Source: Clostridiales bacterium (lineage in GTDB: Bacteria > Bacillota > Clostridia > Oscillospirales > Oscillospiraceae). From it: a stretch of DNA of 35,515 nt. The notes beneath the pieces were generated by a model. The model had not been told where the DNA came from, made no database searches, and worked only from the letters and a program-made list of their open reading frames with translations. The stretch lies in assembly GCA_029267755.1 (NCBI GenBank), contig JAJUHS010000007.1, forward strand, positions 1 to 35,515, in the 5' to 3' direction. A program made the translations under genes and the position numbers. Positions 1 through 35,515 of this stretch are shown in pieces; within the stretch, counting starts at the first letter, position 1, and the number at the start of each line of letters is the position of its first letter.

Positions 1-1668
1 AGGGGAAAGCTCCTCCCTCGGCTTGGAAATGCAGGGCAGCATTATCTCGTCAAGTATCTGGATTCTTGCTTCCCTTGTGATTTCAAACGCGGACTTGATA
101 ATTTCGTAGGTGAGGCCGTCGTTTTTCAGATCCATCTGAATAGCGGTGATGCCTGCCTTTGTTCCGGCGACTTTAAAGTCCATCTCTCCGTGGAAGTCCT
201 CAACGCCCTGAATGTCTATAAATGTCGTCCAGCGGTCGTTGTCCGAAATAAGTCCGCAGGATATTCCCGCGACCGGGGCCTTGATAGGAACGCCCGCGTC
301 CATGAGTGCGAGGGTTGAGCCGCATATCGAGCCCTGGGATGTGGAGCCGTTAGACGACAACACCTCCGATACTACCCTTATAGCATACGGAAACTCCTCC
401 ACTGGGGGGATGACAGGGTCGAGAGCCTTTTCCGCCAGCGCGCCGTGGCCGATTTCCCTGCGGCCTGCGCTGCGGCTGCCCCTGGCCTCGCCAACCGAGA
501 AGGATGGAAAGTTATAGTGGTGTATATATCTCTTGGACGTTTCCTCCCAGATCGTGTCAAGCTTCTGCGCGGCGCTTATCGTATCAAGCGTCGCAATGGA
601 GAGAACCTGGGTCTGGCCTCTTGTGAAAAGTCCGGAGCCGTGTACGCGGGGTATAAGACCGACCTCCGCGGCAAGCGGTCGAATCTCGTTCATGGCTCTT
701 CCGTCCACGCGCTTTCCGTCCAAAAGCCAGCTCTTAACAACCTTCTTCTGGATTTTATAAGTGATTTCCGGCATCTGCTCGTTAATTTCCGGATATTCCT
801 CGCCGAAGGCCTCTATCATTCTGTCCATAACAGCGTTGTAGCGCTCTTCGCGGACGTTTTTATCGTCTGTGTCCATGCAGTATTCTACATCCGGCAAAAA
901 CTTCTCAACAATTTTGTCGAACAGCTCATAGTTGAAGGAGCTGTGGTCATAGGTAAAGTCGGGCTTCCCGATTTCGGCGACCATTTGGTTTATAAGACTA
1001 ATAACGGGCTTTATTGCGTTATGCGCCTCGATTATTCCGTTGAGCATGACGTCCTCGGGAATCTCGTTTGCGGCTGCCTCTATCATTACTATCTTTTCCA
1101 TCGTGGCCGCAATGGTAACGGTCATCTGTGTCAGATCCTTCTGCGCGGCAGTCGGGTTGAAAATATACTTTCCGTCGACGTACCCCAGCACGACTCCTCC
1201 GATAGGTCCGTTAAACGGAATGTCGGATATCGAAACCGCGGCGGAGGCTCCTAGCATTGCGGCAATTTCGGGACTGCAGTCGGGGTCAACCGACAATACA
1301 GTGCAGGTTATTACGACGTCGTTCCTGAGGTCGGAGGGGAACAGCGGGCGCATCGGCCGGTCAATCTGGCGTCCGGCCAGCACCGCTTTCTCCGAGGGCT
1401 TGCCCTCGCGGCGCAAGAAGGCTCCGGGAATGCGTCCGACGGCGTAAAGCTTCTCTTCGAAATCCACGGACAGCGGGAAATAATCTATTCCGGCCTTCGG
1501 CTTCGCAGAAGCGGTAACCGCTACAAGCACCGTCGTTTCTCCGTATCTGACCAGAACCGCGGCGTTGCAGAGCTCCGCGAGCTTGCCGGTTTCAAACGAG
1601 AGAGGCCGGCCGCAAAAATCCATGCTGTATACTTTTTTGTTGTTGAATTCTCTTTTGTTTATTATCAT
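1..1668 (-). CDS. pnp: Polyribonucleotide nucleotidyltransferase (PNPase), 3' end missing
   Basis: PNPase degrades RNA 3' to 5' by phosphorolysis and acts in RNA turnover in the cytoplasm. The 556 visible codons hold the first RNase PH domain (about residues 1-145, with FEEKLYAVGRIPG and RPMRPLFP), the helical linker, and the second RNase PH domain (about 310-540, with RVHGSGLFTRGQTQ and EILSSNGSTSQGS-like segments). The frame is still open at base 1. The family is about 700 residues, so the C-terminal KH and S1 RNA-binding domains lie outside the window. The start MIINKREFNN is preceded by GGAGAAAGT. It lies downstream of rpsO on the same strand, the classical rpsO-pnp order, with a large leader hairpin between them. 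The identification is firm. Confidence 0.97.
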   Translation of the reverse strand, partial: MIINKREFNNKKVYSMDFCGRPLSFETGKLAELCNAAVLVRYGETTVLVAVTASAKPKAGIDYFPLSVDFEEKLYAVGRIPGAFLRREGKPSEKAVLAGRQIDRPMRPLFPSDLRNDVVITCTVLSVDPDCSPEIAAMLGASAAVSISDIPFNGPIGGVVLGYVDGKYIFNPTAAQKDLTQMTVTIAATMEKIVMIEAAANEIPEDVMLNGIIEAHNAIKPVISLINQMVAEIGKPDFTYDHSSFNYELFDKIVEKFLPDVEYCMDTDDKNVREERYNAVMDRMIEAFGEEYPEINEQMPEITYKIQKKVVKSWLLDGKRVDGRAMNEIRPLAAEVGLIPRVHGSGLFTRGQTQVLSIATLDTISAAQKLDTIWEETSKRYIHHYNFPSFSVGEARGSRSAGRREIGHGALAEKALDPVIPPVEEFPYAIRVVSEVLSSNGSTSQGSICGSTLALMDAGVPIKAPVAGISCGLISDNDRWTTFIDIQGVEDFHGEMDFKVAGTKAGITAIQMDLKNDGLTYEIIKSAFEITREARIQILDEIMLPCISKPREELSP

Positions 1669-1682
1669 ACTTTCTCCTTCCG

Positions 1683-1779
1683 GCACGGAGAAAATCTGCC
1701 TCTGCTTTTTAGCACTTGAAGCTGCTCCCGAGCTTTCGGGCGTATCTTCAACTGCTAAAGCAGCTTCGGCGCTCCGTGC
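1683..1779 (-). promoter_or_regulatory. Long imperfect stem-loop in the pnp leader, possible RNase III site
   Basis: The leader between rpsO and pnp folds back in three nested tiers: outer arms 1683-1690/1772-1779 (perfect 8 bp), middle arms 1702-1721/1746-1763 (about 18 bp with small bulges), and a tip of CCCGA/TCGGG around GCTT at 1727-1740. In E. coli the pnp leader forms a long duplex that RNase III cuts and PNPase then destabilises, an autoregulatory loop. The same architecture here suggests the same control. The structure is seen directly; the function is inferred by analogy. Confidence 0.6.
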
Positions 1780-1786
1780 GCAAACG

Positions 1787-1820
1787 TGTATATGGGCGGC
1801 CCGAAGGCCGCCCGTATATA
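1787..1820 (-). terminator. GC-rich hairpin directly after the rpsO stop codon
   Basis: Arms 1787-1801 and 1806-1820 form a 15-bp stem with one G:T pair. On the transcribed strand the loop is TTCG, a very stable tetraloop. It begins one base past the rpsO stop. The tract that follows on the minus strand (CGTTTGCG) is poor in T, so it is more likely a partial terminator or an mRNA-stabilising 3' end that lets some transcripts read into pnp. Confidence 0.55.
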
Positions 1821-1821
1821 A

Positions 1822-2088
1822 CTACTTTCTGATGCCGAGCTTTGCTATACAGGCTCTGTAACGCTCAATATCCTTCTTGGCAAGGTAGTCAAGAAGGCTG
1901 CGGCGCTTGCCGATCATCTTGTAAAGGCCCTGACGGGAATGGTTATCCTTCTTGTGAACCTTAAAGTGCTCCGTAAGCTGGGCTATGCGCTCCGTGAGTA
2001 TGGCGATCTGGACTTCGGGCGAGCCGGTGTCGGTTTCGTGTGTGCGGTTGCTTTCAATAACAGCTGTTTTCTGCTCCTTGGTAATCAT
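1822..2088 (-). CDS. rpsO: 30S ribosomal protein S15
   Basis: S15 is a primary 16S rRNA-binding protein of the small subunit platform. The 88-residue length is the usual size. The core is textbook S15: [20 protein letters not shown], then [32 protein letters not shown] and a short basic tail. The start is preceded by AAAGGAAAG. A promoter lies about 135 bases upstream, leaving a long leader of about 125 nucleotides. S15 commonly represses its own translation through such a leader, but I could not identify a known structural class here. It is followed by pnp on the same strand. Confidence 0.98.
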
Positions 2089-2221
2089 TCGTTTCTTTCC
2101 TTTCTTTTAATATTTGTCCTCAGGCTGGGTAACGGGCCGAAAGGTTCCGTGCAAATGCCCGGAGTATCCCGAAACTAAGCGCAGGGACCGAGAGCATTAT
2201 TAACATACCCTCAGATGTGAG

Positions 2222-2264
2222 ATTTTATCACAGAATTTTATTAAAGTAAATAGCAATTAAACAA
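2222..2264 (-). promoter_or_regulatory. Putative rpsO promoter region
   Basis: Two overlapping minus-strand solutions exist. One is TTTACT (2250-2245), 17 bp, then TAAAAT (2227-2222) with an extended TGA before the -10. The other is TTGTTT (2264-2259), 18 bp, then TAAAAT (2240-2235). The extended -10 makes the first more likely. The region is AT-rich and is the only gap of this size upstream of rpsO. Confidence 0.5.
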
Positions 2265-2357
2265 TATTTTGTAAATTGAAGCGCTAATCCGCTTTTAACG
2301 AGTTAACAATAAGCCCAAAACTCCATATCAAAGAACGCTTTGCCTTTGGCGAATTGT

Positions 2358-3389
2358 TCAGCCGACGAAATCAAATGCGTCGATTTCGCCGCCTCCGAGC
2401 ACCTTGTCTCCCTCGTAAAACACGGCTGCCTGCCCCGGCGCCGGCGGGCGGATATAGTCGTTGAAGCAGACAAGCACTCCATCCGTCGCAGGAGTGATAA
2501 GCGCCGGGTATTCTATTTTTGAATGCCGGACCTTTACGGAGGCCTTGAACGGAGCATCCGGGCTTTCAAACGCTATCCAATTTATGTTCTTAACGTAAAT
2601 TTCCCTTATACCGCTTCCTTCGGGCATAAGCATGACCTCGTTGCGCCTGCGGTCGATTTTTGACACAAACAGGCGATGTCCGGCCGATATCCCCAACCCT
2701 CGGCGCTGCCCCACGGTATAGCGGTGTATGCCTTTATGGCGTCCGAGAATTCTTCCGTATTCGTCAACAAAATTGCCCTCGGGCGGAACTCCAAATCGGC
2801 GCTCTATATAGGCGGCGTAATCCCCGTCCGGAATAAAGCAGATCTCCATGCTGTCAGGCTTGGATGCTACCGGAAGCCCAAACGCCGCAGCCATTTTGCG
2901 CACCTCGCTCTTTTCCATTCCCGCAAGTGGAAAAATAACACGCCGCAGAATATCCTGACTCAGATAGGACAGCATATAACTCTGGTCGTTGGCGGGCGGG
3001 TTCTTGATAAGCAGCGTCCTGCCAGTTTTTTCATCGGTCGAAATCCTGGCGTAATGCCCCGTAGCGACGAATTTCGCCCCGATTATGTCGGCCGCCTTAA
3101 TAAGCGCCGGAAACTTCACCCTCGGATTGCAAAGAATACATGGGCTTGGCGTCCTTCCCTCCAGATAAGCCTCCGCAAAAGGGCGGCAGACGAGTTTGTC
3201 CAACTCTTCGGCAATTGATACGGTTTCAAAGCTTATTCCTAGCCCTTCCGCTACCTCCGCAGCGTCGTCCGGACATGCCGTGCCTATATCGAGGAATACT
3301 CCGTGAACCTCAAAGCCCCGCTTTTTCAAAATTAATGCCGAAACGGCGGAATCCACGCCGCCGGACAAGCCGAGTACCACCTTTTCCAT
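2358..3389 (-). CDS. mnmA: tRNA-uridine 2-sulfurtransferase MnmA
   Basis: MnmA thiolates U34 at the wobble position of tRNAs for Glu, Gln and Lys, using ATP and persulfide sulfur. The 343-residue protein has the N-terminal PP-loop ATP pyrophosphatase motif LGLSGGVDSAV (about 6-16), the catalytic cysteine C87 within CNPRVKF, and the second cysteine C184 within MEICFIPDG. The segment TVGQRRGLGI (about residue 227 on) belongs to the middle domain. The ATG overlaps the mnmG stop by one base (TAATG), so the two wobble-modification enzymes are translationally coupled. MnmG with MnmE installs the 5-position group on the same uridine. The identification is firm. Confidence 0.95.
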   Translation of the reverse strand: MEKVVLGLSGGVDSAVSALILKKRGFEVHGVFLDIGTACPDDAAEVAEGLGISFETVSIAEELDKLVCRPFAEAYLEGRTPSPCILCNPRVKFPALIKAADIIGAKFVATGHYARISTDEKTGRTLLIKNPPANDQSYMLSYLSQDILRRVIFPLAGMEKSEVRKMAAAFGLPVASKPDSMEICFIPDGDYAAYIERRFGVPPEGNFVDEYGRILGRHKGIHRYTVGQRRGLGISAGHRLFVSKIDRRRNEVMLMPEGSGIREIYVKNINWIAFESPDAPFKASVKVRHSKIEYPALITPATDGVLVCFNDYIRPPAPGQAAVFYEGDKVLGGGEIDAFDFVG

Positions 3390-5257
3390 TATTTTAACCT
3401 TTCAAGATAAATCATCAGCGCAGCGACATCAGCCGGGCTGACGCCCGAAATTCTGGAGGCCTGTCCGATATTCGAGGGACGGATTTTATCGAGCTTCTGT
3501 CTTGCCTCCTTGCGAAGGCCCGCGAGCGACAGGTAATCCATATCCTCGGGGAGCTTTCTCGACTCCATTCGTTTAAAATCCTCTATTTGCTTCAACTGCT
3601 TATCAATATAGCCCGAATATTTAAGAGCTATCTCCGCCTGCTCCCAAACCTCGCGCGGCAGTTCCGGGCGGTTCTTGTCAAAGGGCGCGAGGTCTGCATA
3701 TCCCACCTGGGGGCGGCGAATAAGATCGGCAAGGCTTACGCCGGATTGCGGCGGCGTCGTGCCGCAGCGCGCAAGAGCGGCGCAAAGCGCCTCGCTTGGG
3801 GCAATATGCGTGCTTTCAAGGCGTTTAAGTTCATTATTGACATATTCGTACTTTTTAAGCACGGCATTGTATCTTTCTTCGGATATAAGCCCTATGCGCC
3901 TGCCGATATGCGAAAGGCGGACATCCGCGTTGTCCTGCCTGTGTATAAGGCGGTATTCGCTGCGCGAGGTCATCATGCGGTAGGGCTCGTTTGTTCCCTT
4001 CGTGACAAGGTCATCGATAAGGGTGCCGATATAGCCATCCTCGCGCCCGATTATCATGGGCTCCTCGCCCTTTATTTTAAGCGCGGCGTTTACCCCGGCG
4101 ACAAAGCCCTGAACCGCGGCCTCCTCGTAACCCGATGAGCCGTTGAATTGTCCCGCTCCGTAAAGTCCCGAAACCTTTTTGCTCTCAAGAGTCGCGTAAA
4201 GCTCGGTCGGGTCTACGCAGTCGTATTCTATGGCGTAGGCAGCCCTCATTATCTCGGCGTGCTCAAGACCGATAACGCTGTGCAGCATCTTTATCTGCAC
4301 ATCCTCAGGCATCGATGAGGAAAAGCCCTGAATATAGGCCTCCTCTGTCCCGAGCCCCATAGGCTCGACAAAAAGCTGATGGCGCTTCTTGTCCGCAAAC
4401 CTTACGACCTTATCCTCTATCGAGGGGCAGTATCTCGGGCCGACGCCCTCGATCACGCCTGAAAACAGCGGGCTCCTGTCCAGATTTTCGCGTATTATCC
4501 TGTGGGTTTCCTCGGTGGTATAGGTAAGATAGCAAACCGCGCGGTTCTCAAGCGGATGAACCGTTTCAAACGAAAACGGAACCGGAAACTCATCGCCCGG
4601 CTGAGGCTCCATCTTCGAATAATCGATGCTCCTTGCGTTGACTCTCGGGGGAGTCCCTGTTTTAAAACGCCGGAGTGTCAGGCCGAGCGAGCGCAGCGAA
4701 TCGGAAAGCCGCACAGCGGCAAACATTCCGTCGGGACCGCCCTCTCTAATAACTTCTCCTACAATCGTCCGGCCCGCGAGATATGTCCCGGTGCAGACCA
4801 CCGCCGCCTTAACGTGCCACGTCGCTCCCGTATTTGTCCTGACATAGCTTACACGTCCGTCCTCAGCGCCGATTTCAACTATTTCGGACTGGATAAGGCG
4901 AAGCCCTTCCTGTTTCTCCAAAGCAAGCTTCATTACCTTCTGGTATTCGCGCCTGTCGGCCTGGGCGCGCAGGGAGTGTACGGCCGGGCCCTTGCCGAGA
5001 TTCAGCATACGGTACTGTATGCAGGCTTTGTCGGCCGCCTTGGCCATTTCCCCGCCGAGAGCGTCAAGCTCACGCACAAGATGGCCTTTGCCGGTCCCGC
5101 CTATGGAGGGATTGCAGGGCATGTTTCCCACAGCGTCCAGATTTATCGAAAAGCAAACCGTTTCCATGCCGAGACGCGCAGCCGCGAGTGCGGCCTCAAT
5201 TCCGGCATGTCCCGCGCCTATTACTGCGACGTCACAGCTACCTGCTTCGTAGTTCAT
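3389..5257 (-). CDS. mnmG: tRNA 5-carboxymethylaminomethyluridine-synthesis protein MnmG (GidA)
   Basis: MnmG is the FAD-dependent partner of MnmE in modifying the wobble uridine of tRNA. The Rossmann FAD motif is [19 protein letters not shown] at the N-terminus, followed by the family signature [16 protein letters not shown] and, near the C-terminus, [18 protein letters not shown] chose the ATG at 5257 ([10 protein letters not shown], 622 residues) because GGAG lies six bases before it. In-frame ATGs at 5269 and 5287 have no good ribosome binding site and would add 4-10 unusual residues. The stop overlaps the mnmA start by one base. Its upstream region is shared with the divergent glyQS gene. 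Confidence 0.94.
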
Positions 5258-5336
5258 AAAATGCTCCATTCTCACTGTCATATTCATTAGATTTTAATTT
5301 ATTTCGCTGAAAAATGCAATAGTGCCGCCGCTTTTG

Positions 5337-5364
5337 TTGACTTTGACTAAGAATGGTATATAAT
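5337..5364 (+). promoter_or_regulatory. Promoter of glyQS
   Basis: TTGACT (5337-5342), a 16-bp spacer and TATAAT (5359-5364) form a near-consensus vegetative promoter. Transcription would start near 5371. This leaves a leader of only about 30 bases with AGGAGG at 5389-5394, so there is no room for a T-box. Expression looks constitutive. Confidence 0.75.
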
Positions 5365-5399
5365 CTTAAACTGAATAACTTGCATATCAGGAGGAACGT

Positions 5400-6803
5400 A
5401 TGCTGAACAATACAGAAAAGACCATGGACAAAATAGTCGCGCTCTGCAAGGGCAGAGGCTTCGTCTATTCCGGAAGCGAAATATACGGCGGCCTCGCCAA
5501 TACCTGGGACTACGGCCCGCTCGGCGTTGAGCTTAAAAACAATGTAAAAAAAGCCTGGTGGAAAAAGTTTGTGCAGGAATCCCCGTTCAATGTCGGCCTT
5601 GACGCGGCTATCCTGATGAATCCGCAGGTCTGGGTTGCCTCCGGCCATGTTGCCACCTTCAATGACCCGCTCATTGACTGCAAGGCCTGCAAGATGCGCC
5701 ATCGCGCGGATAAGCTCGCCGAAGAATACAATAAGGAGAACGGAATTGTAGATGTAAACATCGAAGCAATGAAGAACGACGAGCTCATTGCCTATATTCG
5801 CGAGAAGAATATCCCATGCCCCGGCTGCGGCAAGAGTGATTTTACCGATATTCGAAAGTTCAACCTCATGTTCAAAACGCATCAGGGCGTTACAGAGGAC
5901 AGCTCAGCCGAGATTTATCTTCGCCCCGAAACGGCTCAGGGCATCTTTGTCAATTTCAAGAGCATTCAGCGCACCTCCCGCAAGAAAGTTCCCTTCGGAG
6001 TATGCCAGATAGGAAAATCCTTCAGGAACGAAATCACCCCGGGCAACTTCACCTTCCGTACCCGCGAGTTTGAGCAGATGGAGCTTGAATTTTTCTGCAA
6101 GCCCGGCACCGACCTGGAGTGGTTCGACTACTGGCGCACCTTCTGCCGCGACTGGCTGCTGTCCCTGAATATGCAGGAAAAGAACCTCCGCCTGCGCGAC
6201 CACGAAAAGGAGGAGCTTTCTCATTACTCCAACGCCACGACCGACTTTGAGTTCCTCTTCCCCTTCGGCTGGGGCGAGCTTTGGGGTGTCGCGGACAGAA
6301 CGGACTTCGACCTTAAGGCGCATCAGACGCATAGCGGCGAGAGGATGGAATACTTTGACCAGGAAAGTAACGAAAAATACATCCCCTATGTTATTGAGCC
6401 CTCGCTAGGTGCCGACCGTGTAACTTTGGCATTCCTCATAGACGCTTATGACGAGGAGATCGTAGACGCGGAGAAAAACGATATCCGAGTTGTGCTTCAT
6501 CTGCATCCGGCGCTCGCGCCGTTTAAATGCGCTGTGCTGCCGCTTTCCAAAAAGCTTTCCGAAGCCGCAGGCCAGGTCTACGCCAAGCTCCGGAAGGACT
6601 TTATGGTCGACTTCGACGACTCCGGCTCCATCGGAAAGCGCTACCGCCGCCAAGACGAAATTGGCACGCCTTACTGCATAACCTTCGACTTCGACAGCCT
6701 TGAGGACGGTTCCGTTACGGTTCGCGACAGGGATACGATGGAGCAGGAGCGCGTAAAAATAGAAGAACTGAGTGAATACATTGCGGAAAAAGTAAGATTT
6801 TAA
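5400..6803 (+). CDS. glyQS: Glycyl-tRNA synthetase, single-chain dimeric type
   Basis: This enzyme charges tRNA-Gly. The 467-residue length fits the alpha-2 (archaeal/eukaryotic/Gram-positive) GlyRS rather than the two-gene alpha2-beta2 type. The N-terminus carries [23 protein letters not shown]. Class II motif 2 is [28 protein letters not shown]-like (about 210-237), and motif 3 is [13 protein letters not shown] (about 333-345). A C-terminal anticodon-binding domain follows, with the segment [21 protein letters not shown] cysteine set around residues 96-142 (CKACKM, CPGCGK) could bind zinc. A strong AGGAGG lies six bases before the ATG, and its own promoter is directly upstream. Confidence 0.96.
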
Positions 6804-6854
6804 TTAATGTTCCTTTAACGCATAACGCAGCAAAGAAAGGATTTGAGAAAGCGT

Positions 6855-7712
6855 ATGAATAAAACGCAGAAGCTTATGGATCTCCGCGTATTTGCGGAGG
6901 AAATCCGCGTCCTTACTCTTAAGGAATTTTCCTACACCGGCTTTGGTCATATAGGCGGAGCTATGTCTATAGTCGAGCTTCTTGCCGTTCTTTATGGGAG
7001 CGAAATGAAGTTCGATCCAAAGAATCCAAGCTGGGAGGAAAGGGATCACCTTATAGTTTCCAAAGGCCATTCCGGCCCCGCCGTTTACGCCACGCTTGCA
7101 ATGCTCGGCTTTTTCCCCGAGAGCATGCTGCGTGAGCTGAATCAGGGCGGCGGTCATCTTCCCAGTCATTGCGACCGCAACAAGACTCCGGGCATTGATA
7201 TGACCACCGGCTCGCTCGGTCAGGGCATTTCTGCGGCGAACGGAGTGGCTCTCGGTAAGAAGATCGACGGCAGGGACAGCTTCACCTACCTCATTCTCGG
7301 AGACGGCGAATGCAACGAGGGGCAGGTCTGGGAGGGCGCGATGTTTGCGGCCCAGTTCAAGCTTGATAACCTCATTGTCTTTGTGGATATGAACGGGCAG
7401 CAGCTTGACGGCTACACTAAGGATATTATGGACATGAGCAACATGGGCGAGCGTTTCTCCTCTTTCGGCTGGTATGTTCAGGATGTCGACGGGCACGATA
7501 TTTCGGCGGTGCTGAACGCCGTTACCGCTGCCAAGGCGCACATAGGAAGCCCCAGCGCAATAATGCTGCATACTAAAAAGGGCAACGGCTGCACCTTTGC
7601 CGAGGGTGTTAAGGATAACCACCACATGAATTTCAAGCCCGAACAGATTAATGAAGCAATCAGGGTCGCCGAGGCGGCTCTGGAAGCAGCCAAAGCGGCT
7701 GCGGTCAGATAG
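6855..7712 (+). CDS. Transketolase, N-terminal (thiamine diphosphate-binding) subunit
   Basis: Split transketolases consist of two chains that together move two-carbon ketol units between sugar phosphates. This 285-residue chain holds the pyrophosphate half: FGHIGGAMSIVELLAVLYG, KGHSGPAVYATLAMLG and the ThDP/magnesium motif GDGECNEGQVWEGAMFAAQ, ending in NVN-like VDMNGQQLDG. I prefer ATG 6855; an in-frame TTG at 6843 would add four residues and has AAAGGA very close to it. The C-terminal partner starts 12 bases after the stop, so the two are made together. The usual role is the non-oxidative pentose phosphate pathway. Other split ketol-transferases, such as those acting on branched sugars, have the same layout, so the exact substrate is not proven. 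Confidence 0.88.
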   Translation: MNKTQKLMDLRVFAEEIRVLTLKEFSYTGFGHIGGAMSIVELLAVLYGSEMKFDPKNPSWEERDHLIVSKGHSGPAVYATLAMLGFFPESMLRELNQGGGHLPSHCDRNKTPGIDMTTGSLGQGISAANGVALGKKIDGRDSFTYLILGDGECNEGQVWEGAMFAAQFKLDNLIVFVDMNGQQLDGYTKDIMDMSNMGERFSSFGWYVQDVDGHDISAVLNAVTAAKAHIGSPSAIMLHTKKGNGCTFAEGVKDNHHMNFKPEQINEAIRVAEAALEAAKAAAVR

Positions 7713-7724
7713 GAGGGCCTGAAA

Positions 7725-8690
7725 ATGTATAAAGTACTTTCAGTTCATGAAAAAAGCCCGAAGCTCATGCGTGAGGCCTACTGCGAAGCGATGATGAGCT
7801 TGGCTGAAAAAAATAAAAACATAATGGCGCTCGACGCCGACCTCATCAGCTCCTCGGGCATGAAGAAGTTTTTTGAAGCCTATCCCGAGCGTGCTATACA
7901 GTGCGGAATCGCGGAAGCAAATATGATTGGCGTCGCCGCCGGGCTTTCGCTTGTAGGCAAAGTTCCCTACGCTCATACCTTTGGTCCCTTCGCCAGCCGC
8001 AGGGTCTGCGACCAGATATTCCTCTCCGCCGCTTACGCTAAGCTCAACGTGAGAATCATCGGCTCTGACCCCGGCGTCACCGCCGCGTATAACGGCGGAA
8101 CGCACATGCCCTTCGAGGACATGGGTGTTTTAAGGTCCATTCCTGAGATTACGCTGATTGAGCTTACAGACCCCGTCATGGTTACCGATATAATTAAGCA
8201 GCTTGCAGACGTTTACGGCGTATATTATATCCGCATGGCCAGAAAGAACGCAGTCGGCATTTATGAAGAGGGCAGCACATTTGAGATTGGAAAGGGAAAC
8301 CTGCTCAGAAGCGGCAAAGACGTATCGATTATCGCAAGCGGCATCATGGTCGGAGAGGCCCTTAAGGCCGCGGAAATACTGGCGGGTGAAGGCATATCCG
8401 CTAGAGTCGTCGATATGTTTACCTGGAAGCCGATCGATACCGAGCTCGTAAAGAGCTGTGCCGAGGAAACCGGCGCAATCGTCACCGCTGAGAACCACAA
8501 CATCATCGGTGGACTCGGGGCCGCGGTTGCTGAGGCCTGCGTAAAGACCACTCCTGCTCCAATTGAGATGGTCGGCGTTATGGATCAGTTTGGTCAGGTT
8601 GGTACCGAGGATTATCTGCGTAAAGCTTATAACCTTACTGCCGAGGCAATAGTTGAAGCGGCGAAAAAGGCTATAAAGAGAAAGAAATAA
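7725..8690 (+). CDS. Transketolase, C-terminal (pyrimidine-binding) subunit
   Basis: This is the second half of the split transketolase. It covers the pyrimidine-binding domain (about 10-165, with the conserved glutamate in CGIAEANMIGVAAGLS and the following YAHTFGPFASRR) and the C-terminal transketolase domain (about 185-315, with ENHNIIGGLGAAVAE). The 321-residue length is normal. AGGAGGG lies seven bases before the ATG, and only 12 bases separate it from the N-terminal subunit, so it forms a two-gene operon. The operon ends with an intrinsic terminator about 17 bases past the stop. Confidence 0.88.
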   Translation: MYKVLSVHEKSPKLMREAYCEAMMSLAEKNKNIMALDADLISSSGMKKFFEAYPERAIQCGIAEANMIGVAAGLSLVGKVPYAHTFGPFASRRVCDQIFLSAAYAKLNVRIIGSDPGVTAAYNGGTHMPFEDMGVLRSIPEITLIELTDPVMVTDIIKQLADVYGVYYIRMARKNAVGIYEEGSTFEIGKGNLLRSGKDVSIIASGIMVGEALKAAEILAGEGISARVVDMFTWKPIDTELVKSCAEETGAIVTAENHNIIGGLGAAVAEACVKTTPAPIEMVGVMDQFGQVGTEDYLRKAYNLTAEAIVEAAKKAIKRKK

Positions 8691-8707
8691 TTTTAATAAA
8701 AACTTAG

Positions 8708-8744
8708 GCGTCCGAGGGGTAATTTACTTCGGACGCTTTTGTTT
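8708..8744 (+). terminator. Intrinsic terminator of the transketolase operon
   Basis: The arms GCGTCCGA (8708-8715 region) and TCGGACGC (to 8736) enclose a loop of about 13 bases. They are followed by TTTTGTTT at 8737-8744, immediately downstream of the transketolase C-terminal subunit. Confidence 0.85.
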
Positions 8745-8798
8745 CTTGTAGGTTTTTACGAGAGACGAAGGGCGTAAGGGAGCGAGGGATTTCGATTT

Positions 8799-8850
8799 CC
8801 CTCTCTCCCTTATGAATCCCTCTCTCCCTTATGAATCCCTCTCTCCTTAA
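8799..8850. repeat. Short tandem repeat, 19-base unit
   Basis: The unit CCCTCTCTCCCTTATGAAT occurs twice head to tail (8799-8817 and 8818-8836). A third, diverged copy starts at 8837 and breaks off after CTCTCCTTA. The gap from 8745 to 8960 has no credible open frame. It looks like intergenic repeat material rather than a gene. Confidence 0.8.
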
Positions 8851-8857
8851 AACGACT

Positions 8858-8887
8858 CAAGAAGGGGAATTGCGATTCCCCCTCTTG
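8858..8887. repeat. Inverted repeat in the intergenic gap
   Basis: CAAGAAGGGGAAT (8858-8870) and ATTCCCCCTCTTG (8875-8887) form a 13-base arm with one mismatch around a TGCG loop. It directly follows the tandem repeats. No T tract follows on either strand, so it does not look like a terminator. It may be one copy of a dispersed palindromic repeat. Confidence 0.65.
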
Positions 8888-8961
8888 GATTTTCCCCTTG
8901 GAGTTAGACGGGGGCGCGGAAGTACGAAGGATTTATTTTAAAATTATTCTTCGTCTCTTAA

Positions 8962-8997
8962 CAAAAGAGAGCCCGCTCTCCTTTGCGAAGAGCGGGC
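8962..8997 (-). terminator. Terminator for the frameshifted small membrane gene
   Basis: GCCCGCTCT (8971-8979) and AGAGCGGGC (8989-8997) form a perfect 9-bp stem. On the minus strand it is followed by TCTCTTTTGTT. It sits about 25 bases past the restored stop codon of the gene at 9023-9234, which supports that gene having been real and on the minus strand. Confidence 0.75.
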
Positions 8998-9022
8998 AGA
9001 TGTTTATATATTGTGCAAAGTG

Positions 9023-9234
9023 TCATTCTGATTTAAGTTTTGATTTTACCCAGTTGATAATAATATACACCAGAAACGAACCTATATAGGCACCAACAAA
9101 ACTAATGATCATATGCTTCCAAAATGGCGGATAAGCCGTGAATATATCCTGAAACAACAGACGGGCAAAAGTGCGTTACCGATAGCAACTCCAACGCTCA
9201 TGCCAATGGCCTGCTTCAGCGATTTCTTTATCAT
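9023..9234 (-). pseudogene. Small two-helix membrane protein, single-base frameshift
   Basis: An ATG at 9234, with GGGAG eight bases upstream, opens a frame reading MIKKSLKQAIGMSVGVAIGN and then runs into unrelated sequence and a stop. Near 9171-9174 the frame can be restored by adding one base. It then continues as TFARLLFQDIFTAYPPFWKH, followed by a hydrophobic helix (IISFVGAYIGSFLVYIIINW) and the basic tail KSKLKSE. The restored protein is 70 residues with two likely membrane helices. A terminator follows. I do not recognise the family. The break could be a true inactivating deletion, a sequencing or assembly error, or less likely programmed frameshifting. Confidence 0.65.
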
Positions 9235-9341
9235 GTCTGCTTCTCCCGGATATAACATAATTCAAACATTTTGCTCAGTATTTAATGTCTAAATTATTAT
9301 ACAGCCATGATGTCGGCAAGGCAACACATTTTATTAGTGTG

Positions 9342-11273
9342 TTATCTTATTTTCGAACCTGTCGGAACGTCATCATCTATGAAAATGACGCGGGCGCTGT
9401 CGCCGTTGTCGGCGGCAAGTATCATGCCCTCGCTCTTCTCTCCGCAAAACTTTGCGGGAGCGAGATTTGAAACAAAAATAATCTTCTTTCCTATAAGATC
9501 AGCCGGCTCATACCATTTATGGATGCCAGACAGCACCTGGCGTGTAGCTCCGCCAAGCTCGACCTTAAGCTTCAGAAGCTTATCGGACCTCTTAACAGGC
9601 TCCGCCGCGATAATTTTCGCAACACGAAGCTCAGTCTTCGCAAACTCGTCTATTGTGATTTCCGGAGCTTTATCCTCTTCCTTTTTGGGCCCAGGCTGGG
9701 CTGCGGCCTTCGCCGCCTCAAGCTCCTCCAGCTTCTTTGCCGCATCGATACGCGCAAAGAGGATCTCTGGCTGGGACACGGTGTGTCCTACCTTCAGTGC
9801 ACCGAAGCTGTTAAGGCTCTCCCAGTCCGACGGCTCGATGCCGAGCTGCGCGAAAATCTTATTTCCGGTTTCGGGCAAGAACGGCGTGAGAAGAGTCGCC
9901 GCAAAGCGTATAACCTCAAGCAGGTTGTAAAGCACCGTATCAAGGCGCTCCTTATTAGCCGTATCCTTGCCGAGCACCCATGGCTGTGTCTCGTCAATAT
10001 ACTTGTTCGCGCGGCGAAGCAGCGTAAATATTTCGTCAATCGCGTCCGCGACACGAAGCTCGTTCATCTTCGCCTCTACCTTACCAGGGGTTGCAAGACA
10101 GAGCGAAATAAGCTCCTCATCGAACTCTCCCTCGGCCTTGTGCGCGCCCAGAACGCCGCCGGAATACTTCTGGCACATCGTAATAGTGCGGTTTACAAGA
10201 TTTCCGAGGATATTCGCGAGGTCGGAGTTAATGCGCTCAATCAGAAGCTCATAGGTAAAGGTGCCGTCGCTTGCAAACGGCATCTCATGGAGCATGAAGT
10301 AACGCACCGCGTCGACACCGAAAGCATTTACCAGATCGTCGGCATATACGACGTTGCCGCGTGACTTGCTCATTTTGCCGTCTCCGACAAGAAGCCAGGG
10401 GTGCCCGAACACCTGCTTTGGGAGCGGAAGATCAAGGGCCATGAGCATGATTGGCCAGTAGATGGTGTGGAACCTTAAAATATCCTTGCCGATAAGGTGA
10501 ACGTCTGCGGGCCAGTACTTCTTAAAGGTTTCGCCGTGGTTGCCGTCCGCATCGTAACCTGGGAGCGTAATATAGTTTGAAAGCGCGTCTATCCAGACGT
10601 ATATGACATGCTTCGTGTCGAAGGTCACGGGAATTCCCCATTTAAAGCTTGTCCTCGAAACACAGAGGTCCTGAAGCCCGGGCTTTAAGAAATTGTTTAT
10701 CATCTCGTTTTTGCGCGCTTCGGGCTGAATGAACTCCGGGTTCTTTTCGATGTGCTCGATAAGACGGTCGGTATAGTTTGAAAGGCGGAAGAAGTATGCC
10801 TCCTCCTCGGCCTGCTTCACCTCTCTGCCGCAGTCCGGACACTTGCCGTCTACAAGCTGGCTTTCGGTCCAGAAGCTTTCGCAGGGGGTACAGTAAAGCC
10901 CTTTATAAGAGCCCTTATATATATCGCCCTGGTCGTATAGCTTCTTAAAAATCTTCTGCACCTGCTTTTCGTGAACCGGATCCGTCGTGCGGACAAACCT
11001 GTCGTAAGAGGTGTTCATGATATCCCAGATGCGCTTTATCTCGGCGGCGACGCCATCGACGAAGGTCTGCGGCGAAACTCCGGCCGCCGCAGCCTTTTCC
11101 TCTATTTTTTGGCCGTGCTCGTCGGTACCAGTCTGAAAGTATACGTCATAGCCTGTCATCCGCTTGAAACGGCATATCGCGTCGGCAAGCACAATCTCAT
11201 AGGTATTGCCGATGTGCGGCTTGCCAGAGGTATAGGTTATGGCCGTAGTAAGGTAGTATTTACCCTTGTTCAT
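9342..11273 (-). CDS. metG: Methionyl-tRNA synthetase with C-terminal tRNA-binding domain
   Basis: This class I synthetase charges tRNA-Met. The HIGH signature appears as PHIGNTYE (H20) and the KMSKS loop as DGKMSKSRGN (300-304). A zinc knuckle is formed by C128/C131 and C145/C148 (CTPCES, CPDCGR). The C-terminus (about 540-643) is an EMAP/Trbp111-like OB-fold, starting at DEFAKTELRVAKI and containing FVSNLAPAKFCGEKSEGMIL. The 643-residue length is normal. I chose the ATG at 11273 because AGGAGGAG lies five bases before it; a longer in-frame extension to 11333 lacks a ribosome binding site. It has its own promoter and no T-box or SAM riboswitch in the short leader. Confidence 0.96.
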   Translation of the reverse strand: MNKGKYYLTTAITYTSGKPHIGNTYEIVLADAICRFKRMTGYDVYFQTGTDEHGQKIEEKAAAAGVSPQTFVDGVAAEIKRIWDIMNTSYDRFVRTTDPVHEKQVQKIFKKLYDQGDIYKGSYKGLYCTPCESFWTESQLVDGKCPDCGREVKQAEEEAYFFRLSNYTDRLIEHIEKNPEFIQPEARKNEMINNFLKPGLQDLCVSRTSFKWGIPVTFDTKHVIYVWIDALSNYITLPGYDADGNHGETFKKYWPADVHLIGKDILRFHTIYWPIMLMALDLPLPKQVFGHPWLLVGDGKMSKSRGNVVYADDLVNAFGVDAVRYFMLHEMPFASDGTFTYELLIERINSDLANILGNLVNRTITMCQKYSGGVLGAHKAEGEFDEELISLCLATPGKVEAKMNELRVADAIDEIFTLLRRANKYIDETQPWVLGKDTANKERLDTVLYNLLEVIRFAATLLTPFLPETGNKIFAQLGIEPSDWESLNSFGALKVGHTVSQPEILFARIDAAKKLEELEAAKAAAQPGPKKEEDKAPEITIDEFAKTELRVAKIIAAEPVKRSDKLLKLKVELGGATRQVLSGIHKWYEPADLIGKKIIFVSNLAPAKFCGEKSEGMILAADNGDSARVIFIDDDVPTGSKIR

Positions 11274-11310
11274 AATTACTCCTCCTGTGGGATAATCGCC
11301 TATTCTTATT

Positions 11311-11340
11311 ATTTTACCACCAAAATAAACCATAATGCAA
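11311..11340 (-). promoter_or_regulatory. Promoter of metG
   Basis: On the minus strand TTGCAT (11340-11335), an 18-bp spacer and TAAAAT (11316-11311) with TGG before the -10 (extended -10) precede metG. The predicted leader is about 30 bases. Confidence 0.65.
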
Positions 11341-11377
11341 GATATATTAAAAATTAAAGGCTTTTATATACTATCGA

Positions 11378-11409
11378 TAACAAAAGAGGCTGCCGAAAAA
11401 CAGCCTCTT
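11378..11409 (-). terminator. Intrinsic terminator of hemW
   Basis: AAGAGGCTG (11384-11392) and CAGCCTCTT (11401-11409) form a perfect 9-bp stem. On the minus strand it is followed by TTGTTATCG, with a T-rich stretch continuing out of the stem. It lies 25 bases after the hemW stop. Confidence 0.8.
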
Positions 11410-11434
11410 GCATTAAACATAGCATCCTCAGAGA

Positions 11435-12643
11435 TCAAAAACCATCGAGCAGGTTCTGATAATAATCGTTTCGCATCCATGCTGCGCTGGCGGCAAGCTT
11501 CTGCTCGGCGTGCGTGTCCAAGACTTCGCTGATAAGACGGTTAGATATAAGGAAACCCTTAGGCGTAAAGCTCCATCTGCCGTAGACGCATTTTGCCCAG
11601 CCTCTTTCAACATAGCTCTGGAAAAGCTCATCAATTGGCGCAAAATTGCTCCTATAAATATTGTTGTATTCCTCTTGTGAAATTCCGTTCACAGTACGAA
11701 GCCCCAGCATAAGATATTCGGAAGCGCGATCGTATTTTGAAAGGCGGTCGAACTCCGAAACAATCTCTTTTCCGTCCCGCACGGATTCGATATACCCGGC
11801 TATATCGTCAGTATAGGTATAACGCAGGCTGCCGATGTTGGAAGCGGCCGAAACCCCGAATCCCGCGTAATCGCCAAGAGTCCAATACTTGATGTTGTGC
11901 TTTGACTCGAAGCCCTTTTTGGCGAAATTTGATATCTCATACTGCAGATACCCGAATTTTCCGAGAGCTTCGACTGTATACAGATACATATCGGCCTGAG
12001 TATCCTCATCGGGTATAATGCCCGAATTTTTCATTTCATAAAGCGGTGTGCCCTCCTCCAGCTTCAGGCCATAGCAGGACAAATGCCTCGGTTTAAGCGC
12101 CGCCGCAAGATTCAGCGTATCCGCCCAGTCATCGCGCGTCTGATTTGGAAGCCCGTAAATAAGGTCGAGGCTGATATTGTCAAACCCGGCGTTTCTCGCC
12201 ATTTGCACGGCCTTCTCGACCTGCCGGAAATTATGACGCCTTCCGATAAAATTCAGGATGTCGTCGTTTGCAGACTGCGCGCCTATCGAAATGCGGTTGA
12301 ATCCCGCCTTTTTCAAAAGCTTCAGATCGCCGTAAGAAATGCTGTCCGGATTAACCTCCGCAGTAACCTCCGAGTCAATATAGACATTATAATTGTCCTT
12401 TAATGTGTTAAACAGCTTTACAAGCCGTTTTGCCCCGTAATAACTGGGAGTTCCCCCTCCGAAATAAACCGTATCCACGAAGTATTCCGAAAATCTGGGC
12501 GCCGATTCCCGGATGTTCCGGATTAGGGCTTCCTGATAATCCGGCATGAGCTGATCGCTGCCCGCAACGGTGCAGAAGTCGCAGTACTTGCAGCGGCTGG
12601 CGCAAAAAGGTATGTGTATATATATTCCAACGGTCTTGTCCAA
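11435..12643 (-). CDS. hemW: Radical SAM heme chaperone HemW (HemN-like)
   Basis: HemW binds heme and a [4Fe-4S] cluster and is thought to deliver heme to target proteins. It was long misannotated as oxygen-independent coproporphyrinogen oxidase. The radical SAM triad is C14-x3-C18-x2-C21, with an extra C24, in IYIHIPFCASRCKYCDFC. The SAM-binding segment VYFGGGTPS, then AEVNPDSI, ISIGAQS and LDLIYGLPNQT follow in the usual order, with a C-terminal HemN domain (about 300-402). I chose the TTG at 12643 because GGAGG lies eight bases before it and the protein then starts just before the conserved IYIHIPFC. A GTG at 12691 would add 16 residues without a good site. Confidence 0.9.
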   Translation of the reverse strand: MDKTVGIYIHIPFCASRCKYCDFCTVAGSDQLMPDYQEALIRNIRESAPRFSEYFVDTVYFGGGTPSYYGAKRLVKLFNTLKDNYNVYIDSEVTAEVNPDSISYGDLKLLKKAGFNRISIGAQSANDDILNFIGRRHNFRQVEKAVQMARNAGFDNISLDLIYGLPNQTRDDWADTLNLAAALKPRHLSCYGLKLEEGTPLYEMKNSGIIPDEDTQADMYLYTVEALGKFGYLQYEISNFAKKGFESKHNIKYWTLGDYAGFGVSAASNIGSLRYTYTDDIAGYIESVRDGKEIVSEFDRLSKYDRASEYLMLGLRTVNGISQEEYNNIYRSNFAPIDELFQSYVERGWAKCVYGRWSFTPKGFLISNRLISEVLDTHAEQKLAASAAWMRNDYYQNLLDGF

Positions 12644-12741
12644 GCCGTGTTCCTCCAAGTCAGAAAAAATGTCACTGTTAGCATATACCACGACAAAGGA
12701 TATGTCAATTATCGTAGACTTTTTGAGGCTTTAACAATCAG

Positions 12742-12768
12742 ATGGCAGAGGGGGTTATCCTCTGCCAT
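12742..12768 (-). terminator. Hairpin after the coiled-coil gene
   Basis: ATGGCAGAGG (12742-12751) and CCTCTGCCAT (12759-12768) form a perfect 10-bp stem nine bases past the stop of the minus-strand gene at 12777. The following minus-strand tract CTGATTGTT is only weakly T-rich, so termination strength is uncertain. Confidence 0.6.
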
Positions 12769-12776
12769 TTCAGCTC

Positions 12777-13592
12777 TTAGTTCCACTTTACGTTCAAATC
12801 GGAATTGGGAGACGGATTCGAATCCTTCGGTTCTGCCGGCAGATTGAATTTATAGACGTTGTTGAATATGTTTTCCACGTTTTCTTCCGACTGCTTTTTA
12901 AGCATAGCATCTATGCTTTCTTCTATGTCCTTTATCTCGCCGAGCATACGTCCGAAATACTTTCTGCACTTTGAATACTTATCCCTAAGCTCATCAAGGC
13001 GTTCCTCATGCATACGCTCCTCTGCGCGAAGCTCAGCGCATTTTTCCTTGTAAATCCTTTCGGCTTCGCTTTTTGCACGGAAGCGCAGCAGATCGGCCTC
13101 TTCATTGGCGTGCCTGATTATTTCGGTAGCGGCGGCTCTTGCGTCTGCAATAACGTCCACTACCTGCCGACTGTTATCGTATATGCTCTCCTGCTTGCCG
13201 CCTTCCTGAGCCTTGAGCTTAGCCTCCGCCTCTTCATATGCCGCCTTAAGCCTGGATATGCGTGCATTTGCCTCCGCTATCCTTGAATTCGCCTCCGCAA
13301 TGGCGCGGTTGGCCTGCTCCACTATATTGGGATCTGTACTGCTCCGGCGCGACAGCGCCTCGTTTTTTTGCCTAAGCTCAAATATCTCGTTGTTCAGCAT
13401 ATCAATATGCGCTTTATTATCCGCTAAAATTTTGGCGATATGCTTTTCATAAATATTGCAGATTTCCTGTATGTTGAGCAGAACGTGGTTCTTGTCGTAT
13501 CCTCCGATTCGGGTCTTTTTAAAATTTAGCTGTCGTATATAGTCAATCACTTCTCCGCTGACGTTGTCAAGCAGTATCTCGTTCTCGCTCAT
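12777..13592 (-). CDS. DivIVA-like coiled-coil protein under c-di-GMP riboswitch control
   Basis: The 271-residue protein has a short N-terminal DivIVA-like region, with the pattern LNFKKTRIGGYDKNHVLLNI then YEKHIAKI (about 22-55) matching the F..R.GYD..EV......I...YE pattern of DivIVA/GpsB. A long coiled coil (about 55-235) follows, including the heptad run AIAEANSRIAEANARI and the charged KCAELRAEERMHEERLDELR. The tail is short and Asn/Pro-rich. There is no signal peptide or membrane helix. DivIVA proteins bind curved membrane at poles or division sites, so a role in cell shape, polarity, motility or sporulation is possible but not shown. I chose ATG 13592; an in-frame TTG at 13610 is an alternative. 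A class I c-di-GMP riboswitch with a terminator lies directly upstream. Confidence 0.72.
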   Translation of the reverse strand: MSENEILLDNVSGEVIDYIRQLNFKKTRIGGYDKNHVLLNIQEICNIYEKHIAKILADNKAHIDMLNNEIFELRQKNEALSRRSSTDPNIVEQANRAIAEANSRIAEANARISRLKAAYEEAEAKLKAQEGGKQESIYDNSRQVVDVIADARAAATEIIRHANEEADLLRFRAKSEAERIYKEKCAELRAEERMHEERLDELRDKYSKCRKYFGRMLGEIKDIEESIDAMLKKQSEENVENIFNNVYKFNLPAEPKDSNPSPNSDLNVKWN

Positions 13593-13674
13593 TTTTGCCG
13601 CCCCTCTCAATTGTTATGGTCAGCCTTGTTTTTCCGCCCCCAAAATCATAAAAGCATACGCTTAGGCGCGGAAC

Positions 13675-13707
13675 AAAAAAGCCGCCATTGAATTACTCAA
13701 CAGCAGC
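13675..13707 (-). terminator. Expression-platform terminator of the c-di-GMP riboswitch
   Basis: On the minus strand GCTGCTGTTGA (13707-13697) pairs with TCAATGGCGGC (13691-13681) as an 11-bp stem with three G:U pairs. It is followed by TTTTTT (13680-13675). The 5' arm overlaps the 3' end of the aptamer, so ligand binding could change terminator formation. It lies about 80 bases before the coding start. Confidence 0.8.
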
Positions 13708-13786
13708 AACTGGCTGCCCTGACGATAACGTCGAGGGCCCTGATAGCTTTGCGTCACAGGCTTTCACCTGCTTTGCCTTTTTGTGA
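13704..13786 (-). ncRNA. Cyclic-di-GMP-I (GEMM-I) riboswitch aptamer
   Basis: Read on the minus strand, the hallmarks come in order. AAAGGCAAAG is followed by a short stem CAGGU/GCCUG capped by a GAAA tetraloop, then GACGCAAAGC. A second hairpin, GCCCT...AGGGC with an inner GACG/CGTC stem, ends in GGCAGCCAGTTGC. This matches the GEMM-I consensus (GGCAAAC, GNRA loop, GACGCAAAGCC, AGCC-GGUUGC) closely. A promoter lies just upstream and an intrinsic terminator just downstream, and the next gene is the DivIVA-like protein. The lower closing stem P1 is not obvious, so the switching mechanism (on or off) cannot be called from sequence. Confidence 0.85.
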
Positions 13787-13791
13787 TATAT

Positions 13792-13820
13792 ATGCTATCA
13801 TAAGAGAATCCGATTTGCAA
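13792..13820 (-). promoter_or_regulatory. Promoter of the riboswitch-controlled transcript
   Basis: On the minus strand TTGCAA (13820-13815), a 17-bp spacer and TAGCAT (13797-13792) preceded by TGA (extended -10). The start would fall near 13785, at the 5' edge of the aptamer. Confidence 0.6.
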
Positions 13821-13860
13821 GCGGTTGTTTGCGTTTTCTGAAAATTTTTTACAATTAAAA

Positions 13861-13884
13861 ACAGCTCAACAGCTCAACAGCTCA
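13861..13884. repeat. Three tandem copies of an 8-base unit
   Basis: ACAGCTCA is repeated three times without a spacer. The stretch 13821-13978 is otherwise AT-rich and shows no gene, promoter or RNA motif that I can support. Confidence 0.75.
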
Positions 13885-13978
13885 TGTCAATAGTTAGGGA
13901 AGGCAATAGTAGAGGAATTGTTCTTCTTTATTGAACCACAACATTTTTTTAGAACCTAAGTTTCAAAGCAATCTAGCA

Positions 13979-14014
13979 AAGCTGGGCCGGAAGCAATCAC
14001 TTCCGGCCCAGCTT
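13979..14014. terminator. Strong 15-bp hairpin downstream of mobB
   Basis: AAGCTGGGCCGGAAG (13979-13993) and CTTCCGGCCCAGCTT (14000-14014) are perfect complements around the loop CAATCA. On the minus strand it is followed by TGCTAGATTGCTTTG, a weak T tract. It is the likely end of the long catabolic minus-strand transcript, about 75 bases past the mobB stop. Confidence 0.7.
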
Positions 14015-14090
14015 CAGTTATGCCGCAGTTCCGGCAAAAAAACCAGTTTCCGCACTCTCGCAAACCGGGTTTCTGCGTTCGCTGTTTCAA

Positions 14091-14576
14091 TTACTTTTTC
14101 ATATCCGCAATTATAAAATCGGCAAGTCCGGAAGGGTCGTCTATGCTGAACACCGGTGTTTTTGTGTCAACCGGTATATCCGATAACACCGCGAAGCAGT
14201 CGTCAGGGTGCAGCCTGAACGGGTGGCCGGAAGCCACACGGTACACAAGTATCCTCTTTGCCGGTATATCCGAATAACCTTCAGCCAGAATTACATCGGC
14301 ATCGCTCATCATTTTCAAAATATTTTCATGATCCAGAGGATAATTTATCATCACAGCCGCCTTCTTTTCGGAGGAAATTGCGGTAAAATCGGCCCCAGCT
14401 CTCGTCATTCTGAAGGTATCCTTGCCTTCGTGATCGATATCGAAATCGTGCGCGTCATGCTTAAGCGCCCCGACACGAAGGCCATGCTTTTTCAATTCCG
14501 GAATTAGCTTTTCTATAAATGTTGTTTTACCGGTTCCTGAAAATGCACTAAAAGCATATACTGGAATCTCCTTCAT
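14091..14576 (-). CDS. mobB: Molybdopterin-guanine dinucleotide biosynthesis adaptor MobB
   Basis: MobB is a GTP-binding protein that helps MobA or the target enzyme in making the bis-MGD form of the molybdenum cofactor. The 161-residue protein has the P-loop SGTGKTT (13-19) and the family segments ALKHDAHDFDIDHEGKDTFR and TRAGA, followed by the VILAEGYSD block. AAAGGAAG lies six bases before the ATG. It is the last gene of the minus-strand series and starts 14 bases after the LysR gene. Its presence fits the two bis-MGD enzymes encoded 10-16 kb upstream in the same island. I saw no mobA or moa/moe genes here, so the rest of the cofactor pathway must be elsewhere. Confidence 0.9.
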   Translation of the reverse strand: MKEIPVYAFSAFSGTGKTTFIEKLIPELKKHGLRVGALKHDAHDFDIDHEGKDTFRMTRAGADFTAISSEKKAAVMINYPLDHENILKMMSDADVILAEGYSDIPAKRILVYRVASGHPFRLHPDDCFAVLSDIPVDTKTPVFSIDDPSGLADFIIADMKK

Positions 14577-14590
14577 TTCAAGCTTCCTTT

Positions 14591-15478
14591 CTATTGATAG
14601 CTTTTCTCCAGTGCCTGAGCGAAATCGGAGACAGCGGGATTCTCCTGATCTTCATGCCAGAAGCACTGAAGCTCCTCCATCTTTCCGATCGGATAGCATA
14701 TCAGCTCGCTGTTCATGCTCATTCGGCTGAGCATAGTGGAAACCAGCACTCCCTGTCCGAATTTTGCCGCCATGTACGCAGATTCAAGATTCGCGGATAT
14801 TATTATCTCGGATGGTGAAAAACCCAGCTCCGCACACTGCCGCCGCGCACGCTGTTTGCTTTCCGACAGGCGCTCGTGGCTGGCCGCAGCCTTTATGAAC
14901 GGCTCACAGCGGAAGTCATTGACCGTAGCGCCTTCCGTGGCCTTTGGGTTGTCTGGAGAAACAAGCAGCACAAGTGGCGTTTCCAACGCCTTCATCTTCA
15001 TTATGCCGGATCCTTTGGGAGCAAACTCGCTGTAAGTAATGATAAGATCCAGCTTGCGACGTGAGAAAAGCTCGTTAAGTTCAAACTGCGGATGCTTTTC
15101 GACTACAAAATGCAGCTTGGGATTATTATCCCTTACGACCTTAAGCGCGTTGCTTATGCCAGACGATATTTCAAGCCACTCCAGATGACCGATCAGCAGC
15201 GAACCGTTTACGTTATCATAATATTGGCGTGTCTGCTCGGTCACATCGAAAAACTCTTCCTCCATGCGGCTGAAAAATTCATAATAATTCCTGCCGGCTT
15301 TTGTAAGCATGACATAGTGCTTCGTGCGAATGAAGAGTTTGAACCCCAAGTCCTCCTCCAGCTTCGCTATATACTTGCTTACGGACTGCTGCGTCATGTA
15401 CATTGCTTTTGCTGTCTCGGTAAAGTTGAGAACCTTAGCCAGCGTAAGAAAACAGCGTATAGAGGTTTCGTTTATCAA
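14591..15478 (-). CDS. LysR-family transcriptional regulator
   Basis: LysR regulators are tetrameric activators or repressors with an N-terminal winged helix-turn-helix and a C-terminal two-lobed effector domain. Residues 1-60 are typical (SIRCFLTLAKVLNFTETAKA, then QQSVSKYIAKLEEDLG). The substrate-binding fold follows from about 90, with a hydrophobic LLIGHLEW strand. The 295-residue length is standard. The start is TTG with GGGGG eight bases upstream; no in-frame ATG fits. It lies between the symporter and mobB on the same strand, so it probably senses a phenol or a pathway intermediate, but the effector is not known. Its upstream gap (15479-15558) holds ACCCG-TT-CGGGT and the 9-mer ATAACAGCC that also occurs in the large operator at 27.9 kb. 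Confidence 0.88.
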   Translation of the reverse strand: MINETSIRCFLTLAKVLNFTETAKAMYMTQQSVSKYIAKLEEDLGFKLFIRTKHYVMLTKAGRNYYEFFSRMEEEFFDVTEQTRQYYDNVNGSLLIGHLEWLEISSGISNALKVVRDNNPKLHFVVEKHPQFELNELFSRRKLDLIITYSEFAPKGSGIMKMKALETPLVLLVSPDNPKATEGATVNDFRCEPFIKAAASHERLSESKQRARRQCAELGFSPSEIIISANLESAYMAAKFGQGVLVSTMLSRMSMNSELICYPIGKMEELQCFWHEDQENPAVSDFAQALEKSYQ

Positions 15479-15558
15479 AGAACATTCCCCCTGTTCGGCC
15501 TTTTTACGGTATTGGCACCCGTTCGGGTATAACAGCCTTTACATAAGAAATTTGTATG

Positions 15559-16983
15559 TTATGTCCGATTTACGCATTCAGGTTGTTTTCTTTTATAAAT
15601 ATAACCAGCGAAACAAATCACTATGGTCAGCGCTATCCCAAGAAATAGGGGATCGAATGGCAGCACCTTCAGTATCCCGAATACCAAAACGCATATAGGT
15701 CCGGCTACTATCGAAGCGATTACAAAACGACTGTCTACAAGCCCCGGCAGCCATATCGCGCAGACAAGCGGCGCAAACACTACCGTGCCTCGAAGTCCCA
15801 TGGACATAAAGGCGAAGTTGAGAATTGTGTCTCCAAGCTTGCCCGTGCTGAACACGCAGGCAATCGCAAGAACCAGGACGATGCAGACTCTCGAAAAAAC
15901 AAGCTTTTTTTGCGGTTGATCAAATTTATGAGTTACTTTTCCGAGAATATCCTCGCCTATCAAGGTACTGATGCCCAGCGCCAGGCCGGCTCCGGTCCCA
16001 ACGACCGCGATAAAAAGCGTTCCCAGCACAACGCCGCCGAGTATGGGTGGCATATACATAAGCACAAACTGAGTAAGGGCCTGCTTGGCGGCTATCCCAG
16101 GGAAGTGTGTCCTCATATACAGCCCGACAAGGATGCCTCCTATGCCTATGGGCGGAATGAGAAAGGCGCTTGCCAAGGCTCCTTTTACAGAGGCGCTGTC
16201 GGATTTGCCCGACATTACCGCCTGAGCGTAGGTCTGTGTTGTCAGCACCCCGAACACAAGGGACAGCCCCGCTCCGAGATCCACGCCTATGCCCCTCGCG
16301 AATACGCTGAAATAATCGACCGCCTTGGCGCCTTGAGATGCCTGCAGCGCCTTTACCTGATCTGCCAGCGGCGTTACCCCGCCGCACAGAACCAGCACTA
16401 TTATTCCGGCTCCTATCATCGATACATAGAGCAGCGCCAGCTTAACAATCCCCACCAATCCGGCCGCCTTAACGCCGCCGAAGATAACATAGAGAGCCAT
16501 GACCGCCGCCGATACGGCGAGCGCGGCTACAATCCCCATTTTGGGAAATACAACCGCCAGCACCGCCGTAGCCGAAAGCATCTGTGATATAATGTTTATA
16601 AACGTTCCTATGGCGGACAATGTAGTGGCGAGCAGTCCGGAGGTTTTGCCGTATTCCCTTTCCACCAATCCGATTATTGTGCTGCAGCCCGAACGGCGAA
16701 GAGGCTTTGCAAAACCCAGAGCCAGAATCAGGCAGGCAATTCCTCCGCCCAGCGTAAACCACCACGCGGACATGCCATAGCTGTAAGCAAGCTGAGCCGT
16801 GCCTACGGTAGAGGATCCCCCCACAAGCGTTCCCATAATCGCTCCGGCTATTATTGCGCTGCCCGCGTTTTTTCCGCTGCCGGAAAAGTCCGAGGCGTTT
16901 TTTACAGACCTGCCCGAACGAATGCTCAGTATCGCAATTAAAAGAACTGTGAGTACAAGACCCACTATGTGCATTGAGGTCAT
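15559..16983 (-). CDS. Sodium:solute symporter (SSS) family permease
   Basis: The 474-residue, very hydrophobic protein has about 13 membrane segments and the SSS signature region GTLVGGSSTVGTAQLAYSYG followed by SAWWFTLGGGI (about 50-80). SSS carriers import an organic solute with sodium ions using the LeuT fold. The ATG at 16983 overlaps the stop of the CoA-transferase B gene (ATGA), so its translation is coupled to a catabolic enzyme. A GTG three codons upstream is possible. By position it would import the aromatic substrate of this pathway or a related organic acid. No characterised phloroglucinol or pyrogallol carrier is known to me in this family, so the substrate is open. Confidence 0.88.
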   Translation of the reverse strand: MTSMHIVGLVLTVLLIAILSIRSGRSVKNASDFSGSGKNAGSAIIAGAIMGTLVGGSSTVGTAQLAYSYGMSAWWFTLGGGIACLILALGFAKPLRRSGCSTIIGLVEREYGKTSGLLATTLSAIGTFINIISQMLSATAVLAVVFPKMGIVAALAVSAAVMALYVIFGGVKAAGLVGIVKLALLYVSMIGAGIIVLVLCGGVTPLADQVKALQASQGAKAVDYFSVFARGIGVDLGAGLSLVFGVLTTQTYAQAVMSGKSDSASVKGALASAFLIPPIGIGGILVGLYMRTHFPGIAAKQALTQFVLMYMPPILGGVVLGTLFIAVVGTGAGLALGISTLIGEDILGKVTHKFDQPQKKLVFSRVCIVLVLAIACVFSTGKLGDTILNFAFMSMGLRGTVVFAPLVCAIWLPGLVDSRFVIASIVAGPICVLVFGILKVLPFDPLFLGIALTIVICFAGYIYKRKQPECVNRT

Positions 16984-17633
16984 ACCATACACCCTATCTT
17001 TTGCGGTATTATCAGATCCGCAGCTGTTTTAGACACTACCTCTTCTACCGTCACTCCCGGAGCCAGCTCCTTGAGTACAAGACCCTCAGCAGTGCGCTCA
17101 AGAACGCAAAGCTCGGTTATTATATAGTCAACCTCGTTCACGGCGGTAAGCGGAAGCGTACACCTTTTGAGGATTTTTGGGTTGCCGTGCTTATCGCAGT
17201 GCTCCATCATAATAAGCACCTTTTTAGCGCCGGAAACGAGATCCATCGCTCCGCCCATTCCCGCGACGGTTTTGCCGGGTACGGTCCAGTTTGCGAGGTT
17301 TCCCTCCTGGTCGACCTCGTATGCACCCAGTACAGTAGCTGCAACGTGTCCCCCGCGTATAAGTCCGAAGGACGTAAAGCTGTCAAAGCAGCAGCCTCCG
17401 GTACGCATCATTGACATTCCGCCGGACGCATCAACTACATTTGGGTCGCCCTCTTCCCCCTCTTTAGGGGCGCCTGTCAATCCGATAACGCCGTTTTCGG
17501 ATTCTATCCAGATGTCAACACCCTCGGGCAGATAGTTCATGCACATGGTGGGCATTCCTATGCCGAGATTTACAAGGTCGCCGTCCTCAAAGAATCTGGC
17601 CGTCCTGTATGCTATCAGTTCTCTTTTCTCCAT
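16980..17633 (-). CDS. 3-oxoacid (acetoacetate) CoA-transferase, subunit B
   Basis: Family I CoA-transferases move CoA between acids through a glutamyl-CoA intermediate on the B subunit. The catalytic glutamate is E46 in IESENGVIG. Other family blocks are LGIGMPT (23-29), DASGGMSMMRTGGCCFD, and GKTVAGMGGAMDLV (about 133-146). The 217-residue length is normal. It is 15 bases downstream of subunit A and overlaps the symporter start by four bases. In this island it would convert free acetoacetate to acetoacetyl-CoA with acetyl-CoA or butyryl-CoA as donor, feeding the thiolase. Butyrate-acetoacetate CoA-transferase is the closest general description; donor preference cannot be read from sequence. 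Confidence 0.9.
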   Translation of the reverse strand: MEKRELIAYRTARFFEDGDLVNLGIGMPTMCMNYLPEGVDIWIESENGVIGLTGAPKEGEEGDPNVVDASGGMSMMRTGGCCFDSFTSFGLIRGGHVAATVLGAYEVDQEGNLANWTVPGKTVAGMGGAMDLVSGAKKVLIMMEHCDKHGNPKILKRCTLPLTAVNEVDYIITELCVLERTAEGLVLKELAPGVTVEEVVSKTAADLIIPQKIGCMV

Positions 17634-17648
17634 TTTGCTTCCGCCCCC

Positions 17649-18302
17649 TTATATCTGTACGATCATGTCAACCAGGCAGCCGGGAGTATGAATGACATCC
17701 GGATCCAGCTCGCCGACCTCAACGATCTGTTCCGCCTCCACAATTACAAGGTCGGCGGCAGTCGCGAAAATCTGATTGAAGTTTCTTGCCGTCCTGCGGT
17801 ATACAAGATTTCCCATCTTATCCGCCTTCCATGCGTGAATAAGCGCGACGTCTCCATGAAGGGGCTTTTCAAGCAGATACTTTTTGCCGTCGACCTCTAT
17901 TACCGGCTTGCCTTCGGCGATCGGAGTCCCAAGGCCTGTCGGGGTAAGAATTCCGCCTATTCCGGCGCCGCCGGCGCGGACGCGCTCGCAGAGCGTTCCC
18001 TGCGGGACAAAGGTTACATTTATCTCGCCGGCGACTACCTTTTCAACCGTCTCGGTATTGTTGCCTATATGGGAGCAGGTGATGTGCTTGATGCGGTTTT
18101 CATGGACAAGCATGCCTATTCCGCGTCCTTTTATGCTGGTATTGTTCGATATCACGCTTAAATCCGTGTATCCCTTTTCTATAATTCCTTTGATAAGCGT
18201 CTCAGGCACTCCGCAATTGACGAATCCGGGGATAAGAACCGTAAGGCCGTCTCGGAGTTTCCCCATCGCTTCGTCAAGGGAGACTACTTTATTTTTTGGC
18301 AA
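17649..18302 (-). CDS. 3-oxoacid (acetoacetate) CoA-transferase, subunit A
   Basis: This is the partner chain of the family I CoA-transferase. It shows the N-terminal KVVSLDEAMGKLRDG, the glycine-containing CoA-binding block IPGFVNCGVPETLI (about 24-37), the ERVRAGGAGIGGILTPTGLGT segment (given in part), and DVALIHAWKADKMGNLVYR. The 217-residue length equals that of subunit B. The start is TTG with AAGGAAG seven bases upstream, and the resulting N-terminus matches the family, so an ATG further in is unlikely. The 87-base gap to the upstream BKACE gene holds only a small GC-rich palindrome (CCGGATATCCGG). Confidence 0.9.
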   Translation of the reverse strand: MPKNKVVSLDEAMGKLRDGLTVLIPGFVNCGVPETLIKGIIEKGYTDLSVISNNTSIKGRGIGMLVHENRIKHITCSHIGNNTETVEKVVAGEINVTFVPQGTLCERVRAGGAGIGGILTPTGLGTPIAEGKPVIEVDGKKYLLEKPLHGDVALIHAWKADKMGNLVYRRTARNFNQIFATAADLVIVEAEQIVEVGELDPDVIHTPGCLVDMIVQI

Positions 18303-18389
18303 GTTAAATCTTCCTTTCTTATGCTTGAGCGCCCCGGATATCCGGTGGATACCCGGAGCGTATTAAAAGCGGTTGCCTCTGATTGAATA

Positions 18390-19319
18390 TTAAGCCTTAA
18401 AGGTTACCTCGCCGGTAACCTCGTCGCGGAGGCAGTGGCGGGTGATGCCGAGGATCTCTCTGGCGTCGTCGGCTGTCGCGATTTCGCGGCCGGCTATCTT
18501 GCAAAGCGCAACGGCGCGCTCAACCAGCATCAGGTTGGTCGCTATGACCTTTGTTCCGTCAGGGTTTACACTGTAAAGGATGTTGTCCTCAAGGCCGACG
18601 CGCAGCCCGTCGCAGCCGAGAGCAAGCCCCGCCAGCATCATGGGCATATGCGCCCTGCCGCCGATTCCGGACACGGACCATGTAGCGCCCTTTGGAAGCT
18701 TTCCGGCCAGGAAAGCCAGGTTCTCGGTCGTGGCGGGCATGGAGCCTCCAACGCCCATTATAAACTGGATGTGGGGGGGCTGGGGAATGTTCCACTTGTT
18801 GACATAGTACATCACGCTGTCGATATGGCCCGTGTCGAATACTTCAAACTCGGGCTTAATGTCATGCTTGATGACTTCCTGGCTCAGCAGGTTCAGGAAC
18901 CTCGGGCTGTTTTCGAAGATATAGCTGTTTGCCCAGTTGAGGGTATTCGGATCGAACGAGCACATTTCGGGCTTCAATGCCCCCAGATGCTGCAGGCGCT
19001 TATGATCCTCGTACTCGCCGCCCGAGGTCGTCAGGTTGATAATGATGTCTACTCCTGCTTCCTTGCAGGCCTTTCGGGTCATTTCGACCGCCTCGGTAAA
19101 CTTTTGTAGGCTCATGGATTTATAGCCTATCTGCATTACGCCGTCAACCATCTTATCCTCGCGGACGTGGATGTGTGCGATTGAAGCACCGGCCTTCGCG
19201 CAGGCAACGATCTGCTCGGAAAGCTCTTCGGCCGTGTATGGCACCGTTGGTGCCTGTTCCTTTTTCGTTCCGGCGCCGCAAAGGCACACCTGAATCATAA
19301 CTTTATTTGTCTTAGCCAT
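18390..19319 (-). CDS. BKACE/DUF849 beta-keto acid cleavage enzyme, candidate triacetate acetoacetate-lyase
   Basis: BKACE enzymes condense a beta-keto acid with acetyl-CoA and release acetoacetate plus a new acyl-CoA, using a metal ion. The metal-binding histidines are H49 and H51 in AHIHVRED. The family blocks INLTTSGG, FEVFDTGHIDS, and GCDGLRVGLEDN (glutamate ligand) follow. The 309-residue length is normal. The best-known member, 3-keto-5-aminohexanoate cleavage enzyme, acts in lysine fermentation, but none of the other lysine genes (aminomutases, dehydrogenase, ammonia-lyase) is present. Next to the ring-opening and dehydrogenase genes the expected substrate is triacetate (3,5-dioxohexanoate), giving acetoacetate and acetoacetyl-CoA. 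This is an inference from context and from the described clostridial phloroglucinol pathway. Confidence 0.82.
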   Translation of the reverse strand: MAKTNKVMIQVCLCGAGTKKEQAPTVPYTAEELSEQIVACAKAGASIAHIHVREDKMVDGVMQIGYKSMSLQKFTEAVEMTRKACKEAGVDIIINLTTSGGEYEDHKRLQHLGALKPEMCSFDPNTLNWANSYIFENSPRFLNLLSQEVIKHDIKPEFEVFDTGHIDSVMYYVNKWNIPQPPHIQFIMGVGGSMPATTENLAFLAGKLPKGATWSVSGIGGRAHMPMMLAGLALGCDGLRVGLEDNILYSVNPDGTKVIATNLMLVERAVALCKIAGREIATADDAREILGITRHCLRDEVTGEVTFKA

Positions 19320-19352
19320 ATATTTCTTCCTTTCAAACTATATGTTTGAGGC

Positions 19353-20315
19353 TTAAACTGGATCGTCCATGAACTTTTTTGCGAGCTTAAACACCTCAAA
19401 CAGCTGCTTATCGCGCTTTGCCAGAAGGGCCTGCTTGTTCACACCGGTGTAGTCATAGAAGCCCTTTCCGGACTTCAGGCCCAGTTCTCCCTTTTCTATA
19501 TGCTCGGCAAGAGTTTTCGGCATATCGACCTCGGGAGGCATGGTATAGCTCTTATTCTTGTAATTGTTGGCGGTCATGTCGAGTCCGCCGAAGTCCGCTC
19601 GCTTGCAGAGGCCTAGCACCACGGCGCGGGGAATAAAGCTCGCCTTTACGGCTTTGTCGATATCCTCCGGCGTGCAATAGTCGTTGTCGAGCAGGTAAAA
19701 CAGTTCCTGATTAAGGCACATCTGCATGCGGTTCGCTATATATCCGCGGATAAACTTTTTCATCGGCACGGGGGTTTTGCCGCACTTTTCAAGCAGAGCT
19801 ACGGTTATATCGCAGTATTCCTGCGGAGCCTTCTCACTTTTTACGACCTCCACCAGCGGAATGAGCTGGGGTGGCGCATACCAGTGGGCTATAACCGTCT
19901 GGGGCAGACGGCGTTCCGGCACAAGCTCGAATATGTTCAGTCCCGATGTGTTTGAGGCGATGATGCAGTCCTGTCCAATAAAGGAATCAAGCTGCTCGAA
20001 AAGCGCCTTTTTGGCATCGCGATTTTCGACTATGGTTTCCATTATGAAATCCGCGTCTTTGACGGCTTCCTCAACGGTGAGCTTAAAGCTTACCCTTGAA
20101 AACACCTTGTCTATATCGGCGGCAGGCAGAAGATCCTCCTCCGAGAAGGTTACAATGCTCTTGTAAAGAGTTTCCTTGGCCTTCTCGCGAGTTTCCTCGC
20201 TTCGTGTCCACATTGTCACCTCATATCCGCCCATAGCGAATATCTGCGCGATGCCTGGGCCCATGGTTCCGGCCCCGAGCACCGCAATTTTCTTGATGTC
20301 CGAAAGTGCTTTCAT
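19353..20315 (-). CDS. 3-hydroxyacyl-CoA dehydrogenase family enzyme, candidate 3-hydroxy-5-oxohexanoate dehydrogenase
   Basis: The 320-residue protein has the NAD(P)-binding motif GAGTMG (14-19). The catalytic apparatus of 3-hydroxyacyl-CoA dehydrogenases is kept: S121 in SNTSGL, H144, E156 twelve residues later, and N195 in IANRMQ. The loop after the histidine, normally HFFNP, is HWYAPPQLIPLVE here, which suggests a different substrate. The ATG at 20315 follows the ring hydrolase stop by two bases. The predicted role is oxidation of (S)-3-hydroxy-5-oxohexanoate, a free acid, to triacetate. Ordinary beta-oxidation or butyrate synthesis is the alternative, but the tight coupling to the cyclase gene argues against it. 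An upstream extension to 20378 is open but has no start signal. Confidence 0.82.
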   Translation of the reverse strand: MKALSDIKKIAVLGAGTMGPGIAQIFAMGGYEVTMWTRSEETREKAKETLYKSIVTFSEEDLLPAADIDKVFSRVSFKLTVEEAVKDADFIMETIVENRDAKKALFEQLDSFIGQDCIIASNTSGLNIFELVPERRLPQTVIAHWYAPPQLIPLVEVVKSEKAPQEYCDITVALLEKCGKTPVPMKKFIRGYIANRMQMCLNQELFYLLDNDYCTPEDIDKAVKASFIPRAVVLGLCKRADFGGLDMTANNYKNKSYTMPPEVDMPKTLAEHIEKGELGLKSGKGFYDYTGVNKQALLAKRDKQLFEVFKLAKKFMDDPV

Positions 20316-20317
20316 AA

Positions 20318-21220
20318 TCAGAACGAACCCTCTTCCCAGGCGACAAGTCTTACGAATCCGCCATCCGCCGCCTCGCATCGGAAGGGGAACGCGGCTATTA
20401 TCATTCTCCTGCCGGTGCAGTCGTCAATATCTCCGCCCGCGTTTTCAACAGTTATTACGCCGTGCTGCATGAACAGGCGGTGGCATGGCTCATAGTCCGG
20501 ATACTCGAGAGCCGCGTTTTTGCCCGTTGCGAGAGTGTAAGCGGTGTCGAGCCAGGGCATCTGCTCTTTAAGAGGCATATGCCACAGCGGCCCGTCGGTT
20601 GCACCCCATGTTCCGGATATGCCCTTTATTTTTTTCTCGTGGATGAGCCATTTCGCAACCTCGGGACCCATACCCGGATAATAATTGAAATACTTGTCGT
20701 TATTTTTTCTCCAATAATGCTGGAAGCCTGTGTTTACGACCACCCAGTCGCCCTCTCTGATCTCAAGGCCGTCCTTTGCCGCGGCCTTTTCGAAGTCGGC
20801 GGGCTTGAGTTCTACCCAGATGTCGCCGAATTTTGCGGGGTCGCCGCCGGCGGCGTTCCACTTTGCCTCAAACTCGACTGCGAGATGGCGCATATCCAGT
20901 ATAACACCGGTACCGATGCAATATTCGAGCGGTATTTCGCTGAGCGTGTAGCCGTTGCGCTCCCTATCCACCTCTTCCTCATGCAGAACATGGTTCGGAG
21001 CGTCCATATGGGTGCCGGCGTGCAGTGTGCCGGTGTAGGTGCAGGTACGCTTATGGAAGCGCCCTAGATACTGCCCGCGCGGGAAAACCAGATCCTGACG
21101 GGGACCCGGGAAGGGCCACAGCGGGGTGTCAATGCCCCAGGGATGGGACAGGTCATAAATTTTGGTCATGGTTTTTCTGTCAAGATAGAGCTTGCTTTTG
21201 TCAAGAGGCATATATGCCAT
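20318..21220 (-). CDS. Cyclase-family metal hydrolase, candidate dihydrophloroglucinol cyclohydrolase
   Basis: The protein belongs to the kynurenine-formamidase-like cyclase family. The metal motif HxGTHxDxPxH is complete: H67, H71, D73 and H77 in HAGTHMDAPNH. The 300-residue length is longer than bacterial kynurenine formamidases (about 210), with insertions rich in Trp and Tyr. A strong AGGAGG lies eight bases before the ATG, and the gene is first on its transcript, divergent from the MerR regulator. In the known phloroglucinol route a member of this family hydrolyses dihydrophloroglucinol to (S)-3-hydroxy-5-oxohexanoate, and the next two genes encode the enzymes for that product. A kynurenine or cyclic-amide substrate would not fit the neighbours. 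Confidence 0.82.
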   Translation of the reverse strand: MAYMPLDKSKLYLDRKTMTKIYDLSHPWGIDTPLWPFPGPRQDLVFPRGQYLGRFHKRTCTYTGTLHAGTHMDAPNHVLHEEEVDRERNGYTLSEIPLEYCIGTGVILDMRHLAVEFEAKWNAAGGDPAKFGDIWVELKPADFEKAAAKDGLEIREGDWVVVNTGFQHYWRKNNDKYFNYYPGMGPEVAKWLIHEKKIKGISGTWGATDGPLWHMPLKEQMPWLDTAYTLATGKNAALEYPDYEPCHRLFMQHGVITVENAGGDIDDCTGRRMIIAAFPFRCEAADGGFVRLVAWEEGSF

Positions 21221-21246
21221 AGTAGTTTCCTCCTAAAATTTGTTTT

Positions 21247-21296
21247 GTTGACTTTATATTCATACAGTTGAATTGTTGAAAGAAATTGGATATAAT
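21247..21296 (+). promoter_or_regulatory. merR promoter with three GTTGA(A/C) repeats
   Basis: For the plus-strand gene, TTGAAT (21268-21273), 17 bp and TATAAT (21291-21296) form a good promoter. The same 103-base divergent gap carries GTTGAC at 21247-21252 and GTTGAA at 21267-21272 and 21275-21280. These repeats cover the area where a minus-strand promoter for the ring hydrolase would lie, so they are candidate regulator binding sites. Confidence 0.55.
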
Positions 21297-21323
21297 CAAA
21301 AAGAGTGTTAAAAGAGGTGAAGA

Positions 21324-22133
21324 ATGGTGCAGTACAAGATAGGCGACGTGGCTCGTATTCTCGGAATATCGCGGGATCTTCTGCGCTATTACGAGAAAAA
21401 GGGCGTGGTACGTCCGCATAAGGATATTAACAACGACTACCGCTATTATGATACCTGGGACATCAACTTTCTTCTCGACTGCGTCTGGTATAAAAATTTC
21501 GGATTCAGCATAGAACAGACGGCCCATATGGTAACCAACTGTCCGTACGACGATCTGCTTCAGGATCTTGACGCCAAAAAGGACGAGCTTCTCGCTGCCG
21601 TCAAGCATCAGCAGCTCCTGATGCGGCGCATTTCGGAGCATCGTGACAGCGTCAGCAGGATCGCGGACTATATCGGAAAGTGTGATATCCGCGAATGTCC
21701 CGAAATTGTCTGTTACTTAAACCGCTATAATTTTATATATGACAACCGTCCCGAGCTGCAGGCTCTCAGCCAGAGCTGGTTGAATTACATGCCCTTTACC
21801 CAGCGCTATTTTGAAATAAACCAGGAGGACCTTCTGGGGGAAAGCGATAATTACGCCTGGGGCTTCTCGCTTGATATGGAGTATGTACGCGAGCTCAACG
21901 TTCCCGAAAAACCCCCCGTCGTCCATCTGCCGCCCTGCCGCAGCATACACTCGGCGTTCAAAAGCTTCGGAAAAAACGGCTTTACTCCCCGGCACATAGA
22001 CTACATAGTGGATTATGCCGAAAAAAACAATCTGCAAATCTGCGGAAACGCCCGGGGTAACCTCGTATGCAGCGTCCTCGAGGACGGCGTGGTAACCGGG
22101 TATTTCGAGGTCTGGCTGCCGATAAAAGACTAG
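21324..22133 (+). CDS. MerR-family regulator with GyrI-like effector domain
   Basis: The N-terminal 70 residues are a MerR winged helix (YKIGDVARILGISRDLLRYYEKKGVV, in part, then DYRYYDTWDINFLLDC). A dimerising coiled coil follows (about 75-115, QDLDAKKDELLAAVKHQQLL), and the C-terminal 150 residues look like a GyrI/BmrR-type small-molecule-binding domain ending in GYFEVWLPIKD. No metal-binding cysteine pair is present in the usual place, so it probably senses an organic ligand. GAGGTG lies five bases before the ATG. It is the only plus-strand gene inside the pathway cluster and is divergent from the ring hydrolase, which is its most likely target. A strong terminator follows. Confidence 0.85.
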   Translation: MVQYKIGDVARILGISRDLLRYYEKKGVVRPHKDINNDYRYYDTWDINFLLDCVWYKNFGFSIEQTAHMVTNCPYDDLLQDLDAKKDELLAAVKHQQLLMRRISEHRDSVSRIADYIGKCDIRECPEIVCYLNRYNFIYDNRPELQALSQSWLNYMPFTQRYFEINQEDLLGESDNYAWGFSLDMEYVRELNVPEKPPVVHLPPCRSIHSAFKSFGKNGFTPRHIDYIVDYAEKNNLQICGNARGNLVCSVLEDGVVTGYFEVWLPIKD

Positions 22134-22143
22134 TGTCTTCCGT

Positions 22144-22184
22144 ATCCCCGCTCCTTTTAGGAGCGGGGATATTTTATTTTTTAT
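22144..22184 (+). terminator. Intrinsic terminator of the merR gene
   Basis: ATCCCCGCTCC (22144-22154) and GGAGCGGGGAT (22160-22170) form a perfect 11-bp stem followed by ATTTTATTTTTTAT. It lies between the convergent merR and short-chain reductase genes. The minus strand lacks a good T tract, so it mainly serves the plus strand. Confidence 0.88.
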
Positions 22185-22185
22185 C

Positions 22186-22986
22186 TCAGCCTATCGCGGT
22201 AAGCCCGCCGTCGGGATAAAGAATATTGCCCGTCATAAAATCGGAAGCGGGGGCGGCAAGGAATATAGCGGTACCAACTATGTCCTCAGGTTTGCCCATC
22301 TTGCGCATCGGGTTTCCGGCTCCCTGCTGCTTAAGGTATGTTTCGACGTCGACTCCTGCCTCCGCGGCGCGCTTTTCAAAAACGGGAACCATCATAGGCG
22401 TTGCGGTGATGTTAGGTCCTATGGCGTTTACGGTAACGCCGAAGGGACCGAACTCCGAAGCGAGCTGCTTTGTCAGCATATCGACTGCGCCCTTTGTCGC
22501 ACAGTATCCGGCGTTACCCGGACCCTTAGTTGCGATCTTGCCGCGAACAGAGGACAGGTTGATGATTTTGCCATAGCCGTTCTCCTTGAAATGGCGTCCG
22601 AAGTGCTTCGCTGTGATCATAAAGCTGGTTATATTGGCGTCGAGCATCTGGCGGAAGGTTTCTATGTCAAAATCAAGCGCATCCTGCTTTTTGTTGAAGC
22701 CCTGGGCGTTGACCAGAATGTCGATTCTGCCTCCGAGCTTATTTTTAGCATCCTCCAGCATGGCTTCCACCTGCGCCTCGTTTGTTGCGTCTGCCACGCT
22801 GTAAAATACATCTATACCCGTTTCGGTCTTAATCTCTTCCTTGGCTTTTTTAAGGGAATCCTCTTTGCGGCTGGATATCAGAACCTTCGCGCCCGCTTCC
22901 GCAAGGCCCTGGGCAATTGCCTGCCCAAGTCCGCCGGCTCCGCCTACAACGACCGCGCATTTGCCGTTAAGATCAAAAAGTTTCAT
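22186..22986 (-). CDS. Short-chain dehydrogenase/reductase, candidate phloroglucinol reductase
   Basis: This is a classical SDR of 266 residues. It has the nucleotide-binding motif GGAGGLG (15-21), NAQG (93-96), N118, the catalytic serine S145/S146, and Y161-x3-K165 in GYCATKGA. The absence of an acid at the end of beta-strand 2 and the ISSRKED basic residue there suggest NADPH. It is the last gene of the transcript starting with the first molybdenum enzyme, 75 bases after the thiolase. In the known anaerobic route an NADPH-dependent SDR reduces phloroglucinol to dihydrophloroglucinol, which is the substrate of the cyclase-family hydrolase encoded 1 kb away. An acetoacetyl-CoA reductase is the main alternative. 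Confidence 0.8.
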   Translation of the reverse strand: MKLFDLNGKCAVVVGGAGGLGQAIAQGLAEAGAKVLISSRKEDSLKKAKEEIKTETGIDVFYSVADATNEAQVEAMLEDAKNKLGGRIDILVNAQGFNKKQDALDFDIETFRQMLDANITSFMITAKHFGRHFKENGYGKIINLSSVRGKIATKGPGNAGYCATKGAVDMLTKQLASEFGPFGVTVNAIGPNITATPMMVPVFEKRAAEAGVDVETYLKQQGAGNPMRKMGKPEDIVGTAIFLAAPASDFMTGNILYPDGGLTAIG

Positions 22987-23061
22987 TATTGCAGCTTCCT
23001 TCCTATATTTTTAAATAGTAACTGTTTAAGCTTGTGGGGCCCTGCCGGAAATCTCCTGCTG

Positions 23062-24252
23062 TCACAGCAACTCGATAATATCCGCCGTACCCATGCCGCC
23101 CGCGATGCAGAGCGTAGCAAGCCCGTACCTGACGCTGCGGCGGCGCATTTCATGCAGCAGCGTAACAAGTATGCGGCAGCCCGACGATCCCACGGGATGC
23201 CCCAGCGCGATTGCTCCGCCGTTGACGTTTACAATCGATTCATCCATACCCAGTTCGCGGATGCAGCCGATAGCCTGCGCGGCGAATGCCTCGTTCAGTT
23301 CAACAAGCCCGATATCGCCGATCGTCAGTCCGGCCTTTTCGAGAGCCTTACGGGTTGCGGGGACGGGGCCGAGGCCCATGATTCTCGGGTCGATACCCGC
23401 ATTTGCGTAGCTTACGAATCTGGCAAGCGGCTTAAATCCAAGCTCTCTGGCCTTGTCGGCGGACATGATGAGCATCGCCGAGGCTCCGTCGTTGCGTCCG
23501 GAGGACGTACCCGCCGTTACCGTTCCGTTCGGTTTGAAAGCGGGCTTCAGCTTTGCCAGCTTCTCAAGCGAAGTTTCCCTGGGGAATTCGTCGGTATCGA
23601 AAATTATGGGGTCGCCCTTCTTCTGAGGTATGACAACAGGAACGATTTCCTGCTTGAAGCGCCCCTCGCGAATCGCAGCGGCGGCCTTCTGCTGGCTCTT
23701 CAGCGCAAAAACCTCCTGCTCCTCCCTCGTAATGCCCATTTTTTCGGCCACATTCTCCGCCGTCATGCCCATGTTAAAGCTGCCGTATATCTCCTGCGGC
23801 TGGCTCTGGGGCTGCACCTCGACCAGCGAGTCGAGAAGCTGAGTATTTCCGGTGCCAAGACCAAATCTGGCTCCGCGAATATAGAAGGGAGCCGTGCTCA
23901 TGCTCTCTGCGCCGCCCGCGATTACGACGTCGCAATCGCCGCTTTTTATGCTCATCACCGCATTGTTTACGGCGGTCAGGGCCGAAGCGCACTGCCGCAT
24001 CACCGTGTATGCCGGAACCTCCTCCGGTATTCCGCAGTAGAGGGCGGCGAGCCTCGCGATATTCGGATTATCAGACGACTGGCGGCAGTGGCCCATAACC
24101 ACTTCGTCGATTTTTTTTGGGTCTATGCCGCTTCTGTCGATAATGCCCTTGATGACGGTTCTGGCGAGCTCGACGGCCGAAACATCCTTAAGCGTTCCGC
24201 CAAGCGTTCCCACAGCCGTCCTGCAGGCCTCGACTATAACTACTTCACGCAT
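23062..24252 (-). CDS. Acetyl-CoA acetyltransferase (thiolase)
   Basis: Thiolases cleave acetoacetyl-CoA with CoA into two acetyl-CoA, or run in reverse. The 396-residue protein has the nucleophile C88 in MRQCASAL, then [10 protein letters not shown], the base H352 in GHPVGSSG, and C382 in CIAGGMG. The canonical form after the nucleophile is CGSGL or CASGL; here it is CASAL. GAAGGAG is close before the ATG. It lies between the small subunit of the molybdenum enzyme and the SDR on one transcript, and would complete the pathway to acetyl-CoA. Confidence 0.93.
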
Positions 24253-24272
24253 AAAATTCTCCTTCGTGTTCG

Positions 24273-24303
24273 TCTGCGCGCAGACCGAAAGCCCGCGCGC
24301 AGA
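24273..24303 (-). repeat. GC-rich hairpin between the small subunit and thiolase genes
   Basis: TCTGCGCGC (24273-24281) and GCGCGCAGA (24295-24303) can pair over 9 bp around a 13-base loop in the 60-base gap. No T tract follows. It may stabilise or separate segments of the transcript; the shorter palindrome GTCTGCGCGCAGAC at 24272-24285 is an alternative fold. Confidence 0.45.
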
Positions 24304-24312
24304 TTGAATAAA

Positions 24313-25149
24313 TTACAATATTGGGCAAAGAATGGTCTCTTCGACAAAGTGATCCTTATCCGTCACTGCCGACAGCTTTACGCTCCTATATCCCTTCATC
24401 TCAATGGTAATGTCAAACTTCTTGTCCTTGGGCAGGTTATCGACCTCCCAGTCGCCGGCCCAGTTTGTAACGGTTTCAAAGACCTTGCCGCAGCTTTCGC
24501 ATTTCAAAGTGACTTTTGCCCCGATAGCCACTTCATCCTCCGGCAAATACACGGTTCCCGCAAGGAAGATGCCCGGGATGTTCAGGTGTACGACGTTTGT
24601 TTCCTGTCCCTCAAGGCCCTTGAGCTGTGTCACCTTTCCGGCCGCTATTTTCTTTGAAACCTCGCTGTTGGGATCGTCAAGGTCGCCGAAGATGAGCGCC
24701 TGGTTTGGGCAGGCTTCCACGCAGCGCGGGACCTTATAGCCTTCTTCAAGCAGCTCTGCGCACATGGTGCACTTCTGCGCGACCTGCTCCTCTTCGTTCC
24801 AGTAAATTGCTCCTATCGGGCAAGAATCTGCTATTTCCTTCTGTCCCTTCGCCTTGACGGGGTCTATGATGACGATTCCGTCCGGTCTTTTATATACCGC
24901 ACCGTTTTTCGCTGCTTTCATGCAGGCGGGATCCTGGCAGTGCGAACAGGGCGTGGGTACAGTCGCAACTTTTATATTGCCTGGCCTGTCGCCGCGCTCC
25001 CATTCGACAATGTTCATCCAGAACTGGCCCATATGAGGCTCGGCAACCGAATATTTTGAGGAATATCCGCAGTGTTCGTCCTTGCATGCCATGAAGCAGT
25101 TGTAGCAGGCCATGCAGCGTGCGGAATCGATGGCAATACCGTATCTCAT
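24313..25149 (-). CDS. athS: Transhydroxylase-type iron-sulfur small subunit with three clusters
   Basis: This 278-residue chain is a ferredoxin-like partner of the molybdenum subunit. Cysteines at 12, 15, 18, 22, 68, 71, 76, 110, 127, 130, 143 and 147 can bind three [4Fe-4S] clusters. The four cysteines of a fourth cluster, present in the paralog at 30712, are replaced here by A80, A100, Q103 and I106. As I recall, the Pelobacter pyrogallol transhydroxylase small subunit also has three clusters. The C-terminal part (about 190-278) is a beta-sandwich, Cna-B/carboxypeptidase-regulatory-like domain (AIGAKVTLKCESCGKVFETV, in part, then GDWEVDNLP), another mark of that family. The gene starts one base after the large-subunit stop. 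Confidence 0.85.
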   Translation of the reverse strand: MRYGIAIDSARCMACYNCFMACKDEHCGYSSKYSVAEPHMGQFWMNIVEWERGDRPGNIKVATVPTPCSHCQDPACMKAAKNGAVYKRPDGIVIIDPVKAKGQKEIADSCPIGAIYWNEEEQVAQKCTMCAELLEEGYKVPRCVEACPNQALIFGDLDDPNSEVSKKIAAGKVTQLKGLEGQETNVVHLNIPGIFLAGTVYLPEDEVAIGAKVTLKCESCGKVFETVTNWAGDWEVDNLPKDKKFDITIEMKGYRSVKLSAVTDKDHFVEETILCPIL

Positions 25150-25150
25150 C

Positions 25151-27718
25151 CTACTTGACCCCCTCTAAAATTTTTTCAAATCCCTGTCCGTATTCAGCGG
25201 GCACCTCGAATTTTTCAACTTCCACGAGGGTCGTATTGGGAACCATTCCCGGCACCTTGCGGCCCATGAGCTGACTCGGTGTAAGAAGGTTCGTGCAGCC
25301 GCCCTTGTCGGCGGAAATCTCGCCGTAAACCACGGGATTGTATATTCCGGAAGACGCGTAGCAGTGTATGGTTTCGGGTTTTACGCGATTTGTTATGCGC
25401 GCGATCCCCAGTATGGAGCCGCGGTCATTGTAAACCCGGATTATATCTCCCTCGGAAATGCCTTTTTTCTCGGCTACTATCGGGTTTATGCGAATGACCT
25501 GATAGGGGTTTCCGTTTACGACCTTGCGGTTCTCCGGGATTTCCCAAAGCCATTTGTTATGCTGCTGATGGTGAGTGTGGTAGTCAAATCTCGGATGCGG
25601 GGATATTAGCGCATAGGGGAAGCGATGGGCCAGCAGCGATTTATGGCCCTCCCAGCTATGCTTATAAGAGGCTATGGGAGTACGCACCTCATCGTCAGGA
25701 GCGTACTTCAGAAGGCTTTCCGAAACGAACTCGAACTTGCCCGTAAGAGTGCCGAGCTTTCCTTCCTCCTGACAGGGCTTGTGGTTCGGGGTGTCGCAGG
25801 GATAACCCTCCGCAAACCAGCGGAAGCCGTAGTGGCGCTCCCAGTTTTCGGGTACGCCCGCAACATAGTAACCCTTCTTCATAAAGTCTTCCCAGCTTAT
25901 TCTCTTGCTGAGATCGCTGAATTCCCAGAAGCGCTTGCACCACGCAAGCTCGTCGCGCCCCTCGGTGAACTTCTCGCCGAAGCCGAGGCGTTCCGCGAGC
26001 TGGGAGAATATCCAGTAGTCCGAACGGGATTCCCAAAGCGGCTCTATCGCCTTATCCTGGAATACGACTACCTGCCAGTTGTTGCCGGTCTGGCTGTGGC
26101 TTTGGTATCCGGAGTTTCCGGAGTTGCAGAACTCACCTATATCATATCGTTCGAGGTTTGTGCAGGCGGGCAGTATAACGTCCGCAAAGCGTCCCTCGGG
26201 ATTGAAGTGTATGTCCTGGTTGACGACGAACTCGAGCTCCGGACTCTTGTACATTTTAGCCCACTTGTTTGTATCGAGCATAGTTCCGAAGAAGCTGCCG
26301 CCGTAACGGTAGAACATATGCACCCTGTTGCAGCCGGGCAGCGGATAGACGTGCTCGGTGAACTGCTGCTCCAGCGAACCGCCGCAGAATCCCTCTCCAT
26401 ACCACTCGTAGTGGCCCTCAAGAATGGCCTCTGGCAAATTGGTGCGGTACAGCACCTGCTGCACCTCGTTTACCGGCGTATAGTCGGCAACCGGAGCCGA
26501 AGCTATTGAGCTTTTCGGGTCTGAATATCCGCCGAACCAGAAATTATAGTCCATAGGCGCGCCCGTGGTGCCGGTCCACATGTTCTGGCCGGGCTTGCCC
26601 ATACCCTGCATCGCGAAAAGCTGAACCATAATTCTCGCAAATTCGGTACCGTTTGCGGTGCGGCATACTCCGCCGAAACCGCCGCGCATTCCCGAGCCGC
26701 CCATGGTCTTTGTGGACGCCCAGCGGCGGGCTATTGCCTTAATGTCGGCCGCCTTGACGCCGGTAATTTCCTCCGCCCATTTCGGGGTCTTCGGAGTTCT
26801 GTCGACGCCTTTACCAAGTATATGATCAGCCCACTCGTCAAAGCGGTGAGCATGCTTTTCGATATATTCCTTATCGTATGTGCCCTCGGTCAGCCATACA
26901 TAAGCGATGGCTTCCGCAAGCGCCGCGTCCGTGCCCATGCGGGGTCCTATCCACTTGTCGCCGTTCTTTACGCTTGAGAAGTTGTTGAACGGGTCGATGT
27001 AGATAAACTGTACTCCCAGCTCCTTGAGCCAGTGGCGCCAGATCGCGCTTTCGTTTGCCGCATAGCCGCCGCGGGTAGTATCCGGGTCATGCGACCACAT
27101 AATCATGGTCTCGACATTTTTCAAAGCGTCCTCGAGCAGATCAAAGGGTTCCGGGCCGCCAAGACGCCACCAATAGCCGTAGGTGTGCGGAGCGCCCCAG
27201 TGGAAGCCTTCCCAAGAGTCGGGATTGTCCATTATGCGGGTGTATCCGAGCATATTGAAGAACCGCTTGAAGCATGAAAGCTTATAACCGAGAAGCCCCC
27301 AGCTGTGGTGAGAGCTGGTTATCGCCGTCACCGACTCCTTGCCGTAGGTTTTCTGGATGCGCTTAGTCTCCCTTGCTATGAGGTCAAGCGCCTCGTCCCA
27401 GGTTGCGCGGCGGTATCCGGACTTGCCCCTGTTTTCTGTATTGCGGTTTTTGCCGTCCGGCGTCTCCACAAAGTCCTCACGGATCATCGGATACTTAAGG
27501 CGGTCGTAAGAGTAAACCCTGTCCTTTTCCTGAAGCGCTACAAGTGATACCGTGGTATTTTTGGGCGGGCTGAAGGTCCTTCCTCTAGCCTCAATCTTCC
27601 ATGGCTTAGGGTCGGTCTCGTCAAATACAAGAGGCCTTACGCGCCTGATTACGCCGTCTTCGGTGTGTATCCTGATCGGACCGCCGACACAAATGCTGTG
27701 GGTGATCTTTTCAGCCAT
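25151..27718 (-). CDS. athL: Molybdopterin oxidoreductase, pyrogallol-phloroglucinol transhydroxylase-like large subunit
   Basis: The 855-residue protein belongs to the DMSO reductase family (bis-MGD molybdenum). It lacks an N-terminal CxxC iron-sulfur motif and a Tat signal, as expected for cytoplasmic transhydroxylase (about 875 residues in Pelobacter). Active-site residues of that enzyme, recalled as His144, Tyr152, Arg153, Asp174, Ser175 (Mo ligand), Trp176 and Tyr404, align with H137, Y145, K146, D167, S168, W169 and probably Y398. The spacing of 30 between the histidine and aspartate is the same. The reaction would move a hydroxyl group from a tetrahydroxybenzene cosubstrate to pyrogallol, giving phloroglucinol. 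GGAGGGAGATAT precedes the ATG. It is first in a transcript with its small subunit, a thiolase and the SDR. Confidence 0.85.
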   Translation of the reverse strand: MAEKITHSICVGGPIRIHTEDGVIRRVRPLVFDETDPKPWKIEARGRTFSPPKNTTVSLVALQEKDRVYSYDRLKYPMIREDFVETPDGKNRNTENRGKSGYRRATWDEALDLIARETKRIQKTYGKESVTAITSSHHSWGLLGYKLSCFKRFFNMLGYTRIMDNPDSWEGFHWGAPHTYGYWWRLGGPEPFDLLEDALKNVETMIMWSHDPDTTRGGYAANESAIWRHWLKELGVQFIYIDPFNNFSSVKNGDKWIGPRMGTDAALAEAIAYVWLTEGTYDKEYIEKHAHRFDEWADHILGKGVDRTPKTPKWAEEITGVKAADIKAIARRWASTKTMGGSGMRGGFGGVCRTANGTEFARIMVQLFAMQGMGKPGQNMWTGTTGAPMDYNFWFGGYSDPKSSIASAPVADYTPVNEVQQVLYRTNLPEAILEGHYEWYGEGFCGGSLEQQFTEHVYPLPGCNRVHMFYRYGGSFFGTMLDTNKWAKMYKSPELEFVVNQDIHFNPEGRFADVILPACTNLERYDIGEFCNSGNSGYQSHSQTGNNWQVVVFQDKAIEPLWESRSDYWIFSQLAERLGFGEKFTEGRDELAWCKRFWEFSDLSKRISWEDFMKKGYYVAGVPENWERHYGFRWFAEGYPCDTPNHKPCQEEGKLGTLTGKFEFVSESLLKYAPDDEVRTPIASYKHSWEGHKSLLAHRFPYALISPHPRFDYHTHHQQHNKWLWEIPENRKVVNGNPYQVIRINPIVAEKKGISEGDIIRVYNDRGSILGIARITNRVKPETIHCYASSGIYNPVVYGEISADKGGCTNLLTPSQLMGRKVPGMVPNTTLVEVEKFEVPAEYGQGFEKILEGVK

Positions 27719-27819
27719 ATATCTCCCTCCTGTTGATTTTTTTGATCTTCACGCGGCAGAAATGACGGAACACGTCTATTCATCCAGCCGCAGTTATTAT
27801 GTGAAGCCGTTTTGTATTA

Positions 27820-27850
27820 ATTCTAAACCATGGAATAATACCAATGTCAA
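27820..27850 (-). promoter_or_regulatory. Promoter of the first molybdenum-enzyme operon
   Basis: On the minus strand the -35 is a perfect TTGACA (27850-27845). The -10 is either TTTAGA with extended TGG at 17 bp (27827-27822) or TAGAAT at 19 bp (27825-27820). A 19-bp spacer is typical of MerR-controlled promoters. The leader to the ATG is about 95 bases. Confidence 0.55.
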
Positions 27851-27884
27851 TCCCTTTATAAACACTATTTTTGTGCAGTATAGT

Positions 27885-27918
27885 TTACCGATAACAACCT
27901 ATTGGCTGTTATCGGTAA
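27885..27918. promoter_or_regulatory. Perfect inverted repeat, candidate operator between divergent operons
   Basis: TTACCGATAACA (27885-27896) and TGTTATCGGTAA (27907-27918) are perfect 12-bp arms around a 10-base centre. It lies in the 268-base gap between the two molybdenum-enzyme operons, upstream of both predicted promoters. Its centre is about 65 bases before the predicted plus-strand start, the usual place for a LysR activator site. No T tract follows either arm, so a terminator is unlikely. Confidence 0.7.
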
Positions 27919-27954
27919 TATAAAAAATTGGTTTCCTTTTAGGCTCAATTTTTA

Positions 27955-27960
27955 TATAAT
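27955..27960 (+). promoter_or_regulatory. Likely -10 element for the second molybdenum-enzyme operon
   Basis: TATAAT lies 27 bases before the start codon of the plus-strand large subunit. The matching -35 position holds only TTTCCT, a poor match, which suggests activator dependence. A GGTAAC half-site resembling the operator arm overlaps the start region at 27964-27969. Confidence 0.45.
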
Positions 27961-27986
27961 TATAGGTAACAAAAAGGGGTGACTGC

Positions 27987-30719
27987 ATGAACGATAAATT
28001 CAGACCCGACGAAACTAACATCGTAAGCTTCAGTCTTATGGGGCCGGAAAGCGGAGCTCCCTGTCTCGTGGATTCCAAGAACGGCGAAATGATTCGCATC
28101 AGGCCGTATTATTATGACAGAGAGCATATAGAAAAAAACTGCAACCCGTGGAAAATAGAGGCTAGGGGCAAAACCTTTGCCGCCCCAGAAAAGGTAACCA
28201 TTACTCCTTTCGGGCTGGGATACAAATCCAGAGTCTACTCACCCAACCGCGTGCGCTGGCCGCTCAAACGCGTCGACTGGGATCCGAAGGGCGAGCGGAA
28301 CCCGCAAAACCGCGGCAAAAGCAAATTTGTCCGGATTTCATGGGACGAGGCCGCGCAGATAGTTGCGGACGAGCTTGTGAGGATCCGCGACACCTACGGT
28401 CCGGAGGCCGTCTTATGCCAGGCCGATATGCACGGAGAGGGGAAAAACGTTTCCCCCAGTCACGGCTGCCCGAACCGTCTGCTTTCACTGATGGGCGGCT
28501 ACACGCTTCAGATGCGCAACGCCGACAGCTGGGAGGGCTGGTTCTGGGGTGCAAAGCACGTCTGGGGCTGCGAACCGGTCGGAGAGATGGCTCCGCAGGC
28601 AAACCTATACCCGGATATTGCCAAAAATTCGGACCTTCTCCTCTTCTGGGGCTGTGATCCGGAAACCACGCCTCTCGGCGTGGTCAGCCATATGCCCAGC
28701 AGGCTATGCTACTGGCTCAGCGAGATAGGTCTGAAAAGCGTATTTATCTGCCCGGATCTTAACTATGGCGCCGCGGTACACGCGGATAAATGGATACCCA
28801 TACTCCCGAACACAGACGCGGCCCTTCAGCTTGCAATAGCCTATATCTGGATAACCGAAGGCACTTATGACAAGGAATATATAGCCTCCCACGCTTACGG
28901 CTTCGATAAATTTGAGGACTACGTCCTCGGGCGCGAGGACGGTGTGCCGAAAACTCCCGCCTGGGCCTCCGAAAAATGCGGAGTGGCGGAATGGACCATA
29001 AAGGCGCTCGCAAGAGATTGGGCCAAAAAGACCGCCAGCATTATTCACGGAAACGGCGGCTGCTATATAAGGGGCCCTTATTCGACGGAACCCGCGAGGC
29101 TAGAGGTAATGCTGCTCGCCATGCGCGGGCTCGGGAAGCCCGGTGTGCATCAGGCAAAGATGATAGAGTGGAACCTCTGGAACCGGGATTTCCCCGTACC
29201 TTATCAGGGGCAGTTTGTCCCTGCTGTTCCTCATATATGCGACGCGCTCCGCCCTGTCGACGGGGACGTTTCTCCGGATATAAATATGAAGCGCTTCGTA
29301 CTTTCCGACGCGCAAAAGGAAAGAGCTCCGCAGCTTATAGATTTATTTGAGCAGCTTCCGGCACCGAAGCAGTTTATTCCTAGAACGCTTATTCACAAGG
29401 CAATTCTGGAAGGCCATGCGGAATGGTACGGCCTCCAGTGCTTTAGCAGCAGCCAGGTGCCGGACAAGAACAATTACCGCAAGCCGACATCCGAATACCA
29501 GTTTGAAAAAATTGTCTACCCTCGCCCGGGACTTTCCCGTGTTCACATGATGTGGACGGACGCCCCCTGTCAGGTGACCTGCTGGAATAACGGCAACCTG
29601 ACGATAGAGGCGATGCGAAGCCCTGAAATAGAGTGCATCGTAGCCCAGCACCCCTGGCTTGAAAACGACTGCTACTTTGCAGACATTATTTTCCCCGTCG
29701 CCACAAAGCATGAGATTTCGGACATCGGCAACGACCTTAGCTCAGGCGGGTTCGTTTCCGTGTATCTCGAGCGCCCATGCTGCCCGCCGGTGGGAGAGTC
29801 GGTTTCGGATTTCGACGTCTGTGCGCGCGTTGCGGAGAAGCTCGGCCCGGAATACCTCCGCGCTTATACGGGCAATCTTACGGAGGAGGACAGAGTCCGC
29901 TTTTTCTATGCCGCTTCCGGCTGCGAAGAGCATATGTCCTGGGAAGAATTCAAGAATCGGAAAATCTTCGTCGTTCCCTGCAAGCCGGACGCGCAGGAGC
30001 TTCCGGCAGGTCTTTACGAGTTCTACAAGAATCCCAAGGCAAATCCCCTGTCGACGCCGACAGGACTGCTTGAGTTCTCGTCGACGGCGATAGAAAAGCA
30101 TATGCCGGGCGACCCTGAGCGCCCGCCCGTTCCGAAATGGATAGAAAAGAGCGAAAGCCACGACGAAAGGCTTTCTAGCGAAAGGGCGAAAAAATACCCT
30201 CTGCTGTGCATGTCGAACCACGGGCGCTGGAGAATGCACGCGCAGTGTGACGACATCATCTGGAACCGTGAAGTCGAAACCATGAAGATCAGGGCGGCCG
30301 ACGGTTACCAGTACGAGCCGGTCTGGATGCACACAAGCGAAGCCGAAGCTCGAGGAATAAAGCACGGCGATATCGTCAAGGTGTTTAACGAGCGCGGGAC
30401 CGTGCTATGCGGCGCCTATGTCACCGAGCGTCTTATCCCCTGCACCTGCTATGTCGACCACGGCTCGAGGCTTGACCCAATCATTCCTGGAGTTTTGGAC
30501 AGGGGCGGTTGCATTAACTCCATTACACCCACATCGATGACTTCAAAGAACTCCACTGGAATGGCCGTCAGCGGTTTCCTTGTCGAGGTTCAGAAGGTCA
30601 CGGACGAGGAGATGGCCGCGTGGCGGAGGGATTATCCGGAGGCCTTTGCCCGGAAAGTAGACTACGCCGCCGGAGTATGCCTTGACGGCTGGCTGATTGG
30701 AGATGAGGAAAATGGCTAA
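27987..30719 (+). CDS. Second transhydroxylase-family molybdopterin large subunit, divergent active site
   Basis: The 910-residue protein is a paralog of the large subunit at 25151, again with no iron-sulfur motif or Tat signal at the N-terminus. It keeps the DSW triplet (D180, S181, W182; serine as predicted Mo ligand) and a histidine at 149 in ADMHGEGKN. The positions of Tyr152 and Arg153 of the Pelobacter enzyme become S158 and H159, and Tyr404 aligns with a phenylalanine (about F402) if NFWFGGY is matched to NLWNRDF. AGGGGTG precedes the ATG. Its partner has four clusters, which points to net electron transfer. Resorcinol hydroxylase-like or phenol dehydroxylase activity is possible; transhydroxylation of another ring is the alternative. 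The substrate is not known. Confidence 0.8.
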   Translation: MNDKFRPDETNIVSFSLMGPESGAPCLVDSKNGEMIRIRPYYYDREHIEKNCNPWKIEARGKTFAAPEKVTITPFGLGYKSRVYSPNRVRWPLKRVDWDPKGERNPQNRGKSKFVRISWDEAAQIVADELVRIRDTYGPEAVLCQADMHGEGKNVSPSHGCPNRLLSLMGGYTLQMRNADSWEGWFWGAKHVWGCEPVGEMAPQANLYPDIAKNSDLLLFWGCDPETTPLGVVSHMPSRLCYWLSEIGLKSVFICPDLNYGAAVHADKWIPILPNTDAALQLAIAYIWITEGTYDKEYIASHAYGFDKFEDYVLGREDGVPKTPAWASEKCGVAEWTIKALARDWAKKTASIIHGNGGCYIRGPYSTEPARLEVMLLAMRGLGKPGVHQAKMIEWNLWNRDFPVPYQGQFVPAVPHICDALRPVDGDVSPDINMKRFVLSDAQKERAPQLIDLFEQLPAPKQFIPRTLIHKAILEGHAEWYGLQCFSSSQVPDKNNYRKPTSEYQFEKIVYPRPGLSRVHMMWTDAPCQVTCWNNGNLTIEAMRSPEIECIVAQHPWLENDCYFADIIFPVATKHEISDIGNDLSSGGFVSVYLERPCCPPVGESVSDFDVCARVAEKLGPEYLRAYTGNLTEEDRVRFFYAASGCEEHMSWEEFKNRKIFVVPCKPDAQELPAGLYEFYKNPKANPLSTPTGLLEFSSTAIEKHMPGDPERPPVPKWIEKSESHDERLSSERAKKYPLLCMSNHGRWRMHAQCDDIIWNREVETMKIRAADGYQYEPVWMHTSEAEARGIKHGDIVKVFNERGTVLCGAYVTERLIPCTCYVDHGSRLDPIIPGVLDRGGCINSITPTSMTSKNSTGMAVSGFLVEVQKVTDEEMAAWRRDYPEAFARKVDYAAGVCLDGWLIGDEENG

Positions 30720-31545
30720 AGCTTTTATAATCGACGTTGCCCGCTGCAGCGGCTGCTTCAACTGCCAGCTCGCCTGCAAGGACGAGCACGCAGGTAACGA
30801 CTGGCGGCCCTATGCCGCTCCCCAACCCGAAATCGGGCAGTTTTGGATCAAGGTTCAGGAAAACGTCTGCGGCTCCATGCCTAAGCTGCGGATTCACTAT
30901 ATCCCCAAGCTCTGCAATCACTGCGAGAAGGCTTCCTGCATGGAGGCCTGCCCAAACGGCGCGATTTCCCGCCGAGAGGACGGGCTTGTAATAATCTCAC
31001 CGGAAAAATGCAAGGGCTGCTTAAAGTGCAAGGAAGCCTGTCCCTACGGTGTAATCTATTTTAACCAAAAGCTTAAAATCAGCCAGAAGTGCACCGGCTG
31101 CGCCCACCTTCTGGACAACGGATTCAAAGCTCCCCGCTGTGTTGAAGCCTGCCCCACCGAGGCCCTTCGCTTTGGAGAGGAGAGCGAGCTTTCCGATTTT
31201 ATTGAGGGCGCCGACGTTCTGATGCCCGAAACCGGTCTTCATCCCAAGGTGTATTACCGTAATATCCCCGGCCGGTTCATCGCCGGAACGGTTTACGACC
31301 CCGTGGAAAAAGAAGTCATTATAGGCGCGACATGCCTCTTAAACTGCGGCGGCAAGCTTTGGAAGGCTGCAACTGACGAATACGGTGACTTTTGGTTCAA
31401 CGACTTGCCTGTCGGAGTTTTTGACCTCGTCATTTCCGCCCCCGGCTTCGAGTACAAACCATTTTACGGGCTAAGGACCTCGAAGGACCTGAATTTGGGA
31501 GATATACCGCTTAAAGCGATAGACCAGGAAAGCAGAAAGCCTTAA
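30712..31545 (+). CDS. Iron-sulfur small subunit with four clusters, partner of the second Mo enzyme
   Basis: The 277-residue chain has all 16 cluster cysteines: 12, 15, 18, 22, 68, 71, 76, 80, 100, 103, 106, 110, 127, 130, 143 and 147. This is enough for four [4Fe-4S] clusters, and the numbering is identical to that of the paralog at 24313, which lacks four of them. The C-terminal part (about 190-277) is again a beta-sandwich domain (IIGATCLLNCGGKLW, GDFWFNDLPVGVFDLVISAP). I chose ATG 30712, which overlaps the large-subunit stop by eight bases and has GGAG nine bases upstream; an in-frame TTG at 30697 is weaker. No membrane anchor gene follows, so the electron partner is probably soluble. 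Confidence 0.85.
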   Translation: MAKAFIIDVARCSGCFNCQLACKDEHAGNDWRPYAAPQPEIGQFWIKVQENVCGSMPKLRIHYIPKLCNHCEKASCMEACPNGAISRREDGLVIISPEKCKGCLKCKEACPYGVIYFNQKLKISQKCTGCAHLLDNGFKAPRCVEACPTEALRFGEESELSDFIEGADVLMPETGLHPKVYYRNIPGRFIAGTVYDPVEKEVIIGATCLLNCGGKLWKAATDEYGDFWFNDLPVGVFDLVISAPGFEYKPFYGLRTSKDLNLGDIPLKAIDQESRKP

Positions 31546-31581
31546 GGTTGTGTCAGCACAAATCCCCTCTAGAGCTAATCA

Positions 31582-31714
31582 AGCCCCCGGTCGCGCACGA
31601 TTTGCGCGGGCTGAGGTATTTTTCCGAGAAGTGAATTCCCGGAAAAATAGATTTAAATATCCCTGCGAAGGAGTTTTTTTGACAGTCTGAAGCCTCCGGC
31701 TAAGCCGGAGGCTT
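31582..31714 (+). terminator. Hairpins ending the second Mo-enzyme operon
   Basis: Two structures lie in the 295-base gap 31546-31840. AGCCC (31582-31586) pairs with GGGCT (31608-31612), followed by GAGGTATTTTT. AAGCCTCCGGC (31690-31700) pairs perfectly with GCCGGAGGCTT (31704-31714), followed by TGACTTCGTTT. The second is the stronger and could also serve the convergent minus-strand gene. The rest of the gap holds no supported gene; the minus-strand stretch 31741-31830 could encode a short relic (see findings). Confidence 0.6.
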
Positions 31715-31840
31715 TGACTTCGTTTCAGGTACAGTCGCAATCAATGTTGAACCGCAACAGGTCTGATGTCATAGTCTATCCCTGCTTCGATGCGTTTGAG
31801 CAGGTTTGCGATGATCATTTTCGGCAAGATCGGCCGCCTT

Positions 31841-33751
31841 TTATTCAATGGTCTCTGTGCGGTAAATAAATTTTACATTACCCTCCATACCGTCGGAAAG
31901 GCCCGTGAAGCTGCAATAGTGTTTAGAAACGTCGGCCGTTGCCTCCACTCTTTCCGCAAGATTACCCAGATCACCATTGAAAGAGTTAACGAGCTTCTGA
32001 ATTCCCTTTTCGTTGAGTTCTTTCAAGCCATCCGAAAGCTGCATTGCACCGTCACGAAGCTGCGTGATTCCGTCGATCAGGGCGGGCATGTTGCTCTGGA
32101 TTTTGGAAGCGCCGCATGCTGCGGAGGCAACGCCTGCAGTATAAGATGTCAGCCCGGAATAAAAGGCGTTGTAGCTGTCAAGCTGCTGTTTAAGCGCCCG
32201 GATTTTGACCGCCCCTTCCGAGGCTTGTTTTGTTGCAGCCATAATTTTTTCCTGCACATCAGCTGACGCCATGTTCTGATTTATAAGAAGCTGAAGCTGT
32301 TCCTCGGTTTTCGCATCTATGATTGCAGCAACTTCATTTGAATTCATTTGCGCTTTGACGGTATCCTCAATTTTCGACTGAATTGCCGCCGAGGACATCT
32401 GCTGTTTTAAGGCTGCCTTTAATGCTGAACTTTGCGCTTCAGAGATTGCACCGGAGGCAACTCCAGCTTCATAGGTTTCCTGGGTGAGGTTCTTTGATGC
32501 CAGCACCTGCTGCCAGGCAGTCTGCCGTACTGTTTCCGTGACCTTCTGAGTTACCTCCTGCTCCACAGCTTTCTTCACTGCATCGCTTACAGTAGACTTC
32601 TTTGCACGAACCGCCTGTTCCACCTGCTGGCGGGCAGCATTTTCAGCGTAGGTACCTGCGCTGTCCATCTGACTGAGCACATCGTTAAGTACCCCGGAAT
32701 AGTTTTCAATTGTCAAGGCTGGCAGTTTCAGACCGGATGCAGCAAGCTGGGTATCGGCTGTAGAAAGCAGTGAATTAAACACCTGTTTTGCTCCGCTGTT
32801 CAGCTCTGTGTTGTGATTTTCCAGCTCATTGAGTCCGTTTGAAAGCTGGTTCATGCCGCCAGAAAGTTCAACAGACTTCTCTGCCAAGGTGCATAGTCCG
32901 TCGTAAAGCTTCGAGGAACCGTCCATAAGCTGATTCATTGCATTTGTCAGTTCTGTTAACCTGCCGGATAGCTCTCCAAAATCCAGATTATCCAGCTTGC
33001 TTGAGTCGAGATTATTGAAAACCGAATTAGTAATTATGGTCAACGTAGTATCAAGCTCAAAATCTTTAACGTCCGCGCTGATCTCAACATAATCGGGAAT
33101 TTCCAATGTGTTTGCATCTATTCCCAGGTCTTCCTGCAATCCGGGAAAAGCCAGACCAATTAAGGCAGTCTTGTCTCCATCGCTGATTTGCTTGCCGTTT
33201 GAAACCGCGATATTGCTGAAGCGGTCACTGTTCAGCACTGCGCCGGTCAGCACAGCAAATGGAACATAAATTTTTTCCTGTTTTCCGCCAACATTGACCA
33301 TTTCATACTGCTTGTTTTCATAATCGAAACGAATGGTCACATGACCGCTTTTTCCGGCCAGTTCGTTAGCGGTGACGGTTTTGCCATCCAAGGTATATTT
33401 GATACGCATCTCCACGGGCAAGTTCTTTTCCGTCGTACCCAGCCAGCAATCATCTCCCTTGACGTTCTCCACATCTGACATACCTTTGACGTTGCTCTCC
33501 GCAGTATTTAATGAGGTGTTCTCAAATTGATTGCTGACGATTATTTTTTTTGCGCTGCCGTCAGTATTCGCAATCACATATACCGTCTCATCCTTGACTG
33601 CCGTCATGTTTGTACTTTTTGCAGCCGTAATGCTACGGCCTGATTCTTCTTTTTTCTCCGCATTGCCTGCTGTGGCAAAAGCTGTAACGCCTGCTGCGGT
33701 CGAGACAAGTGCCAGCGCCAACGCAATAGCAATTATACGATTCTTTTTCAT
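31841..33751 (-). CDS. Secreted coiled-coil protein coupled to an MMPL transporter
   Basis: The 636-residue protein starts with a signal peptide (MKKNRIIAIALALALVSTAA, cleavage likely near AFA-TAG at about 27). A beta-rich domain (about 50-260) is followed by a long helical region. This has repeats of the LxxGxxxLxxGL type near 285-345 (MNQLMDGSSKLYDG, GGMNQLSNGLNEL) and again near 560-600 (LIDGITQLRDGAMQLSDGL), with an Ala/Gln/Glu-rich coiled coil between. These repeats are common in YhgE/Pip-like and MMPL-associated exported proteins. No C-terminal membrane anchor is visible. AGGAGG lies four bases before the ATG, which overlaps the transporter stop (ATGA). Function is not known; an extracytoplasmic partner of the transporter is a reasonable guess. 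GC content appears lower than in the catabolic genes. Confidence 0.75.
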   Translation of the reverse strand: MKKNRIIAIALALALVSTAAGVTAFATAGNAEKKEESGRSITAAKSTNMTAVKDETVYVIANTDGSAKKIIVSNQFENTSLNTAESNVKGMSDVENVKGDDCWLGTTEKNLPVEMRIKYTLDGKTVTANELAGKSGHVTIRFDYENKQYEMVNVGGKQEKIYVPFAVLTGAVLNSDRFSNIAVSNGKQISDGDKTALIGLAFPGLQEDLGIDANTLEIPDYVEISADVKDFELDTTLTIITNSVFNNLDSSKLDNLDFGELSGRLTELTNAMNQLMDGSSKLYDGLCTLAEKSVELSGGMNQLSNGLNELENHNTELNSGAKQVFNSLLSTADTQLAASGLKLPALTIENYSGVLNDVLSQMDSAGTYAENAARQQVEQAVRAKKSTVSDAVKKAVEQEVTQKVTETVRQTAWQQVLASKNLTQETYEAGVASGAISEAQSSALKAALKQQMSSAAIQSKIEDTVKAQMNSNEVAAIIDAKTEEQLQLLINQNMASADVQEKIMAATKQASEGAVKIRALKQQLDSYNAFYSGLTSYTAGVASAACGASKIQSNMPALIDGITQLRDGAMQLSDGLKELNEKGIQKLVNSFNGDLGNLAERVEATADVSKHYCSFTGLSDGMEGNVKFIYRTETIE

Positions 33752-35515
33752 AATATAACCTCCTGGCCAACTTTTCTATAAATTTGATTCATACCCTTCG
33801 TGGTTCGGCAAATGATCCCGTCGCACAAAATCAGCAGGGCGGGCAGGGCAAACAGCACCATAACAACGCTGATAATCGCGCCGCGGGCCATAAGCATGCA
33901 CATGGAGCCGACAATGTCGATATTAGAGTAAAGAGCTACACCAAATGTGGCGGCAAACAGTCCCGTCCCGCTAACAATGACAGATGGAGTGGATACTCGA
34001 AGCGCCGTTATGACGGCGTTCTTTTTATTTTTCCCTGCCATGCGTTCCGCCTTGTACCGGGTGGTCATCAGTATGGCGTAATCCACGGTGGCGCCAAGCT
34101 GAATCGTACTGATGCAGATTGGAGCGATAAAGGGAAGCGATTGTCCGAGATAATGAGGTAATCCAAGATTGATAAAGATGGCAAGCTCTATGACAGCAAT
34201 CAAAATAAACGGCAGCGAGATGCTTTGCTCCACCAAAGCGATGATGACAAATATGGCGAGGATGGACACGGCATTGACCACCTGAAAATCGTGATTTGTC
34301 GTCCGGATCATATCCTTCATACAGGAAGCCTCTCCGATAAGCATACCGGAAGCATCATATTTCTTTAGGATTCTATTAAGTTCATCTATTTGATTGCCGA
34401 CCGCATCGCTGGCCGCTTTATACTCGGAATTAATGAGCATAAGCTCCCACTTGTCGGATTTCAGAATAGACCGGATGGAATCAGGCAGAATTTCCTCAGG
34501 CACCAAAGGTCCGACGGCGTTTTCAAGGCTCACTACATATTTAACGCCATCCACCTTCTCCATTTGTCCAATCATATCCCGCACATCACGGGTTGGCAGG
34601 TCGGCTCTGACCAATAGCATGTGGGTGGACGCAATATCGAATTCTTCCGAAAGCTTGCTGTTGGCAATGACATACTCCATATCCTTTGGCAAACACTTGC
34701 CCATATCGTAATAGACCTCATCATTGGTCCTTTCATAGCCATAGTAAGCAGGCGCAACAAGCAGCGCAAACAGCACGAGAAATATGGGAAAAACCTTGCA
34801 GACTTTCTTTGCAAAACTGCCCATATCCGGAATGAGGGAACGGTGTTTGGTCCTTTGCAAGGGCTTATCCAGCAGCAATATCATGGACGGAAGAATCGTC
34901 ACACATCCAATGACACCAAGCAGCACGCCCTTAGCCATTACTATACCGAGATCACGGCCCATGGTGAAGGACATAAAGCACAGGGCGATGAAGCCTGCGA
35001 TAGTAGTCATGGAGCTGCCGACAACTGAAGTAAATGTCTCATGGATGGCCGTTGCCATTGCGCTCTTATGGTCATCAGTTTTGGTCAGATGTTCATTGTA
35101 GCTGTGCCAAAGGAAAATGGAGTAGTCCATGGTAACGGCCAACTGCAGTACGGCTGACAGAGCTTTTGTAATATAAGAGATTTCTCCGAGGAAGAAATTG
35201 CTGCCCAGATTTATAATAATCGCAATTCCGATACTGGCAAGAAATACGAGCGGAACCAGCCAGCCGTCCAGCAAAAGCATCATGGCAATGCAGGCACAGG
35301 CCACTGCAAGAGCTACATAGACAGGCTCCTCCTGCTCACACAGGTCTTTCAGGTCGGTGACCAGCGCAGACATACCGGATACAAAGCATTGATTTCCGGC
35401 GATGGAACGAATTTCACGGATAGCGTTCATAGTCACATCATCAGAGGTGGAGGAGTCAAAAAAAACTGCCATCACGGTAGCATTTTCCGTATTGAAGGCT
35501 TTGTACACCTTATCC
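33748..35515 (-). CDS. MMPL/RND-type membrane transporter, 5' end missing
   Basis: The visible 589 codons cover two MMPL halves. Each has an extracytoplasmic domain followed by a bundle of membrane helices with the family motif: TMDYSIFLWHSYNE in the first half and GATVDYAILMTTRYKAE in the second. The frame is open through the right window edge (DKVYKAF), so the GTG at 35508 is an internal valine and the first membrane helix and part of the first outer domain are outside. Family members are usually 700 or more residues. They export lipids, peptides or drugs using the proton gradient. Translation is coupled to the secreted protein downstream. Substrate is unknown. Confidence 0.85.
   Translation of the reverse strand, partial: DKVYKAFNTENATVMAVFFDSSTSDDVTMNAIREIRSIAGNQCFVSGMSALVTDLKDLCEQEEPVYVALAVACACIAMMLLLDGWLVPLVFLASIGIAIIINLGSNFFLGEISYITKALSAVLQLAVTMDYSIFLWHSYNEHLTKTDDHKSAMATAIHETFTSVVGSSMTTIAGFIALCFMSFTMGRDLGIVMAKGVLLGVIGCVTILPSMILLLDKPLQRTKHRSLIPDMGSFAKKVCKVFPIFLVLFALLVAPAYYGYERTNDEVYYDMGKCLPKDMEYVIANSKLSEEFDIASTHMLLVRADLPTRDVRDMIGQMEKVDGVKYVVSLENAVGPLVPEEILPDSIRSILKSDKWELMLINSEYKAASDAVGNQIDELNRILKKYDASGMLIGEASCMKDMIRTTNHDFQVVNAVSILAIFVIIALVEQSISLPFILIAVIELAIFINLGLPHYLGQSLPFIAPICISTIQLGATVDYAILMTTRYKAERMAGKNKKNAVITALRVSTPSVIVSGTGLFAATFGVALYSNIDIVGSMCMLMARGAIISVVMVLFALPALLILCDGIICRTTKGMNQIYRKVGQEVIL

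Follow-up and report, generated by a model that had tools for sequence, protein, structure and literature searches.

The window analysed here, 35,515 nucleotides of the genome of an anaerobic Oscillospiraceae bacterium related to Sporobacter, harbours two intact pairs of large and small subunits of the transhydroxylase (TH) family that are divergently transcribed (24313-27718 and 27987-31545). Pair 1, on the minus strand, consists of L1 (25151-27718, 855 aa), a TH-type molybdopterin large subunit, and of S1 (24313-25149, 278 aa), a small subunit with three [4Fe-4S] clusters in which the FS4 cysteines are substituted. Pair 2, on the plus strand, consists of L2 (27987-30719, 910 aa), a large subunit that belongs to a sister clade, and of S2 (30697-31545, 282 aa), which combines four full [4Fe-4S] clusters with a C-terminal CarboxypepD_reg domain. 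All four open reading frames are unbroken at these coordinates. The true start of S2 is probably the ATG at 30712, which matches the start of the orthologue in Sporobacter termitidis; with this start, its overlap with the L2 stop is 8 bases. Between the pairs lie 268 bases (27719-27986), and promoter-like matches between 27600 and 28100 were at chance level (2 against a shuffle mean of 1.3). The genes 3' of pair 2 are convergent, one of the MMPL family and one without Pfam match, and have no evident link to the pairs.

L1 and L2 both contain PF21423, PF00384 and PF01568 above the Pfam cut-offs. PF21423, the pyrogallol hydroxytransferase large subunit domain 1, scored 64.6 bits in L1 and 42.7 bits in L2 for a cut-off of 27. 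The best PDB sequence match of both proteins is the Pelobacter acidigallici TH 4v4c (803 and 449 bits), which is likewise the top match of S1 and S2 (169 and 179 bits, S1 to 4v4c_B). The unbroken frames, the PF21423 domain and the 4v4c matches bear out the initial annotation, in which the locus was described as two back-to-back large/small pairs of one rare family. L1 and L2 are only 34% identical to each other. In a comparison with a genome of the same genus (G001), each large subunit gave a dN/dS of about 0.04 and the small subunits gave 0.06-0.08, at a dS above 1 that is near saturation.

On its left side, pair 1 adjoins a phloroglucinol fermentation cluster that is encoded on the minus strand except for a MerR-family regulator (21324-22133, plus strand, PF13411). 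From pair 1 outwards, it comprises a thiolase (23062-24252, PF00108/PF02803), a short-chain dehydrogenase (SDR) that is a candidate phloroglucinol reductase (22186-22986, PF13561), a cyclase-family protein that is a candidate dihydrophloroglucinol cyclohydrolase (DPGC; 20318-21220, PF04199), a 3-hydroxyacyl-CoA dehydrogenase (3HCDH) family protein that is a candidate 3-hydroxy-5-oxohexanoate dehydrogenase (19353-20378, PF02737) and a BKACE protein that is a candidate triacetate acetoacetate-lyase (18390-19319, PF05853). A CoA-transferase of two subunits (16980-18302, PF01144 in both), a sodium:solute symporter (SSS) (15559-16992, PF00474), a LysR regulator (14591-15478, PF00126) and MobB, for Mo cofactor nucleotide attachment (14091-14576, PF03205), complete the row. 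The SDR reductase, the cyclase-family hydrolase, the 3HCDH-family dehydrogenase and the BKACE protein, all over Pfam cut-offs, are thus found in one cluster, as are the SDR reductase PGR, cyclase-family hydrolase, 3HCDH-family dehydrogenase and KCE-like lyase described for Clostridium scatologenes, where a thiolase is co-induced (PMC10470551); the likeness is by gene type only. To the gene types given in that description, the window adds the two TH-family pairs, the CoA-transferase, the SSS transporter and MobB (PMC10470551). A UbiD-family decarboxylase (PF01977) had no match in the window's own genome (G000), which is 93% complete, and pyrogallol or catechol may therefore be supplied by neighbours. 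On the same ground, and at that completeness, gallate decarboxylation by a UbiD protein of the same genome was rejected.

L1 shares 45% identity with the P. acidigallici TH and is identical to it at all seven residues that we take to form the TH active site, H144, Y152, D174, S175, W176, Y404 and Y560, of which the tyrosines are assumed to have a role in the reaction. Other TH positions differ in L1, with R153 replaced by K, W354 by F, C557 by S and H154 by L. S1 contains FS1, FS2 and FS3 only. Pair 1 thus matches the P. acidigallici enzyme in Y152, Y404, Y560 and the three-cluster small subunit, in addition to the fold, the Ser Mo ligand, His144, Asp174 and the related small subunit that both pairs of the window have in common with it. 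It had been noted that pair 1 looked like a true transhydroxylase, and it is indeed TH-like by clade (100/100), by these seven residues and by its three clusters. Pair 1 is therefore predicted from its sequence to be a pyrogallol-phloroglucinol transhydroxylase feeding the adjoining phloroglucinol cluster. Hydroxyl transfer by such an enzyme needs no electron donor. Such a transhydroxylase requires 1,2,3,5-tetrahydroxybenzene as a co-substrate (PMC13039779). In S. termitidis, a second L1 copy (L206:8417-11095) is 75% identical to the L1 of the window, and no small subunit was detected alongside.

For the phylogeny, 157 large subunits were reduced at 88% identity to 112 rows, and trees of 59 and 63 rows were built. 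Loci L001-L034, the duplicate loci L154, L155 and L174, large subunits shorter than 740 aa and near-copies at 88% were dropped before the counts. The scan for relatives used the best 80 of 173, and the sample therefore leans towards close relatives of L2. The 63-row tree divides into two clades, each recovered at 100/100, namely L1/TH with 29 rows and L2 with 32, and leaves two outgroup rows outside. The comparison with the Pelobacter TH, proposed as a check in the initial annotation, accordingly puts L2 outside the TH clade and in a clade of its own. The P. acidigallici TH falls into the L1 clade together with Delta-, Alpha- and Betaproteobacterial relatives, L1 and TH being in different subclades of it in the 59-row tree. 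The rows nearest to L1 come from S. termitidis and Sporomusa silvacetica and the one nearest to L2 from S. termitidis, whose strain DSM 10068 has an L2 that is 83% identical and a gene order identical to that of the window. The nearest named records are Oscillospiraceae and Clostridiales MAGs. The deepest branch of the L2 clade in the 59-row tree is a Burkholderiales row (L193, 37% identical), and its kin L246, L247, L248 and L252 (36-37%) were included in the 63-row tree. Besides many Oscillospiraceae MAGs, whose record titles point to rumen and further gut samples, the L2 clade comprises Lachnospiraceae, Eggerthellaceae, Chloroflexota, Bathyarchaeota and Burkholderiales. No paper describing this clade was among the literature matches listed, subscription journals being mostly outside their coverage. 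Judged by its sequence, pair 2 is a real, conserved and uncharacterised sister type in the Ser-ligated bis-MGD family.

The active-site residues separate the two clades. They were counted in 61 rows of the L2 clade and 47 rows of the L1/TH clade, in TH numbering with checked letters, and the DMSO-reductase-like L189-L192 were excluded. The L2 clade conserves H144 (60/61), D174 (59/61), S175 (60/61) and W176 (58/61); in L2 itself the Mo-ligand serine is S181, and the His and Asp of TH are kept as His149 and Asp180. The tyrosines of the L1/TH clade (Y404 in 47/47, Y152 in 46/47 and Y560 in 43/47) are, on the other hand, most commonly replaced in the L2 clade by Pro at Y152 (48/61), by Ile at Y404 (37/61) and by a gap at Y560 (61/61), and in the sequence alignment L2 itself has P, I and a gap at Y152, Y404 and Y560. 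The losses of Y404 and Y560 are less certain than that of Y152, because the alignment is gappy near both. In 60 of the 61 L2-clade rows W354 is Gly, and equally many have His at the position of TH H154, which varies in L1. The L2 clade also has its own signature, a D147-x-H149-x-E151 motif with H159 in L2 numbering (D147 in 59/61, H149 in 60/61, E151 in 58/61 and H159 in 60/61), whereas S, S and L are the commonest L1 residues at the positions of D147, E151 and H159. The difference in active-site residues attributed earlier to pair 2 is thus real and consists of the three missing TH tyrosines and of the D147/E151/H159 signature. Compared with the P. acidigallici TH, pair 2 is 34% identical and lies in a sister clade; it is without the three tyrosines and has this signature as well as a fourth cluster in S2.

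AlphaFold was used to model both large subunits. The L2 model has a mean pLDDT of 85.5 and a pTM of 0.89, with residues 183-192 and 194-198, just past the Mo ligand, below 50; that of L1 has a mean pLDDT of 80.0 and is poor at residues 166-187. The TH 4v4c was the top Foldseek match of the L2 model (E 4.5e-73, TMq 0.80). On this model, L2 is of the DMSO reductase/TH fold, and this says little about its reaction because VIA-align placed TorA (Z 37.6, 750 aligned residues, 2.8 A) above TH (Z 35.9, 808 aligned, 2.5 A).

The second difference concerns the iron-sulfur clusters. Small subunits were reduced from 175 to 125 at 90% identity, and the cysteines of S2 served as the cluster reference. FS4, whose ligands in S2 are C85, C105, C108 and C111, is the outlet cluster in the NarH layout. 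It is intact in 31 of the 42 non-redundant small subunits that follow L2-type genes and in none of the 83 that follow L1-type genes, and FS2 is also lost in about 25-26 of the latter 83. From these counts it seems that the TH side dismantles the electron wire while the L2 side mostly keeps it. The FS4 motif is present in three partners of deep-branching Burkholderiales-type L2 proteins (L193, L247 and L248). Among the proteobacterial L1-type small subunits (L243, L197-L202 and similar ones), the cysteines of both FS2 and FS4 are often gone, which seemingly leaves two clusters.

Nevertheless, 11 of the 42 L2-type small subunits are without FS4. Three of the loci concerned (L057, L064 and L077) combine three-cluster small subunits with large subunits that share 79-82% identity with L2 and retain the signature residues; their gene neighbourhood is that of the window, with a different orientation in L064 and L077. 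The FS4 state requires three changes in the small-subunit tree (108 rows), which together with these loci indicates that FS4 has been lost or exchanged within the L2 partners. An FS0-like motif was found in none of the 61 L2 and none of the 47 L1 large subunits. Moreover, no small subunit lies within 1.2 kb downstream of 22 of the 55 decidable L2-type genes, compared with 2 of 44 L1-type genes. In three of these 22 (L041, L066 and L067) it lies just upstream, and in four genomes (G011, G015, G041 and G060) a gene for an S2-like protein is located elsewhere, which weakens the idea that an L2 without adjoining S2 is an enzyme lacking any small subunit. In the Oscillospiraceae genome of L066 and L067 (G031), large-small-large arrays occur in which two large subunits may share a small one, and in another genome (G057, L041:2638-9500) two S1-type genes come after two L1-type genes, with an S2/L2 pair, S2 first, farther along. 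The difference in cluster content noted earlier is real, with four clusters in S2 and three in S1. The argument built on it holds as a clade tendency (31/42 vs 0/83) and fails as a rule, and FS4 was rejected as a strict marker of net redox chemistry. Cluster content remains suggestive, not diagnostic, given orthologues of about 80% identity without FS4, the 22 of 55 genes without a following small subunit and the absence of FS0. Of the earlier interpretation as a whole, a TH-like pair 1, a divergent paralogue in pair 2 and the phloroglucinol context stand, and its cluster argument is weakened.

The distribution of the two types was followed in 99 genomes, namely the own genome and those of its genus, family and order, the types being assigned by identity in the match tables. 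Both types occur in 18 genomes, L1 only in one (G010), L2 only in one (G051, 59% complete) and neither in 79, a co-occurrence whose Fisher value of 1.4e-17 is overstated as the genomes are kin. DPGC was found in 13 of the 99 genomes, all 13 with L1 and 12 with L2. Conversely, 7 of the 19 L2 carriers have no DPGC match, including one at 98% completeness (G045), which argues against a tie between L2 and ring cleavage here. L2 thus follows L1 more closely than it follows the ring-cleavage gene. Outside the family, seven genomes (G104, G105, G604, G605, G606, G608 and G610) have L1-type matches only, and an Eggerthellaceae MAG (G108) has L2-type genes without L1-type or DPGC match. LysR and MFS genes neighbour an Eggerthellaceae L2-type gene (L136), and that of a Dehalococcoidia genome (L210) has genes for UbiD and a UbiX-like flavoprotein beside it. 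Such contexts indicate that the L2 clade also occurs outside a transhydroxylase setting. An amidohydrolase and an MFS transporter are found near a Lachnospiraceae L2-type gene (L125). Although from distant phyla, L210 and L125 both have HpaB-like, butyryl-CoA:acetate CoA-transferase-like and iron alcohol dehydrogenase genes near L2, all below curated cut-offs.

No dedicated electron carrier recurs near L2 in 88 loci, where small subunits, phloroglucinol genes and regulators are the most frequent neighbours. An old-yellow-enzyme (OYE) type flavoprotein is present in 5 of the 88. One possible electron partner is an NADH:flavin oxidoreductase of this type, by Pfam, beside an unlinked S2 (L218:10229-12244), and a look-alike beside an L2 (L133:12915-14972) may be another. 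A small cupin gene also recurs near L2/S2, in 6 of the 88 loci (for example L213:19138-19503 and L055:8281-8526).

From the clade, the residues, the clusters, the linkage and the co-occurrence observed, we infer a reaction, a direction and a substrate for pair 2. In the L1/TH clade the tyrosines are conserved while clusters are lost step by step, which a hydroxyl transfer can afford if it is redox-neutral. In the L2 clade the Mo ligand, His and Asp stay in place, the tyrosines are replaced, acidic and His residues have been gained and a full wire, outlet cluster included, is mostly retained, for which the simplest reading is a net two-electron reaction. Our best guess, to which we give an even chance, is accordingly that pair 2 catalyses a net two-electron redox reaction on a di- or trihydroxybenzene. 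The phenol would bind at the Mo (Ser181), and protons would be handled by His149 and Asp180, kept from TH, together with the clade-specific Asp147, Glu151 and His159. With the TH tyrosines gone, oxygen would be exchanged with water in place of a co-substrate, and electrons would leave or enter via the S2 clusters, with FS4, which TH has lost, as the outlet. The product would join the same phenol pool as that of pair 1: either catechol-type phenols would be raised to trihydroxybenzenes, or the co-substrate tetrahydroxybenzene would be made. S. termitidis, which has the gene order of the window, is reported to grow not only on syringate but also on vanillate, with demethylation and cleavage of the ring (PMC4585845), and this would call for a step from the catechol to the trihydroxybenzene level. 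As for the direction, hydroxylation is a tentative choice and dehydroxylation an unlikely one. The former is favoured by a precedent in the same family, since the resorcinol hydroxylase RhL is described as a Ser-ligated relative of PgtL that catalyses hydroxylation (PMC10100899), while the dehydroxylation precedent lies, by the account in PMC7028382, in another clade only.

A more specific version is that 1,2,3,5-tetrahydroxybenzene is formed by pair 2 through the oxidation of a trihydroxybenzene with water, which would prime the transhydroxylase cycle and be a new Mo reaction. We know of no explanation for the origin of this co-substrate, and a priming role would account for the tight co-occurrence with pair 1; we nonetheless consider this version very doubtful. 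Tetrahydroxybenzene supply by pair 2 is no general requirement, as 5 of 12 genomes (G604, G605, G606, G608 and G610) have L1-type-level matches only, and a role as general supplier was rejected on this count.

The main rival to a net redox reaction holds that pair 2, too, is a transhydroxylase and differs from pair 1 in substrate or regiochemistry; its clusters would then have a structural role and its wire would be a vestige. Pelobacter massiliensis is said to have a transhydroxylase acting on hydroxyhydroquinone, which would be an example. The common family, Mo ligand, His and Asp, the absence of FS0 from both clades and the tight co-occurrence and linkage with pair 1 all fit this reading, and the orthologues without FS4 (11/42) or without a following small subunit (22/55) make it quite possible. 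It is less easily reconciled with the absence of the three TH tyrosines across the L2 clade in the alignment, with FS4 being kept in 31/42 partners against 0/83 and with the Eggerthellaceae MAG that has L2-type genes but no L1-type or DPGC match, and we regard it as somewhat unlikely on balance.

The two remaining alternatives overlap with the net redox proposal. Pair 2 could be a reductive dehydroxylase that uses phenols as an electron sink, of benefit to a fermenter, and that is a counterpart, from another branch, of the gut catechol dehydroxylases (Dadh, Hcdh, Cadh, Dodh and Cldh). These are also bis-MGD enzymes acting on phenols, with many paralogues, and the Gordonibacter type is described as cytoplasmic with an Fe-S partner (PMC11887054). 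The paralogue expansion in G031, with at least nine L2-type genes, recalls that of catechol dehydroxylases in Coriobacteriia (PMC11887054), and the Eggerthellaceae L2-type gene has LysR and MFS genes of its own. Against this, the catechol dehydroxylases form a separate clade near acetylene hydratase and away from Pht, by the account in PMC7028382, whereas the closest characterised relative of L2 by sequence is TH (449 bits against 41.6 bits to acetylene hydratase); the other characterised reaction met in the family is moreover a hydroxylation (PMC10100899). A reductive dehydroxylase hence appears improbable. Slightly more improbable still is that pair 2 is a known enzyme, the resorcinol hydroxylase (RhLS) of a fermenter, which overlaps with the hydroxylation direction. 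RhLS of Azoarcus anaerobius, likened here by description, belongs to the same Ser-ligated family, its RhL being a relative of PgtL, is cytoplasmic and acts on a phenol by a net hydroxylation as proposed for pair 2 (PMC10100899). Deep members of the L2 clade in Burkholderiales with four-cluster small subunits are in line with this, and nothing decisive speaks against it. Proteobacteria are also found in the L1/TH clade, and RhL may fall there or in the L2 clade. Resorcinol hydroxylase forms hydroxyhydroquinone from resorcinol with an electron acceptor, and RhLS serves anaerobic respiration whereas pair 2 adjoins a phloroglucinol fermentation cluster. RhL was not identified among the L1 matches in the order of a Burkholderiaceae MAG (10/399 genomes match at E 1e-60), nor among the L2 matches in the family of G474 (19/98 at 1e-70), and was not recognised in the contexts of the proteobacterial loci. 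The BzdN marker for Aromatoleum was found in 0/399 genomes but also in 0/14 controls, so that this result is uninformative.

Altogether, the L2 clade is an uncharacterised sister of a structurally solved, hydroxyl-transferring Mo enzyme, and with such clear differences in residues and clusters, a single family allows a test of how redox-neutral chemistry gives way to net redox chemistry or the reverse. Should pair 2 hydroxylate phenols, this would explain how catechol-level lignin products enter phloroglucinol fermentation, and perhaps also the origin of the transhydroxylase co-substrate.
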